This document shows positions 1 through 58,947 of a stretch of 58,947 nucleotides of DNA, one piece after another. Position 1 is the first letter of the stretch, and every line of letters starts with the position of its first letter. Made by a program: the position numbers and the translations under genes. This DNA is from Acetobacteraceae bacterium. Lineage in GTDB: Bacteria; Pseudomonadota; Alphaproteobacteria; Acetobacterales; Acetobacteraceae. The DNA lies in NCBI GenBank assembly GCA_019750465.1, contig JAIEOP010000376.1, positions 1-58,947 of the forward strand, read 5' to 3'. Under the pieces are notes generated by a model. It made no database searches. It was not told the DNA's origin and worked only from the letters and a program-made list of their open reading frames with translations.

Positions 1-744
1 CTCGGGCGCCTCGACTTCTTCGAGAGCCAGCTCGCCTTCATGGCGGGCTACGGCATCCGCTCGTTCCTGATCGCGCAGTCGCTGAACCAGATCGAACGCG
101 CCTACGGGCCGAACAACGCGATCCTCGACAACTGCCATGTCCGTGTTGCCTTCGCGACGAATGACGAGCGCACGGCGAAGCGCGTCTCCGATGCGCTCGG
201 CACAGCAACGGAGATCCGGGATAGCCGGAACTATGCCGGCCACCGTCTCTCGCCGTGGCTCGGCCACCTGATGGTCAGCCGCCAGGAGACGGCGCGGCCG
301 CTGCTGACGCCCGGCGAGGTGATGCAGCTGCCGCCCACCGAGGAGATCGTGCTGGTCTCCGGATGCCCGCCGATCCGTGCACGGAAGGCGCGCTACTACG
401 AGGATCGGCAGCTGCGCGCACGCGTGGTCGCGCCACCGGGCCCCGCGGCGGCTGCGCAGTGTGCGACTCGTCAGGATGACTGGAGCGCGCTTAAGCTGGT
501 CGCGGGTGAGGCAGCACCATCAGCCGCCGCGACCGACGACGCTGACGGCGGTATCCGCCGGGAGCCGACCCTGCCTGAGCACGAGCAGATCGCGCCCGAG
601 CCAGGACCGCCGCCGGAGAAGGAGTTCGTCTTCGCGGAGGACGAGCAGGACGATGACACCGCGCGCACCCGTGCCCTTGCCGCGCGTGCACGCCGCGTTG
701 CCCGCCAAGCCGCGCTCGACCCTGATGACGGCATTGCCCTCTGA
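1..744 (+). CDS. traG: TraG/VirD4-type conjugative coupling protein, C-terminal part only
   Basis: The reading frame is open from base 1 and its start lies outside the window. The visible 247 residues begin GRLDFFESQLAFMAGYG and continue with the conserved segment IRSFLIAQSLNQIERAYG, which is typical of the C-terminal ATPase part of TraG/VirD4 coupling proteins. These inner-membrane hexamers hand the relaxosome to the type IV secretion channel. The last 100 or so residues are acidic and proline-rich, as often seen in TraG tails. The stop is followed six bases later by the CopG-like gene, the normal order in Trb-type conjugative elements. The Walker motifs would lie upstream of the window. Confidence 0.9.
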   Translation, partial: LGRLDFFESQLAFMAGYGIRSFLIAQSLNQIERAYGPNNAILDNCHVRVAFATNDERTAKRVSDALGTATEIRDSRNYAGHRLSPWLGHLMVSRQETARPLLTPGEVMQLPPTEEIVLVSGCPPIRARKARYYEDRQLRARVVAPPGPAAAAQCATRQDDWSALKLVAGEAAPSAAATDDADGGIRREPTLPEHEQIAPEPGPPPEKEFVFAEDEQDDDTARTRALAARARRVARQAALDPDDGIAL

Positions 745-750
745 CCCCCA

Positions 751-1212
751 ATGCGCACCAAGGCGACCTTTCGGCTGCCGCCCGATCTGATGCGCCGGCT
801 CTCTGACTACGCGACGCGCAAACGCGTCAGCCAAGCGGTCGTGGTCGAGGCTGCGCTCGAGAGCTTTCTGTCACAGGATGGACCCGAGCGGTTGGAGGCG
901 GCGCTGGCACGTCGGCTCGATCGCCTGTCGCGCACCAGCGAACGACTGGAACGCCACGTCACCATCGGCAACGAGGCGCTCGCGCTGTTCGTACGGTTCT
1001 GGCTCACCAGCACGGCGCCAGTTCCCGACGGAATGCAGGCGGCCGCCCAGGCGAAGGGCCGCGAACGTTACGAGGGCTTCGTGGAAGCGCTTGGCCGTCG
1101 GCTGGCAACCGGCAAGGTGCTGGCCGATGACATTCCGCGAGAGTCCGACGCGGATATGCCAAGTGCGAAAGAGGACGACCAATTGCTACGCCCAGGCGCC
1201 CGCGCTTCCTGA
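751..1212 (+). CDS. CopG-like ribbon-helix-helix protein of the conjugation region
   Basis: This is a 153-residue protein with a ribbon-helix-helix start: KATFRLPPDLMRRLSDYA supplies the beta strand and first helix, and the following RKRVSQAVVVEAAL segment the second helix. The rest is helical and charged. A gene of this type and size sits between traG and trbB in many Trb-type ICEs, where it is thought to repress transfer genes. It starts six bases after the traG stop, so it is probably co-transcribed. In a standard element trbB would come next; here cargo follows instead. The target operator cannot be identified from this sequence. Confidence 0.8.
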   Translation: MRTKATFRLPPDLMRRLSDYATRKRVSQAVVVEAALESFLSQDGPERLEAALARRLDRLSRTSERLERHVTIGNEALALFVRFWLTSTAPVPDGMQAAAQAKGRERYEGFVEALGRRLATGKVLADDIPRESDADMPSAKEDDQLLRPGARAS

Positions 1213-1373
1213 TCTCGAAACGCCCGCCACCGCAGCAAGGCCGCGCGCCTTGACCACGCACCCAGCCGACCGCCATTCTGTTGCCAAGGGGCCTTCCGCG
1301 ATCGCCCCGTGAGGCTTCGGCTCAAGTATCGCGTCCAGGCTTCCGTGACCTGCACGGATAGTGAGGGCGTGTC

Positions 1374-2192
1374 ATGCCGAGTCCAGATATCATCACCATT
1401 GCCCAGCTCGTGCGCCTCGCGGGAACCGCCGAGGCGCCCATCATCGTGGACGTCCGAACCGAAGAGGATTTCGCCAAGGATCCACGCAGCCTGCCAGGCG
1501 CGGTCCGTCGCGACTTCAGAACGGTCGCGTCCTGGGTCGGCGATTTCGCCGGCCGCAACGTCGCCGTCGTTTGCCAGCGCGGGCTCAAGCTCAGCCAGGG
1601 CGTCGCGGCCTGGCTCCGCCACGCCGGCACGCCGGCCGAGGCGGTGGAGAGCGGCTTCGAGGGCTGGGTCGCGTCCGGCGGGCTCCTCGTGAAGCCCGAC
1701 CATGTACCGCCGCGCGACGAGCGGGGCCGCACGCTCTGGGTCACCCGCGCGCGACCCAAGGTGGACCGCATCGCCTGCCCCTGGCTGATCCGGCGCTTCG
1801 TCGATCCCTATGCCGTCTTCCTGTTCGTCGCCCCGTCCGAGGTGCAGGCCGTCGCCGAGCGGTTCGGTGCCGCACCGTTCGACATCGAGGGTGTCTTCTG
1901 GAGCCACCGTGGCGAACTCTGCACCTTCGACGTCATGATCGAGGAATTCGGCCTCCGCTCGGACCCGCTGCTGCGCCTCGCCGCGATCGTCCGCGGCGCC
2001 GACACGGCGCGACTCGACCTCGCGCCGGAAGCGGCGGGGCTGCTCGCTGCTTCCCTCGGCCTGTCGCGCATGCACCGTGAAGACCTTGCTCAACTCGACG
2101 CGGCGATGGGCCTCTATGACGCACTCTACCGCTGGGCGCGCGACGCCAACGGCGAAACGCACAACTGGCCGGCGCCGGGAGCCAAAGTATGA
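1374..2192 (+). CDS. chrB: Rhodanese-ChrB fusion, chromate resistance protein
   Basis: The 272-residue protein has two domains. Residues 1-110 form a rhodanese-like domain with IIVDVRTEEDF and a loop VVCQRGLKLS that places the putative active cysteine at position 67. Residues about 120-265 match the ChrB C-terminal domain, with RPKVDRIACPWLIRRFVDP and later TFDVMIEEFGL. ChrB-type proteins accompany ChrA and are associated with chromate-dependent regulation and chromate reduction; which role this fusion has is inference. Its stop overlaps the chrA start by four bases (ATGA), so the two are translationally coupled. It opens the metal-resistance module 160 bases after the copG stop. Confidence 0.85.
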   Translation: MPSPDIITIAQLVRLAGTAEAPIIVDVRTEEDFAKDPRSLPGAVRRDFRTVASWVGDFAGRNVAVVCQRGLKLSQGVAAWLRHAGTPAEAVESGFEGWVASGGLLVKPDHVPPRDERGRTLWVTRARPKVDRIACPWLIRRFVDPYAVFLFVAPSEVQAVAERFGAAPFDIEGVFWSHRGELCTFDVMIEEFGLRSDPLLRLAAIVRGADTARLDLAPEAAGLLAASLGLSRMHREDLAQLDAAMGLYDALYRWARDANGETHNWPAPGAKV

Positions 2193-3580
2193 GCACGACG
2201 GATACGACTGCGGCTGCCGCATCTGCGGAGGCCGCCGCAGCACTTGGCCGGCTGCCCTCCTTCGCCGCGGCGGTGCGCGTATGGCTAAAGATCGGCCTGC
2301 TATCCTTTGGCGGACCGGCCGGGCAGATCGCGCTGCTGCACCGGGAGGTGGTGGATGACCGCCACTGGATAGGGGAGCGTCGGTTCCTCCAGGCCCTGAA
2401 CTTCTGCACGCTGCTGCCGGGGCCGGAAGCGCAGCAGTTGGCGACCTATCTCGGCTGGATCATGCATGGCGTGAAGGGTGGGCTCGCTGCGGGGCTGCTG
2501 TTCATCCTGCCCGGCGCCGCGGTCATGCTGGTGCTGTCGGTGATCTACGCGACGCTCGGCGAGGTTCCGCTGGTCGCCGCGCTGTTCTTCGGGCTGAAAT
2601 GCGCGGTGCTGGTGCTGGTGGTCGAGGCGCTGCTGCGCATCGGGCGCCGTGCCCTGAAGGGCCGCGCCGCCTGGGTGCTCGCGGGTGCAGCCTTCGTCGC
2701 GTTGTTCTTCCTGAACCTGCCTTTTCCGGCCGTCGTCCTGGCCGCCGGCATCATCGGATATCTTGCGCCTAGCTATTTCTCCGCTGGCAGTCACGGCCAA
2801 GCCAAGGGCGATGCGGTGGCGCTGATCGACGCGGTGCTGGCGGCTGACCCGGGGCGGCCGGCGCGGCTGGCTGCTGACGCGCGCAAGGCGGGCATGGTGG
2901 CGCTGGCGCTGTGGCTCGTGCCGGTCGCCGTACTGATGGCGACGGTTGGCGGAACCTATGCCGACATCGCCTGGTTCTTCTCCAAGATGGCGGTGGTGAC
3001 AGTGGGCGGCGCCTACGCAGTGCTGGCCTATGTCGCGCAGGACGCCGTGCAGGCCTATGGCTGGCTGTCGGCAACCGAGATGCTGGCCGGCCTCGGCCTG
3101 GCCGAGACTACGCCCGGGCCACTCATCCTGGTGCTGCAATTCGTGGGCTTCCTGGCCGGCTTCCGCGCGCCGGAGGGGCTGAGTGGGCTTGGCGGCGGCA
3201 TCATCGCCTCCGGGCTCGTGCTGTGGGTGACCTTCGCCCCGTGCTTTGCCTTTGTCTTCCTGGGCGCGCCCGTCATCGAGAAGCTGCAGGACAACAAGGC
3301 CTTGTCGGGCGCCTTGGCCGCCATCACGGCGGCGGTCGTTGGCGTCGTCGCCAACCTCGCCGTCTGGTTTGGCCTGCGCGTGCTGTTTCGTGAGGTGGTG
3401 GACGTTCGGTTCGGCCCGCTGGCGGTCGGCTTGCCGGTGCCGACAAGCCTTGACCTCGCGGCTCTGTCGCTCGCCATCCTGGCGGCAGTTGTGCTGTTTC
3501 GGCTTAAGCAGGGCGTGCTGCGCACGCTTGGCATCACCGCCGCCGCTGGCCTCGTGCTGCATCTGCTGACACTGCTGTGA
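2189..3580 (+). CDS. chrA: Chromate transporter ChrA
   Basis: This 463-residue membrane protein is of the two-domain (long) CHR family. The N-terminal half carries the family signature GLLSFGGPAGQIALLH, then GERRFLQALNFCTLLPGPEAQ. A second CHR repeat begins near residue 230, with FFSKMAVVTVGGAYAVLAYV and TPGPLILVLQFVGF. About ten to twelve hydrophobic segments are visible. CHR proteins export chromate across the inner membrane. The gene overlaps chrB upstream and the YqeB-like gene downstream by four bases each, so these genes form one operon. The length agrees with long-chain ChrA proteins. Confidence 0.95.
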   Translation: MSTTDTTAAAASAEAAAALGRLPSFAAAVRVWLKIGLLSFGGPAGQIALLHREVVDDRHWIGERRFLQALNFCTLLPGPEAQQLATYLGWIMHGVKGGLAAGLLFILPGAAVMLVLSVIYATLGEVPLVAALFFGLKCAVLVLVVEALLRIGRRALKGRAAWVLAGAAFVALFFLNLPFPAVVLAAGIIGYLAPSYFSAGSHGQAKGDAVALIDAVLAADPGRPARLAADARKAGMVALALWLVPVAVLMATVGGTYADIAWFFSKMAVVTVGGAYAVLAYVAQDAVQAYGWLSATEMLAGLGLAETTPGPLILVLQFVGFLAGFRAPEGLSGLGGGIIASGLVLWVTFAPCFAFVFLGAPVIEKLQDNKALSGALAAITAAVVGVVANLAVWFGLRVLFREVVDVRFGPLAVGLPVPTSLDLAALSLAILAAVVLFRLKQGVLRTLGITAAAGLVLHLLTLL

Positions 3581-4383
3581 GTGAAGGCAGCACCGCCGGC
3601 CCTGTTCTCGTGCTCGGGGCTGGCGATGTGGGCTCGGCGGTCGCGCATGCCCTGTTCACGGCCGGCTTCAACGTCGCGCTGCAGGACGGCCCTTCACCGC
3701 CAGCAACGCCACGACGGGGGATGGCCTTCGCCGACGCCTTCTTCGACGAGGAGGCGAGCCTTGCCGGTGTGGTGGCGCGCCGTGCGGACACGCCAGGATC
3801 GCTGCCGGCCATTTGGGCGGCGCACAGCCTCATTCCCTTTCTCACCAGCGAGGTTGAGAAGGCGCTCACGGTTGAGCGTTGGAGCAGGGTGGTGGACGCG
3901 CGCATGCGCAAGCGCGCCATCCCCGAAGATCTGCGGCGGGCGGCGCCGCTGGCGCTTGGGCTGGGTCCAGGCTTCGTGGCCGGCACCAATTGCCATGTCG
4001 CGATCGAGACCAGCTGGGAGGCGTTGGGGAAGGTGGTCGCGGTGGGGGCCACACTGCCGCTGCGGGGGGAACCAAGCCCGATCGGCGGCGCCGGGCGCGA
4101 GCGAACGATCTACGCTGCCGGGGACGGCGTCTTCCGGACCACACATAAGATTGGCGATCACGTCTCGTCTGACCCCGTCGGCACGCTCGGAGGCACGCCC
4201 GTTCCAGCGCCCATGCCCGGGGTGCTGCGCGGACTTGTGCGCGACGGCGTGCGCGTGCGCGCCGGCGCCAAGCTCGTCGAGGTGGATCCGCGGGGTGATC
4301 CCGCGCTCTGCTTCGGCCTGGGGGAACGTCCAAAGCGCATCGCCGCCGCGGTGCTTGGCGTGCTGACGCCCACCACACCATGA
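3577..4383 (+). CDS. YqeB/EF2563-type molybdenum hydroxylase accessory-like protein
   Basis: The 268-residue protein begins with a nucleotide-binding-like loop VLVLGAGDVGSAVAHAL. Its centre carries ALGLGPGFVAGTNCHVAIET and its C-terminal half GVLRGLVRDGVRVRAGAKL followed by EVDPRGD. This layout matches the EF2563/YqeB family found with selenium-dependent molybdenum hydroxylases. No hydroxylase gene is in this window. It starts with GTG in a GTGA overlap with chrA and ends in an ATGA overlap with the MFS gene, so it is embedded in the chromate operon. Its role there is unknown; handling of an oxyanion or a redox cofactor would be speculation. Confidence 0.75.
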   Translation: MSEGSTAGPVLVLGAGDVGSAVAHALFTAGFNVALQDGPSPPATPRRGMAFADAFFDEEASLAGVVARRADTPGSLPAIWAAHSLIPFLTSEVEKALTVERWSRVVDARMRKRAIPEDLRRAAPLALGLGPGFVAGTNCHVAIETSWEALGKVVAVGATLPLRGEPSPIGGAGRERTIYAAGDGVFRTTHKIGDHVSSDPVGTLGGTPVPAPMPGVLRGLVRDGVRVRAGAKLVEVDPRGDPALCFGLGERPKRIAAAVLGVLTPTTP

Positions 4384-5594
4384 CCCCACTTCCGGAGCAC
4401 GAAGCCAGACCCGCCATGCGCCGGATCCTTTGGGCGCGCGGCTTCCGCGATTTCGGTGACGGCTTGGTCGCCGTGCTGCTGCCAGCGTGGTTCCTGGCGC
4501 TGGGCTATGGCGCGGCGGAGATCGGCGCCGTCTCGACCTTGGCGCTACTCGGATCGGCGCTGATGACGCTGGGAGTAGGTCTGGTGGGCGCGCGCGCCGA
4601 CCCGCGTGTGCTGCTGCTGCTAGCCGCCGGGCTGATGACCGCCACAGGCCTCGGCTTCGTCTTCGCGACCGGCCTCGCGATCCTGATGGCTATCGCACTG
4701 GTCGGCACCATCAACCCCTCGGCAGGCAGCGTGAGCATCTTCGCGCCGCTGGAACAGACGATGCTGACGCGAGCAGCATCGGACGGCACGCGCACCGCCG
4801 TTTTCGCGCGCTACAGCTTCGTGGGCTCCTTCGCGGCCGCCGGCGGCGCACTGGCTGCAGGCGGGGCAGATGGCCTCGTCGCACTCGGCCTGGGCGAACT
4901 GACGGCATTTCGTTCTGCCTTCCTGCTCTACGCCGTGCTCGGCGTTGCCTGCTGGCTGGCCTATCGCGCGTTGCCGCGCCTGCCGCCTGAGGTGCGACAG
5001 GCCGCCCATGCACCGCTCGGTCCCTCGCGGGGGATCGTCCTCAAGCTGGCGGCGCTGTTCAGCGTGGACAGCTTCGCCGGCGGCCTTGCCGTTCAGGCGC
5101 TGCTGGCGCTGTGGCTTTTCGAGCGCTTCGACCTATCGCTGGCGCAGGCGGGCCTGTTCTTCTTCTGGACAGGGGTACTCTCTGCCTTCTCGTTCCCGGT
5201 GGCGGCCTGGCTCGCCGGGCGGATCGGGCTGATCAACACCATGGTCTTCACCCACATCCCGTCCAGCCTTTGCCTGATCGCGGCGATGTTTGCGCCTGGC
5301 GTCGAATGGGCGCTGGGGCTTCTGCTGCTCCGCTCGGCGCTGTCGCAGATGGATGTGCCGACACGGACCTCCTACGTCATGGCGGTGGTGACGCCGCCCG
5401 AGCGCACCGCCGCGGCCAGTTTCACGGCTGTGCCGCGCAGCTTGGCGGCTGCGGCAGGCCCGGCGATTGCGGGGGCGATCTTCGCGGCCGGGTGGCAGGC
5501 GACGCCCTTCATCATCTGCGGCGTGCTCAAGATCGGCTATGACCTCGCGCTGCTGTGGGCCTTCCGCCACATCCGCCCCCCGGAGGAGCCATAA
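4380..5594 (+). CDS. MFS transporter of the chromate operon
   Basis: This 404-residue protein has about twelve hydrophobic segments and an MFS-style first loop (ARGFRDFGDGLVAVLLPAWF, then LVGARADPRVLLLL). It overlaps the preceding gene by four bases and is the last gene of the chrB-chrA operon. The substrate cannot be read from the sequence; the context suggests metal or oxyanion efflux. There is no histidine-rich tail, unlike the NreB-like MFS protein at 12605-13948. The start lies in the overlap; an alternative in-frame ATG twelve codons later (MRRILWARG) is possible. Confidence 0.85.
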   Translation: MTPLPEHEARPAMRRILWARGFRDFGDGLVAVLLPAWFLALGYGAAEIGAVSTLALLGSALMTLGVGLVGARADPRVLLLLAAGLMTATGLGFVFATGLAILMAIALVGTINPSAGSVSIFAPLEQTMLTRAASDGTRTAVFARYSFVGSFAAAGGALAAGGADGLVALGLGELTAFRSAFLLYAVLGVACWLAYRALPRLPPEVRQAAHAPLGPSRGIVLKLAALFSVDSFAGGLAVQALLALWLFERFDLSLAQAGLFFFWTGVLSAFSFPVAAWLAGRIGLINTMVFTHIPSSLCLIAAMFAPGVEWALGLLLLRSALSQMDVPTRTSYVMAVVTPPERTAAASFTAVPRSLAAAAGPAIAGAIFAAGWQATPFIICGVLKIGYDLALLWAFRHIRPPEEP

Positions 5595-5649
5595 GCTGCG
5601 GGCGCTGCGCGATGGACAGGCGCGGCGCGCAAATGCTACGCGCCGCAGC

Positions 5650-6084
5650 GTGACATTCCGCGTGGCCCGTCGTGTTCGGCTTGTGCTCGCGGCCCTGATG
5701 CTCCTGACCGGGCTTTTGGGCCAAGTTGGGCATGCCTGGGCGCATGGCGCCGGCTCCGACCCAGCGGGAGCGTGGCTTGCCGCGCTTCAGGCCGAGCGCG
5801 AGTGGCTCGCTAGCAGCGCCGCCGACCCCGCGGACACCTCGGTGCAGATCTTTGGTGCTGAAGGCCGCCATAGCCATGGCGACGGCCCGACGCACCAGCA
5901 TGATGGGCCGGACGGCCTTTTGGCCGACCATGCCCATGGCGTCGCTTTTCTGCTTCCTGCCGTCTCCGGCCTGGTCCACCGGGCCGTCGGTGGATCGCCA
6001 GCCTGGACCTTCACTGCAGGATTGGTCGGGGCGCAATCCGACCACCCCGATCGGCCACCACGGATCGACGCACCGCTCGCCTGA
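5650..6084 (+). CDS. Histidine-rich exported protein upstream of the RND efflux genes
   Basis: The predicted 144-residue product starts with GTG (VTFRVARRVRLVLAALML) and has an uncleaved anchor or signal peptide ending near GHAWAHG. It then carries a histidine-rich stretch, GRHSHGDGPTHQHDGPDG followed by LLADHAHG. Small proteins of this type often stand before heavy-metal RND pumps and may bind metal in the periplasm or act in sensing. It lies 55 bases after the MFS gene and 48 bases before the adaptor gene. The start is uncertain because no ATG with a good ribosome site is in frame. No known family is recognised with confidence. Confidence 0.6.
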   Translation: MTFRVARRVRLVLAALMLLTGLLGQVGHAWAHGAGSDPAGAWLAALQAEREWLASSAADPADTSVQIFGAEGRHSHGDGPTHQHDGPDGLLADHAHGVAFLLPAVSGLVHRAVGGSPAWTFTAGLVGAQSDHPDRPPRIDAPLA

Positions 6085-6132
6085 GCCAACAGCGCTTCCG
6101 CGCTGATCTGCGTCATTTTCCGTGGAGTCCCC

Positions 6133-7644
6133 ATGCCTGATCTGCTCTCGCGCGCCCGTGCCGGGCTGCGCCGCCTTGCCCTGTGTTCCCTCCTGCTTGC
6201 CGCGCCCGCCTTCGCCGGTCCCGGCGGCCCCGACCACCAGCATGGTCCGGAACCCACCGCCACGGCCCTGCCGCAGAGCCCAAGGCTCGTAGCCGTCTCC
6301 GAGGCCTGGCAGCTCGTCGGCATCCTCAAGGGCGGCGCGCTGACGTTCTACCTGGACCGCCAGGAGGACAACGCGCCGGCCGCGGGCGTGACGCTCGACC
6401 TCGATGTCGCTGGCCGCACGGTTCGCGCCGAAGCGCAGCCGGACGGCACTTTCCGCATTCCGGCCGAGGCGCTCGGCACCGGGGAGGTCGAGGTGCTCGC
6501 CACCATCGGCGGCTCGGCGCCGGACCTGCTTGTCGGCACCATCCGCGTCCCTGGCGGCGCGGCCGCACCCGCCGCGGCGCACGGTCACTCGCACGCCCTC
6601 AGTGATTTTCTGCACCGCCGCGTCTCGGTCGAGACGGTGCTCATCGCCCTTGCCGCCACCGGCCTCGGCGCCCTTGCGGTCGGCTTCCTCTTCGGTCGTC
6701 GCCGCGCCGGCGTCGCCGCCCTGGCGCTGACGCTGCTGGCCGCATCACCCGTGGCGGCGGGGCCGGGCGGCCCCGACCACAGCCATGGCCCCGAGACCGC
6801 GACGGCCGAGGACGGCGACGCGCCGCGCCGCCGCGCCGATGGCATGGTCTTCGTGCCGAAGCCGACGCAGCGCCTGCTTGAGCTCCGCACGCGCCGAGTC
6901 GCGCCGGAGGAGACCGCGCGCCGCGTCACCCTGGCCGGCCGCGTGCTGCCGAGCCCGGACGCGCAGGCCGTGGTGCAGCCCGCGACAGCCGGCCGGATCG
7001 TCGCCATCGACGGCGCCCTGCCGCGGCGTGGCCAGGCGGTGCGCGCGGGCGATGCGCTCGCCCTTGTCGTGCCCTTCGCCGCCGCGCCGGGCGACATCAC
7101 CGGCGCCGAGACGCTCCGCGCCCCGGCCGATGGCGTGATCGCGACCGTTGCGCTGGCCCAGGGCCAGACGGTCTCGCCCGGACAGACGCTGCTGGAGATC
7201 CTCGACCCCGCGCGCGTGCGGATCGAGGCCGAGGCCTTCGTGCCGCTGGCGCTGGCACCCGCCGCCGCCGCCAGCATCGAGGCCCGCGGCATGGCGCCGG
7301 TCTCGGCCGCGCTGCTCGGCCGCGCGCCCGCGCTGAACGGCCAGGCCGCGCTGCTCGACTTTGCGCCGCGCGCCGCCGACCACGGCCTCGAGATCGGCCG
7401 CCGCGTGCAGGTGGTGGTCGAACTGCCGGAGCGCCGCACTGCCATCATGCTGCCGCGTGACGCCGTCGTGGTTGCGCCGAACGGCCTAGCCGTGGTGTTC
7501 CGCCACGCCGAGCCCGAGCTGTTCGAGCCGCGCATCGTGCGCTTCGAGCAGTTGGACGCGACCCGCGTCGCGATCCTGGCCGGCATCGAGCCGGGCGAAC
7601 AGGTGCTCGTCCAGGGCGCCCTCCTCGTGAACCAGATCCGCTGA
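6133..7644 (+). CDS. Heavy-metal RND efflux periplasmic adaptor (CzcB/CusB-like)
   Basis: The 503-residue protein has a signal peptide ending around APAFAGPGG, an N-terminal extension of about 200 residues, an internal hydrophobic helix (TVLIALAATGLGALAVGFLF, near residue 175), and then a normal adaptor core from about residue 225. The core shows split lipoyl-like segments (GRIVAIDGALPRRGQAVRAG, later GVIATVALAQGQTVSPGQTL) and a C-terminal membrane-proximal domain. The exported-protein start is effectively repeated: AGPGGPDHQHGPE near residue 29 and AGPGGPDHSHGPE near residue 207, each after a hydrophobic stretch. This suggests fusion of a small metal-binding protein to a complete adaptor. 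The pump gene follows after ten bases. Confidence 0.85.
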   Translation: MPDLLSRARAGLRRLALCSLLLAAPAFAGPGGPDHQHGPEPTATALPQSPRLVAVSEAWQLVGILKGGALTFYLDRQEDNAPAAGVTLDLDVAGRTVRAEAQPDGTFRIPAEALGTGEVEVLATIGGSAPDLLVGTIRVPGGAAAPAAAHGHSHALSDFLHRRVSVETVLIALAATGLGALAVGFLFGRRRAGVAALALTLLAASPVAAGPGGPDHSHGPETATAEDGDAPRRRADGMVFVPKPTQRLLELRTRRVAPEETARRVTLAGRVLPSPDAQAVVQPATAGRIVAIDGALPRRGQAVRAGDALALVVPFAAAPGDITGAETLRAPADGVIATVALAQGQTVSPGQTLLEILDPARVRIEAEAFVPLALAPAAAASIEARGMAPVSAALLGRAPALNGQAALLDFAPRAADHGLEIGRRVQVVVELPERRTAIMLPRDAVVVAPNGLAVVFRHAEPELFEPRIVRFEQLDATRVAILAGIEPGEQVLVQGALLVNQIR

Positions 7645-7654
7645 GGGGCCGCGA

Positions 7655-10600
7655 ATGTTCAACTTCCTGGTCTCGGCCAGCCTCCGGCACCGCGTCGCGG
7701 TGCTGGCGGCGGCGGCGCTGCTCGTCGCCTATGGCCTGTATGTGCTGCCGCGCGTGCCGGTGGATGTCTTCCCCGACCTGACGCGCCCCTCCGTCACCAT
7801 CATGACCGAGGCGGAAGGCCTCGCCCCGCCTGAGGTCGAGCGCCTGGTCACCGCGCCTGTTGAGGCGGCGTTGCGCGGTGCGCCTGGGCTGGCGCGCATC
7901 CGCTCCACCTCGGCGCCAGGCCTGTCCATTGTGCTCGCCGAATTCGAATGGTCCGCCGACCTCACGGCGGCGCGCGCCGATGCGGCCGAACGCCTGGCTC
8001 GTTTGCAGGGCCGACTGCCGCCGGGCCTCGCTCCGCAGATGGGCGGCATCGGCACGGTCATGGGCGAGATCCTGCTCATCGCCGTGACCGAACCCGGGCT
8101 GGACCCGGCGGCACTGCGCGACGTGGTGGAGGGGCAGGTGCGCCCGCGCCTGCTCGAAGTCCCCGGCGTGGTGCAGGTGAACCCGATCGGCGGCGCCGTG
8201 CGGCAAATCCGCATCAGCCCCGACACGGCGGCACTGGCCGAGGCGGGCATCGGCATCGACGCCATCGCGCAGGCGGTGGCCCGCGTTGGTGCCTCGGCCG
8301 GTGGCGGCTTCGTCGAGAGCCGTGGCGTCGAATTCGTGCTGCGCGCCAGCGCGCCGGCGCCCGATCTCGACGCGCTGCGCGCCCTGCCAGTGGCAACCCC
8401 GCGCGGCGCGGTGCCGCTCGGCCAGCTTGCCGAGGTGGAGTTCGCCACCCGCACCCGCCGCGGCGATGCCGGCTTCAACGGCCAACCCGCCGTCATCCTC
8501 AGCGTGCAGAAGGCGCCGACCGCGGACACCCTGCCGGTGACCCGCGCAGTCGAGGCGCGGCTTGCCGAAATCCAGGCCTCGCTGCCCACTGGCGTGACCG
8601 CGAACCAGATCCAGTTCCGCCAGGCCGACTTCATCGAAACCTCGATCCGCAACCTCCGCATCGTGCTGATCGAAGCAGCGATCGCCGTGACGTTGGTGCT
8701 TGCCCTGTTCCTGTTGAACGGGCGCGCGACGGCGATCTCGCTGACCGCGATCCCGATCTCGATCTTGGTGACGGTGCTGGTCTTTGACGCCTTCGGACTG
8801 ACGCTGAACACCATGACGCTGGGTGGCCTCGCTATCGCGATCGGCGAGCTCGTGGACGACGCGGTGGTGGATGTGGAGAACATCCTCCGCCGCCTGCGCC
8901 AGAATGCGGAGCGGGCCAATCCACTGCCGCCCCTGGTGGTGATCGCACGGGCCAGCCAGGAGGTGCGCTCGGGCATCCTCTACGCGACCTTCATCATCGT
9001 GCTGGTGTTGCTACCGCTGTTCGCGCTGGCGGGGCTGGAGGGGCGGCTCTTCGTGCCGCTCGGGGTCGCCTACATCGTCTCCATTCTCGCCTCGCTACTG
9101 GTCTCCATCACCGTCACGCCGGCGCTGGCGAGCTTCCTGCTGGTGAAGGTGCCTAAGCGCGCGCATGGCGATACGCCCGTGCTGCGTGCGCTGAAGCGTG
9201 CGCAGGCGCGCGTGCTGGAGGGCGCCTTCCGTCGGCCTCGCCTGGTGATCGGCGGCGTGGCGGGCGCGGTGGCGCTAGCGGCGGTCGGTGCCGTGCTGCT
9301 GCCGCGCGCCTTCCTGCCACCCTTCAACGAGGGCACGGCCCTGGTCGGCATGCGCTTCGAGCCGGGCATCGGCCTCGAGCAGAGCCAGCGCCTCGGCCTG
9401 GTCGCCGAACGCCTGGTGATGCAGGTGCCGGAGGTGGTGAGCGTCGGTCGCCGCACCGGCCGCGCCGAGCTCGACCCGCATGCCGAGGGCGTGCACGCGG
9501 CCGAGATCGACGTGACACTGCGCCGGTCCGACCGCCCGCGTGAGGTGGTGTTCGCCGAGATCCGGGAGCGGCTCTCGGTGCTGCCGGCCTCGGTGGTGAT
9601 GGGCCAGCCGATCAGCCACCGCATCGACCACATGCTCTCGGGCGTGCGGGCGGCGCTGTCGCTCAAGGTGTTCGGCGAGGACCAGGAGGCGGCACGCATT
9701 GTCGCGCAGGGGCTGCGCGCGCGCATGCAGGGCATCCCTGGCCTGGTGGACATCAATGTCGAGGCGCAGACGCTGGTGCCGCAGGTCGAGATCCGCGTGG
9801 ACCCGGCCGCCGCGGCGCTGCATGGGCTGACGCCGCAGGTCGTCACCGCGGCGGTCGAGGCGCTGGCCGGTGGCCGCGTTCTCGGAGCGCTCGGCGAGGG
9901 CGCAAGGCGGACCGAAATCGTCCTCCGCCTGGCCGAAGCGGGGCGCAATGCCGACGCGCTGCGCGATCTGCTCGTGCCGACGCCACATGGCGCGGTGCCG
10001 CTCTGGCGCCTCGCTGAGGTGGTCGAGACCACGGTGACGAACCAGATCCTGCGCGAGGATGGCGCGCGGCGCATCGTGGTCTATGCCAACAGCGACGGCT
10101 CGCGCGACATGGCGGCACTCGCCGCCGATCTCGCGCGGCTGGTGGCCGAGGCCGCGCCGCCGCCCGGCATCCGCATCGTGCTGGACGGCACCTTCCGCGC
10201 GCAGGAGGCGGCGAGCCGGGCCATCGCCATCCTCGGCGCCGTCTCGGCGCTGCTGGTCCTGCTTGTGCTGTGGCAGCGCTACCGCTCCGTCGCGCTTGCA
10301 CTGATCGTGCTGGCGGTGGTCCCGATGGGCCTAGTCGGTGCCGTTGCGGCGCTGTGGATCGCGGGGCAGCCGCTCTCCGTTGCCTCGATGATCGGCTTCG
10401 TGACGCTCGCCGGCATAGCGGCGCGCAACGGCATCCTGAAGGTCTCGCACTGGATCAACCTCGCGCTGCATGAGGGCGAGACCTTCGGGCCCGGCCTCGT
10501 CATCCGCGGAACCTTGGAGAGGCTGGCGCCGGTGCTGATGACCGCGCTTTCGGCAGGGCTGGCACTGGTGCCGCTGATGATCGGCACCGGGGAGGCGGGG

Positions 10601-10783
10601 CGCGAAATCCTGCACCCCGTGGCGGTCACGATCTTCGGCGGGCTGGTCACCGCGACCCTGTTCGACGCGGTGCTGACGCCGGTGCTGTTCCTGCTGTTCG
10701 GGCGCCGTCCGCTCGAACGCCTGATCGCCGCGCGCGATGCGGCGGCCGAGGCCGGCGCGCTGCGCCCGGCCACCACCTTCTGA
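7655..10783 (+). CDS. Heavy-metal efflux RND permease (CzcA/CusA family)
   Basis: The 1042-residue inner-membrane pump has the full RND length and two halves of one plus five transmembrane helices. The fourth helix carries AIGELVDDAVVDVEN at residues 395-409, the position that defines heavy-metal RND subgroups. It differs from the DFG..DGA..VEN form of CzcA and is closer to the AIG-type of monovalent-metal and unassigned groups. Other family marks are PVDVFPDLTRPSVTI near the start and TLAGIAARNGILKV in the second half. It pairs with the adaptor just upstream. No outer-membrane factor gene is in this cluster, so one must come from elsewhere. The substrate is not certain. Confidence 0.93.
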   Translation: MFNFLVSASLRHRVAVLAAAALLVAYGLYVLPRVPVDVFPDLTRPSVTIMTEAEGLAPPEVERLVTAPVEAALRGAPGLARIRSTSAPGLSIVLAEFEWSADLTAARADAAERLARLQGRLPPGLAPQMGGIGTVMGEILLIAVTEPGLDPAALRDVVEGQVRPRLLEVPGVVQVNPIGGAVRQIRISPDTAALAEAGIGIDAIAQAVARVGASAGGGFVESRGVEFVLRASAPAPDLDALRALPVATPRGAVPLGQLAEVEFATRTRRGDAGFNGQPAVILSVQKAPTADTLPVTRAVEARLAEIQASLPTGVTANQIQFRQADFIETSIRNLRIVLIEAAIAVTLVLALFLLNGRATAISLTAIPISILVTVLVFDAFGLTLNTMTLGGLAIAIGELVDDAVVDVENILRRLRQNAERANPLPPLVVIARASQEVRSGILYATFIIVLVLLPLFALAGLEGRLFVPLGVAYIVSILASLLVSITVTPALASFLLVKVPKRAHGDTPVLRALKRAQARVLEGAFRRPRLVIGGVAGAVALAAVGAVLLPRAFLPPFNEGTALVGMRFEPGIGLEQSQRLGLVAERLVMQVPEVVSVGRRTGRAELDPHAEGVHAAEIDVTLRRSDRPREVVFAEIRERLSVLPASVVMGQPISHRIDHMLSGVRAALSLKVFGEDQEAARIVAQGLRARMQGIPGLVDINVEAQTLVPQVEIRVDPAAAALHGLTPQVVTAAVEALAGGRVLGALGEGARRTEIVLRLAEAGRNADALRDLLVPTPHGAVPLWRLAEVVETTVTNQILREDGARRIVVYANSDGSRDMAALAADLARLVAEAAPPPGIRIVLDGTFRAQEAASRAIAILGAVSALLVLLVLWQRYRSVALALIVLAVVPMGLVGAVAALWIAGQPLSVASMIGFVTLAGIAARNGILKVSHWINLALHEGETFGPGLVIRGTLERLAPVLMTALSAGLALVPLMIGTGEAGREILHPVAVTIFGGLVTATLFDAVLTPVLFLLFGRRPLERLIAARDAAAEAGALRPATTF

Positions 10784-10803
10784 CCCCGAAAGGAGAGATT
10801 TCG

Positions 10804-11178
10804 ATGAACCGACGCATGATCCTGACCGGCCTCGCCGTTACCCTTGCCACGCCGGCGCTGGCGCAGCAGCGCGAGCGACGCGGTCCGAACGGCGGCTTGC
10901 TCGCCGGCAGCGAGGGCCACGAGGTCGAGCTGGTCGCCAATGGCACGGCGATCCGCGTCTACCTGGTGAACCACGGCCGTGTGGCGCCGCCGCGCGCAGG
11001 GGCCACGGCGCGCATGGTGATCCAGGAAGGCCAAGCGAACCGCACGGCGAACCTGGCGGCCAGCGGCGACGGCTTCTCCGCCACGCTGGAGACGCCGATC
11101 GCCGGCGGCGCGCGCGTGGTGGTCACCGGCCGCATGCCGGACGGCCATACCGTCCAGGCGCGCTACGTCATGCCATAA
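10804..11178 (+). CDS. Small exported protein of the RND efflux operon
   Basis: This 124-residue protein has a signal peptide (MNRRMILTGLAVTLATPALA, cleavage after AQQ likely) and a compact beta-rich domain with GPNGGLLAGSEGHEVELVA. It resembles the short GG.L....H.VEL modules found in or beside RND adaptors and may bind metal or assist the pump in the periplasm. It is preceded by a strong ribosome site (AAAGGAGAG) and lies 20 bases after the pump gene, so it is probably co-transcribed. No named family can be assigned. Confidence 0.65.
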   Translation: MNRRMILTGLAVTLATPALAQQRERRGPNGGLLAGSEGHEVELVANGTAIRVYLVNHGRVAPPRAGATARMVIQEGQANRTANLAASGDGFSATLETPIAGGARVVVTGRMPDGHTVQARYVMP

Positions 11179-11215
11179 CGGGGTCGGACATCAGGAGAGG
11201 GAGATAGCGCCAGCG

Positions 11216-12541
11216 ATGCTGGACCTTGCCATCGTCTTCGCGCTGGTGCTGCTGAACGGCTGCTTCGCGTTGTCCGAACTCGCCATCGTCTCGGCGCGCC
11301 GTCCGCGGCTCCGGGCGATGGCGGAAGACGGACGCGCCGGGGCGCGGGCCGCGCTTGCCTTGGCCGAGGACCCAGGCAAGTTCCTCTCCACGGTCCAGAT
11401 CGGCATCACGCTGGTGGGCGTCGTGGCGGGCGCCTTCTCCGGTGCCACGCTGGGCGGCGCGCTGGGCCGCTGGTTGGCCGGGCTCGGCGTGCCCACGGCG
11501 GTCGCCGACCCGGTCGGCTTTGGTGCCGTGATCGCCCTGGTGACCTACCTCTCCATCGTGGTCGGGGAGTTGGTGCCGAAGCGCTTCGCGCTGCGCCGTC
11601 CGGAGGCGCTTGCCTGCCTGGTGGCGCCGCCGATGACGATTGTCGCACGGGTCGGCGCGCCAGCGGTCTGGCTGCTGGATGCGTCGACGAACCTCATCTT
11701 CCGCTTGCTCGGCCAGACCGACGACCCGGAGGAGAAGGTGACGCAGGACGACGTGCGCACGCTGATCGCCGAGGCCGAGCGGCACGGCAGCATCGAGAGC
11801 AGTGAGCAGCGCATGATTCAGGGTGTGCTGCGCCTTGGCAGCCGGCCCGTGCGCGCCGTCATGACACCGCGCGGGGAGGTGGACTGGCTCGATCTCCGCG
11901 CTGGCCAGGCCGGCTGGCGCGAGATGGCGCTGACAGCACGTCACAGCCTCTTGCCGGTCGGCGACGGCTCGATCGACGCGGTCCTGGGCGTGGTGCGCGT
12001 GCGCGACCTGCTGGCGGCGCTGGCGCGTGACGAAACCCTCGATCCTCGCGGCCTGATGCGTCCCGCGCCGGTGGTCCCCGACACGGCAGAGGCGCTCGCC
12101 GTGCTCGGTGTCCTGCGCGAGTCGAAGGTTCCCATGGCGCTCGTCCACGACGAGTACGGGCACCTGGAAGGTTTGGTCACGCCAACCGACCTGACCGGCA
12201 CGATCATCGGCGATTTCGGCGCTGAGGCGGAGGAGGCGCATGAGCCGGCGGTGCAGCGGGACGACGGATCCTGGCTCCTGGCCGGTGCCATGCCGCTTGA
12301 CGAAGCGGCCGAGATCCTCGGCATCAAGCTACCTGAGCCGCGCAGCTATCAGACCATCGGCGGCCTCGTTCTTCACCTGATGGGGCGCATCCCCGAAGCC
12401 GACGCCCGCGCCGATGGCCTCGGCTGGCGTTGGGAGGTCGTCGACATGGATGGCCGCCGGATCGACAAGGTGCTGGTCCATCCGAAAGCTCCGGGGGTGG
12501 CTGCGCTGCGCCGGCCCGGCGGCGGAGCGCTGGAGCGCTGA
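11216..12541 (+). CDS. CNNM/CorC-type (hemolysin C family) membrane protein with CBS pair
   Basis: The 441-residue protein has the standard three parts. A DUF21/CNNM membrane domain covers residues 1-190, with MLDLAIVFALVLLNGCFALS and GITLVGVVAGAFSGATLGG. A CBS pair follows at about 210-335, with RAVMTPRGEVDWLD, and a CorC/HlyC C-terminal domain at about 350-435, with GLVLHLMGRIPEADARAD. Such proteins act in magnesium or cobalt transport in the inner membrane. The position 37 bases after the RND genes and before an NreB-like exporter fits a divalent-metal role. A GGAGAGGGAGA ribosome site lies upstream. Confidence 0.88.
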   Translation: MLDLAIVFALVLLNGCFALSELAIVSARRPRLRAMAEDGRAGARAALALAEDPGKFLSTVQIGITLVGVVAGAFSGATLGGALGRWLAGLGVPTAVADPVGFGAVIALVTYLSIVVGELVPKRFALRRPEALACLVAPPMTIVARVGAPAVWLLDASTNLIFRLLGQTDDPEEKVTQDDVRTLIAEAERHGSIESSEQRMIQGVLRLGSRPVRAVMTPRGEVDWLDLRAGQAGWREMALTARHSLLPVGDGSIDAVLGVVRVRDLLAALARDETLDPRGLMRPAPVVPDTAEALAVLGVLRESKVPMALVHDEYGHLEGLVTPTDLTGTIIGDFGAEAEEAHEPAVQRDDGSWLLAGAMPLDEAAEILGIKLPEPRSYQTIGGLVLHLMGRIPEADARADGLGWRWEVVDMDGRRIDKVLVHPKAPGVAALRRPGGGALER

Positions 12542-12604
12542 CCGGAATATTGACAGACGCGTTGGCTGGGACCCTGTCCCGGCATCGACGCGAAAGGAGA
12601 CGAC

Positions 12605-13948
12605 ATGCTGAGCCCGCTCTCCAATCGGATCTACCGCCATCTGTTTCTGGCCCAGGTGCTCTCGCTGCTCGGCACGGGGCTCGCGACCGTCGCGCTCGGC
12701 CTGCTGGCCTACGAGTTGGCGGGCGCCGATGCCGGTGCAGTGCTCGGGACGGCGCTCGCGATCAAGATGATCGCCTATGTCGGCATCGCTCCGGTCGCCG
12801 GCGCCTTCGTCCACCTGGTGCCGCGGCGCAGCCTGTTGGTCGCCCTGGACCTGCTGCGCGCCGGCGTCGCAGTCTGCCTGCCCTTCGTCACCGAGATCTG
12901 GCAGGTCTACGCCCTGATCTTCCTGCTGCAATCGGGTTCGGCCGCCTTCACGCCGACCTTCCAGGCGACCATCCCCGACATCCTGCCTGAGGAGGCGGAG
13001 TACACGAAGGCGCTCTCGCTCTCGCGCCTCGCCTACGACCTCGAGGCGCTGGCGAGCCCGGCGATCGCCGCGGCGCTGCTCGGCGTCATCGGGTTTCACT
13101 GGCTGTTCGGGCTGAACGCGCTCGGCTTCCTGGCCTCGGCGGTGCTGGTGCTCTCCGTCGTGCTGCCCTCGCCAAAGCCGCCGACGACGGCGGAAGGCGC
13201 CTGGGGGCGCACGACGCGCGGTACGCGCATCTACCTCGCCACGCCCCGGCTGCGCGGGCTGCTGGCACTGAACCTGACCGTCGCTGCGGCAGGCGCGATG
13301 GTGATCGTGAACACCGTGGTGCTGGTGCGGGCGGGCTTCGGCCTGGGCGAGCGCGAGGTGGCCTGGACGCTGGCCGCCTATGGGCTTGGTTCCATGGCCG
13401 CAGCACTCGCCTTGCCGCGCCTGCTCGGCGAGCTGATGACGGACCGCATGGCTATGCTGGCCGGCGCCGCTCTGCTGGTCGGCGGGCTGCTGTTGGCTTC
13501 ACTGGTGCCGTCCTGGCCAGCACTGCTACCGATCTGGGCGCTGCTCGGCCTGGGCAACGGGCTCGTGCTGACGCCGAGCGGACGGCTGCTACGGCGTTCC
13601 GCGCACGCTGGCGACCGGCCGGCTCTATTCGCCGCGCAGTTCGCGCTGAGCCATGCCTGCTGGCTGCTCGCCTATCCGCTCGCTGGCAGCCTTGGCGCGA
13701 CGATCGGGCTCGGGCCGACCTTCCTGGTGCTGGCCGTACTGGCGGTGGCAGGGCTCGGTGCGGCGGCGGCGCTGTGGCCGCGGGATGACCCGGAGGAGAT
13801 CGAGCACGACCATGCTGGCCTCCCACCGGAGCACCCGCATCGCGCAGCTGAGCACCAGCCGCTCGTGACCGGGTCGGACGGCTTCCGGCACCGGCATGCC
13901 TTCGTGATCGACGAGCTGCATCCAGAGTGGCCGGCCAGGACGCGGTAG
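12605..13948 (+). CDS. nreB: NreB-like MFS nickel/cobalt exporter
   Basis: The 447-residue MFS protein starts MLSPLSNRIYRHLFLAQVLS and carries PTFQATIPDILPEEAEYTKA, both very like NreB nickel-resistance exporters. After the twelfth membrane segment it has a histidine-rich tail, EHDHAGLPPEHPHRAAEHQ, then HRHAFVIDELHPEWP, a feature of NreB that is thought to bind the metal. A strong ribosome site (AAAGGAG) lies just before the ATG. It closes the metal-resistance module; the next recognisable sequence is the decayed trbB copy. The family is clear; specificity for nickel rather than cobalt is inferred from homology. Confidence 0.82.
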   Translation: MLSPLSNRIYRHLFLAQVLSLLGTGLATVALGLLAYELAGADAGAVLGTALAIKMIAYVGIAPVAGAFVHLVPRRSLLVALDLLRAGVAVCLPFVTEIWQVYALIFLLQSGSAAFTPTFQATIPDILPEEAEYTKALSLSRLAYDLEALASPAIAAALLGVIGFHWLFGLNALGFLASAVLVLSVVLPSPKPPTTAEGAWGRTTRGTRIYLATPRLRGLLALNLTVAAAGAMVIVNTVVLVRAGFGLGEREVAWTLAAYGLGSMAAALALPRLLGELMTDRMAMLAGAALLVGGLLLASLVPSWPALLPIWALLGLGNGLVLTPSGRLLRRSAHAGDRPALFAAQFALSHACWLLAYPLAGSLGATIGLGPTFLVLAVLAVAGLGAAAALWPRDDPEEIEHDHAGLPPEHPHRAAEHQPLVTGSDGFRHRHAFVIDELHPEWPARTR

Positions 13949-14110
13949 CGGGATGGCTCTTCGCTGCCGAACCGAGCTGACCGCTCCGCGGTGACCCGAG
14001 CGACACAGCCGGCGCCCTGAACAGCAAGATCACCGAAGGCCGCTCATCTTTGCGCGCCTCTCCACGACCCAGGCATTCGGCGATTGCGAACCGACCAATC
14101 CAGCGATTCT

Positions 14111-14371
14111 TAATCGTTCCCGCCCGCTGCGGCGCCTCCGCCCCGGCACAACCCCGGGGACCGCTTGTCGCTGCATCCACTCAAGGCCGACACGACAGCG
14201 CGTGGCGGGCGAATGTTGCACGGCCTTCGGCCCTCGCATCGCGGGATGGCTTGAGGACCGCGCCGTCGTCGAGGTGATGCTGAACCCGAACGGTCGGCTG
14301 TGGATCGCCCGTCTCGCGGGAGGCCGTCGCCGATACCGGCCACTGTCTCTCCTTCTCCGACGGCGAGCGTG
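14111..14371 (+). pseudogene. trbB: Decayed 5' fragment of trbB (first copy)
   Basis: This segment aligns along its length with 58039-58302, the leader and first 70 codons of the intact trbB. The identity begins at TAATCGT and continues through the start region and GTCGTCGAGGTGATGCTGAAC. The copy has decayed: the ATG start became TTG (14165), and a 2-base loss around 14214 shifts the frame. It stops exactly where the IS3-like end TGTAGTGCG begins (14372). It marks an earlier copG-cargo-trbB junction that was cut off from the rest of trbB. Confidence 0.85.
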
Positions 14372-14408
14372 TGTAGTGCGCCCGGATTCTGGGACAGCTG
14401 CCGGCGGT

Positions 14409-14941
14409 GTTCAGGCGGCCAAGGGTAGGTCGTGCCGTTGGCGGTGAGCAAGGCGTCGCTGATCGGCACGGACCTGGTTCGGGGTCCGGTAGCGATGTCG
14501 GGCGTCGAGCTAGGTTGCGTTGTAGCGGGGGACGAACGCCTGCAAGCCGCGCCGCAGTTCTTCGATGGTGTCGAAGGTCTGCACCCACAATAAGTTCTCC
14601 TTCAAGGTGCGGACGAAGCGCTCTGCGACGCCGTTGCCCTCGGGCTGGCGGACGAAGGAGGGCGAGCCCTCCATGCCGAGGAAAGCGATCTCGGCCTGGA
14701 AATCGCCGGCGATGTAGTTCGAGACATGGTCGTGGCGGAGCGCCAGGCCCCTGGCGATATCACGGTCGATCGCGCCGAAGTGGCGCCGGACGCCCTGGCG
14801 GATCGGCTCGAGCGCCTCGAAGCGGTCGCCGGAGCGCGCGGCGTGGCTGCCGACGCACTCACCGGAGCAATGGTCGACGGCGACGAACACTCGGGCGCGG
14901 CCCTCCCTGACGGTCACGGTCTCGGTCATGTCGGTGCCCCG
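14409..14941 (-). pseudogene. IS3-like orfB (integrase core) fragment with premature stop
   Basis: Read on the minus strand, this is the second half of an IS3-type transposase: TDMTETVTVREGRARVFVAV, then FEALEPIRQGVRRHFGAI, then VRQPEGNGVAERFVRTLKEN. This is the integrase catalytic core, with the last acidic residue in GVAERFVRTLKE. A TAG replaces the expected tryptophan codon at 14510-14512; reading through it, the frame continues LDARHRYRTPNQVRADQ to a TGA at 14409. The N-terminal third is missing at the IS21 junction (14941/14942). It cannot encode an active enzyme. Confidence 0.8.
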
Positions 14942-15124
14942 TGTCAGGCGACATGGGAAACTGGACGGGCGGCGACATGAGGAACTGGACCCCTTCTTGA
15001 ACGAGGGAGGTCCTGATGGACGAGTTGATGGTGGATCCTGGCGACCGAGGGCTGGTCGATCGGGGAGCGGGGATGCGGGAGCCGGACGAGGTGGCGGCGA
15101 TGATCCGGCTGCATCGGCTGGGCT
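14942..15124 (+). mobile_element. Left-end fragment of an IS21-family element
   Basis: The piece begins TGTCAGGCGACATGGGAAAC and shows the repeated CGACATG..AACTGGAC units typical of IS21-family ends. It runs into the start of an istA-like gene (ATG at 15016), whose residues GMREPDEVAAMIRLHRLG match the IstA N terminus. After about 36 codons it breaks off at about 15124, where the IS3-like orfA remnant begins. Only about 180 bases remain, so the rest of the element, including istB, was lost by deletion. Confidence 0.6.
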
Positions 15125-15400
15125 GTCGCGCTCGCGCCTTCATCGCCGATGCCGCACCGGCCAACGCCCAGCCGCGCCATCCGCTCAGGCGGGCGGCGGT
15201 GACGTTGAGCTCGCGGGCCAGCGTCTCCAGCGGCTCGCCGCGCAGCAGCCGCATGACGGCGGCCAGCTTGCGTGGCGCGGAGAAGCGGCGCTCCCGGCGC
15301 CGCCCGAGGAGGCGCCGGCGTTCTCGCGTCCCCGCGCCCCCTCGGGCTCGTCGCTGCGGATTTGATCCATGGGTTCAATCTCCGGTTGTGGTGGCATCTA
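15125..15400 (-). pseudogene. IS3-like orfA fragment
   Basis: On the minus strand this segment encodes RRFSAPRKLAAVMRLLRGEP followed by LETLARELNVTAARLSGWR, the N-terminal helix-turn-helix of an IS3-type OrfA. After AGAASAMKAR it ends abruptly at the IS21 fragment. No intact start or complete reading frame remains. It belongs to the same element as the orfB remnant at 14409-14941. Confidence 0.7.
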
Positions 15401-15438
15401 CCGCAGCCCGCTGTCTCATCGAACCGTGCCGCACCCCA

Positions 15439-15736
15439 AGTAGCTCAGAATTAGCCCGGCCCCAACGACGCCAAGCCAGTCGGCATGCCGCCAAACTGAA
15501 TGTAGCGCGAGCACCTCGAAGGCCGTCACCGCGTCTGCTGCACCCCGCTCGCCGAGGGCGAGTTCCGCGACCACCAGCGGCGCGCCGAACGCCAGCGCGA
15601 TCAAAAGGTTCACCAGCAGAAAGGCGCCGCCGTTCTCACCGGCCAAGTAGGCGAATCGCCAGATGTTTCCGAGGCCTGCGGCCGCGCCGATGGCGGCAAG
15701 AATCGGCCCGCTTCTGCTACCGTATTGCTCACCCAT
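15439..15736 (-). pseudogene. Truncated sodium:neurotransmitter symporter (N-terminal fragment)
   Basis: The fragment starts MGEQYGSRSGPILAAIG and keeps the first two membrane segments of the SNF family, including GLGNIWRFAYLAGENGG. It is clearly related to the first 100 residues of the complete symporter at 32902-34230 but is not identical. The similarity ends at LILSY, exactly where the IS3-like right end begins. The frame then reads a few IS-derived residues to a stop at 15416. Its ATG overlaps the end of the usp gene by eight bases, so the two once formed an operon. The loss is due to the IS junction. Confidence 0.82.
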
Positions 15737-16676
15737 TCCCGCTCAGGCGAGGGCCCGCAGAGGCGCCGGCCGCGCCAATCGTGGCGGGCAGCGCGCGCGG
15801 CTCGCGGACAATCATCACGTCGCAATGCAGGCTGATGAGGAGCCGCTCGGCGGTGCTGCCCATGAGGATGCCGAAGCGACCGCTCCGGCCATGTGTCCCC
15901 ATCACAACGAGGTCGATGTCGTTCACCCAGACATGCGTCCCAATCACGCTCTCGGGTGTTCCATAGCGGATCAGGCACTCCATCCGCGCCATCTTCTCCG
16001 GCGGAGTACCCAAGCTCGGCAGGAACGCCGCACGCTCACGCTCAGCGTCCGCCAGCAGTTCCGCCTCATTCGCCGCGCGGCTGATAAACCCTTCGAACGG
16101 CATGCGGTAGGCATGCATCATCGTCATGTGGGCGTCCGGGAACATGCTCAGTGCCTGCCGCAAAGCGTGGGCGGAAGTCTCTGAAAAGTCAGAGGCGACG
16201 ATTAGCGTCTGGTACGCTCGCCAAGGGCGCGTCTTCACGATCAGCACGGGCATCGGCGCGCGATGGACCAGCCTCTCGACCGTCGTGCCGAGAACCGCTC
16301 GGGCAAGGTTCCCGCTGCGGGCTATGCCGGTGACGATCAGGTCGCAGTCGAGTTCGTTCGCCGTGCGCAGGATGATCTCCGCGGGATCCCCCCGCTCGAT
16401 CACGATCTCCGCCTCGACACCATGATTGCGCGTGGCGGCGCGGAGGTGGCGCTCGGCAAGCGCCCGCACCGAACCGCCGGGAACCGGTTCAGGGCCTTGC
16501 TCCGGCTCATTTCCTTCCAGCACATACAGCACATGCAGTTTGGCACACCAGGCCGATGCCAGCATCACAGCGCGGTCGAGGGCGCGGTCGCAGCGGCAGC
16601 TGAGATCCGTCGCGAGGAGCAGGCTGCGCGGCGGGCTACCTCGCCCGGCATCCCGCCGTTCTGAGTCTTTCTGCAT
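15729..16676 (-). CDS. Tandem-domain universal stress protein
   Basis: The 315-residue protein contains two UspA domains. The first covers about residues 17-150 (SLLLATDLSCRCDRALDRA, then TGIARSGNLARAVLGTTVER). The second covers about 152-290 (LIVASDFSETSAHALRQAL, then GTHGRSGRFGILMGSTAERL). Each has the G..G.........GS/T-type loop of ATP-binding Usp proteins, best conserved in the second. I chose the ATG at 16676 because GGAGG lies at the right distance; an open frame continues upstream without similarity. The truncated symporter gene overlaps its end. Such proteins respond to energy or oxygen stress. Confidence 0.9.
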   Translation of the reverse strand: MQKDSERRDAGRGSPPRSLLLATDLSCRCDRALDRAVMLASAWCAKLHVLYVLEGNEPEQGPEPVPGGSVRALAERHLRAATRNHGVEAEIVIERGDPAEIILRTANELDCDLIVTGIARSGNLARAVLGTTVERLVHRAPMPVLIVKTRPWRAYQTLIVASDFSETSAHALRQALSMFPDAHMTMMHAYRMPFEGFISRAANEAELLADAERERAAFLPSLGTPPEKMARMECLIRYGTPESVIGTHVWVNDIDLVVMGTHGRSGRFGILMGSTAERLLISLHCDVMIVREPRALPATIGAAGASAGPRLSGNG

Positions 16677-16759
16677 CGCACAACCTCCATTTCCATCTCG
16701 GGCGCCCATGGCGCCGTTTGTGGCCGCCTGCACTGGCGGCGGTGCTGCCACCGAATGGA

Positions 16760-17086
16760 TCAAAGCAGGTGCAACACGGTTTCGGCGTAGGCGCGGCGCT
16801 GCGCGACGGTCAGCTCGGAGCGCAGTGCCTCGTCGCCGACGCAGCAACCTGCCGCGTCGAAATCGGCGGCAAGCTTGTGGATCACGTCGGCATCGCCCGG
16901 TTCGGCATGATCCACCCACATGACGTCGAGCGCATAGCGGGGCAGTTCCGCCTCGGGAAGGCCGAGCCGACGCCCCGCCCAGAGCCCGATGAGCAGGTTC
17001 CGCCTCGCCCTGGGGCTCTCGGCCGTTGCCTGCTCCAGGCTATGCAGTGTGATGTCGGCGGCGAGGGCGGTCTGAATCTGGATCAT
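16760..17086 (-). CDS. DUF1476 protein related to F-ATPase inhibitor subunit zeta
   Basis: The 108-residue protein shows the DUF1476 core: ARRNLLIGLWAGRRLGLPEA, then a HAEPGDADVIHKLAADFDAAG segment and a closing helix. The family includes the zeta subunit, which inhibits ATP hydrolysis by the F1Fo-ATPase of alphaproteobacteria such as Paracoccus. The N terminus here (MIQIQTALAADITLHS) does not look like the usual charged inhibitory segment of chromosomal zeta proteins, so its activity is uncertain. The ATG at 17086 is supported by GAGGAG. It is followed by the usp gene 83 bases away, so the two may be co-transcribed. Confidence 0.75.
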   Translation of the reverse strand: MIQIQTALAADITLHSLEQATAESPRARRNLLIGLWAGRRLGLPEAELPRYALDVMWVDHAEPGDADVIHKLAADFDAAGCCVGDEALRSELTVAQRRAYAETVLHLL

Positions 17087-17464
17087 CAAGTGATCTCCTC
17101 TACGTGGTTGTTGCTCCGGCGCCATGGTCCCGTCATGTCCCGCCCGTCGCGATCAGGAACAGCCCGAGGATACGGCGCGTCCGGGCGAACCCGGACACGA
17201 CCGCCATGAAGGCGAGCCACATCCGGGGCGGGATTGCCGGGCCAGTCGGCGGACAGGATCAGGTCGGGGACGTCCATGCGGGCAGCGGGCTCCAGATCGG
17301 GGTACGGCGGCAGCGTGGCGTCGCATCGGACGGGAGGGCAGCCGGGCGCCGTCCCGCGGAAGACATCGCCGCGCCGGCCGCCCTGGGCAAGGCGGGGTAC
17401 GGCCGCCCCGTGCGGTTCCGCACGTGCAAGTTGGGCAGTTCCTGCGCAGCTGCGTCGGCCGTGG
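17087..17464. other. 378 bp without a recognisable gene
   Basis: The stretch lies between the DUF1476 start and the truncated IS5-type transposase. Several frames are open on both strands but none shows a ribosome site with a recognisable protein. It must contain the promoter of the DUF1476/usp pair, although no clear -35/-10 pair stands out. The rest may be decayed sequence cut by the IS5-type element, whose left end is missing. Confidence 0.4.
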
Positions 17465-17799
17465 CGCCCATATGGGACGTGACGGTGTTCACCAAGAACC
17501 GGGACCGGCTGCTGGGGGCCGAGGTCGCGAGCAAGTTCTTCGCCGCCGCGCTGGCCGACCCTGAGGTCAAGCCGCTGCTGTCCTCGGAGTACTTCTCGGT
17601 GGCTGGCACGTTGATAGAGGCCTGGGCTTCGATGAAGAGCTTCCGGCCGAAGGAAAGCTCCGGCGCTCCGCCCGGCCCCGGCCGCAACGGCCAGCGCGAC
17701 TTCCATGCCGAGGAGCGCAGCGACGAGACGCATGCTTCGACCACGGTCCCGGATGCGCGGCTGGCGCGCAAGTCGAACGGCCAAGCATCGAAGCTCTGC
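17465..17799 (+). pseudogene. IS5-type transposase, left half (interrupted by IS66)
   Basis: From about 17465 the frame encodes IWDVTVFTKNRDRLLGAEVA, then YFSVAGTLIEAWASMKSFR and DTHASTTVPDARLARKS, the middle of an IS5-type DDE transposase. The N-terminal part is missing, because the upstream codons have no similarity. The frame is broken by the IS66 element at 17799/17800. Joining base 17799 to base 20306, leaving out one copy of the AGCTCTGC duplication, restores KLCYAGHVVIENRHG, so the IS66 insertion split it cleanly. Confidence 0.85.
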
Positions 17800-17833
17800 G
17801 TAAGCGCGGCGACGAGGCCCGTCTTTCGGCGCG

Positions 17834-18295
17834 GTGGGTAGGTGTGCTGGGTCGGCGTGGAGCAGGGAGCTTCGGGCCGGCATTCTGGTCGACATTAGCG
17901 ATGACGCGAAGGACGGCGGCTATCGGCGTGTAGAGGTTCTGACGGGGCCTGGCCGACGGCGGAAGTGGTCTGAAGACGACAAGGCGCGGATCGTGGCGGA
18001 GACGCTGCGACCCGGCACGGTGGTGGCCGATGTGGCGCGACGCTGGCAGGTCAGTTCGCAGCAGGTGTTCACGTGGCGGCGGGAGATGCGACGCGCGGCG
18101 GTGGCGCCGCTGGGCTTCGTGCCGATCGTGGCTGAGACGCCGGTGAGCGCGCCCGAGACGGTTTTGCCGTCGCCACCACCTTCGCCGCCATCGATTGAGG
18201 TGGAGGTGGCTGGCGCGGTTCTGCGCGTCACGGCTGGCACGGATGCCGACTTGCTGACGACAGTGCTGCGGACGCTCCGAGTCTCGGCGGCATGA
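17834..18295 (+). CDS. tnpA: IS66 accessory protein TnpA
   Basis: This is the first gene of the IS66 element. The conserved part begins at YRRVEVLTGPGRRRKWSEDD and continues with a helix-turn-helix region, ADVARRWQVSSQQVFTWRR, typical of IS66 OrfA. The tail is proline-rich before a last conserved strand, EVEVAGAVLRVTAG. The first 30 residues are not conserved, so the true start may be a later in-frame GTC or GTG-like codon. Its stop overlaps the tnpB start (ATGA). Confidence 0.85.
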   Translation: MGRCAGSAWSRELRAGILVDISDDAKDGGYRRVEVLTGPGRRRKWSEDDKARIVAETLRPGTVVADVARRWQVSSQQVFTWRREMRRAAVAPLGFVPIVAETPVSAPETVLPSPPPSPPSIEVEVAGAVLRVTAGTDADLLTTVLRTLRVSAA

Positions 18296-18648
18296 TAGCA
18301 CCGCCCGCCGGCGCGCGGATCCTGCTGGCGACGAAGCCCGTCGACTTCCGCAAGGGTGCCCATAGCCTGGCCGCGCTTGCTGCCGAGGTGTTGGGCGCCG
18401 ATCCCTTCTCGGGCGCGGTGCTGGTGTTCCGCTCGCGTCGTGCCGACCGGATCAAGATCCTGCTTTGGGACGGCAGCGGCCTGGTTCTCGTATGGAAGCA
18501 GTTGGAGGCCTCCACGTTCCGCTGGCCGGCGATCGTGGACGGCGTGGTGCGCCTGACACCGGTGGAGTTCGCCGCGCTGTTCGACGGCATCGATTGGCGA
18601 CGCGTCCAGGCCACGCGGGAGATTCCCACGCCCAGCGTCCCTGCCTAG
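18292..18648 (+). CDS. tnpB: IS66 accessory protein TnpB
   Basis: The 118-residue product has the IS66 Orf2 signature: ILLATKPVDFRKGAHSLAAL followed by FRSRRADRIKILLWDGSGLV. It overlaps tnpA by four bases and ends nine bases before tnpC. TnpB is required for IS66 transposition, but its biochemical role is not established. The length is normal for the family. Confidence 0.93.
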   Translation: MIAPPAGARILLATKPVDFRKGAHSLAALAAEVLGADPFSGAVLVFRSRRADRIKILLWDGSGLVLVWKQLEASTFRWPAIVDGVVRLTPVEFAALFDGIDWRRVQATREIPTPSVPA

Positions 18649-18657
18649 AATCACCGC

Positions 18658-20256
18658 GTGATGCGCGCCGCCGATGACGACACGCCGAGCCTGCCGGAGG
18701 ATGCAGCGACGCTGCGCGCGCTGCTGCCGGAGACGCAGTCGTTGGTCGACACGCTGAGCACCGAGCTCGGCAGCATCACCGCCCAACGTGACGCGCTGGC
18801 CAGCCAGAATGAGCGGCTCCAGCACCTGCTGCTGAAGCTCAAGCGCCGGCAGTTCGGACAGAAATCCGAACGTCTCCCCGAGGAGCAGTTGCTGTTCGCG
18901 TTCGAGGAGATCGAGGCGACGCTGGCCGGCAACGCGGCTGAGGCGGGCAAGGCGTCTCCGACGCTGCGCGGCAACCAGGCGAAGCGTCGTCGTGCCGGCC
19001 GCGGCCGCCTGCCGGCGCACCTGCCGCGCATCGAGGTCGTGCTGGCGCCCGAGGCGACGGCCTGCCCCTGCTGCCAGGGCCCGCTGGTCGAGATTGGTAT
19101 CGATGCCGCGGAGCGGCTGGACGTGATCCCCGCCCAGTTCCGCGTCGTCGTGACCAAGCGCCCGAAGCTGGCCTGCCGCGCCTGCCCCGGCGTGGTCCTG
19201 CAGGAGCCCGCACCCGCCCGCCTGATCGAGGGGGGCATGCCGACCGAGGCGACGGTCGCGCATGTGCTGGTGTCCCGCTATGCCGACCACCTGCCGCTCT
19301 ATCGGCAGTCCCAGATCCTGGCGCGGCAGGGGATCGAGATCGGCCGCGAGGTGCTGGCTGACTGGGCCGGAACTGCAGCGATGGAGTTGGTGCCCGTGGT
19401 GCGCCGCATGCGGGAAATCCTGCTGGCCTCGGCAAGGCTATTCGCCGACGAGACCACCATGCCGGTCCTCGACCCGGGCCGCGGCAGGACGAAGAAGGGC
19501 TACGCCTGGGCAATCGCGCGCGACGACCGTCCCTGGGGCGGGGCCGACCCGCCGGCGGTGGTGTTCCACTACGCGCCGGGCCGCGGCGCCGAGCATGCGA
19601 AGGCGTTGCTGGCCGGCTATCGGGGCATCCTGCAATGCGACGGCTACGGCGCCTACAAGACGCTGGCCGCGGCGGATCGCGGCATCACGCTGGCATTCTG
19701 CTGGAGCCATGTGCGGCGGGAATTCATCGAGCTGGCAAAGGGCAAGACCGCGCCGATTGCCCAGGAGACGCTGCGGCGCATCGCCGCTCTCTACGCGGTC
19801 GAGACCGACTTGCGCGGCAAGCCGCCCGACCTCCGCCGTGCTGGCCGCCAGGAGCGGAGCCGTCCCCTGGTCGAGGACCTATTCGCCTGGCTGTCGGCGC
19901 AACTGGCACGTCTGCCGGGCGGCAGCCCTACCGCGCAGGCCATCCGCTACACGCTGAACCATCGCGACGGCCTGGTGCGGTTCCTGGCGGATGGCCGGAT
20001 CGAGCTCGATAACAACACCGTCGAGCGCGCCATCCGCCCGATCTGCCTCAGCCGCAAGAACGCGCTGTTCGCCTCCGGCGACGATGGCGGGGCGAGATGG
20101 GCCGCCGTGGCCTCCCTGGTCGAGACCTGCAAGCTCAACGGCGTCGATCCACAGCGCTACTTCACCGACCTGCTGACCCGCCTCGTCAATGGCTGGCCCA
20201 ACAACCGCATCGATGAACTCATGCCGTGGTGCTGGGCGGACCCCGACAAGGTCTGA
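18658..20256 (+). CDS. tnpC: IS66 transposase TnpC
   Basis: The 532-residue transposase has the N-terminal coiled leucine-rich segment (ERLQHLLLKLKRRQFGQKSE), a zinc-finger-like region (CPCCQGPL, later CRACPG), and the DDE core. Probable catalytic residues are the Asp in FADETTMPVLD, the Asp in LQCDGYGAYK and the Glu in NNTVERAIRP. The C-terminal tail, PNNRIDELMPW, is of the usual IS66 type. No frameshift or internal stop is present, so the enzyme appears functional. Confidence 0.95.
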   Translation: MMRAADDDTPSLPEDAATLRALLPETQSLVDTLSTELGSITAQRDALASQNERLQHLLLKLKRRQFGQKSERLPEEQLLFAFEEIEATLAGNAAEAGKASPTLRGNQAKRRRAGRGRLPAHLPRIEVVLAPEATACPCCQGPLVEIGIDAAERLDVIPAQFRVVVTKRPKLACRACPGVVLQEPAPARLIEGGMPTEATVAHVLVSRYADHLPLYRQSQILARQGIEIGREVLADWAGTAAMELVPVVRRMREILLASARLFADETTMPVLDPGRGRTKKGYAWAIARDDRPWGGADPPAVVFHYAPGRGAEHAKALLAGYRGILQCDGYGAYKTLAAADRGITLAFCWSHVRREFIELAKGKTAPIAQETLRRIAALYAVETDLRGKPPDLRRAGRQERSRPLVEDLFAWLSAQLARLPGGSPTAQAIRYTLNHRDGLVRFLADGRIELDNNTVERAIRPICLSRKNALFASGDDGGARWAAVASLVETCKLNGVDPQRYFTDLLTRLVNGWPNNRIDELMPWCWADPDKV

Positions 20257-20297
20257 CCGTCACGCCTACGCGCCATGGGCCTCGTCGCAGCGCTTAC

Positions 20298-20897
20298 AGC
20301 TCTGCTACGCCGGGCATGTGGTGATCGAGAACCGGCACGGCCTGGCGGCCGCTGCGACAACGACGCGGGCGACCCGCACCGCCGAGCGCGACGCCGGCGA
20401 GGCGATGGTGGCAGGGCTCGATCGTGCCGCGCGCAGCACGTTGGGAGGCGACAAGACCTACGACACGCGGGCCTTCGTCCGGGCAATGGGCAACATGGGC
20501 GTGACGCCGCATGTGACGCAGCACACCAATGGCCGGCGCTCGGCGATCCACAGACGGACTACGCGGCACCCATGCTGCGCGGTGAGCCAGCGCATCCGCA
20601 AGCGGATCGAGAAGGTGTTCAGCCGGGGCAAGGAGATCGGCGGCATGCGCCGCACCCTGCTGCGCGGGCTGGAGCGGGTCGGATGGAGCTTCACGCTCCG
20701 CGTTGCCGCCTACCACCTCGTCCGGCTGCCGAAGCTGTTGGCGGCGCCTGATTGACTGGCGCCGCAACAGGCCTCAACGCGGTAGTCCGCGGCGGTTGGC
20801 CACCGAAATCCACGCCCATCAGCCCGCCAAGCACCTCGCAGAAACTACGCCGGCGGGGAATCCAAGCCCTTGGCCGCGAATTTCCGCAGCCTGCTAG
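20298..20897 (+). pseudogene. IS5-type transposase, right half, and right end of that element
   Basis: The frame continues the transposase interrupted at 17799: YAGHVVIENRHGLAAAA, then GDKTYDTRAFVRAMGNMGV, then KRIEKVFSRGKEIGGMRRT and AAYHLVRLPKLLAA, to a TGA at 20753-20755. The element's right end appears to be TTTCCGCAGCCTGCTAG at 20881-20897. The complete element no longer exists because its left third is gone. The CTAG at this end overlaps the stop codon of the last gene of the first Mrp operon, on the other strand. Confidence 0.8.
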
Positions 20898-22582
20898 ATC
20901 AGGCTGGCGGCGACGACCGCCCCCGCGATGGCCAATACCAGGATGGCGGCGGCGGCGCCTTCGCGGAAAACGTCCTCGATCCGGTCCAGATCCTCGCCGA
21001 TGACAGTTTGCGGCTTCGGGCGCGATCGGCGCAGCGACCGCGACCCGGCACGCTCGGCGGCCCTTGCGGCGGCGCTCAGGGCCGCCACCCGGCGTCGCAC
21101 CGGGCTGAGCGCGTCGCCTTCTGGCAGGACGGGCGCCTTCAGCCCGACCGCGACCGCGCCCGCAATCAACAGCGCCGCAAGCGCCAGCGGCCAGGCCTCG
21201 AAGATCAGCGACCGCAGGTCTGCGGCCAGCGGGGTCGTGCCGGCGATCCGGGCGTACAGAAGCCATGGCAGCCACAGCGCCGCACCGGACAGGGCGAGGA
21301 ACGGCAGCGCCATCAGCAGCGGCGGGCGGCAGCGCGATGTCGCCCCTGGCAGCACCGCCAGGCAGCGCGCCATCGCCAGCGCCGTCGTCAGCGCCGAGAG
21401 GCCGATCAGCATGGCCCCGAAGGCTCCGGCCTGGTCCTTGAGCGCCGATTTGACCAGCGCCCCGGCCAGCAGCTGCATCCCGGCCAGCGACAAGCCCAGC
21501 ACCGCCAGCCCCCCCAGAAGCCCCCAGCGCCAGGCCCGCCCGCAGACCGGAGCCAGCCCGACGCCCAGGAACAGCGCCCCCTTGGCCAGCCCGTGATGCA
21601 GCGCGAACAACGCCACCGCCGGCAGCACGGCCGCCGGCGCGCTGCCCTCGGCCAGGGCAAAGCCCAGAACCCCCATGACCAGGCCCATCTGGCTGACCGT
21701 GGAATAGGCCAGCACCGCCTTGGCGCCGGCCTGCGCCAGCCCCATCAGCGCCGCGAGGAAGAGGCCGGAAAAGCCCAGGATCATCAGGACATTGCCCGCG
21801 ACCGCCGCCGGCATGCCCAGCGGCAGGAAGGCCACCAGCCCGAAGATACCGGCCTTGACGATGGCGCCCGACAGCACGGCCGAGGCCGGCACCGGCGCGG
21901 CCGGATGCGCCACCGGCAGCCAGACATGCAGGGGCATCAGCCCGGCCTTGATCCCGAAGCCAGCGATCAGCAGCGGCACCGCCGCGGGATGCGCCGAAGG
22001 CAGGGCAAGGCCCGCGCGAACCGCCTCGATGCCTATGGCGCCGCCCGCCCCGAACGAGGCCAGCATCAGCCCGACCAGGATCGCCACCTCGCCGCAGACA
22101 GCGAGCACCAGATAGACCGTCCCCGCCCGCATGGAGGCGGGCTGGCGGTCATGGATCACCAGCGGATAGGCCAGAAGCGAGACCAGCGCGAAGAACACAT
22201 AGAAGGTGACGATGTCGCCGGCGATGAAGACGCCGAGATTGCCGGCCAGAACCAGGTTCCAGAACAGCGCGAAGGCGGCGGGCCGCCCGTCGTGCCGCAT
22301 GTAGAAGGCGGCATACACCCCGGCCCAGAACCACAGCGTCGCCGCACCGCCGAGAAACAGCGCGCCGGTTGCGCCCAGCTCCAGGCCGCTGTCCAGCAGC
22401 ACGCCCGGCAGCGCGACGGGAACGTCGCGCGACGCGACGAGGGCCGCCGCCAGGGCCGGCAGTGGGCCAAGCGGCAGCAGCAGCACCATGCGCGGCCCCC
22501 AGCCCGGCAGCAGGGCCAGCCCCGCCAGGAGCATCGGCCAGAGCACGGCCAGCGGCAAAAGCAGCGTCGGATCGGCGGTCAT
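20894..22582 (-). CDS. Mrp/Mbh-type antiporter subunit, third MrpD-like (NuoL/M/N family)
   Basis: The 562-residue membrane protein is of the proton-conducting NuoL/M/N-MrpD family. It has about fourteen hydrophobic segments, a conserved broken-helix region GIKAGLMPLHVWLPVAHPAA and KAVLAYSTVSQMGLVMGVLG. The ATG at 22582 overlaps the preceding subunit gene by four bases. A long soluble charged stretch (residues about 480-520) separates the last hydrophobic segment AAILVLAIAGAVVAASLI from the core. The TAG stop lies in the CTAG end of an IS5-type element, so the original C terminus may have been changed or further genes lost. Confidence 0.85.
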   Translation of the reverse strand: MTADPTLLLPLAVLWPMLLAGLALLPGWGPRMVLLLPLGPLPALAAALVASRDVPVALPGVLLDSGLELGATGALFLGGAATLWFWAGVYAAFYMRHDGRPAAFALFWNLVLAGNLGVFIAGDIVTFYVFFALVSLLAYPLVIHDRQPASMRAGTVYLVLAVCGEVAILVGLMLASFGAGGAIGIEAVRAGLALPSAHPAAVPLLIAGFGIKAGLMPLHVWLPVAHPAAPVPASAVLSGAIVKAGIFGLVAFLPLGMPAAVAGNVLMILGFSGLFLAALMGLAQAGAKAVLAYSTVSQMGLVMGVLGFALAEGSAPAAVLPAVALFALHHGLAKGALFLGVGLAPVCGRAWRWGLLGGLAVLGLSLAGMQLLAGALVKSALKDQAGAFGAMLIGLSALTTALAMARCLAVLPGATSRCRPPLLMALPFLALSGAALWLPWLLYARIAGTTPLAADLRSLIFEAWPLALAALLIAGAVAVGLKAPVLPEGDALSPVRRRVAALSAAARAAERAGSRSLRRSRPKPQTVIGEDLDRIEDVFREGAAAAILVLAIAGAVVAASLI

Positions 22583-24054
22583 CGCAGATAGCCCAGCCCG
22601 ACCAGCGTGGCCCAGCCGAGCGGGCTGAAGGACAGCGAGGCGAAGATGCCAGCCCCCAGCGACACCACCGCCGTCACCACCGCGGGCAGGATCAGCATCC
22701 GGTCGCGGGTGGTGGCCAGCTCGGCGATGGCGGGCCGGCCGGGCGGTGGCGGCAGAAGCCATGCGCGGTACAGCAGCGGCAGGAAATAGGCGGCGTTCAG
22801 CAGCGACGATCCCGCCAGCACCGCGACCGCCCAGGCCGCATCCGACTGCAACGCCCCGATCCCGAGATACCATTTCGAGATGAAGCCGGCCACCGGCGGC
22901 ATCCCGATCATGCCCAGCGCCCCGACCGAGAACGCCGCCATCGTCACCGGCATCAGGCGGCCCGCGCCGTCCAGCTCGGCGATCGCCGTAATCCCCATCC
23001 GGTTGGCAAGCGCGCCAGCGCACATGAACAGCGTGATCTTCATGATGCCCTGATGCACCAGATGCACCAGCCCGCCGATCACCGCGAAGGGCCCGATCAG
23101 GCTGGCACCCAGCACGATGTAGCTGACCTGGCTGACGGTGGAATAGGCCAGCCGCTTCTTGAGGTCGCTCTGCATCAGCGCCTGCACCGAGCCGTACAGG
23201 ATCGTCGCCGAGGCAATCGCGGCCAGCGGCACACCCAGGCCCAGTTCGGCCACGGTGCCGATGCCGTAGACATCGTAGATCACGCGCACGATGCCGAAGG
23301 CCCCGGCCTTGACCACCGCGACGGCGTGCAGGAGCGCGCTGACGGGGGCGGGGGCGGCCATCGCCTCGGGCAGCCAGCCATGGAAGGGGATGATCGCCGC
23401 CTTGACCCCCAGCCCGCCGATACACAGGATGAAGATCAGCGTCAGGGTCAGGGGCGGGATGGCGCCCAGATTGGCGGGGGCGGAAAACTCGATCGCGCCG
23501 ACCAGCGATTGCAGCCACAGGATCCCGGCCAGGAAGGCGACGCTGCCGGCCAGCGTGTAGGTCAGATAGATCTGCCCCGCCCGCAGCGACTTGTCGTCGC
23601 CCCGGTGCGCCACCAGCGGCCAGGTCGCCAGCGTCAGCAGTTCGTAGAACAGGAAGAAGGTGATCGCGGTGCCCGACATCGCCACACCGGTGGCCGCCAG
23701 CACGCACAGGTTGAAGAAGCCGAAGAAGCGCGGCAGGTTCGGACCCCGGTCGAAATAGGCGATGGCGTAGATCGTGGTCAGCAGCCACAGAAACACCGAA
23801 AGCGTCACGAACAGCAGCGCCAGCGGGTCCAGCCGCAGCACGAAATCGTAGCCCGGCAGGAATTCGTAGCGCCATTCGAACACCACGCCCGCCTGCGCCT
23901 GCAACAGCAGGTATGCCACCACCAGGAGCTTGACGAAGGCCACGCCGATGTTCGCCGCGTTCCGCCAAGCCGAGAGACGCTCGGGCAGGGCAAAGCTGAC
24001 CAGAGCGGCGACCACCGGCAGCAGGACCAGGAGAAGCGGCGCGAAGGTCATCAT
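22579..24054 (-). CDS. Mrp/Mbh-type antiporter subunit, second MrpD-like
   Basis: The 491-residue protein is another NuoL/M/N-type antiporter subunit. Marks include FFLFYELLTLATWPLVAHRG, GVKAAIIPFHGWLPEAMAAP and LKKRLAYSTVSQVSYIVLG. It overlaps the genes on both sides by four bases. In archaeal Mbh and Mbx and in bacterial Mrp complexes these subunits carry the ion channels; here three occur in a row, whereas a canonical Mrp has one MrpD plus the MrpA N-terminal domain. Confidence 0.9.
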   Translation of the reverse strand: MMTFAPLLLVLLPVVAALVSFALPERLSAWRNAANIGVAFVKLLVVAYLLLQAQAGVVFEWRYEFLPGYDFVLRLDPLALLFVTLSVFLWLLTTIYAIAYFDRGPNLPRFFGFFNLCVLAATGVAMSGTAITFFLFYELLTLATWPLVAHRGDDKSLRAGQIYLTYTLAGSVAFLAGILWLQSLVGAIEFSAPANLGAIPPLTLTLIFILCIGGLGVKAAIIPFHGWLPEAMAAPAPVSALLHAVAVVKAGAFGIVRVIYDVYGIGTVAELGLGVPLAAIASATILYGSVQALMQSDLKKRLAYSTVSQVSYIVLGASLIGPFAVIGGLVHLVHQGIMKITLFMCAGALANRMGITAIAELDGAGRLMPVTMAAFSVGALGMIGMPPVAGFISKWYLGIGALQSDAAWAVAVLAGSSLLNAAYFLPLLYRAWLLPPPPGRPAIAELATTRDRMLILPAVVTAVVSLGAGIFASLSFSPLGWATLVGLGYLR

Positions 24055-25472
24055 GGCGCGGCCGCGCCCGGGGCGGCCCAGGGCGCGGCAATCGCGGACA
24101 GATTGTGCAGCGCGCTGCCGCCGAAACCCATGACGATGGCCAGCCCCGCCAGCACCAGCGGCGCCGCCGTGCGCACCCCGAGCGTCGCAGGCGCACGCGG
24201 CGCCGGCCCGGCGGCGAAGCAGGCCGAGAGCGCCCGGAAGAAATAGACCGCCGCCAGCAGGCCGCCCAGAATCATCACGCCGGCATAAAGGAAGGCGCCC
24301 TGCGCGATCGCCGCGTTCAGAAGCAGGAACTTGCCGGTGAACCCGCCCGAGGGCGGCAACCCCATCAGCGACACCGCCGCCAGGCCGAAGGCGGTCACCG
24401 TCATCGGCATCGACTGCGCCAGCCCGCCCAGATCGCCGATCCGGTCGCCGGCGGCGGCCTTCAGCATCAGCCCGGCGGCAAGGAACATCGCCGCCTTGGC
24501 CAGCATGTGCGCCACCGCATGCAGCATCATCCCGGCCCAGGCACCGGACGGGTCCGGCGCGCCTGCGACCAGCGGAAAGGCGAGGAACAGGTAGCCGACC
24601 TGCGCCACCGTAGAATAGGCCACCAGCGCCTTCAGCCGCTGCTGCCGCATCGCCTGGACCGAGCCGTAGATCACCGCCAGCGCCCCCGGCCCGCCCAGCA
24701 CATGCAGCGCGGTCTGGCCGCTGACGGCCGGAAAGGCCTCGAACCAGAGCCGCAGCAGGATGACGAATCCCAGCTTGACCGCGATCGCCGACAGCAGCGC
24801 GCTGGCGGGCGCGGGGGCGGCGGCGTGGGCGGGCGGCAGCCAGCCATGCATCGGGAAAAGCGCGGCCTTGATCAGAAGTCCCGCCGTCATCAGCCCCAGC
24901 GCCAGCATCGTCGCCAGATCGGGCTGTGCGACCTGCGAAAGCAGGGTGACGTCCACGGTGTTGTAACGCCCCACCAGAAGCGCCACTCCCAGGAGGTAGG
25001 CCAGCGAGCCGACCAGCGCGATCATGAAATAGCGCAGCGCCGCCTCCAGCGAGCCCATCGCCGCCAGCGCCACGGCGGCCAGGCTGACCATCTCCAGCGT
25101 GACATAGAGGTTGAACAGATCGGTGGTCAGAAAGCCCGCATTCGCCCCCGCCCAGAGCAGATAGATCAGCGGCCAGAAGGTCTCGGCCTGGGCTGCGTTG
25201 CCGGCCTTCTCCGGCGGATCGGCCAGCGCGTGCAGCCCGACCGCGCCGATCACCAGCGCCGTGGCCGCCACCATCAGCCGCGCCACCCCATCGGGGCGCA
25301 AAAGGATGCCCAAGGGCAAGTCCCAGTGGCCGACCAGATAGGCCGCATCGGCCGGCACCAGCGCCAGCCAGAGCGCCAGCCCCGCCATCGCAGGCGCCGC
25401 CGGCAGGATCAGCCAGCGCGCAGCCCGCCCCGCCAGCAGGGCGGCCAGCATGAAGCCGAGCGGCACCGCCAC
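24051..25472 (-). CDS. Mrp/Mbh-type antiporter subunit, first MrpD-like
   Basis: The 473-residue protein belongs to the NuoL/M/N-MrpD family: FNLYVTLEMVSLAAVALAAM, LLIKAALFPMHGWLPPAHAA and LKALVAYSTVAQVGYLFLA. The GTG at 25472 is the first good start after the MrpC-like stop; no ATG is in frame nearby. It follows the MrpC-like gene by 17 bases and overlaps the next subunit gene by four. It probably conducts protons or Na+ across the inner membrane as part of the complex encoded by this operon. Confidence 0.9.
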   Translation of the reverse strand: MAVPLGFMLAALLAGRAARWLILPAAPAMAGLALWLALVPADAAYLVGHWDLPLGILLRPDGVARLMVAATALVIGAVGLHALADPPEKAGNAAQAETFWPLIYLLWAGANAGFLTTDLFNLYVTLEMVSLAAVALAAMGSLEAALRYFMIALVGSLAYLLGVALLVGRYNTVDVTLLSQVAQPDLATMLALGLMTAGLLIKAALFPMHGWLPPAHAAAPAPASALLSAIAVKLGFVILLRLWFEAFPAVSGQTALHVLGGPGALAVIYGSVQAMRQQRLKALVAYSTVAQVGYLFLAFPLVAGAPDPSGAWAGMMLHAVAHMLAKAAMFLAAGLMLKAAAGDRIGDLGGLAQSMPMTVTAFGLAAVSLMGLPPSGGFTGKFLLLNAAIAQGAFLYAGVMILGGLLAAVYFFRALSACFAAGPAPRAPATLGVRTAAPLVLAGLAIVMGFGGSALHNLSAIAAPWAAPGAAAP

Positions 25473-25489
25473 CGGAAGGTCAAGCGGGC

Positions 25490-25807
25490 TCAGGGCCCGG
25501 GCTTTCCGCCGTCGGGGCGGGTGGCGGCTTTCGTCGCCACGCGCGCCTCGGCCAGCCGCACGATCATCGCCGCGCCGAAGGCGGTCAGCGCAACGGCCAC
25601 GACGATCCCGGTGATGACCAGCGCCTGCGGGAACGGATCGGTCGCGTCGGCTCCTCGGCCCAGACCGCCCAGGATCAGGAAGATGCCTGCCCCGACCACG
25701 TTGATCGCAAGCAACTGGCGCAACGTATGGCGCAGGGTGATGAACGCGAAAAGACCCAGCCCGGCCAGGACCGCGCCGGTCAGGGCGTAAACATGGCCCG
25801 TCACCAT
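25490..25807 (-). CDS. mrpC: MrpC-like (NuoK family) antiporter subunit
   Basis: The 105-residue protein has three hydrophobic helices of NuoK type: HVYALTGAVLAGLGLFAFIT, LLAINVVGAGIFLILGG and PQALVITGIVVAVALTAFGA. The last two carry the NuoK/MrpC pattern (N-V-G-A-G, then PQALVITGIVV). The ATG at 25807 lies ten bases after the fused B-subunit gene. It is the MbhG/MrpC member of this eight-gene operon. Confidence 0.88.
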   Translation of the reverse strand: MVTGHVYALTGAVLAGLGLFAFITLRHTLRQLLAINVVGAGIFLILGGLGRGADATDPFPQALVITGIVVAVALTAFGAAMIVRLAEARVATKAATRPDGGKPGP

Positions 25808-25817
25808 GAAACCGGCC

Positions 25818-26792
25818 TCAGCAATCGCTGTGCCTGTCGGTGCCGCCGGCGGGGTCCGGCCACCCGATGACATTGGGCCCTGCCACCAGCAGCGCCAGCG
25901 TGGCCCCGATCGAAAGGAACAGCGAGTATTCGATCGCCAGGATCGCCGCCTTCGCCGATCCTTCAGGATAGACCAGAAAGCCTCCAAACCCCATTCCGGC
26001 CAGCCCGATCAGCAGAAAGACCAGCGGTCCCAGGACCAGCGCCACCCGCAGCCCCGGAAGGTCGCTGCGCGGCAGGCCGATCGCGCCGCCTATCGCCGAC
26101 ACCATCAGCCCGCCCGCGAGAACTGTGCCGGCCTGAAAAGCTCCGCCCGGCACGTCCGATCCGGCCCAGACCAGATATGCCGCCATCACCAGCGCCACCG
26201 GCAGCAGAAATCGCCCGAAACTGCGGGCCACCCGGCGCATCGGCACATCGGCCACGCCGAGATCAGCCGGACGGCCCGGCCAGACCCCGGCGGGCGCCAA
26301 CGACCAGACCGCGACCAGCGCGCCGAGCAGCACGAAGCTTTCCAGGAGCGTGTCATAGGCGCGGAAGGCCAGCAGGACGCCGGTTACCCGGTTCTCGATG
26401 CCAAGCCCCGGCATCAGCGGCGCGACCGCGCGGTCAAGCCCGCTTTCCGGCGGGATCGAGAGCACCGCCGCAGCCAGCAGCAGCACGAAGCCCGCGCAGG
26501 CCGCAAGGGCGCCCGCCCGCAGCCATGCGGACGTATCGGCGCAGGTCGCGTCATCGCCCAGCGCCAGAAGCCGCGCCCGGGCCAGGATCAGAAGGACCCC
26601 GGTGACCCCGGCGCCGAGCGCGATCTCGGCCAGCGCCACGTTGACCGCATCGAGCCCCAGCCAGGCCAGACCCAGGAGGTTGCCGAAGGCGATGAAGAAG
26701 GCGATGGCCGCCAGCGCGTCGCGCACGAAAAGCGCGATGCCCGCCGCGCCGAGGATCATCAGGCACAGGATGATGTCGAAGGCGCCGGTCAT
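25818..26792 (-). CDS. Fused MbhD-MbhE-MrpB-like antiporter subunit
   Basis: The 324-residue protein joins three units that in other systems are separate or part of MrpA. Residues 1-75 are a DUF4040/MbhD domain (NVALAEIALGAGVTGVLLIL). Residues about 85-175 form an MbhE-like part. Residues about 185-310 are an MnhB domain (GRFLLPVALVMAAYLVWAGS then DVPGGAFQAGTVLAGG). In canonical operons the first two are the C terminus of MrpA and the third is MrpB. It overlaps the MrpG-like gene by four bases. Confidence 0.85.
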   Translation of the reverse strand: MTGAFDIILCLMILGAAGIALFVRDALAAIAFFIAFGNLLGLAWLGLDAVNVALAEIALGAGVTGVLLILARARLLALGDDATCADTSAWLRAGALAACAGFVLLLAAAVLSIPPESGLDRAVAPLMPGLGIENRVTGVLLAFRAYDTLLESFVLLGALVAVWSLAPAGVWPGRPADLGVADVPMRRVARSFGRFLLPVALVMAAYLVWAGSDVPGGAFQAGTVLAGGLMVSAIGGAIGLPRSDLPGLRVALVLGPLVFLLIGLAGMGFGGFLVYPEGSAKAAILAIEYSLFLSIGATLALLVAGPNVIGWPDPAGGTDRHSDC

Positions 26793-27100
26793 GGCTGGAC
26801 GCCGTCCCGATGGCTGCGGGTCCCGTCCAGGCGGGCCTGCCGGGCGAGCAGTTGAGACGTGATGCCGGCCGCGATCACCGCGAACAGCCAGACCAGCGCG
26901 ATCTTGGCGGCCACCGCCAGCGAACCCCAGTGGAGCGCCGCCGCCAGCGCCACCAGCCCCAGGCCGAGGTTGTCGGCCTTGGTCAGCGCATGCAAACGCG
27001 AGGCGGTGTCAGGAAAGCGCAGGAGACCCAGCGAGCCTGCCCCATAGAAGGCCAGCCCCGCGCCCAGCAGCGCCAGAACCGCCAGATCGGTCCAACTCAT
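26789..27100 (-). CDS. mrpG: MrpG-like antiporter subunit
   Basis: The 103-residue protein has the MrpG pattern: three helices, with GLLRFPDTASRLHALTKADN after the first. This R.PD...R.HA..K segment is the family signature. It overlaps both neighbours by four bases (ATGA). It is small, hydrophobic and part of the membrane scaffold of the antiporter. Confidence 0.92.
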   Translation of the reverse strand: MSWTDLAVLALLGAGLAFYGAGSLGLLRFPDTASRLHALTKADNLGLGLVALAAALHWGSLAVAAKIALVWLFAVIAAGITSQLLARQARLDGTRSHRDGVQP

Positions 27101-27375
27101 CCGCTGCCGTCCGGTCGGTCGCCGGGCCGGGCGGCGCTGCGCGCGAAGGCGGTCACCGCGACAGCGGCCAGCAGCGTGCCGATCAGCGCCGCGTCCAGCA
27201 TCGCCGCATCGCGCCGTGCCGCGCCGAGGACGACCGCCACGCCGATAACTCCGGTGCCGGCCAGTTGGGCGGCCATGATCCGCTCCACCGGACCGGGCCC
27301 GCGCCAGCAGCGCACCAGCGCGACCGCGATGCTCAGAAGCAGGAAGACGGCCGCAAGGGTGAACCAGTCAGCCAT
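27097..27375 (-). CDS. mrpF: MrpF-like antiporter subunit
   Basis: The 92-residue protein has three hydrophobic segments and the MrpF motif RCWRGPGPVERIMAAQLAGT. The ATG at 27375 (MADWFTLAAV) is preferred; a second ATG three codons earlier is also in frame. It overlaps the end of the MrpE-like gene by eight bases and the MrpG-like gene by four. Confidence 0.9.
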   Translation of the reverse strand: MADWFTLAAVFLLLSIAVALVRCWRGPGPVERIMAAQLAGTGVIGVAVVLGAARRDAAMLDAALIGTLLAAVAVTAFARSAARPGDRPDGSG

Positions 27376-27865
27376 TCGCGACATTGTGGCTGTCGATGCG
27401 CCGGTCGAACAGGCCAAGAACCCGGCGTTCATCGGCCTGCATCCCGTCGGCGGCGTATCGCGTCACGTTGAGAAGGTGGACGTCCATCTCCGCGTCGCCG
27501 GGCCCCGCCGCGAGGCTTCCGGGCAGGATGCTGACCACCCCGCCCAGCAGGACACCGGCCGCTTCATTCCGGTTGGTGAGTTGAGCGCGCACCCACCCAG
27601 GCGCGATCGGCAGGCGGGGGTCGAGGGCACGCCGCGCGACATCGAGTCCACCCATGAAGGCGTCCGCCAGGAAACGCGGCAGGAACCCCGCCACCCGCCA
27701 GAGCACGATGCCAGGCTGGTCCGCGGGATACAGGCGCAGACTGAGCAGCGTCGCAGCAGCAACCGCAAGCCCGCCATAGATCAGCGCATCCGCCGATCCA
27801 CCCGTCAGGGTGACCCAAAGCAGCGCAAAAATAACCGACCGGTTCAGAGCTGAGGCAAGCCGCAT
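27368..27865 (-). CDS. mrpE: MrpE-like antiporter subunit, first gene of the operon
   Basis: The 165-residue protein has two N-terminal membrane helices (LNRSVIFALLWVTLTGG and the following SADALIYGGLAV), then an amphipathic domain with ILPGSLAAGPGDAEMDVHLL, the MnhE pattern. The ATG at 27865 was chosen because upstream codons lack similarity. It opens the E-F-G-(DE+B)-C-D-D-D operon, the same order as the membrane half of archaeal Mbh complexes and unlike canonical mrpABCDEFG. Confidence 0.88.
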   Translation of the reverse strand: MRLASALNRSVIFALLWVTLTGGSADALIYGGLAVAAATLLSLRLYPADQPGIVLWRVAGFLPRFLADAFMGGLDVARRALDPRLPIAPGWVRAQLTNRNEAAGVLLGGVVSILPGSLAAGPGDAEMDVHLLNVTRYAADGMQADERRVLGLFDRRIDSHNVANG

Positions 27866-27899
27866 CGTCTCTCGAGTGCCTTTGTGGGTGGCGGGTCGG

Positions 27900-27927
27900 A
27901 TAACAGTACTTTTCAGGATTCCGACAA
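27900..27927 (-). promoter_or_regulatory. Candidate promoter of the first Mrp operon
   Basis: On the minus strand TTGTCG (27927-27922) and TGTTAT (27905-27900) are spaced by 16 bases, about 35 bases before the mrpE ATG. Both differ from consensus at two positions. The site lies between the putative terminator and the operon. The call rests on sequence only. Confidence 0.3.
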
Positions 27928-27929
27928 CC

Positions 27930-27964
27930 GGAAAACAGGCAAGCGCCCGTGGGCAGCGCTTGCC
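27930..27964 (-). terminator. Candidate rho-independent terminator behind the DUF4010 gene
   Basis: GGCAAGCGC at 27938-27946 and GCGCTTGCC at 27956-27964 form a perfect 9-bp stem with a 9-base loop. On the minus strand it is followed by TGTTTTC, a short T-rich run. It could end the transcript coming from the DUF4010 gene, insulating the Mrp operon. The rest of 27866-28277 holds no recognisable gene. Confidence 0.45.
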
Positions 27965-28277
27965 TCCCCGCAGAAGGATCATCGGACCGCGGAGCGGCAC
28001 AGCATACCGCGCCCGGCGGGTTTCTGCCATGCCGCCCTGGGCCGCCGATGCTGGCCGGCGACCACCGGGACCTCGCGCGCCATCGCGACGCAGCGGGTCG
28101 GCCGCCGGTCGCGACAATCGGAGGTCGAACGGGCCAGCCAGGATCGGCTTGCGCTTGCGGCGACGCTGATCGTCGTCGCGCAGCGACCATCGTCACGGCC
28201 GGGGCCTCGCGGCGGCATCAGCGGGAGAGCGGACGGTTCCGCGACGCAGCCGCATACGGCCTCCGGCGGCTGGCGGG

Positions 28278-29570
28278 TCATCCGGGCAGCGCCGGCGGAA
28301 CCGGCAGCAGGAACGCCGCCCAGGCCGCCGCCAGGCCAAGAATGAGCCCAGGCACCACCCGGCCGGCAAAGCCGCCGCGCCCGAGCGTCAAGGCCAGGAC
28401 AACCCGCACGCCGGTGTTGGTGCTGATCGCCGCAAGGATCGGCAGCACCGCCTCCTGCGGCGCGATCTGGCCCGCCCCGACCATCAGCGCGACCGAGATT
28501 GCCGCCGACTGCGTGTTGACCATGCCGGCCAGCGCGGCGGCCGCGACCATGGCATTCAGCCCGAACTCCTGCTGCACGGCGGTGGACGCCAGCATGATCA
28601 CGGCCAGGGCCGCCGAAAAGGCCAGCGCCCCGGTCAGGCTGATCGCGCGCGGCTGCACGACCGGGGTGGCGCCCTGGCCTGGCGGTGGGTTCTCAGCGAA
28701 GGGCGACGGCGCGCGCAAGGCCGCAACCGCCCAGGGCGCGGCGTAAAGGGCTGCCGCAAGACCTCCAGCCAGCAGTGGCAGCGCCATCGCGTTCAGCGTG
28801 GCCAGGCTGGTCGCCGCCAGCGCCATCGACATCGTGACGACCGTCGAGAGCGAGGACAGACACGCCCCCGCGGTCGCCCCCCGCATCGGTGCCGGTGCCG
28901 TGCGCGTCCGCCGGGCCATGTCACGGATCGTCGCCGTGCTGGAGACGAAACCCGAGGCGAAACCGGTCAGCGTCAGTCCGTATTGCACCCCGTAGAGCCG
29001 CACCGCCACATGGCCGGCTGCGGCGATGACCATGACCATGATCACAACCGACCACATCAGATAGGGGTTCAGCACGCCGTAGGGGCCGAAGGTCCGGTTT
29101 GGGAGGATCGGCAGCACCACGAGCGTGGCGGCCGCCAGCAAGAGCCCATCGCGCAATTCCTGCTCGGTCATCACCGACCGCACGAAGTCGCGCAGATAGG
29201 CCCGCGATGCCAGAAGCACCGCCACCACGACCCCAGTCCCGGCGGCCACCACGGGATGTGTCACCGACAGCCCGCCCAGCAGCACGGTCATCACCAGGGC
29301 GACCTCGGTGGTCAGGCCGATGTGTTCTGACTTGTCGCGCCAGTAGGCCAGCCCAGCCAGCAGCAGGATGCTGATGATGGCGGTGGCCAGCAGGATGACA
29401 CCGCCGGCCTGCTGCGCAACGGCACCCAGAAGCGCCGTGATGGCGAATGTCCGGATCCCGGCCAAAGACTTGACGTCGGGCGACATGCGCTGCTCGCGCT
29501 CGGCCCCGATCAGGAGGCCGATCCCCAGCGCTTCGGCGAGATTGAACAGGATCAGCGCCTCCTGGTTCAT
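28278..29570 (-). CDS. MgtC/SapB-related DUF4010 membrane protein
   Basis: The 430-residue protein has an N-terminal MgtC-like region (LAEALGIGLLIGAEREQR, then SLAGIRTFAITALLGAVA) and a C-terminal DUF4010 region (LTGFASGFVSSTATIRDMA, later GMVNTQSAAISVALMVGAG). About thirteen membrane segments are visible. Family members are linked to magnesium or envelope stress, but the reaction is unknown. Its ATG lies directly against the IS3-type transposase remnant, so its native promoter may have been lost. The Mrp operon follows on the same strand after 412 bases. Confidence 0.85.
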   Translation of the reverse strand: MNQEALILFNLAEALGIGLLIGAEREQRMSPDVKSLAGIRTFAITALLGAVAQQAGGVILLATAIISILLLAGLAYWRDKSEHIGLTTEVALVMTVLLGGLSVTHPVVAAGTGVVVAVLLASRAYLRDFVRSVMTEQELRDGLLLAAATLVVLPILPNRTFGPYGVLNPYLMWSVVIMVMVIAAAGHVAVRLYGVQYGLTLTGFASGFVSSTATIRDMARRTRTAPAPMRGATAGACLSSLSTVVTMSMALAATSLATLNAMALPLLAGGLAAALYAAPWAVAALRAPSPFAENPPPGQGATPVVQPRAISLTGALAFSAALAVIMLASTAVQQEFGLNAMVAAAALAGMVNTQSAAISVALMVGAGQIAPQEAVLPILAAISTNTGVRVVLALTLGRGGFAGRVVPGLILGLAAAWAAFLLPVPPALPG

Positions 29571-30035
29571 CGGCGGGCCTGGCAGGCGTTGCCCTCGGGT
29601 GCGCGGCCGAAGGCGGGCGAGCGCTCGATCCCGGGGAGGCGGAAATCCTCATGGAAGTCGTCGGCCATGTCCTGGCCGGCGTGGTCGTGGCGAAGCGCGA
29701 GGCCGCGAGCGACACCCTCGGCGAAGCCGCCGAAGTGGCGGCGCTCGTCATGGCGGATCGGTTTGAGAGCCTCGAAGCGGGTGGCGCGTGGCGCGGCGTG
29801 GACGCCGACGCGCTCGGCCGAGCGGTGACCGACGGCGACGAACACCGCGACCTGCTCTCCGTCGGTGATCGTGGTGGTCAGGCCGGTGCCCCAGAGAGTG
29901 TCCACCGTCTCCGGCATGGTGGTGCGGTCGTGCCTCCGCGGCCCGCGTGGCACGCCGCTCCGCGACGGGGCGAGCAGATCGTGCGCGCGCATAAGGCGCG
30001 GCACCCCCGGCCGCGCCCTCTCTCTCGTCGCCATG
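29571..30035 (-). pseudogene. Second IS3-type orfB remnant
   Basis: On the minus strand the frame reads VPRLMRAHDLLAPSRSG, then DGEQVAVFVAVGHRSAERVG, FEALKPIRHDERRHFGGFAE and LALRHDHAGQDMADDFHED, ending at APEGNACQARR and a stop at 29567. This is an IS3-type OrfB related to, but distinct from, the copy at 14409-14941. The catalytic centre is altered and the last third (after PEGN) is missing, so it is inactive. It is truncated at the start of the DUF4010 gene. Confidence 0.72.
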
Positions 30036-30343
30036 TCCGTCCCTCCGGCCGATACTGTCCGCCCACGCGACGATAGACCGCCCCGCCTGATCCGCCGAGG
30101 GACGGGCACGGCGCGCCGTCCGCGGCTCCGAGTAGCCGTGCAGCATCGCACATAGGCTTTCTGCGCGTGGCCATGAACCGCCTCGTGCCCGGCCGCCTCG
30201 CCGGATGGCTCTCACGCTGCGTCAGACTTTCCCGGAGGTGCTCTCAGAGCATGTGGAGCAATCGAACTTGTGCCTGAATCCGTTGATATCCCTCACCATT
30301 TTCCGGACGATTTCCCACCGGTCGGACATTCATTCACAAACTC

Positions 30344-31072
30344 TCAGGCCAAGCGCTTCGCGGCCTCCATCGCTGCCTCGACGTCGGCCCGAATCGCCGC
30401 CTCATCCAGCAGGACAATGGCGCGCGGCCCGACCCGGAGGCGGCCGAGACGGACGAGGTCCGCCAATTCACGCGACACCGCCTCGCGTCGCGCTCCGATC
30501 CGCGACGCGAGTTCGGGCCGTGCCGGCGGCGGTGAGATTGCAAGACCTCCTCCTGCCTCCGGCGGGCGAGGCCGCGCAAGACGAAGCAACTCGGCGCAGA
30601 GTCGCTGCCGCGTCGGCAGCACGGCGTATTCGAGAAGGCGTCGGTTCTGGCTCCGCACCCGCTCCGCCAGCACCGCGATCAGCCGCCGCCCGAGCGGTGG
30701 CGAAGCCAGGATGAGCTCCACGAAGGTGTCGCCCGGCATCACCGCAATCACCGCGCGATGGAGGGCGTGAATGCCAGCCGAAGGGGAAACGGCGGGGCCC
30801 GCGAAGGCCGCCAGCTCGCCCACGAAGGCGCCCGGGCCCACCTCGGCCACGATCTTCTCCCGCCCCCCGCTCGATCGCATGAGGACCCGCAGCGGCCCGC
30901 CACGCAGGACCACGCGCACCTCGGTGGAGGGGCAGTCGAAGTCGAGCACCAGCTCGCCGGCAGCGACTTCCACGACCCGCGACGCAGCCTCGGCACGGGC
31001 GAGCGTCGCGGCATCCGCTTCCCTGAAGAAGGCAAGTCGTCCGAGGCCCGGCGCGAGGCGTTCCTTGTCCAC
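30344..31072 (-). CDS. Crp/Fnr-family transcription regulator without Fe-S cysteines
   Basis: With the GTG at 31072 (AAGGA five bases upstream) the protein has 242 residues; a frame extension to 31129 is possible. Residues about 15-130 form a cyclic-nucleotide-type beta roll (GPGAFVGELAAFAG). Residues about 135-160 are the dimer helix, and about 185-225 a winged helix with ELASRIGARREAVSRELADL. The recognition helix has E197..S200-R201, the FNR-type signature for TTGAT half-sites, rather than the RE..GR pattern of CRP. Only two cysteines (47 and 159) are present, so no FNR 4Fe-4S sensor is built. It may control the two FNR-like boxes in this island. Confidence 0.85.
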   Translation of the reverse strand: MDKERLAPGLGRLAFFREADAATLARAEAASRVVEVAAGELVLDFDCPSTEVRVVLRGGPLRVLMRSSGGREKIVAEVGPGAFVGELAAFAGPAVSPSAGIHALHRAVIAVMPGDTFVELILASPPLGRRLIAVLAERVRSQNRRLLEYAVLPTRQRLCAELLRLARPRPPEAGGGLAISPPPARPELASRIGARREAVSRELADLVRLGRLRVGPRAIVLLDEAAIRADVEAAMEAAKRLA

Positions 31073-31174
31073 CGCGTTCCTTAACCAGCTGCGGTGGGTA
31101 GTATTCCGTGCGATGGCCTTTCGCGCCACCGGGAAGTGTTGGTTTCGATGGCGGCGAGGACGGGAGGCGGTCCC

Positions 31175-31498
31175 TCAGATGCCGCGCTCCAGGGCGGCGA
31201 TGCGGTCGCGCACGGCCAGGCGCTCGCGCTTGAGGACGCCGAGTGCGGCGGCGTCGGGCCGCGGTCTCGCCGCCGCCTCCGCGATCCGGCGCTCCAGAGC
31301 CGAATGGTGAAGCCAGAGCCGCGACAGGAGCCAAGTGAGAGAGGCCAAGTCTTCAGGCGGCTTAGCGCTGGATTGCAGCGCGCTTCGCTCAAACGAGAGC
31401 CGCGTGGGGAACAGCCGGTATCCCTCCCGCAAGGCCTGGTGGCGACACGTGACGGCGGTCGGCGTGGAGGCGATCGGAGGGCGGGCGTCGGCGGTCAT
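31175..31498 (-). CDS. Small DUF465/YdcH-like protein
   Basis: The 107-residue protein ends with a helical region, LWLHHSALERRIAEAAARPR then LGVLKRERLAVRDRIAALER, resembling the DUF465 (YdcH) coiled hairpin. The N-terminal half is not conserved. The ATG at 31498 has GGAG nine bases upstream; earlier in-frame ATGs at 31513 and 31594 are alternatives. It lies upstream of the Crp/Fnr gene on the same strand, 102 bases away, so the two could be co-transcribed. The function of the family is unknown. Confidence 0.55.
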   Translation of the reverse strand: MTADARPPIASTPTAVTCRHQALREGYRLFPTRLSFERSALQSSAKPPEDLASLTWLLSRLWLHHSALERRIAEAAARPRPDAAALGVLKRERLAVRDRIAALERGI

Positions 31499-32140
31499 GG
31501 TCGGCGTCTCCATCTCTGGCGTCCGTTGATCGGGCGCGCTGGGTGAAGGCCCGACATCACGCCGCCCCAGCATTCGGATCGGCGTCAGAGGCACCCGGAC
31601 CTAACACGGTGTACATCCGGACTGCTGGTGCGTGGATCAATACGGCTCAAGCCGAGACCGTGCGGAACCGCACGCGGCGGGCGTGCCCGCGCTTGCCTGG
31701 CGGTTCAGGCACGGCGAAGTATGCCGCAAGACGGTACCCGGGTTCCTCTGGCGCGATATGCAGCGTCATGTCGGACCGTCGCGCCCGCACATGGAGCCCG
31801 GTTTCAACATGGACTGCTTCGCCTCGATCCTGGTCGGCAACTGGACCGGGCGAGCCTGGCTGGACGACGCGCGCCTTGATGGCGATCGTCAACGTCCAGC
31901 CGGTCGTCGACCTCAGGGTGCTGCACGCCCAGAGCGGAATGGGCAAGCGTCCCAGCCTTTCGGCCGGCTGCATCTTTCTCGGACTGAGCTTGGGCGACCG
32001 CGTGCGCTCCATTTTCGCGGTGCTTCTGATCAGGACGGGCGCGACGATGCGGGTCTTCGCGGGCAACGAACACGACGTCGGCAGGTTCCGTGCGTCGGGC
32101 GTGACCACACCGGCCAAACCAACAATCTGGAGATAATGAG
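31499..32140. other. 642 bp without a recognisable gene
   Basis: Long frames are open on both strands (for example minus 31647-32315 and plus 31632-32144), but none gives a recognisable protein and they exclude each other. A good ribosome site (GGAGATAATGAG) at the right edge belongs to the small gene at 32141. The region may hold divergent promoters for that gene and the DUF465-like gene. I see no palindrome of FNR type here. Confidence 0.4.
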
Positions 32141-32449
32141 ATGATTCGCGACTTCTTTCTTTGGCTGCTGATGAGCCTGGTGGTCGAGCCGATGCAAGTG
32201 GAATGGAGCACACGGCTGCAGGCGGCAGGCGCATCTCCATCCGTTGTCGCCGACGTGACGCGCTGCACCTCGGAGGCCGGTCCGGCACTCGCCGCGCGCG
32301 CGGCCGATGACCCATGGTGGGGGATGACCACTGCCGCGGGCGTGCTGATCGGTTTCCGCGATGGCGTTGCGGTCGTTGCGGAGGCGACTCCGGGATGCGC
32401 CGCAGCGGTGCAGGCGGCAGGACCGCTCCTGGCTGGCCTCCGCTCTTGA
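32141..32449 (+). CDS. Small hypothetical protein with hydrophobic N terminus
   Basis: The 102-residue product begins MIRDFFLWLLMSLVVEPMQV, a short hydrophobic segment that may be a signal or anchor. An alternating alanine-rich region follows with two cysteines (VTRCTSEAGPAL and ATPGCAAAVQAA). GGAG eight bases before the ATG supports translation. It lies alone on the plus strand between two regions without clear genes. I recognise no family; it could be a small periplasmic or membrane-anchored stress protein. Confidence 0.6.
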   Translation: MIRDFFLWLLMSLVVEPMQVEWSTRLQAAGASPSVVADVTRCTSEAGPALAARAADDPWWGMTTAAGVLIGFRDGVAVVAEATPGCAAAVQAAGPLLAGLRS

Positions 32450-32901
32450 GCGGGCGATCGGGGCATTCGCGCGGGTTGAATCACCGGCGGTCGCTCCAGG
32501 AGGCGGGACGCCATCCTCGCCACGAGCCTTTCCGCGGCGCCAATTTGGTGATGGGGCCCGCCCGGCTGGGGCGTGCCGGTCCCGAAGCGTGGCGCGGCGA
32601 CAAGACTCGTGGCGCAGGTGGATCCCGCGCGGTGAGCCACGCCGTTGCCGCCTGGCTCTGCGTTGGCAATGATGCCGACCTGCGGTGCCGCCGGTCGTGC
32701 GGGCGGCGGCGTCGTCTCCGACCTTCGCGGCGCGGCTCGCCACTCCGGCACGCGCACCCAGATGCAACGGGAAATGCAATGGAAGTGCCGCCGCCGTGAC
32801 GGGTTTCGCCATCCGCAAGGCCGAGGCCGTCGGCCGGCCACCGTATCGCCGGACGGTCCGATTCCCGGACGGATGGGATAACCGGAGGCGGTGCGCGCCC
32901 G
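32450..32901. other. 452 bp without a recognisable gene
   Basis: No frame with a ribosome site and recognisable product is visible between the small gene and the symporter. Overlapping frames on the minus strand are open but repetitive and rich in Arg, as expected of GC-rich non-coding sequence. A GGAGG at about 32884 serves the symporter start. Confidence 0.4.
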
Positions 32902-34230
32902 ATGCGTGAGCAATGGGGCAGCCAGACGGGCTTCATCCTCGCCGCCATCGGCTCGGCGGTCGGGCTCGGAAACATCTGGCGCTTCGCCTATGTCGCCGGC
33001 GAGAACGGCGGTGGCGCGTTCCTGCTGGTCTATCTGGTCATCGTCCTGACGCTCGGCCTGCCTCTGGTCGTCGCGGAGATCGCCATCGGGAAGCGCAGCA
33101 GGGCTGACGGCGTCACGGCCTTCGAGCGCCTCGCGCCCGCTTCGCCCTGGCGCCGGGTCGGATGGCTCGGCGTGGCGGGCTCGGCGCTGATCCTGGCGTA
33201 TTATTCCGTGATCGCCGGCTGGGCGCTGCGCTACTTCTCCGCCGCCGCGTCCGGGACGCTATGGGACCGCCCGCCGGGCGGTTTCGCGGACTCCTTCCGC
33301 GCCTTCATCGCCCATCCGCTCGAACCGCTCGGGTGGCATGTCGGCATGATGGCGATCAGCATGGCCATCGTCGTTGCCGGCGTCGCCCGCGGCATCGAAC
33401 GCAGCTGCCTGTGGCTGATGCCGATGCTGGCCCTGATCGTCCTGTTCCTGGCCGGCTTCGCGCTGACCCTGCCGGGCTCCTCCGGCGGCGTCGCCTTCCT
33501 CTTCATGCCCGAGTGGTCGGCGCTGTTCGACCCGCGTGTGATCCTGGCGGCGATGGGTCAGGCCTTCTTCTCGATCGGCCTCGGCATGGCGGTCTACATC
33601 ACCTACGGCAGCTACATGAAGCCCGAGCAGCGCATCCTCGGCTCGGCCGCGGTGATCGTGGCCAGCGACACCTGCTTCGCCATTGTCGCCGGCCTCGCGA
33701 TCTTCCCGGCGGTCTTCGCGATGGGTGGCAACCCGGCTGCCGGGGCGGAGCTCGCCTTCATCACCCTGCCCGACATCTTCCTCGCCATGCCGGGCGGCAA
33801 GATGGTGGCCATCGCCTTCTTCCTCCTGCTCAGTGCGGCGGCGCTGACCTCGATGATCTCGCTGCTCGAGGTTCCGGTCGCCGCCCTCATGCAGCGTGCC
33901 GGCCTGCGGCGCCGCACGGCCGTCCTCGCTGTCGGCGGCGCGGCCCTGCTGGGCGGCGTGGCGCCGGCCCTCGGATACGGACCGCTCGCCTGGCTCAACG
34001 TGACCGGCGCGCCGCTGCTCGAGGAGGTGGACCATGTGGTCTCCAACCTGGTCCTACCGCTGGCCGGCCTCGGTCTCGCCCTGTTCTTCGGCTGGGTGCT
34101 GCCGGGCGGCACCGCCCGCGACCTGGCGGGAATGCGCGGCCTGGCCTGGGCGCTCCTGCTGTGGGCGATCCGCTGGCTCGCACCGGTGTTCATCATCGGC
34201 CTGATGCTGTTCCGGCTGCTCGCCGGCTGA
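32902..34230 (+). CDS. Sodium:neurotransmitter symporter family (SNF) transporter
   Basis: The 442-residue protein has about eleven membrane segments. The first helix holds AAIGSAVGLGNIWRFAYVAG, the Na+ and substrate binding segment of LeuT-type transporters, and the sixth region has GQAFFSIGLGMAVYITYGSY. It should import an amino acid or related compound with Na+. A truncated relative lies at 15439-15736, also beside a usp gene. GGAGG precedes the start. It converges on the KefB-like gene, with only eleven bases between the stops. Confidence 0.92.
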   Translation: MREQWGSQTGFILAAIGSAVGLGNIWRFAYVAGENGGGAFLLVYLVIVLTLGLPLVVAEIAIGKRSRADGVTAFERLAPASPWRRVGWLGVAGSALILAYYSVIAGWALRYFSAAASGTLWDRPPGGFADSFRAFIAHPLEPLGWHVGMMAISMAIVVAGVARGIERSCLWLMPMLALIVLFLAGFALTLPGSSGGVAFLFMPEWSALFDPRVILAAMGQAFFSIGLGMAVYITYGSYMKPEQRILGSAAVIVASDTCFAIVAGLAIFPAVFAMGGNPAAGAELAFITLPDIFLAMPGGKMVAIAFFLLLSAAALTSMISLLEVPVAALMQRAGLRRRTAVLAVGGAALLGGVAPALGYGPLAWLNVTGAPLLEEVDHVVSNLVLPLAGLGLALFFGWVLPGGTARDLAGMRGLAWALLLWAIRWLAPVFIIGLMLFRLLAG

Positions 34231-34241
34231 ACGGAACCCGC

Positions 34242-35925
34242 TCAGCCCTCGGGCTTCACCGCGACGAGCTCGGCGGCGCGCTCGGCGGCGTCGTGGAAGG
34301 GCAGCAGCACCAAGTCCGCGCCGCGCCCCAGCAGCTCGTTGCGTTCGGACCGCCCATGCGCGGTGACCGCGATCCTGCCGCCGAACCGCTCTCCGCGCAG
34401 CGCCGAGATCAGAGCCAGGCGATGGTCCTCGTGGGTCAGCCCGCCAGCATGGCTCGGGATGGCGGAGATCGCCCAGCGCGCACGCCCGAGCGGCAGCGTG
34501 GCGACGAGTTCGGGATCCGTTGCGTCGCCATAGACCGCCTCGAAGCCGCGGCGGCGCCAGGCCGCGCACCGCCTCGGGGTCGAAATCAACCCCCAGAACC
34601 GCCAGGCCGCGCGCGCGCAGGCGCTCGGCGATCGCCCGGCCAAAACGGCCGAGCCCGAAGATCACCACATCGGGCGCGGCCGCCGCCTCGGCCGCCATGC
34701 CGCCCGTCTCGGCCGCCTCGCGCCAGGGGTGATTTCGCTCGAAGTTCCGCAGCGGCCGGTCGAACCAGGCGGCGAGCCGATGCGAATGCGTGATCATGTA
34801 GGTCGACAGCGCGATGGTGATGAGGCCGATCAGCGTCACCAGGCCGAGTGCCGGTTCCGCCACATGCCCCAGCGCGACGCCCATCGCCATCAGGATCAGC
34901 GAGAATTCGCTGATTTGCGCCACCGTCAGCCCAGCAAGGAAGCCGGTTCGCCGCCGGTAGCCCATCGCCCCCATGATCGCGACGACGATCAGCGGATTGC
35001 CCACCAGCACGAACACCGAGAGCACCGCCGCAGCGCCCAGCTGCTCGCCCATCGCGCCGAGGTCAAGCCGCGCACCGAGCGCGATGAAGAAGAACAGCAG
35101 CAGGAAGTCGCGCAACGCCGACAGCCGCGCGGCGATCGCCTCGCGGAACTGGGTGGAGGCCAGCGCGACGCCGGCGAGTAGGCCGCCGATCTCCTTGCCG
35201 ATCCCGAGGGCGTCGCCGAGCGCCGCCAGCAACGCGGCCCAGCCGATGGCGAAGCCGGCCAGCAGTTCCGGCGCGCGGGCCAGCCGCGCCATCAGCGGCT
35301 CGGCGGCGAAGCGGATCACCAGGCCGACCAGCAGCAGCATCGCCGCCCCGCCCGCCGCGACGCGCAGCAGCCCGCCCAGCGCCGACACCTCGCCCACGCC
35401 CGCCGCCAGGGCCGAGACCACCACCATGGCGAGCACCACGACGATGTCCTGCACGATCAGGAAGCCGAGCGCGATGCGCCCGTGCAGGCTGTCGATCTCG
35501 CGCTTGTCCGACAGCAACTTGACGATGATGATGGTGCTCGAGAAGGTCAGCGCCACCGCGACATAAATGCTGGTCACGGCGTCGAGCCCGAGCAGCAGAC
35601 ACAGGCCGAAGCCGACCACCGCGGTGAAGGTCACCTGGCCGAGCCCGGTGGCGAGCGCCACGGCGCCGAGGCTTCGAATCAGGCCGATATCGAGCTTGAG
35701 GCCGACCAGGAACAGCAGCACGGCGATGCCGAGCTCGGCCAGCAGGTCGATGTGCTCGTCCGAGCGCGCCACGCCGAGCACCGCGGGTCCCGCGATGATG
35801 CCAGCGCCGATCAGCCCGACGATCAGCGGCTGGCGCAGGAACAGCGCGGCCAGTCCGGCCGCGGCGCCGAGCGCCAGCAGGGCGGCGACCTCGTAGAACA
35901 CCGAGGCCGCGATCAGTTCCACCAA
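34242..35925 (-). pseudogene. KefB/CPA2-type cation:proton antiporter with a frameshift in the RCK domain
   Basis: The first 460 residues encode a complete CPA2 membrane domain (LAELGIAVLLFLVGLKLDIG, then ALTFSSTIIIVKLLSDKREI and QISEFSLILMAMGVALG). A TrkA-N/RCK start follows (VVIFGLGRFGRAIAERLRAR, then VDFDPEAVR). At about 34558-34564 an extra base in a GC run shifts the frame. The proper continuation is in another frame (RRGFEAVYGDATDPELVATL to a stop at 34242). Uncorrected, the product would carry an Arg-rich tail running to 34054. The gene may be inactive in its regulatory domain, or this may be a sequencing error. K+ or Na+ exchange for protons is the family function. Confidence 0.82.
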
Positions 35926-35954
35926 GACTCAGGCCCCCGCGCCGGATCGCGTTC

Positions 35955-36854
35955 TCATCGCGGCGTCTCGGGCGGCACGGCGAGCGCGTCGCAGCGCACG
36001 GCGGCCAGCACCTCGGCGGCGACGCTGCCCAGGACCGCGCGGCGCAGGAGGCTGGCGCCGGCGGTGCCGATGACCAGAAGGTCGGGGCGCGAATGCTCCA
36101 CCGCCTGTTTGACGACCGTTGCCGCCCGCCCCGCCACGACGCGCTGCTCGGGCCGGTAGGGCAGGCCGAGCGCCGCGACGAAACCCGCCAGTGCGGCGGC
36201 GGCCTCGCGTGCCGAATCGGCCTCGTGCGCCGCCACCGCGGCCGCCGGTACGTCGGCCAGTGCCAACGCCCCAAGGCCGGGCGGCTCGAAGACGTGCAGC
36301 AGCGTCAGCCGTGCCTGGTCGAGCAATCCGAGTCGTACTGCGGCACGCAGCGCGCGCGCCGCATGCTCGGAAAGGTCGGTGGCGGCGAGCACGTGGCGGT
36401 AGGGGCCCGCCGGCGCCCGGTTCACCATCAGTACCGGGCGGCAGCCGTGGCGCATGACCCGCTCGACCGTGGTGCCGGCGAAGATGTCGCGCAGCGGCCG
36501 GCGCCGGTGCTCGCCGAGCACGATGAGCTCGGCCTCCCACGTTTCGGCGGCGCGCAGGATCGCCTCAAAGGGATCGCCTTCCTCGATCAGCGGGAGAACG
36601 GGATGCGCCGACGCCTGTCCGAGCGCAGCCACCTGCTCGCGGAGGATCGCCGATGCCTCGCGACGTTCAGCCTCGACGAGGCGCCGCGGCTGGTCATCGT
36701 CGAGCGCGTGCAGCACGAGCAACTCGGCGCCTGCCCCGGCGGCGATGAGCGCGGCGCGGCGCAGCGCGCGGTCGGCGCGCGACGAAAGATCGGTGCCGGC
36801 GAGGATCCGCCGGAGAGCGGTCCCTGGATCGACGTTGCCAACAGAAACCGACAT
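35955..36854 (-). CDS. Tandem-domain universal stress protein
   Basis: The 299-residue protein has two Usp domains. The first spans about residues 14-145 (RRILAGTDLSSRADRALRRA, later GEHRRRPLRDIFAGTTVERV), the second about 150-295 (HVLAATDLSEHAARALRAAV, later GTAGASLLRRAVLGSVAAEV). The nucleotide loop in the second domain is less canonical. It lies 29 bases upstream of the KefB-like gene on the same strand, so the two are probably one operon. The pairing of a usp gene with a cation antiporter fits a stress-homeostasis module. Confidence 0.9.
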   Translation of the reverse strand: MSVSVGNVDPGTALRRILAGTDLSSRADRALRRAALIAAGAGAELLVLHALDDDQPRRLVEAERREASAILREQVAALGQASAHPVLPLIEEGDPFEAILRAAETWEAELIVLGEHRRRPLRDIFAGTTVERVMRHGCRPVLMVNRAPAGPYRHVLAATDLSEHAARALRAAVRLGLLDQARLTLLHVFEPPGLGALALADVPAAAVAAHEADSAREAAAALAGFVAALGLPYRPEQRVVAGRAATVVKQAVEHSRPDLLVIGTAGASLLRRAVLGSVAAEVLAAVRCDALAVPPETPR

Positions 36855-37022
36855 CTGCCTATGCCTTCAATTGCCTCGACGCTGCTCTACGAGGCGCCGA
36901 CAGGTCGTCCAAGCCATCTGGTGCTGCGCCCCCACGCAGGCGACAGCGCGCCGCACGCCGGGCGTTTCGGCTCGTGGGCGGAGCCCTGGCGCGATGCCGC
37001 CCGCCGTCATCGGCTGCCTCCG

Positions 37023-37658
37023 TCACCACCAGCCCAGCGCCACGACCGCGAGATGCAGCGCATAGAGCGCGCCTGCATTGATGGCCAGGACCCATGCCAG
37101 CGCCAGCAAGCCGAGGCAGAGAGCGATGAGAACCGCCAGGCCATCACGCGCCAGCAGGCCGAGACCGAGCAGTATCAGCGCGATACCGGGGGGCGGATTG
37201 CCGAACGGCACCGGGAGGATGAGGGCGAAGCCCAGCAGGACGATGCTCACCCCGAGCAGCGGTCGGGCGGCCGCGCCGGCGAGCCAGCGCAGCCGCCCCG
37301 GCCTCAGCCATCGCTCGATCCGCTCCACCCGCGGCAGCGCGCGCCGGAACACGGCGGCGAGGGCGTCGCGAGGCAGGCCGATGCGCAGCAGCGCGCCCGG
37401 CAGCCTGAGCCGCGTTGCGCCCAGACCGAACTCCACGCCGATGAGCATCAGGAGCGTTCCCATCACCGGGCCGGTGGGCAGGAAGGGTATCGGCAGCACC
37501 GAGGGGAGCGCCAACAGCACCACCGCCAGCGGCACGCCCGTCGAGCCCAGGCCGTCCAGCAGCATGCCGATTGTGGTCGCCTGCCCGACCTCGGCCTGGG
37601 CCATGACACGGCGCACCGCCATTGACGCCGGGCGGTAGGATGTCCCGCTCATCGCCAT
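37023..37658 (-). CDS. exoD: ExoD-family membrane protein
   Basis: The 211-residue protein starts at 37658 (MAMSGTSYRP; a second ATG two codons later is possible). It has the ExoD pattern GMLLDGLGSTGVPLAVVLLA followed by a LPSVLPIPFLPTGPVMG segment, and PVPFGNPPPGIALILLGLGL. About five membrane segments are present. ExoD was described in rhizobial exopolysaccharide production and alkali sensitivity; its biochemical role is not settled. It lies upstream of the usp gene, separated by 168 bases. The link to alkaline growth fits the Mrp antiporters of the island. Confidence 0.82.
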   Translation of the reverse strand: MAMSGTSYRPASMAVRRVMAQAEVGQATTIGMLLDGLGSTGVPLAVVLLALPSVLPIPFLPTGPVMGTLLMLIGVEFGLGATRLRLPGALLRIGLPRDALAAVFRRALPRVERIERWLRPGRLRWLAGAAARPLLGVSIVLLGFALILPVPFGNPPPGIALILLGLGLLARDGLAVLIALCLGLLALAWVLAINAGALYALHLAVVALGWW

Positions 37659-38324
37659 GGTGAACGACGAACCGTGCCCTCCTCGCCTTGCCCGCCTGCG
37701 CCGCGCCTGCCGCCGGCCGGTCCGCCGCCGGAGCCCGGCCAAGCGCCGATCGTCATCGGCGAATCGTGGCGCACAGAGGTCTGCATGCAGGCTCATGCGC
37801 TGGCCTGCTGGCCGCTTGCGCCGGTCCAGGCCGGCGCAAGCGGCGGCGGATTTCAGCTTCGGCTCCGGGTGGGAGAGTTGGATGCGCGCCGACCGGCCCG
37901 GCCTGAGCAAGGCGTTCCAAGCGCTGACCACCGGCCCGGCGGTGGGTTGGGTTCGCGCGCTCCGTGACGCCATGCCGCCCGGGCCGGAGGAGGTGGTCGT
38001 TCAGGCTCCCGGCGGGCGGCATCGCCGCCATCGCCGCCGCCCGGATGTGCGAGCCGGTGCGGCCTTCCCCCTCGCCCGGCACCGGGCTGAGGCTGGTGCA
38101 CTCGGTCATCGCCCACTCGCTGTCTTTCATCTTCGACATATGGGTCATGCGCGCCCTGGCGGAAGCCGTGCTGCCAATCCCGGTGGGGGAGGTCCTGCTG
38201 CAACACCGGGCAATAACGGCGGCGCGAGTGAAGGCGGCACTTCAGGCCGGCGAGCCCGAATGGGCGGAAAAAGAATCGCCGGAGCGGCAGTCATGACAAG
38301 GCCCGCCCCGCTCCGGCGCCACCC
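37659..38324 (+). other. 666 bp with open but unassigned frames, possibly a decayed gene
   Basis: On the plus strand one frame reads protein-like ADFSFGSGWESWMRADRPGL to about 38010. A second frame continues IAHSLSFIFDIWVMRALAEA and VLPIPVGEVLLQHRAITAAR to a TGA at 38294-38296. This could be one gene broken by a frameshift near 38010. Neither part matches a family I know. It converges on the alcohol dehydrogenase gene. Confidence 0.35.
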
Positions 38325-39407
38325 TCAGGGCGTGATCGCGACCTTCATCACCCCGTCCCGCTGGTGGCTGAACAGGTCATAGGCCTCGACGATCCGGTCG
38401 AGCGTGAAGCGGTGCGTCACCAGCGGCTTGAGGTCGAGCCGCCCGTTCGCGATCACCTCCATCAGTCGCCGCATGCGTTCCTTGCCGCCGGGGCACAGAG
38501 TGGTGACGATGGTGTGGTCCCCGAGGCCGGCGGCGAAGGCATCGTGCGGGATGGTGAGGTCGGTCGAATAGACGCCGAGCGAGGACAGCGTTCCGCCTGG
38601 CCGCAGCACGCGCAGCGCGCCCTCGAAGGTGGATTGCGCGCCGAGCGCCTCGATCGCCACATCGACGCCGCGGCCGTCGGTCAGGCGCATGATCTCCTGC
38701 ACCGGGCCGGCCTTGGAGAAATCCACCACATGATCGGCGCCGAGGCTGCGCGCGATGGCGAGACGCTCGGGCACGCGGTCCACGACGATGATGGTGGTGG
38801 CCCCCATCAGCTTCGCGCCAGCGGTGGCGCACAGCCCGATCGGCCCCTGGGCGAAGACCGCGACCGCGTCGCCGATCTGCACCTTGCCGCTTTCCGCTCC
38901 CGAGAAGCCGGTGGACATGATGTCGGGGCACATCAGCACCTGTTCGTCGGTCAGTTCGTCCGGCACCGGGGCGAGGTTGGCCATGGCGTCGGGCACCAGC
39001 ACGTATTCCGCCTGGCAGCCATCGATCGTGTTGCCGAAGCGCCAGCCGCCCATCGGTCGCCAGCCATGCTTCGTGCCGGCGCCGTCCTGGCTGCACGTGC
39101 CGCACAGGCAGGCATTGGACCAGCCGGAGGGGGTGATGGCGCCGGCGATGACGCGCTGGCCCTCGCGATAGCCCCTCACGCCGGAACCCAGGCGCTCGAT
39201 CACGCCGACCGGCTCGTGGCCGATCGTCAGGCCCTCGGCGACGGGATACTCCCCTTTCATGATGTGCACGTCGGTGCCGCAGATCGTCGTGGTGGTGATG
39301 CGCAGCAGCGCATCCTGCGGCCCGATCTCGGGGACGGGCTTCTCGCGCAGCTCGATCCGGCCGGGCTCGACGAAGACGGTGGCCTTCATGGTCTTGGGCA
39401 TCGGCAT
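38325..39407 (-). CDS. Zinc-dependent alcohol dehydrogenase (secondary-alcohol type)
   Basis: The 360-residue medium-chain dehydrogenase shows TICGTDVHIMKGEYP with zinc ligand C43, GHEPVG with H64, and CPDIMSTGFSGAE with D162. This C-H-D set is typical of clostridial and Thermoanaerobacter secondary alcohol dehydrogenases. The coenzyme loop is FAQGPIGLCA, followed by VVDRVPERL. A Cys cluster (C100, C102, C105) sits in the structural lobe region. It is the last gene of the HTH-CBS/BON-ADH operon (gaps of 47 and 29 bases), behind an FNR-like box. Redox balancing at low oxygen would fit. Confidence 0.9.
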   Translation of the reverse strand: MPMPKTMKATVFVEPGRIELREKPVPEIGPQDALLRITTTTICGTDVHIMKGEYPVAEGLTIGHEPVGVIERLGSGVRGYREGQRVIAGAITPSGWSNACLCGTCSQDGAGTKHGWRPMGGWRFGNTIDGCQAEYVLVPDAMANLAPVPDELTDEQVLMCPDIMSTGFSGAESGKVQIGDAVAVFAQGPIGLCATAGAKLMGATTIIVVDRVPERLAIARSLGADHVVDFSKAGPVQEIMRLTDGRGVDVAIEALGAQSTFEGALRVLRPGGTLSSLGVYSTDLTIPHDAFAAGLGDHTIVTTLCPGGKERMRRLMEVIANGRLDLKPLVTHRFTLDRIVEAYDLFSHQRDGVMKVAITP

Positions 39408-39436
39408 GTCCTCCGGGAGGTGGCGTCGGCGGGCGC

Positions 39437-40129
39437 TCAGCGCGCCCCGAGCAGGAACGGCGGCGGCGCGGTGAAATCGGTTTCCACGCGCTTGACGCCG
39501 GGCAACCCCTCGGCCAGCACCCGCAGGGCGCGGCGGATATCCTCCGACCCGCAGAAGCCGTGCAGGCGCACGACGCCGTCCGCGACATCGAAGAACATCA
39601 GCTGCCTGTCGAACCAGGGCTGCTCGCGCAGCGCGGCGGACAGGGCGCGCCGGATCTCGGCGTCCGACCGGGCGAGGGCCGTTCCGGTCTCGTCGATGAT
39701 GAGGGCGCGCAGCAGGTCAGCGCGCGAGACGACGCCCACCAGGACGCCATCGCGCAGCACCGGCACGCGACGTACCCCGCGCGATTCCATGATGTGCGCG
39801 ATCTGTTCGGCCGTCGCATCCTCGTCCACGCTCGCGACGTCCAGGGTCATGGCATCCTTCACGGTGCGGCCACGGACCCGGGCGAAGCGCGCGGCATCCT
39901 CCTCCGCTGCGCGGAACATGCGGGCGAACCAGCCGGATTTCGGCGCCGCCGCATCGGCGAGGCGGCGTATCAGGTCGCCCTCGGTGATGATGCCGACCAG
40001 CAGCCCGTCCTCCCGCACCACCGGCGCGCCCGAGACGCCGCGCTCGGCCATCGCGCGCGCGGCGGCTTCCAGGCCCATATCCGGCACGAAGGTCAGCAGG
40101 CCGGTCGACATCAGATCACGCGCGAGCAT
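39437..40129 (-). CDS. CBS-CBS-BON domain protein
   Basis: The 230-residue protein has two CBS domains, at residues about 5-60 (RDLMSTGLLTFVPDMGLEAA, GIITEGDLIRRLADAA) and about 88-145 (VKDAMTLDVASVDEDATAEQ, GVVSRADLLRALI). A BON domain follows at about 155-222 (GVVRLHGFCGSEDIRRALRV). Such proteins are thought to sense adenine nucleotides and are common in low-oxygen and dormancy clusters. It lies between the HTH gene and the alcohol dehydrogenase gene in one operon. Confidence 0.92.
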   Translation of the reverse strand: MLARDLMSTGLLTFVPDMGLEAAARAMAERGVSGAPVVREDGLLVGIITEGDLIRRLADAAAPKSGWFARMFRAAEEDAARFARVRGRTVKDAMTLDVASVDEDATAEQIAHIMESRGVRRVPVLRDGVLVGVVSRADLLRALIIDETGTALARSDAEIRRALSAALREQPWFDRQLMFFDVADGVVRLHGFCGSEDIRRALRVLAEGLPGVKRVETDFTAPPPFLLGAR

Positions 40130-40176
40130 TTCGATTCTCCATTCTGCGACCCCCGCCTTTTGGAGGTCGGCATGCG

Positions 40177-40476
40177 TCAGTGGTTGCGCCGGGCGTCCTG
40201 GGGCTCGGACGCGTCGGCCGGCAGATCCGGCGCCGCCTCGCCCTGGGACCCAGGCATCGCGGCCGTTCCGTCGGCGGCATCGTCCGGGAATGCGGCCACG
40301 CGTCGGGTTTCATGCGTGGCGAGAAAAGCCTCGAGGTCGCGAGGGATGATCCGCCACTCGCGTCCCAGAGCGATGGCCCTCAGTTCCCGCAGCTTGATCC
40401 AGTGACGGACGGTGGCCTCCGACACCTGGACCAACTCGGCGACCTCCCTCACGGTCAGGAACCGCCGCGTCAGCAT
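40177..40476 (-). CDS. Excisionase-like helix-turn-helix protein
   Basis: The 99-residue protein carries FLTVREVAELVQVSEATVRH followed by a WIKLRELRAIALGREWRI segment, the MerR/excisionase-type HTH used by small DNA-binding proteins. The acidic tail is rich in Pro and Ala. The ATG at 40476 has GGGAGGGG nearby. It is the first gene of the operon with the CBS-BON protein and alcohol dehydrogenase, and the FNR-like box centre lies about 72 bases before its start. It may act as a local regulator rather than a true excisionase, as no integrase is adjacent. Confidence 0.8.
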   Translation of the reverse strand: MLTRRFLTVREVAELVQVSEATVRHWIKLRELRAIALGREWRIIPRDLEAFLATHETRRVAAFPDDAADGTAAMPGSQGEAAPDLPADASEPQDARRNH

Positions 40477-40541
40477 CACGCCCCTCCCGTGTCGACACTT
40501 GTCAGGCCCGGCAGAGTTGCCACGAGCGCCGCCGGCCGGCA

Positions 40542-40555
40542 TTGACCTGCATCAA
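40542..40555. promoter_or_regulatory. FNR-type palindrome before the HTH-CBS-ADH operon
   Basis: TTGACCTGCATCAA matches the FNR/CRP-like consensus TTGAT-N4-ATCAA at nine of ten defined positions. It lies upstream of the HTH gene (minus strand) and just behind the end of the acyl-ligase gene. It shares its spacer CTGC with the second box at 43471. The likely binders are the host FnrL/FixK-type proteins or the Crp/Fnr protein at 30344-31072. Confidence 0.7.
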
Positions 40556-40594
40556 CCCTACCTGGGCTGGATCGAGCGCATCCGAGCGCCCGCG

Positions 40595-43273
40595 TCATCC
40601 GGCATCCTGCGCGCGGATCGCCGCCGCGATCCGCGTCCGGAGCGCATTCACGATCCGCCGCGCCTCGGCCTCGCCCACGCCTTCCGCGGCCAACTCGGTG
40701 GGCGTGCAAGGGGCGAGGAACTCCACCGAGAGGCGGCGGAACCGCGGCAGCCGGCGTGATCGCGGCCACGCCTCGACGGTCCCGCGCAGCACCACCGGCA
40801 CCACCGGGATGTGGTTGCGGTGCGCGAGGAGCACGCCGATGCCGGCCTTGAACGGCTGCAATTGCCCGTCGGCGGACCGGATGCCCTCGGGGAACCAAGC
40901 GAGCCCATGGCCGCGCTGCAGCGCCGCACTACCGAAGGCGATGCTAGCCGCGGTCGCGCGCCCGTCGTCCACCGGAAGGATGCCGGCGATGCGGGCGAAG
41001 GCGCGGCGTAGCGGTCCGGCGACGATGAGCCGACTCCAGCCCGCCCAGTACATCCGCTCGAGCCGCGCCGCGTCCAGCGCGGCGGCGATCGCGAAGGGGT
41101 CAAGATAGCTCGCATGGTTGGGCACGAGCACGAAGGGGCCGTTGGCGGGAAGCGCCTCGACGCCGCGCACGCTAAGCCCGAACAGCCGGCGGAACACCAG
41201 GCGGTTCGCCGCCGCGAGCACGCGGCCGGCGATCCGCTGGCCGGTGCCGCGCGGTTCCAGCCAGCGGAGCCCGTCCTCGCCCAGCACGCGCTCCGGCTCC
41301 TCGAGCGGCAGCCGCGCATCGGCTCCGGCATCGCCGCCCTCGGCCACCCGCACCAGCAGGTCGCGTACGGTGCGGATCTCGCCGATCGTCGCGTCGGACA
41401 ACGTGACGCCAGCCTGGTCGGCGATGTCGAGGGACAGGTCGAGCCAGCCAATCGAGTCGATCCCGAGATCGAGCTGGAGGTCGCTGTCGGGCCCGACGCG
41501 GCGATCGGCGAACCTCTCGCCGAGCATCCGGAGCACCGTCTGCGCCGTGTCGTGTTCGAGCAGCGCCCGGTCGTCGGCCGAAAGAGTCTCGATCGGCACG
41601 AGGCCGCTCGCGCGGCCGCGTTCCTCGCGCCCCGCCTCCCCGGCGCGCGCATAGGCCTGCACGATGAGCTGGCGGCGCGGCTTGCCCAGCCGGGTGCGCG
41701 GGATGGGCTCGGCGGTCAGGCGGTACTCGGCGATGCGCTGGTAGGATGGCAGGGCGCGCGCGACCTCGCGCACGACCTCGCGGATCGCCGCCTCGCCCCC
41801 GTCCTCGGCCCGCGCGGCGCGCGCCGGCACGATCAGCCCGGCGAGGCGGCCGTCGTGCTGGAGGACCGCGATCTCCTCGATCGCCGGATGCGCCTGGTAG
41901 GCCTCCTCGATCTCCTCGGGCTGCAGGTTCTTGCCGCCTTCGGTGACGATCAGCGTCGAGCGCCGACCGGTGAGGCGGAGCCAGCCCGTCTCGTCGATCC
42001 GGCCGAGATCGCCGGTGCGGAACCAGCCATCCGCGGTGAAGGCCTCTGCCGTCTTCTGCGGCAGCGCATGATAGCCTGCAAACACGCCCGGACCGCGGGC
42101 CAGGACCTCGCCCTCGGCGTTGCCCTCCGCCGCGCCCTCGATCCGCAGCTCGGTCTCCGGGGCCACGCCGCCGACGGTCTCGAAGCGCATCGCGCCCGGC
42201 GGGTGGATGGTGAGCATAGGCGAGGTCTCGGTGAGCCCGTAGCCGCTCGCCACCTTCCAGCCGAGCGCCTCCATCGCCCAGGCGGTCTCGGGCCGCAGCG
42301 CGGCGCCGCCGGAGACGACAATGCGCAGGGTGGGTCCGAGCCGGCGGTGCAGCGGGGCGAACAGCGTCGGCCCGATGCGCCAGCCGAAGCGCCGGCGCAG
42401 CAGGCGCGACAGCCCGAGCGCGGCGCTGAACAGCGCCTGCGCCGCACCGCCGCCCCGCCGCATCCGCTCGGCGAGCGCGCCGACCAGGGCATCGAACAGC
42501 CGCGGCACGCCGATCATCACCGTCGGCCGGCCAGATTGCAGCGCGGCGACCACTTGCGTACCGGTGAAGCCCGCCGGAAGCACGACGGCGATGCCGGCGG
42601 AGAGCGGCGTGAGCACGCCGATCACCAGCGGATAAACATGGTGCATCGGCAGCGGGAGCAGCACACGGTCATCGGGCGACGCGATGCCCGTGCCGGCGAG
42701 CACGCGGAGCTGGTAGATCAGGTTCCCGTGCGTCAGCGGCACGCCCTTGGGCGGCCCGGTGGTTCCCGACGTGTAGAACAGGATCGCGCGATCCTCGGGA
42801 CCGACGCGCGCGAAGGTGACCTCTCGGCTGTCGTCCGGCGCGTCGTCCTGGGCCAGCGCCAGCGCGCGCACGCCCCGCTGCTCGAGCGGCCTGCGCAGCC
42901 TCAACGCCGAGGATTGCGCGACCAGTGCGATACGCGCCCCGCTGTCGCACAGCACGTGGCGGAAGCTCTCGGCGCCGAGCGTCGCGTCCACCGGTACCAC
43001 GCAGGCGCCGCAATGCAGGATGGCGAGGCAGGCCATGATCCAGTCGGCGCCGCCCGGCCCGCAGAGGATGACCGCATCGCCCGGCCCGACACCCGCATGG
43101 ACGAGACCGCGCGCCCGGCGCTCGACCTCGGCGGCGAGATCGCGGTAGCTGATCAGCCGCATCCGATTCGCCTCGAAGGCGACGATCGCGTCGCGCCACC
43201 CGCCCTGCGCGAGGTCATGCACCGCGGCCTGCAGTGTCGGCGGCAACGCGCGGAGCCCAAGGTTGGTTATCAT
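40595..43273 (-). CDS. Acyl-ligase, acyl carrier and acyltransferase fusion protein
   Basis: The 892-residue protein has three domains. Residues 1-540 are an AMP-forming acyl-CoA/ACP ligase, with the P-loop FYTSGTTGPPKGVP at 167-180 and GYGLTETSPMLTIHPPGAM. Residues about 570-645 are an acyl carrier domain, with LGIDSIGWLDL and a predicted phosphopantetheine Ser607. Residues about 680-890 are a PlsC-type acyltransferase, with H720 and D725 in NHASYLD and FPEGIRSADG. This layout suggests activation of a fatty acid, loading on the fused carrier, and transfer to a lipid acceptor at the membrane. The FNR-like box at 43471 lies upstream, shared with the divergent usp operon. Confidence 0.88.
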   Translation of the reverse strand: MITNLGLRALPPTLQAAVHDLAQGGWRDAIVAFEANRMRLISYRDLAAEVERRARGLVHAGVGPGDAVILCGPGGADWIMACLAILHCGACVVPVDATLGAESFRHVLCDSGARIALVAQSSALRLRRPLEQRGVRALALAQDDAPDDSREVTFARVGPEDRAILFYTSGTTGPPKGVPLTHGNLIYQLRVLAGTGIASPDDRVLLPLPMHHVYPLVIGVLTPLSAGIAVVLPAGFTGTQVVAALQSGRPTVMIGVPRLFDALVGALAERMRRGGGAAQALFSAALGLSRLLRRRFGWRIGPTLFAPLHRRLGPTLRIVVSGGAALRPETAWAMEALGWKVASGYGLTETSPMLTIHPPGAMRFETVGGVAPETELRIEGAAEGNAEGEVLARGPGVFAGYHALPQKTAEAFTADGWFRTGDLGRIDETGWLRLTGRRSTLIVTEGGKNLQPEEIEEAYQAHPAIEEIAVLQHDGRLAGLIVPARAARAEDGGEAAIREVVREVARALPSYQRIAEYRLTAEPIPRTRLGKPRRQLIVQAYARAGEAGREERGRASGLVPIETLSADDRALLEHDTAQTVLRMLGERFADRRVGPDSDLQLDLGIDSIGWLDLSLDIADQAGVTLSDATIGEIRTVRDLLVRVAEGGDAGADARLPLEEPERVLGEDGLRWLEPRGTGQRIAGRVLAAANRLVFRRLFGLSVRGVEALPANGPFVLVPNHASYLDPFAIAAALDAARLERMYWAGWSRLIVAGPLRRAFARIAGILPVDDGRATAASIAFGSAALQRGHGLAWFPEGIRSADGQLQPFKAGIGVLLAHRNHIPVVPVVLRGTVEAWPRSRRLPRFRRLSVEFLAPCTPTELAAEGVGEAEARRIVNALRTRIAAAIRAQDAG

Positions 43274-43470
43274 GCCGTCCCATACGTCATACGCCGTCGA
43301 CGCGCAGCGCCACCACGCACTGCTGCGTGCGAAACCGCACGCAGTCGCCGACAAGGGCATCGGATACGCAGCCGCCTCGGCGATGAGGAGACGCCGCGTA
43401 AGCCCTGCGCTCCACGCCCGTTAACGCTCGTCAGGCTGCGGCGTGCGTCCGCGAGCCCGATCGGCTGGGA

Positions 43471-43484
43471 TTGATCTGCATCAA
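43471..43484. promoter_or_regulatory. Perfect FNR-type palindrome between divergent operons
   Basis: TTGATCTGCATCAA is an exact TTGAT-N4-ATCAA site in the 422-bp gap between the divergent acyl-ligase (43273, minus) and usp (43696, plus) genes. A class II arrangement would put a plus-strand start site near 43519, leaving a leader of about 175 bases. Only this gap and the one at 40542 contain such sites by eye. No other gene is visible in the gap. Confidence 0.75.
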
Positions 43485-43695
43485 TGCTCGTTAAACGTCG
43501 TTGCGTGCATTTGGGCGCCGTCGGCCAGGGAGGCGCAGCGGTCCCGGGCCGATGGCAAGGCCAGCCACGGACGGACAAAGCGGCGTGCGAACGAGACACG
43601 ACGCGGCGGTTGGGACGCGTGCCGTGCACTTGAAAACCCGCCTCGTGCGAGCCTCATGCGTGGGGTGCAAATCGATCGTGAAGGAGCCTGAGAAC

Positions 43696-44520
43696 GTGGG
43701 TTATACGACAATAGCGCTGCATGTGGAGCCGGACACGCTGGGCGCGGTGGATGCGTCCATTGCGCTGCCACTGGCCCTGGCGGAGGTGCATGCGGCGCAC
43801 GTTGCCGCACTGGTTTTCGCGGCGAGTGTCTATCGCCCCGAGCCGGCCGGCGGCGACGCCGAGATGTCGGAGAACGCTCTGGCGGCGCGCGAGGACGGTG
43901 TGCTGCTGCATGTCCGGGCGGCGCTCGAGGCGCGCGGCCTGCGCTTCGAGGTGCGCGGCCGCAGCAGCTTCGCCTACGGCATCGGGGAGGTCCTCGCGGA
44001 CCAGATGCGGGTCAGCGACCTCGGTATCATGTCCTTCGGGTCGGGCGCCGACATCGGCAAGCGCTTCGTCGCCAGCGGCGGCATCTTCTCGTCCGGACGC
44101 CCGATGCTGCTCGTGCCGCCCAGCCACGCCACCGCGTCGCCGCCGTCGCGCGCCATCGTTGCCTGGGATGCCTCGACTGCCGCGGTGCGCGCGGTGCATG
44201 GCGCGCTGCCGCTCCTGAAGCGGGCGGATTCGGTGACCGTCGTGAGCGTCACCGACGACAAGGAATTCCGTCCGGGGCAGTCGGCGGTCGAACTGACCCA
44301 CCTGCTGGCACGGCACGGCGCGAAGGCTGACTTCCGGCCCGTGCAGCGCGGCAGTGGCGGCGTGACGCGCGCCATCCTCGACGCCGCGCGGGAGGCCCAG
44401 GCCGACCTGCTGGTGATGGGCGCCGTCCGCCATGCGCCGCTGCACAATCTGGTGTTCGGCAGCGCGACGATGGACCTGCTCGACCAGGGGCCGACGCTGC
44501 CGACGCTGCTGGCCGCATAG
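43696..44520 (+). CDS. Universal stress protein
   Basis: The GTG at 43696 (VGYTTIALHVEPD) has AAGGAG at a good distance and gives 274 residues. The C-terminal half (about 155-274) is a clear UspA domain: SRAIVAWDASTAAVRAVHGA, then LLVMGAVRHAPLHNLVFGSA with the G....GS loop. The N-terminal half is a more distant Usp-like fold. It is the first gene of a plus-strand operon with the P-type ATPase, PsiE, patatin and GntP-type genes, downstream of the FNR-type box. Confidence 0.85.
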   Translation: MGYTTIALHVEPDTLGAVDASIALPLALAEVHAAHVAALVFAASVYRPEPAGGDAEMSENALAAREDGVLLHVRAALEARGLRFEVRGRSSFAYGIGEVLADQMRVSDLGIMSFGSGADIGKRFVASGGIFSSGRPMLLVPPSHATASPPSRAIVAWDASTAAVRAVHGALPLLKRADSVTVVSVTDDKEFRPGQSAVELTHLLARHGAKADFRPVQRGSGGVTRAILDAAREAQADLLVMGAVRHAPLHNLVFGSATMDLLDQGPTLPTLLAA

Positions 44521-44610
44521 GCAGACCGGTCATCCGAGTGGTGGGCAGGTCGGGTCCAGCCGCGCACCACTGGACGACACTTCGGACCACGACCATCGAG
44601 GAGAGGTGGC

Positions 44611-47358
44611 ATGTCGCTTCCGCCAGGCCCGGCACCGCCGCGCGCACAAAACGGAGGCGGCGCCGGCTGGCATAGCCTGGCGACGGAGCAGGCTTTGGGC
44701 CGTCTTGGTGCGGCGCCGGGCGGCCGCACGCGCGGGGAGGCCCCCCCGCGCCACGCCCAGTACGGCCCGAACACGCTGCCCGCGGCCGCGCCGCGCAGCG
44801 CGTTCCGGCGCTTCCTCGCGCAGTTCAACCACCTGCTGATCCAGGTCCTGATCGCCGCAGCGGCCATCACCGGGGTACTCGGCTACTTCAAGGACGCCAT
44901 CGTCATCCTGAGCGTGGTGCTGGTGAACGCCACCGTCGCCTTCATCCAGGAAGGCCGCGCAGAGCAGGCGCTCAATGCCATCCGCGACATGCTCAGTCCG
45001 ACCGCTTCCGTGCTGCGCGACGGCGCACGGATCACCGTGGACGCGGCCGATCTCGTGCCTGGCGACGTGGTGCTGCTCGAGCCGGGCGAGCGCGTTCCCG
45101 CCGACCTCAGGCTGCTGCGCGCGCGCGGCCTGCGTGTCGAGGAGGCGGCGCTGACGGGCGAATCGGTGCCGGTGGACAAGACGGCCGATCCCGTGGCGGC
45201 GCACGCGCCGCTCGCCGACCGGACCTCCATGGCCTTCTCGGGAACGCTGGTCGCCGCGGGGCAGGGCATGGGCGTCGTCGTCGCCATCGGCCCGGCGACC
45301 GAGATCGGCCGCATCAGCGGCATGATCGGTGCCGTGCAGACGCTAACGACGCCGCTTCTACGCCAGATGAACCTGTTCGCCAGGCGGCTTACCGGGATCA
45401 TTCTCGGACTGGCGGTCCTGATCTTCGCCTTCGCTTGGCTCTTCCGCGGTTTCGGCGCCGAGGAAGCCTTCATGGCCGTGGTCGGCATCGCGGTGGCCTC
45501 CATCCCCGAGGGGTTGCCGGCGGTGATGACCATCACGCTCGCGATCGGCGTGCGGCGCATGGCGGCGCGCAACGCCATCGTGCGGCAATTGCCGGCGGTC
45601 GAGACTCTCGGCGCCGTTTCCGTCATCTGCTCCGACAAGACCGGCACGCTGACCCGAAACGAGATGGCGGTCGCGGTCATCGACTCCGATTTCGGCCGTT
45701 TCGAGGTCTCGGGCTCGGGCTATGCGCCCGGCGGCAGCGTCACCCTGGCCGGCGAGACGCCAGGCCCCGCCGCACTGGCGTTACTGCAGGAACTCGCGCA
45801 GGGCGTCACGCTGTGCAACGACGCTGCGCTGCGCGAGCAGCCGGACGGCAGCTGGACGGTGGCGGGCGACCCGATGGAGGGGGCGATGCTCGCCTTCGCC
45901 GCCCGGGCCGGTCTGGCGCCCGAGACGGCGCGGCTGCGCCATCCGCGGCGCGACGAGATCCCCTTCGACAGCCGCCACCGCTACATGGCGACGCTGCACG
46001 CCGGCCACGACGCTGCCTTCGTCTGCGTCAAGGGCGCGCCGGAACGGGTCTTGGCCATGTGCGCCGCCGTCCGGCGGGAAGACGGCACCGCGCCGCTAGA
46101 CGCCTCCTCCTGGCGTGCCCGGGCCGAGGCGCTGGCCGCCGACGGGCTGCGTGTCATTGCCGTCGCCACCAGGGCCGACCGGCCGCACGGCACCGACACC
46201 CTGGCGCCGGCCGACATCGAGGGCGGGCTCGTGCTGCTGGGGCTGCTCGGGCTGATCGACCCGCCGCGCGAGGAGGCGATCGCCGCGGTGGCAGAATGCC
46301 AGGCCGCCGGCATCCGCGTGAAGATGATCACCGGCGATCACGCCGCGACCGCGAGCGCGATCGCGCGCCAGGTCGGGTTGCGCGGCGCGGGGTCGGTGGT
46401 CACCGGCGCCGAGCTCGACGCGCTCGACGACGCGACGCTACGTGTGCGCGTGTTGGAGAGCGATGTCTTCGCCCGCACCAGCCCCGAGCACAAGCTGCGC
46501 CTGGTCGAGGCGCTGCAGGCCGGGGGCGCCGTCGTCGCCATGACCGGCGACGGGGTGAACGACGCCCCCGCACTCAAGCGCGCCGATGTCGGCGTGGCGA
46601 TGGGCCGCAAGGGCACCGAGGCAGCCAAGGAAGCGGCCGAGATGGTGCTGGCCGACGACAACTTCGCCACTATCGCCGCCGCCGTGCGGGCCGGGCGCAC
46701 GGTCTACGACAACCTCACCAAGACCGTGACCTTCCTGCTGCCGATCAACGGCGGCGAGGCGATGAGCATCGTGCTGGCGATCCTGCTCGGCACGCAGCTG
46801 CCGATCACGCCGACGCAGATCCTGTGGGTGAACATGGTGAGCTCGGTCGCACTCGCGCTCACCCTCGCCTTCGAGCCGACCGAGCCCGGCACCATGCGCC
46901 TGCCGCCGCGCCCGGCCGGCCAGCCGCTGCTCACCGGCTTCGTGGTCTGGCGCATCGTCTTCGTCTCGCTGCTGTTCTTCGGCTGCGTCTTCGGCATGTT
47001 TAAATACGCCACCGCGCAGGGGCTGCCGGTCGAGACGGCGCGGACCATGGCCGTCAACACACTCGTGGCGGCCGAAGTCGCCTATCTGTTCAGCGTGCGC
47101 TACCGGCACGGTGCTTCGTTGAGCTGGCGCGGCATGCTCGGCACCCGGGCCGTGCTGATCGGCGTCGCGGCGGTCATCGTCCTGCAGTTGCTTTTCACCT
47201 ACGCGGCGCCCATGCAGTTGCTGTTCGCGTCCCGCCCGCTGGATCCGCTTGCGGAAGGGTTGCCCGTGTTGGCGGTCGCGGTGTTGATCTTCGCGCTGCT
47301 CGAGATGGAGAAATGGGCGATACGTCGCTTGCGCCCCTTGGTCGTGTCTGCTGCCTGA
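44611..47358 (+). CDS. P-type cation-transporting ATPase (P2 type, Ca2+-like)
   Basis: The 915-residue pump has all P-type marks: TGES near residue 182, the phosphorylated Asp342 in DKTGTLT, TGDGVNDAP at 645-653, and a membrane helix 4 with AVASIPEGLPAVMTI. The PEGLP motif and the C-terminal six-helix half are those of P2-type ATPases that move Ca2+, Na+ or K+. The N terminus is a cation-ATPase N domain after a glycine-rich leader. It follows the usp gene by 90 bases with GGAGAGG before the ATG. A similar pairing of a usp gene and a P2 ATPase occurs in oxygen-responsive dormancy regulons. Confidence 0.93.
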   Translation: MSLPPGPAPPRAQNGGGAGWHSLATEQALGRLGAAPGGRTRGEAPPRHAQYGPNTLPAAAPRSAFRRFLAQFNHLLIQVLIAAAAITGVLGYFKDAIVILSVVLVNATVAFIQEGRAEQALNAIRDMLSPTASVLRDGARITVDAADLVPGDVVLLEPGERVPADLRLLRARGLRVEEAALTGESVPVDKTADPVAAHAPLADRTSMAFSGTLVAAGQGMGVVVAIGPATEIGRISGMIGAVQTLTTPLLRQMNLFARRLTGIILGLAVLIFAFAWLFRGFGAEEAFMAVVGIAVASIPEGLPAVMTITLAIGVRRMAARNAIVRQLPAVETLGAVSVICSDKTGTLTRNEMAVAVIDSDFGRFEVSGSGYAPGGSVTLAGETPGPAALALLQELAQGVTLCNDAALREQPDGSWTVAGDPMEGAMLAFAARAGLAPETARLRHPRRDEIPFDSRHRYMATLHAGHDAAFVCVKGAPERVLAMCAAVRREDGTAPLDASSWRARAEALAADGLRVIAVATRADRPHGTDTLAPADIEGGLVLLGLLGLIDPPREEAIAAVAECQAAGIRVKMITGDHAATASAIARQVGLRGAGSVVTGAELDALDDATLRVRVLESDVFARTSPEHKLRLVEALQAGGAVVAMTGDGVNDAPALKRADVGVAMGRKGTEAAKEAAEMVLADDNFATIAAAVRAGRTVYDNLTKTVTFLLPINGGEAMSIVLAILLGTQLPITPTQILWVNMVSSVALALTLAFEPTEPGTMRLPPRPAGQPLLTGFVVWRIVFVSLLFFGCVFGMFKYATAQGLPVETARTMAVNTLVAAEVAYLFSVRYRHGASLSWRGMLGTRAVLIGVAAVIVLQLLFTYAAPMQLLFASRPLDPLAEGLPVLAVAVLIFALLEMEKWAIRRLRPLVVSAA

Positions 47359-47397
47359 TTGCCACCCCCGCCATCGCCCCAACAAGAAGGACCCGAC

Positions 47398-47892
47398 ATG
47401 GCGCCGGAGCAGGAACCCCTCATTGACCGGCTGCAATACGTCATCCGCATGTGTGTCCGCGCCATGGCGGTCATGATGATCTTCGTGATCATCATGGGCG
47501 TCGTGGATATCGGCTGGGTGATCTGGCAACGTTTGGCATCGCCGCCGCGCTTCATCCTTACCATTGCCGACATGCTGGCGACCTTCGGCGCCTTCATGGC
47601 CGTGCTGATCGCCATCGAGATCTTCGTCAACATCACGATCTACCTGCGCGAGGAGGTCATCCACATCAAGATCGTCATCGCCACCGCCCTGATGGCAGTG
47701 GCGCGGAAGGTGATCATCCTCGACCAGGAGAAGACCGAGCCACTGGAGATTTTCGCACTGGCAGTTCTCGTCATTGCGACGGGTGTCGGTTACTGGCTGG
47801 TCCAGAACACGCCGTCGGTCAGCGTGCGAGCGGCACGGGAGGACACCGCCGAGAGGCCGCCCGCCCGGCGCGACCGCGGCCCCGGCGCTTGA
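47398..47892 (+). CDS. psiE: PsiE-family membrane protein
   Basis: The 164-residue protein has four membrane helices (VRAMAVMMIFVIIMGVVDIG, MLATFGAFMAVLIAIEIFVN and others) and the PsiE pattern LREEVIHIKIVIATALMAVA followed by RKVIILD. PsiE proteins were first described as phosphate-starvation inducible; their activity is unknown. The ATG at 47398 has AGAAGG upstream. It lies 39 bases after the ATPase gene, and its stop overlaps the TTG start of the patatin gene. Confidence 0.88.
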   Translation: MAPEQEPLIDRLQYVIRMCVRAMAVMMIFVIIMGVVDIGWVIWQRLASPPRFILTIADMLATFGAFMAVLIAIEIFVNITIYLREEVIHIKIVIATALMAVARKVIILDQEKTEPLEIFALAVLVIATGVGYWLVQNTPSVSVRAAREDTAERPPARRDRGPGA

Positions 47893-48998
47893 CCGCCGGC
47901 CCGCCACCCGGCACCGCAACGCCGCCGGTCCGGCTCGAACTCGCACTGCAGGGCGGCGGTGCGCATGGCGCCTTCACCTGGGGCGCGCTCGACCGGTTGC
48001 TCAACGAAGAGGGCATCGAGATCGTCGCGATCAGCGGCGCGAGCGCCGGCGCGGTCAATGCCGTGCTGCTGGCGCACGGGCTGATGCAGAGCGGCCGCCA
48101 AGCGGCCCAGCGCGCCCTGTGGCAGTTCTGGAAGAATGTGAGCCGCGCAGCGCAGGCAGCACGGCTCGCGGCCGGCCCCTTCGGCGCGGTCTTCGGGCAG
48201 GCAGGCGCGCCGCCGCCCGAATGGGCGCCCTTCGCGCTGTGGTCCGCCACGCAGGCCGCGTGGCGCGCCTTCGCCGAGACGGCGGTCGGCGGGTTCGGCG
48301 GCAACAGCACATTGGGCCAGGAACTCAACCCACTGCGCCGACTGCTGGCCGAGGCGGTGGATTTCGATCGCCTGCGCGCGGCCGACGCGCCGCGGCTGTT
48401 CCTCTCGGCGACCGACGTCGCGACCGGCGCGCTGCGCGTCTTCCGCAACGCCGACCTGACCCCCGAGTCGGTGCTGGCTTCGGCCTGCCTGCCGCAGCTG
48501 TTCCGCGCCGTCGAGATCGACGGCCGCGCCTACTGGGATGGCGGCTATCTCGCCAACCCTCCGCTGGCGCCGCTGATCGCCGAATCCGATGCGAATGACC
48601 TGCTGATCGTCCAACTCACCCCGCAGGAACGCCGTGCCGCGCCGCACGGCGCCACCGCGATCGCGGGGCGGCTGAACGAGATCGTCTTCAACGCGAGCCT
48701 GGTGAACGAATTGCGCGCGATCGGCGCGCTCCAGCGCGCGCTGGCGGCGGGCGGCGGGGCGGGTGTGGGCGCCGAGCCCCTGTTCGTCCGGCTCGGTGCC
48801 CTGCGGCTGCACCGGATCAGCGCCGACGAGAGCGTCTTCGCCCCCGGTGACGTGGCGCGCCTGCCCGAATGGTCCTATCTGCAGCGCCTGCACCAGCGGG
48901 GCTTCGACGCCGCCGGGCAATGGCTCGCGCGCCACCGCGCCGATCTCGGCCGGCGCGCCACGCTGGCCGTCCCGCCCGACGCCGGAATGCTGCCTTGA
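47889..48998 (+). CDS. Patatin-like phospholipase
   Basis: The 369-residue protein has LELALQGGGAHGAF (oxyanion hole), the nucleophile in ISGASAGAVNAVLLA (GxSxG) and the catalytic Asp in YWDGGYLANPPLAP. These are the patatin Ser-Asp dyad parts, in order. The start is a TTG inside a TTGA overlap with psiE, as no ATG is in frame near the domain. It is expected to hydrolyse lipids in the cytoplasm or at the membrane. It overlaps the next gene in the same TTGA manner. Confidence 0.85.
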   Translation: MTAGPPPGTATPPVRLELALQGGGAHGAFTWGALDRLLNEEGIEIVAISGASAGAVNAVLLAHGLMQSGRQAAQRALWQFWKNVSRAAQAARLAAGPFGAVFGQAGAPPPEWAPFALWSATQAAWRAFAETAVGGFGGNSTLGQELNPLRRLLAEAVDFDRLRAADAPRLFLSATDVATGALRVFRNADLTPESVLASACLPQLFRAVEIDGRAYWDGGYLANPPLAPLIAESDANDLLIVQLTPQERRAAPHGATAIAGRLNEIVFNASLVNELRAIGALQRALAAGGGAGVGAEPLFVRLGALRLHRISADESVFAPGDVARLPEWSYLQRLHQRGFDAAGQWLARHRADLGRRATLAVPPDAGMLP

Positions 48999-50434
48999 GC
49001 GGCATCCTCGGCATCCTCGCCGCGCTGGCGCTGCTGGTCCTGCTCGCCTATCGCGGGGTCAGCGTGCTGGTCGCCGCCCCGCTCGCCGGCCTGGCCGCGG
49101 TGCTGGCGGCGGGGGCGCCGGCGCTGGCCTCGCTCACCCATGTCATGATGCCCGCGCTCGGCGGCTTTCTCGCGCAGTTCCTCGCGCTGTTCGTGCTCGG
49201 CGCCATCTTCGGCAAGCTGATGGAGGAGACCGGCGCGGCGCGCGCCCTGGCCGCGGCGCTGGCGGCGCGGCTCGGTCCGGCCAACGCCATCCCCGCGGTG
49301 GTGCTCGCCTGCGCGGCGCTGACCTATGGCGGGGTTTCGCTGTTCGTCGTCGCCTTCGCGGTGCAGCCGCTGGCCACGGAGCTGTTCGCCCGCGCCCGCC
49401 TGCCGCGCGCGCTGATCCCGGCGACCATCGCGCTCGGCGCCTTCACCTTCACCATGACGGCGCTGCCCGGCACGCCGGCGATCCAGAACGCCATCCCGAT
49501 GCCCTTCTTCGGCACCACCGCCTTCGCCGCCCCCGGGCTCGGGCTGATCGGCGGCGCGGTGATGCTGGGCTTCGGTCTCGCCTGGCTGCTGTGGCGGGCG
49601 CGGCGCGGCCGCTTCGCCGCCGATCCGCCGGAACCGCCCCCGCCTGCCGCGGCACGGCTGCGCGAAATGGCGCAGGGCGAGGGCTTCGACATCGCCGAGG
49701 CGCTGCGCGATGGCGCGCCTGCCGCACCGGCGCCGCCGCTGGCACTGGCCGCTGCGCCGATCCTGCTGGTGGTGGCGCTGAACGGCGTCTTCGCCGGCCT
49801 GGTCCTGCCCGCCCTGCTGGCCGGGCAGCCGGCCGATCCGCGCCTGGGCGCGACGGATCCGGCGAACCTGATCGGGTATTGGGCGATCCTGCTCGCGCTC
49901 GCCGCCACCATCGTGCTGACCGTGCTGGCCAATCTCCGCCGCCTGCCGCGGCTGACCGAGACCCTTGGCGCCGGCGCCAACGCCGCGGCGATCCCGGCGC
50001 TCAATACGGCGGTGCTGGTGGGTTTCGGCGCCGTGGTCGCCTCGCTGCCGGCCTTCGGGCTGGTGCGCGACGCGGTGCTCGGCATCGCGCCGGGCAATCC
50101 GCTGATCTCGCTCTCGATCGCGGTGAACATCCTGGCCGGAATCACCGGCTCGGCTTCGGGCGGGATGAGCATCGCGCTCGCCACCATGGGCGAGACCTAT
50201 CTCGCGCGCGGGCTCGCCGCCGGCATCGCGCCCGAGGCGCTGCACCGGGTCACCGCCATCGCCACCGGCGGGCTCGATGCGCTGCCGCACAACGGCGCGG
50301 TGGTCACGCTGTTGGCGGTCTGCCGGCTGACCCACCGCGAGGCCTATGCCGACATCTTCGCCGTCGCCTGCGCCGGGCCGATCCTGGCGCTGGTGGTCGT
50401 GCTCGTCCTCGCCGGGCGGTTCGGCGCGTTCTGA
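48995..50434 (+). CDS. GntP-family permease
   Basis: The 479-residue protein has about twelve to fourteen membrane segments and GntP-like segments: LFVLGAIFGKLMEETGAARA, LACAALTYGGVSLFVVAFAV and ITGSASGGMSIALATMGETY. The family imports gluconate or related hydroxy acids with protons; the substrate here is unknown. It starts with TTG overlapping the patatin stop. It is the last gene of the plus-strand stress operon and converges on the Na+/Ca2+ exchanger gene. Confidence 0.82.
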   Translation: MSGILGILAALALLVLLAYRGVSVLVAAPLAGLAAVLAAGAPALASLTHVMMPALGGFLAQFLALFVLGAIFGKLMEETGAARALAAALAARLGPANAIPAVVLACAALTYGGVSLFVVAFAVQPLATELFARARLPRALIPATIALGAFTFTMTALPGTPAIQNAIPMPFFGTTAFAAPGLGLIGGAVMLGFGLAWLLWRARRGRFAADPPEPPPPAAARLREMAQGEGFDIAEALRDGAPAAPAPPLALAAAPILLVVALNGVFAGLVLPALLAGQPADPRLGATDPANLIGYWAILLALAATIVLTVLANLRRLPRLTETLGAGANAAAIPALNTAVLVGFGAVVASLPAFGLVRDAVLGIAPGNPLISLSIAVNILAGITGSASGGMSIALATMGETYLARGLAAGIAPEALHRVTAIATGGLDALPHNGAVVTLLAVCRLTHREAYADIFAVACAGPILALVVVLVLAGRFGAF

Positions 50435-50445
50435 GCGCGGCCGCC

Positions 50446-51447
50446 TCACGCCGCCGGCCAGATCGACCACACATAGACGGCATAGAGCGCCAGCAGCCCA
50501 GCGCCCTCGCGGCGGCCGATGCGCCAGCCGGTGCGGGCGACGACGAGGAGCAGCACCGATACCATCACCATCACCCAGTTGTCGTAGTTGGCGATCGCCT
50601 CGGGCACCGGCGTCGGCGCGATCAGCGCGGTGATGCCGCCGATCCCGAGGATGTTGTAGATGTTGGAGCCGAGCACGTTGCCCAGCGCCACATCGGCGTG
50701 GCGGCGCAGCGCGGCGACCACCGAGGTGACCAGTTCCGGCATCGAGGTGCCGACCGCGACGATGGTCAGCCCGATCACCGTCTCCGACACGCCGAGGCCG
50801 CGCGCGAGGCCCACCGCGCCGTCCACCAGCAGCCCGCCGCCGAGCACTACCAGCGCGAGCCCGCCGAAGGCGAAGGCGGACGAGATCGCGACCCCCTTCC
50901 AGCCCGCCCGAGGCGCCGAGGCATGGGTCTCGTGCAGGCCGCTCGGGTGAGTTTCCTCGAAGGCCTGCGCCTTCTCGAAGGCGGCGGTGTGGTCCGGTTC
51001 GCCGCGGCTCTCCGCGCGCCAAGCGTAGGCGATGTAGGCGACCAGCCCGAGCAGGAACAGCGTGCCCACCGCGCGGTCGAGGGTGCCGAAGAGGCTGACG
51101 CCGGTGAAGACCAGCGCCACCGCCGCGACGATCGTGCCGTCGCGCCGCAGCGCCCCGCGCCCGACGGCGATCGGCGTGATCAGCGCGGCGATGCCCAGGA
51201 TCACCAGGATGTTGGCGATGTTGGAGCCGACGATGTTGCCCACCGCGATGCCGGGCGAGCCGGCCAGCGAGGCCTTCACGCTGGTCACCAGCTCGGGCGT
51301 CGAGGTGCCGAAGCCGACCAGGGTGAGGCCGATCAGCAGCGGCGACACGCCCATTCGCTCGGCGATCTGCACGGCGCCGCGCACGAACAGCTCCCCGCCC
51401 GCCACCAGCAGGATCAGGCCACCCGCGATCAGAAGAGCGTCGTTCAT
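50446..51447 (-). CDS. Calcium/sodium antiporter (CaCA family)
   Basis: The 333-residue protein has the two inverted alpha repeats of the CaCA family: GFGTSTPELVTSVKASLAG with GNIVGSNIANIL, and AVGTSMPELVTSVVAALRR with GNVLGSNIYNIL. Ten membrane segments are expected. The central loop is charged and histidine-containing (EETHPSGLHETHASAP). It exchanges Ca2+ for Na+ or H+. Between the P2-type ATPase and the Mrp operon it completes a Ca2+/Na+/H+ set. Its start lies 212 bases from the end of mrpG, on the same strand. Confidence 0.93.
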   Translation of the reverse strand: MNDALLIAGGLILLVAGGELFVRGAVQIAERMGVSPLLIGLTLVGFGTSTPELVTSVKASLAGSPGIAVGNIVGSNIANILVILGIAALITPIAVGRGALRRDGTIVAAVALVFTGVSLFGTLDRAVGTLFLLGLVAYIAYAWRAESRGEPDHTAAFEKAQAFEETHPSGLHETHASAPRAGWKGVAISSAFAFGGLALVVLGGGLLVDGAVGLARGLGVSETVIGLTIVAVGTSMPELVTSVVAALRRHADVALGNVLGSNIYNILGIGGITALIAPTPVPEAIANYDNWVMVMVSVLLLVVARTGWRIGRREGAGLLALYAVYVWSIWPAA

Positions 51448-51659
51448 TGGTCGTCCTCATGTTGGCAGGTCCCGATCGGCGGACGGCGCACGAATCCGGC
51501 CCGTGGAGTCTGGGCCGATCCGACGCGCCCTGTCATGCCTGCCATATCGTCTCCCTCGGAAGCGTACGGAAGGCCAAAGGCCCCGCCGCCAGCGAGATGC
51601 CCCGTGTCGGCCCGGAACTGCGCGGGCGCGCGGCTGCGATCGTACTGCAGCACGGACGG

Positions 51660-52133
51660 TCAGGGGGCAGCGCCGCGCGCGTCGCCCGGACCGGCGGGCC
51701 GCGCCGGGCCGTCCGGCGCACCCGGCATGGACCCGATGGCCGGCGCCGGGATGGCAGCGGCCTGCTGCACCGGGACGGCAGAGGCGGTTTCGTCATCAAT
51801 GGCATGGCGCGGCAGCACGCCGGCCAGCGCGTCCTCGGCGCTGCCCGCCCACAGCGGCGCACCGCCGATATAGGCGGCGCGGCCGAGCGCATGCGAGGAA
51901 AGCGGCACCGTCACCAGCAGGAACAGCACGATCAGCCCGACGCGCAGCCAGGCCTCACCGCTGCCGAAGGCGAGGCCGGCGCCGATCAGGATCAGTCCCG
52001 CGCCGACCACCCCCGCCTTGGTGGCGGCGTGCATCCGCAGGAAGGCGTCGGGCAGCCGCGCGACGCCGATCGCCGCGATCAGCGCGATGGCGGCGCCCAG
52101 CACCAGCAGCAGGGCGGCGAGCGCCTCAGTCAT
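51660..52133 (-). CDS. mrpG: MrpG antiporter subunit
   Basis: The 157-residue protein has three N-terminal helices with GVARLPDAFLRMHAATKAGV, the MrpG signature. A long tail of about 60 residues, rich in Ala and Pro, follows; it is not usual for the family. The ATG at 52133 overlaps mrpF by eight bases. It is the last gene of the canonical mrpABCDEFG operon. Confidence 0.9.
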   Translation of the reverse strand: MTEALAALLLVLGAAIALIAAIGVARLPDAFLRMHAATKAGVVGAGLILIGAGLAFGSGEAWLRVGLIVLFLLVTVPLSSHALGRAAYIGGAPLWAGSAEDALAGVLPRHAIDDETASAVPVQQAAAIPAPAIGSMPGAPDGPARPAGPGDARGAAP

Positions 52134-52416
52134 CGCGCGCCTCCGGCGGGCGGGAGGCGCGCGCGATGAAGGCGGCGACGCCCACCGCGCCGACGAAGCC
52201 CACGAGGCCGAGGCCGAGCGCGACATCGAGCAGCGCGAGGTGCCCGCTGGCCAGCGCCGCGAGCGCGGTGGCGCTGACCGCGAGCAGGCCGAGCAGGTCC
52301 ATCGCCACCGCGCGGTCGGCGATGCCCGGGCCGCGCAGCATCCGCCAGCCGGTGAGCGCGACCGCGACCGCCAGCAGCAGTCCCGAGACCGCGATTGCGG
52401 CGTCGAGCAGGCTCAT
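52126..52416 (-). CDS. mrpF: MrpF antiporter subunit
   Basis: The 96-residue protein has three hydrophobic helices and the MrpF motif GWRMLRGPGIADRAVAMDLL. The ATG at 52416 overlaps mrpE by four bases, and its end overlaps mrpG by eight. MrpF is a small membrane subunit needed for the complete antiporter. Confidence 0.92.
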   Translation of the reverse strand: MSLLDAAIAVSGLLLAVAVALTGWRMLRGPGIADRAVAMDLLGLLAVSATALAALASGHLALLDVALGLGLVGFVGAVGVAAFIARASRPPEARDD

Positions 52417-52754
52417 CGCAGCACGCGCATGGCGGGCGCCTCCAGCCGTTCGGCGATGGAACGGCGCACCGCGTCGGGGTCGGCCGCGTCCATCGCGTGG
52501 ACGTAGAGCGTGCGCCGGTCGCGCGAGACGTGCAGCGCCGTCGTGCCAGGCGTCAGCGTCACCATGTCGGCCAGCAGCGTCACGCCCGCCGCCGAGCGCA
52601 GCCTGAGCGGCACCGCGACGATGCCCGGCCGTACCTCGATGCGCCGCGAGAGCGTGGCGCGCATCACATCGACGGCCGAGAACAGCAGCTCGCGCAGGAA
52701 CAGCAGCGCGAGCCACAGCCAGGCGAACAGGTTCCACGGGCGCGGCTGGCTCAT
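52413..52754 (-). CDS. mrpE: MrpE antiporter subunit
   Basis: The 113-residue protein begins MSQPRPWNLFAWLWLALLFL and has the MnhE region VTLTPGTTALHVSRDRRTLY. It is shorter than typical MrpE (about 160 residues), with one or two membrane helices instead of the usual more hydrophobic N terminus. The MrpE of the first operon here (27368-27865) is full length. It overlaps mrpD and mrpF by four bases each. Confidence 0.85.
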   Translation of the reverse strand: MSQPRPWNLFAWLWLALLFLRELLFSAVDVMRATLSRRIEVRPGIVAVPLRLRSAAGVTLLADMVTLTPGTTALHVSRDRRTLYVHAMDAADPDAVRRSIAERLEAPAMRVLR

Positions 52755-54262
52755 GGGCGGGCTCCGAGCACGGCGGCGATGTAGGCGTCGCGGCCCGCGA
52801 GCTGTTCGCCCGCGGCCAGCGCGAAGGCGGCGAAGGGTTCGGCCCATAAGCCGATGCCGAGCGTGACGAGCGCGAGCGCGGCCACGGGGCCGAGCACCAG
52901 CCAACGCTCGCGCCCGGCCAGCGCGACGATGGCGGCGCCCTCGGGCGGCTCCTTCCAGAACGCCTCGATCCAGATCCTGAGCATGGAGTAGAGCGTGAGG
53001 ATGCCGGTGGCGAGCGCCACCCCGGCCAGTACGTACCAGCCCGCCTCGAAGCCCGCCTTCACGACGAGGAATTTGGCCCAGAAGCCCGACAGCGGCGGCA
53101 GCCCGGCGTGCGAGAGCGCGGGCACCGCGAACAGGATACCGAGCCAGGGGTCGCGCCGCCACAGCCCGCCCATCTGCGCGAGCGAGAAGCTGCCGCCTGC
53201 CCGTCGGATCGCGCCCGCGACCAGGAACAGGTTCGCCTTCACGATGATGTGGTGGACGATGGAGAGCACCGCGCCGGCGATCGCCAAGGGCGTTGCGATC
53301 GCCAGGCCCACGATCATGTAGCCGATCTGGCTGATGATGAGGAACGACAGGATGCGGCGGATGTCCCAGTGCGCCGCCGCGCCAAGCGCGCCAACCACCA
53401 TGGTGCCGGCCGCCACCGCCCAGAGCAGCGGCGCCATCCAGTCCTGCCCCGCCGGGAAGACTAGCGTGACCGCGCGGATCATCGCATAGACACCGACCTT
53501 GGTGAGCAGCCCGGCGAAGATGGCCGCGACCGGTGCGGCCGCCGTGTGGTAGGAGGCCGGCAGCCAGAAGAACAGCGGGAACACCGCCGCCTTGGCGCCG
53601 AAGGCGGCGAGCAGCAGGAAGGCCACCGCCGCCGCCGCGCCCTGGTTCGGCACCTCGGGCATCCGCCGCGCCATGTCGGCGAGGTTGAGCGTGCCGGTGA
53701 GGCCATAGGCGAGGCCGACGGCGATCAGGAACACCGTCGTCGCCACCAGGTTCAGCACCGCGTATTTCACCGCCGCGTCGAGCTGCGCGCGCCCGCCGCC
53801 CAGCACGAGCAGGCCGAAGGAGGCGATCAGCATCACCTCGAACCAGACATAGAGGTTGAACAGGTCGCCGGCCAGGAAGGCGCCCGCCACGCCGAGCACC
53901 AGCGCCGCGAGCAGCGGGTGCCACAGCCCTTCCTCGGCGCGCACGCCAGGGTCGGCATGGGCCTGGACGGCGGTCACGGCATAGATCAGCGCGGTGATGG
54001 CGACCATCGCGGAGGAGAACAGGTCGGCCACCAGCGTGATGCCGAAGGGCGCCGCCCAGTCGCCCATCTGGGTCGCGATCACGCCGCGGCGGACCACCTC
54101 TGCGACCAGCGCGCCGGCGGCCAGCAGCATCACGGCGGCGGCGCTGCCGGTGACCAGGCGCTGCGCGCGCGCCCGCCCGCGCAGCGCCGCGGACAGCGCG
54201 CAGGCGATCAGCGGGACCAGCACCGGCAGCGCCAGCAGCCAGTCGGCGCGCGAGGCGATCAT
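52751..54262 (-). CDS. mrpD: MrpD antiporter subunit
   Basis: The 503-residue protein is of the NuoM/N-MrpD type: LFNLYVWFEVMLIASFGLLV, FGAKAAVFPLFFWLPASYHT, DIRRILSFLIISQIGYMIVG and IVHHIIVKANLFLVAGA. Fourteen membrane segments are expected. It forms an ion-translocating core with MrpA. It overlaps mrpC and mrpE by four bases each. Confidence 0.95.
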   Translation of the reverse strand: MIASRADWLLALPVLVPLIACALSAALRGRARAQRLVTGSAAAVMLLAAGALVAEVVRRGVIATQMGDWAAPFGITLVADLFSSAMVAITALIYAVTAVQAHADPGVRAEEGLWHPLLAALVLGVAGAFLAGDLFNLYVWFEVMLIASFGLLVLGGGRAQLDAAVKYAVLNLVATTVFLIAVGLAYGLTGTLNLADMARRMPEVPNQGAAAAVAFLLLAAFGAKAAVFPLFFWLPASYHTAAAPVAAIFAGLLTKVGVYAMIRAVTLVFPAGQDWMAPLLWAVAAGTMVVGALGAAAHWDIRRILSFLIISQIGYMIVGLAIATPLAIAGAVLSIVHHIIVKANLFLVAGAIRRAGGSFSLAQMGGLWRRDPWLGILFAVPALSHAGLPPLSGFWAKFLVVKAGFEAGWYVLAGVALATGILTLYSMLRIWIEAFWKEPPEGAAIVALAGRERWLVLGPVAALALVTLGIGLWAEPFAAFALAAGEQLAGRDAYIAAVLGARP

Positions 54263-54660
54263 GGCCGCGCCTCCGCCTCGGCGGCGGCCTCCTTGTCGGT
54301 GCTGGGCAGCGCCGGCGGTTCGGCGCGGCGCAGCGTCTCGGGGTCGAGCGTGCCCTCGGCCCGCCAGGTTGCCCAGGCCAGCACCATGACGAAGGCCGTG
54401 AGGGCGAATGAGATCACGATGGCGGTGAGCACCAGCGCCTGGGGCAGCGGGTTAGAGCCGCCGGCGGCGAGCGCCTGGGCGCCGCGCTCGACCAGCGGCG
54501 GCGCCGTGCCGGCCACGCGCCCGGCGGCGATGATCGACAGGTTCGCGGCGTTGCCGAGCAGCATCAGCCCGAGGATCACGCGCGGCAGCGAGCGCGCCAG
54601 CAGCATGTAGCAGGCGGCGGCCAGCAGCAGGCCGAACAGCAGGGCGAGCAGCGTTTCCAT
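54259..54660 (-). CDS. mrpC: MrpC antiporter subunit
   Basis: The 133-residue NuoK-type protein has three helices, including LPRVILGLMLLGNAANLSII and PLPQALVLTAIVISFALTAF. The tail after the third helix is charged (DPETLRRAEPPALPSTD). It starts 36 bases after mrpB and overlaps mrpD by four bases. Confidence 0.94.
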   Translation of the reverse strand: METLLALLFGLLLAAACYMLLARSLPRVILGLMLLGNAANLSIIAAGRVAGTAPPLVERGAQALAAGGSNPLPQALVLTAIVISFALTAFVMVLAWATWRAEGTLDPETLRRAEPPALPSTDKEAAAEAEARP

Positions 54661-54696
54661 CTTAGAGCCGCCCCGCCCGTGCGAACCGTGCCGCCT

Positions 54697-55104
54697 TCAT
54701 GCCGCGTCCTCGCCCAGGAAGGGCAGCACAAAGGCCAGCGCGAAGCCCAGCACCACGAGATAGACGCCGATGTCGAAGGGGATCGCGGTGCCGATCGGCA
54801 GGCCCTCCATCCACTGGTGCGTCAGCAGCGGCTCGGCGTGCAGCAGCAGCGCCGGCAGGCCGGAGCCGGCGGCCAGCAGCAGCCCGATGCCGCCCCAGGC
54901 CAGCGGGTCGAGCCGCAGCACGCGCCGCGTCGCCGGGGGGCCCCGCGCCAGGGCGTGGAAGACGAAGCCGAGCGCGCCGATCAGCCCGCCGATGAACCCG
55001 CCGCCCGGCTCGTTGTGGCCGCGCAGCAGCACGAAGACCGACAGCGCGACGCAGGCCCACAGCACGTAGCGCGCCGAGGCGCGCAGGATCAGGCTGTCCA
55101 GCAT
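54697..55104 (-). CDS. mrpB: MrpB antiporter subunit
   Basis: The 135-residue protein has four helices and the MnhB motif LLRGHNEPGGGFIGGLIGAL, followed near its end by PFDIGVYLVVLGFALAFVLP. Its ATG touches the mrpA stop (TGATG). In this operon MrpB is a separate protein, whereas in the first Mrp operon the same domain is fused to MbhDE. Confidence 0.94.
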   Translation of the reverse strand: MLDSLILRASARYVLWACVALSVFVLLRGHNEPGGGFIGGLIGALGFVFHALARGPPATRRVLRLDPLAWGGIGLLLAAGSGLPALLLHAEPLLTHQWMEGLPIGTAIPFDIGVYLVVLGFALAFVLPFLGEDAA

Positions 55105-57380
55105 CAGCCCGGCTTCCCGGTCCGGCGCAGCAGCACCGTGGCGGCAAGTGCTGCGATCAGCAGCACCGCGATCTCGCCCAGCGTATCGAGCGCCCGGAAA
55201 TCCACGATGATGACATTGACGACGTTGCGGCCTTTCGCCTCCGGCACGGCGGCCTTACCCATCCATTCGGTGATGAAGGGGTCGAAGGGCACCGACAGCA
55301 CTGCGAGCAGGATGGCGGTGCCGGCCGCGCCCACGCCGGCGGCGAGCAGCGCGTCGCGCCGGCGCTCCGGCGCGCGCCGCGCGTCCGGCGCGTGGAAGGG
55401 CAGCCGCGCCAGAATCGCGACCAGCAGCACGATGGCCAGGATCTCGACGGTGAACTGGGTGAAGGCGAGGTCGGCCGCGCCCAGCGTCAGGAACAGGATG
55501 CCGACGCCGAAACCGACGAGTGCTGCCGCCATCACCTGGCCGAACAGCGCACGCAGCCGGCAGGCGGCCAGCGCGCCGGCGAGGATGACGGCCGCGAGCG
55601 CGAGTTGTGCCGGCCCGGCCCACGGACCGGGCAGCGGCAGCGCGAGCCCCCCGCGAGCCACCAGAACCAGCGCCGCGCCGGCGAAGACCAATGCGAGGTT
55701 CGCCGCCAGGTAGCCGCGCAGGCTGCCGCCCTGCACCCGGCGCGTGAGCGCCACGGCGACGGCCGAGACGGCGCGCATCGCGCGGCCATAGCCGGCGTCC
55801 GGACCGTAGGTGTCGAGCCAGGTCTGGCCAGCCAGCGTGGGCTGCAGGCGCCGCCAGCCCAGGAACATCAGCAGGCCGAGGCCGAGCGCGGCGAAGGACA
55901 TGGTCATCACCACCGTGCCGCCCTGTTTCTCGCCGAGTGCGATGCCCGTCGGCCGGCCGAGGATGGCGCCGGCCGCAGGCTCGATGATGGCGGCTGAGAT
56001 GAGGTGCGGCGCCATGCCGAACACGAGCCCGAGCGTTGCCAGAACGATCGGCGCCACAAGCAGCGCAACCGCCGGGTCCTTCGCGACGCCCCCGGTTTCC
56101 ATCGGCTTGCCCATGAATGGCCGGGCCGCCACCACGCCCGCCACCACCACCATCGCCGCGTTCACCAGCAGCGCGACCGCCGGCAGCAGCCTCGGCACGC
56201 CGAGCTGCACGGTGAACAGCAGGTCCTTTGCGAAGGCGCCGATGAAGCCCGGCGCACCCGCCATGGAGAGCCCCGCCAGCAGCGCCGCGGCCGCGGTGAT
56301 GGGCATGCGGCGGCCCAGGCCGCGCAGCTGCATCGCGTCCCGCGTGCCGGCCTTCTTGTCCACGATGCCGGCGATCAGGAAAAGACTCGCCTTGTAAAGC
56401 GCATGGACCAGCAGGAAGACGACCGCGGCGGTCGCGGCGAGCGGGTCCTCGATGCCGATTAACGCGACCAGCGTGCCGAGCGCCACCACAGTGGACCAGG
56501 CGAGCTTGCGCTTGAGGTCGCGCTCGCGCAGCGCCAGCACCGCGCCCGCCAGCATGGTGGCGGTGCCGACGCCGATGAGCAGCCCCTGCCACAGCGCCAG
56601 CGCCTCGAAGGCGGGATTCAGCCGCGCCAGCAGATAGACCCCGAGCTTCACCATGGTGGCCGAATGCAGATAGGCCGAGACCGGCGAGGGTGCGGCCATG
56701 GCGTTGGGCAGCCAGAAATGCAGCGGCCACTGCGCGCTCTTGGCGAAGCAACCGATTGCGATCAGCACCACAATCCAGGGCGCCGCCGGATGTGCGGCGA
56801 GGGTGCTGCCCTGCGCCAGGATGGCGGAAATGCGGAAGGTGCCGGCGGCATCCCCCAGCAGCAGGAGCCCTGCGAGCATGGCGAGGCCGCCGGCCACCGT
56901 CACCATCAGCCCCTGCTGCGCGGCACGGCGCGCCTCGGCGCGATGGGCGTCGAAGCCGATCAGCATGAAGGAGGCGAGGCTGGTGAGTTCCCAGAAGGCG
57001 AACAGCAGCAGCAGGTCGTCGGCCAGAACCGCGCCCAGCATCGCCGCCATGAACAGCGTGAGCACCGCGAGGAAGCGGTGCAGCAGCGGGTGCCCTTCAA
57101 GATAGGCGGCAGCGTAGAGGAACACGCCGGCACCGATGCCGGCGATCAGCAGCGCGAAAAGGCGCGACAGGCCGTCGAGGCGGAAAGCGAGCTCTACGCC
57201 GAGCGTCGGGATCCAATGCAGGCTGAACATGGCCCCGTCGGGGGTCGTGAGGACCAGCAGGAACAGCGCCGCCGGGAGCGCGGCGAGCCAGGGCGCCATG
57301 ACGGGGGCACGGCGCAGCCCCCAGCCAACCAGCGGGACGCAGGCCAGGGCAAGGAGCGGAATGGCGGGCAGCGCGAGCAT
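55104..57380 (-). CDS. mrpA: MrpA antiporter subunit
   Basis: The 758-residue protein starts at 57380 (MLALPAIPLLALACVPLVG). The N-terminal 500 residues are of NuoL type: FAFWELTSLASFMLIGFDAH, FAKSAQWPLHFWLPNAMAAP and KRKLAWSTVVALGTLVALIG. The C-terminal 200 residues hold the MbhD/MbhE parts (DLAFTQFTVEILAIVLLVAI, then NVVNVIIVDFRALDTLGEIA). This is the full two-part MrpA. It begins the canonical operon mrpABCDEFG, which exchanges Na+ for protons and supports growth at high pH or salt. Confidence 0.95.
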   Translation of the reverse strand: MLALPAIPLLALACVPLVGWGLRRAPVMAPWLAALPAALFLLVLTTPDGAMFSLHWIPTLGVELAFRLDGLSRLFALLIAGIGAGVFLYAAAYLEGHPLLHRFLAVLTLFMAAMLGAVLADDLLLLFAFWELTSLASFMLIGFDAHRAEARRAAQQGLMVTVAGGLAMLAGLLLLGDAAGTFRISAILAQGSTLAAHPAAPWIVVLIAIGCFAKSAQWPLHFWLPNAMAAPSPVSAYLHSATMVKLGVYLLARLNPAFEALALWQGLLIGVGTATMLAGAVLALRERDLKRKLAWSTVVALGTLVALIGIEDPLAATAAVVFLLVHALYKASLFLIAGIVDKKAGTRDAMQLRGLGRRMPITAAAALLAGLSMAGAPGFIGAFAKDLLFTVQLGVPRLLPAVALLVNAAMVVVAGVVAARPFMGKPMETGGVAKDPAVALLVAPIVLATLGLVFGMAPHLISAAIIEPAAGAILGRPTGIALGEKQGGTVVMTMSFAALGLGLLMFLGWRRLQPTLAGQTWLDTYGPDAGYGRAMRAVSAVAVALTRRVQGGSLRGYLAANLALVFAGAALVLVARGGLALPLPGPWAGPAQLALAAVILAGALAACRLRALFGQVMAAALVGFGVGILFLTLGAADLAFTQFTVEILAIVLLVAILARLPFHAPDARRAPERRRDALLAAGVGAAGTAILLAVLSVPFDPFITEWMGKAAVPEAKGRNVVNVIIVDFRALDTLGEIAVLLIAALAATVLLRRTGKPG

Positions 57381-58038
57381 GCCGCCTGTTTGCAGGCTTC
57401 GCACCGGCAGGTAAAGGACGCACCGCGATACGAAGCCATGCGGATGCCGCTTCTGCTTTCGAACGGCGCTGGCGCCGGAACGTGGGGATATGTGCGGGTT
57501 CCGAAAACTTCGCCCCGTGACGACGGCCCCCGTGATGGGCCCAGTCCTCGCGGTCCTCTTCCGCACGACGGATGACCGGCGCTAACGCGTCCCGAGGTCG
57601 AGAACCATCTGGGTCCAACGCAGCCAGATGCCACGCAAGCACAGGTCGAGCGAGGCTGTCTCCGCTTGGCGCTTCTCCCTTTGCGGCGGTTGCGCCTTGA
57701 CGCTTGCGGCTTGTCGCTTGGAGACGCGCCCCGGCCTGACGCACGGGGCGGCCGGAGGCCCACGCCGTCTCGCCGTGGTTCTGCAACACCTGTGGGCTGA
57801 CTGCAACGGCCGCCTCGCTCGTGACGTCAATCGGTTCATTGCAGGATCGCCGCCGCCATCGTCGGAATGTCCATGATGCTCACCGTGCGCCGGCGCCCGC
57901 CCGCAAAACCCGTAGCTCGAATTCGAACTTCCCGGACGCGCTGTTGGATCGGGTTGAGGTCGCCACTCGCCTGCCGTCATGCGCCACGCCACTACGCGAC
58001 CGTCGTGCTTGTTGAACCCGCCCCTACCTGCCGCTCTC
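57381..58038. other. 658 bp between mrpA and trbB without a recognisable gene
   Basis: Open frames occur on both strands (for example minus 57582-57992), but none has a clear ribosome site or a known product. The left part must contain the mrpA promoter, although no clear -35/-10 pair is visible. Homology with the other trbB junction begins only at 58039. The part from about 57600 may be decayed sequence left from the insertion of the module. Confidence 0.4.
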
Positions 58039-58302
58039 TAATCGTCCCCGCCCGCTTCGGCGCCTCCGCCGCGGCACGACCACGGGGACCGCATGTCGCT
58101 GCATCCGCTCAAGGCCGAGACGACCGCGCGCGGCGCGCGGATGCTGCGCACGGCCTTCGGCCCCGGCATCGCGGCATGGCTCGAGGACCCTGCCGTCGTC
58201 GAGGTGATGCTGAACCCCGACGGCCGGCTGTGGATCGACCGTCTCGCGGAGGGCCTCGCCGAGACCGGCCAGCGCATGTCCTTCGCCGATGGCGAGCGCA
58301 TC
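58039..58302 (+). repeat. trbB leader and start, repeated at 14111-14371
   Basis: The sequence from TAATCGTCCCCGCCCGCT through the first 70 codons of trbB is present twice in the window, here intact and at 14111-14371 decayed. The 54 bases upstream of the ATG are conserved together with the coding part, so both copies come from the same kind of copG-trbB junction. Both repeats point in the same direction. Confidence 0.85.
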
Positions 58303-58947
58303 ATCCGTCTCGTCGCACACCATGTCGGCGCGGAGGTGCATGCGGAGCGCCCCTGTGTCTCCGCAGAGCTGCCCGAGACGGGTGAGCGCTTCGAGGGCCT
58401 GCTGCCACCCGTCGTCGCGGCCCCCGCTTTCGCGATCCGCAAGCCCGCCGTCGCAGTCTTCACGCTGGAGGACTACGTCGCCGCCGGCATCATGACGGCC
58501 GGCCAGGCCGCCACGCTGCGGACCGCCGTCGCGGAACGCCGCAACATCCTCGTCGCCGGCGGCACCTCCACCGGCAAGACCACGTTGACCAACGCCCTGC
58601 TCGCCGAAGTCGCGCGCGAGGGCGGCCGCGTCGTCCTGATCGAGGACACGCGCGAGCTCCAGTGCCGCGCCCCGAACCTGGTCGCGCTGCGCACCAAGGA
58701 TGGCGTCGCCTCGCTGTCGGAACTCGTCCGCCGCGCGCTCCGCCTGCGCCCCGACCGCATCCCCATCGGCGAGGTACGCGGCGCCGAGGCGCTCGACCTG
58801 CTCAAGGCCTGGGGCACCGGCCACCCTGGCGGTATCGGCACGATCCACGCCGGATCGGCGCTCGGCGCACTGCGCCGCCTCGAGCAGCTGATCCAGGAAG
58901 CCGTCGTCACCGTCCCGCGCGCCCTGATCGCCGAGACGATCGACGTC
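58093..58947 (+). CDS. trbB: TrbB conjugal transfer ATPase, N-terminal 285 residues
   Basis: The frame is open from the ATG at 58093 to the window end, without a stop. It starts [20 protein letters not shown] and contains the Walker A motif GGTSTGKT at residues 156-163, then [12 protein letters not shown] and [19 protein letters not shown]. These are the marks of VirB11-type secretion ATPases of Trb systems. Such hexameric ATPases power pilus assembly and DNA transfer at the inner membrane. The trbC-trbI genes would follow to the right. The intact start contrasts with the decayed copy at 14111-14371. Confidence 0.95.

Follow-up and report, generated by a model that had tools for sequence, protein, structure and literature searches.

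Genes for universal stress proteins (Usp), a CBS protein and a CtpF-type P2 ATPase belong to the DosR dormancy regulon of M. tuberculosis, as they do to the block described here, but DosR, a two-component regulator, recognises a box that is unrelated to those found here. For alphaproteobacteria, separate FNR, FixK and DNR regulons have been predicted: the DNR regulon would include a Usp and the genes for nitrate reductase, the FixK regulon a zinc alcohol dehydrogenase (ADH) and a CBS protein; in R. sphaeroides, TTGACctgcATCAA (dksA) is a site bound by FnrL in vivo according to ChIP (PMC2908626). Microoxia induces CBS, Usp and AdhP products in Bradyrhizobium, and several of the induced products are FixK2 targets, as we read the table (PMC6515984). 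The FnrL/FixK regulons (R. sphaeroides FnrL, Bradyrhizobium FixK2; PMC2908626, PMC6515984) thus combine the box type found here with Usp, CBS and Zn-ADH genes, but in the present case the targets are part of a block that is shared horizontally, and a Crp-type palindrome accompanies the box in one promoter region. Since the published regulons hold the same genes, FNR-type control of CBS, Usp and ADH genes is already known biology. The lxa locus of Burkholderia cenocepacia is likewise a strain-restricted, low-oxygen-responsive block with Usp and BON-domain proteins (PMC6127331, PMC3759415). We liken it to our block by gene content, but this content differs as far as seen, as ours includes ion transport, an acyl ligase and a P-ATPase.

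The window, by which we mean the whole stretch of 58,947 nucleotides that was analysed, is a single contig from the 6.04 Mb genome of an Elioraea-like bacterium, which can be assigned to Acetobacteraceae by its relatives. It contains a block that is common to several genera:

4428..57692, no strand assigned: shared block, 87-95% DNA identity to Neoroseomonas, with two gaps

The sharing covers N. alba and N. eburnea; not shared with Neoroseomonas are an IS66-family element at 17800-20298 and the stretch 52380-54552. Rubritepida flocculans has large parts of the block in two contigs, and a fragmentary Elioraea MAG contains part of the region at 99.7% identity. Across genera, DNA identity of the block is 83-95% over tens of kb, and its Crp/Fnr-family regulator (the island regulator) is 97-98% identical at the protein level, compared with 52-58% for the FnrN proteins of the hosts. 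Because block and regulator are far more alike than host FnrN, the sequences support horizontal sharing of about 50 kb across genera, in agreement with the initial annotation, which had described the region as mobile. The mobile elements seen in the window are the IS66 element and a transposase fragment; the former was inserted in this copy and is absent from the Neoroseomonas and Rubritepida copies. A plasmid search gave no record with most of the block and retrieved relatives of the P-ATPase and ADH genes only. The block also has a strong ion-homeostasis theme, with two separate Mrp/Mbh-type antiporter subunit sets (22579-26792 and 52751-57566) and further Na+/H+, Na+/Ca2+ and SNF-type transporters, and it is adjoined by a ChrB-type protein and a chromate transporter gene (1374-3580).

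Two palindromes of the form TTGA-N6-TCAA lie among the following genes of the block:

38325..39407, minus strand: Zn-dependent alcohol dehydrogenase (domain match)
39437..40129, minus strand: CBS-CBS-BON protein (domain match)
40177..40477, minus strand: HTH_17 (excisionase-type DNA-binding) protein (domain match)
40542..40555, no strand assigned: box 1, TTGACCTGCATCAA, exact match; candidate FNR-type site upstream of HTH_17, CBS-BON and ADH (minus strand)
40595..43273, minus strand: fusion of AMP-dependent ligase, carrier domain and acyltransferase, start probably at ATG 43273
43471..43484, no strand assigned: box 2, TTGATCTGCATCAA, exact match; candidate FNR-type site between the divergent ligase and usp genes
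43696..44520, plus strand: universal stress protein (start picked from alignment)
44611..47358, plus strand: PMR1/SERCA-type P-type ATPase (domain match)
47359..47892, plus strand: PsiE family protein (domain match)

Box 1 is located about 65 bp upstream of the HTH_17 gene, which is read on the minus strand from an ATG near 40477. Box 2 lies between the AMP-ligase/acyltransferase gene, whose start is likely ATG 43273 because relatives do not keep the reading frame upstream of it, and a series encoding Usp, the Ca-type P-ATPase, PsiE, patatin and a GntP-like protein, the last assigned by a weak match (E = 1e-7). The initial annotation had seen low-oxygen or stress functions in the usp, CBS, ATPase and ADH genes, and the occurrence of CBS, Zn-ADH and Usp in published FNR/FixK regulons supports this.

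It had also reported two boxes with the same spacer. Both are present exactly, share the spacer CTGC and are the sole TTGA-N6-TCAA sites in the 58,947 bases scanned, while shuffled windows contained 0.07 such sites on average and two sites in 0 of 100 shuffles. Both are intergenic and upstream of genes, and compared with TTGAT-N4-ATCAA, box 2 agrees at 10 of 10 positions and box 1 at 9 of 10. One could argue that such boxes are chance or decayed, functionless sites, since the genome as a whole contains 17 matches against 10 for the reversed control, which means that isolated TTGA-N6-TCAA matches are mostly chance; several of the genomic sites (contexts viewed for 15 of the 17) are inside coding frames and chance-like. 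Two boxes that are both intergenic and within 3 kb of each other are not easily ascribed to chance, however. A class II promoter layout was considered for the boxes and dropped, as the -10 matches were too poor.

Decay might also be read from related islands, in which the two boxes differ in their conservation. Box 1 is kept: it is identical to TTGACCTGCATCAA in N. eburnea and reads TTGACCTGCGTCAA in N. alba. Box 2 is kept in Rubritepida, where both boxes are TTGATGTGCATCAA, but reads TTGATGTACATCAT in Neoroseomonas, with one half-site mismatch in both species. Overall, half-sites are mostly kept in Neoroseomonas and Rubritepida and spacers vary; the conservation of box 2 is unexceptional in its alignment, where 72 of 322 windows score as high. 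Near 30 CBS-BON loci of Acetobacteraceae, TTGA-N6-TCAA occurred seven times within 500 bp upstream of the genes (14.7 kb in total) and not once from the gene start onwards (62.8 kb; binomial p = 9e-6, uncorrected), and it ranked first of 256 gapped tetramer palindromes upstream of these genes. Similar boxes are found in S. meliloti pSymA (TTGATCTCCATCAA, 499 bp upstream of the CBS gene of this plasmid relative), in Chelatococcus pCO-6 (TTGATCCTCGTCAA, 116 bp before an ADH and P-ATPase pair) and in Roseomonas mucosa (CTGATCTGGATCAA, 74 bp before a CBS gene). Intergenic position, two sites in 3 kb, retention with varied spacers and the family-wide enrichment upstream of CBS-BON genes together make chance or decay a highly improbable explanation. 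Box 1 is furthermore identical, letter for letter, to the FnrL ChIP site listed in PMC2908626, and this match, the CBS-BON enrichment and the mostly retained half-sites indicate that boxes 1 and 2 are very probably FNR-type sites, as first proposed.

The genome encodes one four-cysteine FnrN-type protein (C517) with CATCGSRVAGLC (C-x2-C-x7-C, and a Cys at +99) and the recognition helix GLTLETVSR, which is FNR-type and has no Arg before Glu. FnrN of the same type is also present in Rubritepida, N. alba and N. eburnea. TTGA boxes occur in the same genome before ccoN (TTGATCCGGATCAA), before narG (TTGACCTTGATCAA) and before an acetyl-CoA synthetase / DUF485 pair. What the initial annotation had offered as an aside, that a host FnrL-type protein may act on the boxes, thus gains support from the four-cysteine FnrN and from the boxes before ccoN and narG. 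The genome encodes in addition one DNR-like protein (C338, helix PEALSR) with a TTGACCTGCGTCAA box nearby. A DNR/NnrR-type protein of this kind could be the main reader of the TTGA boxes, in which case the signal would be nitric oxide and not oxygen; the box before narG and the prediction of Usp and nitrate reductase genes in the DNR regulon (PMC2908626) would fit. Yet a suitable FnrN is encoded by every named host of the island, and CBS, Zn-ADH and Usp are known from FNR/FixK regulons (PMC2908626) and from the microoxic response (PMC6515984), so that we regard reading by the DNR-like protein as unlikely.

The block brings a regulator of its own, and three further palindromes of another type:

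15729-16919: double-Usp gene, after the ATPase inhibitor zeta gene
16760..17088 (or up to 17125), minus strand: ATPase inhibitor subunit zeta, precedes the double-Usp gene
17410..17423, no strand assigned: GTGCGGTTCCGCAC palindrome, roughly 320 bp ahead of the zeta gene that precedes the double-Usp gene
30344..31129, minus strand: island Crp/Fnr-family regulator with RREAVSR helix, two Cys and replaced cAMP-pocket arginine
31175..31594, minus strand: DUF465 protein, encoded first in the putative regulator operon
31660..31673, no strand assigned: GTGCGGAACCGCAC palindrome ahead of the DUF465 - Crp/Fnr operon, candidate site of autoregulation
43327..43340, no strand assigned: GTGCGAAACCGCAC palindrome, candidate island-regulator operator, 54 bp ahead of the probable ligase start

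With matches to the cNMP-binding (2.2e-9) and HTH_Crp_2 (8.3e-12) domains above the Pfam cut-offs, the island regulator is a member of the Crp/Fnr superfamily. It has two cysteines only and lacks the four-ligand pattern of C-x2-C-x5..7-C plus a distal C, which confirms the earlier view that it is not an Fe-S FNR. Its helix RIGARREAVSRE does contain the E..SR noted previously, but the Arg before Glu (R-R-E-A-V-S-R) had been overlooked; the segment is R-E-A-V-S-R and differs from the FNR-type helix (V/L/P/S-E-x-x-S-R). In this protein family, Arg at the 180 position is reported to accompany a G at position 3 of the DNA site (TGTGA-like); where this Arg is lost, the base is T (TTGA-like) (PMC1274295). 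This rule, applied to the RREAVSR helix, predicts that the island regulator should read GTG and not TTG. The same rule predicts A and not C at position 6 for Glu-181, which counts against GTGCG (PMC1274295). HcpR/CRP-type proteins likewise combine Arg at 180 with GTG half-sites and GTG-N8-CAC spacing (PMC1274295), but the island sites have the inner half-site GTGCG instead of TGTGA, and the canonical cAMP-pocket arginine is missing in the island clade. There, the cAMP phosphate-binding motif is SPSA/PPSA, while most homologues have PRSA or PRAA, and this substitution makes cAMP control of the island regulator doubtful.

The initial annotation had assigned both TTGA boxes to the island protein, which would make the block a self-contained mobile low-oxygen regulon. 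The protein indeed travels with the block at 97-98% identity and has the E..SR in its helix, but the Crp-type Arg points to another half-site, and a TTGA box was found upstream of 0 of 30 homologues. GTG palindromes occurred ten times upstream of regulator homologues and three times elsewhere (p = 1e-4, relatedness uncorrected); 13 of the 30 homologues are without one upstream, and none was found upstream of the paralogue in the same genome (C500). The two motifs also dissociate in nature. One genome (G103) contains CBS-BON-ADH and, at the position of box 1, TTGACTTGAATCAA, a version with a changed spacer; it has no close regulator homologue, and none of the other tested island genes was found in the stretch read. 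In another (G315), the regulator is present (80% identity) and GTGCGTTTCCGCAC precedes the two-gene operon that encodes it; the 27 kb read there contained no TTGA box. TTGA boxes and GTGCG sites therefore occur without each other, and TTGA boxes with CBS-BON genes exist in genomes that lack the regulator. Given the helix, the homologues, a separate family of GTGCG sites and this dissociation, we regard the island regulator as an improbable reader of the TTGA boxes.

GTGCG-N4-CGCAC was first spotted by eye, as GTGCGGAACCGCAC in the alignment upstream of the DUF465-regulator operon, and tested afterwards. The window contains three such sites (0.55 expected), and three of TGCGNAANCGCA (0.26 expected). 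N. alba and N. eburnea retain all three GTGCG-N4-CGCAC sites unchanged, and Rubritepida retains two, with a single mismatch in the remaining one. Each of the two Neoroseomonas genomes (about 6 Mb) contains four GTGCGNWWNCGCAC sites, of which three are in the block, counts that give no independent p value since the copies are orthologous and the motif was picked post hoc. Enrichment is weaker in the window's own genome, where 3 of 15 GTGCGNWWNCGCAC-type sites are in the block. A copy of GTGCGGTTCCGCAC in C461 lies downstream of a gene, where no promoter role is evident, and we ascribe it to chance. Among the homologues, RREVVSRE proteins (one genus) have GTGAN6TCAC upstream and RREAVSRE/RREPVSRE relatives have GTGC-type sites (loci L118, L119, L122, L123, L125, L126 and L130), so helix-site co-evolution at the residue after Glu is possible, with few events. 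Another Usp-like gene (L024, 2831-3670; G000 C274) has TTGAAGCCGATCAA 75 bp upstream, and a truncated island-regulator paralogue lies in its vicinity. The zeta and double-Usp genes with their upstream palindrome could form an energy-saving pair under the island regulator.

Taken together, control by host FnrN at the TTGA boxes, with the island regulator at the GTGCG sites as a separate second input, is the probable arrangement. The oxygen-sensing FnrN/FnrL-type protein of the host would bind both TTGA boxes and, when oxygen falls, activate HTH-CBS/BON-ADH through box 1; through box 2 it would activate usp-ATPase-psiE, the divergent acyl ligase, or both. The island regulator would most likely bind GTGCG-N4-CGCAC and control its own operon. 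One promoter region, that of ligase and usp, holds both a GTGCG palindrome and TTGA box 2, and it is there that the input of the island regulator may meet the FNR input. In this scheme we infer the binding, the direction of regulation, the induction at low oxygen and the signal to which the island regulator responds.

We are evenly divided on the broader picture, in which a transferable block would bring a private regulator of the Crp family, one whose cAMP pocket is degenerate and whose operator is GTGCG-N4-CGCAC, and would also connect to the conserved oxygen sensor of each new host by its TTGA boxes, with portable and host signals integrated at one divergent promoter. The novelty would be this dual input of the block; the FNR wiring itself is ordinary. 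To our knowledge, the RIGxRREAVSR group of Crp-family proteins is widespread and uncharacterised, and for its Acetobacteraceae members GTGCG-N4-CGCAC provides a testable candidate operator. For the biology of the hosts, the block could serve a new one at once, since its promoters have boxes for a regulator already present in the hosts examined, and it would also bring a second regulator for a signal of its own.
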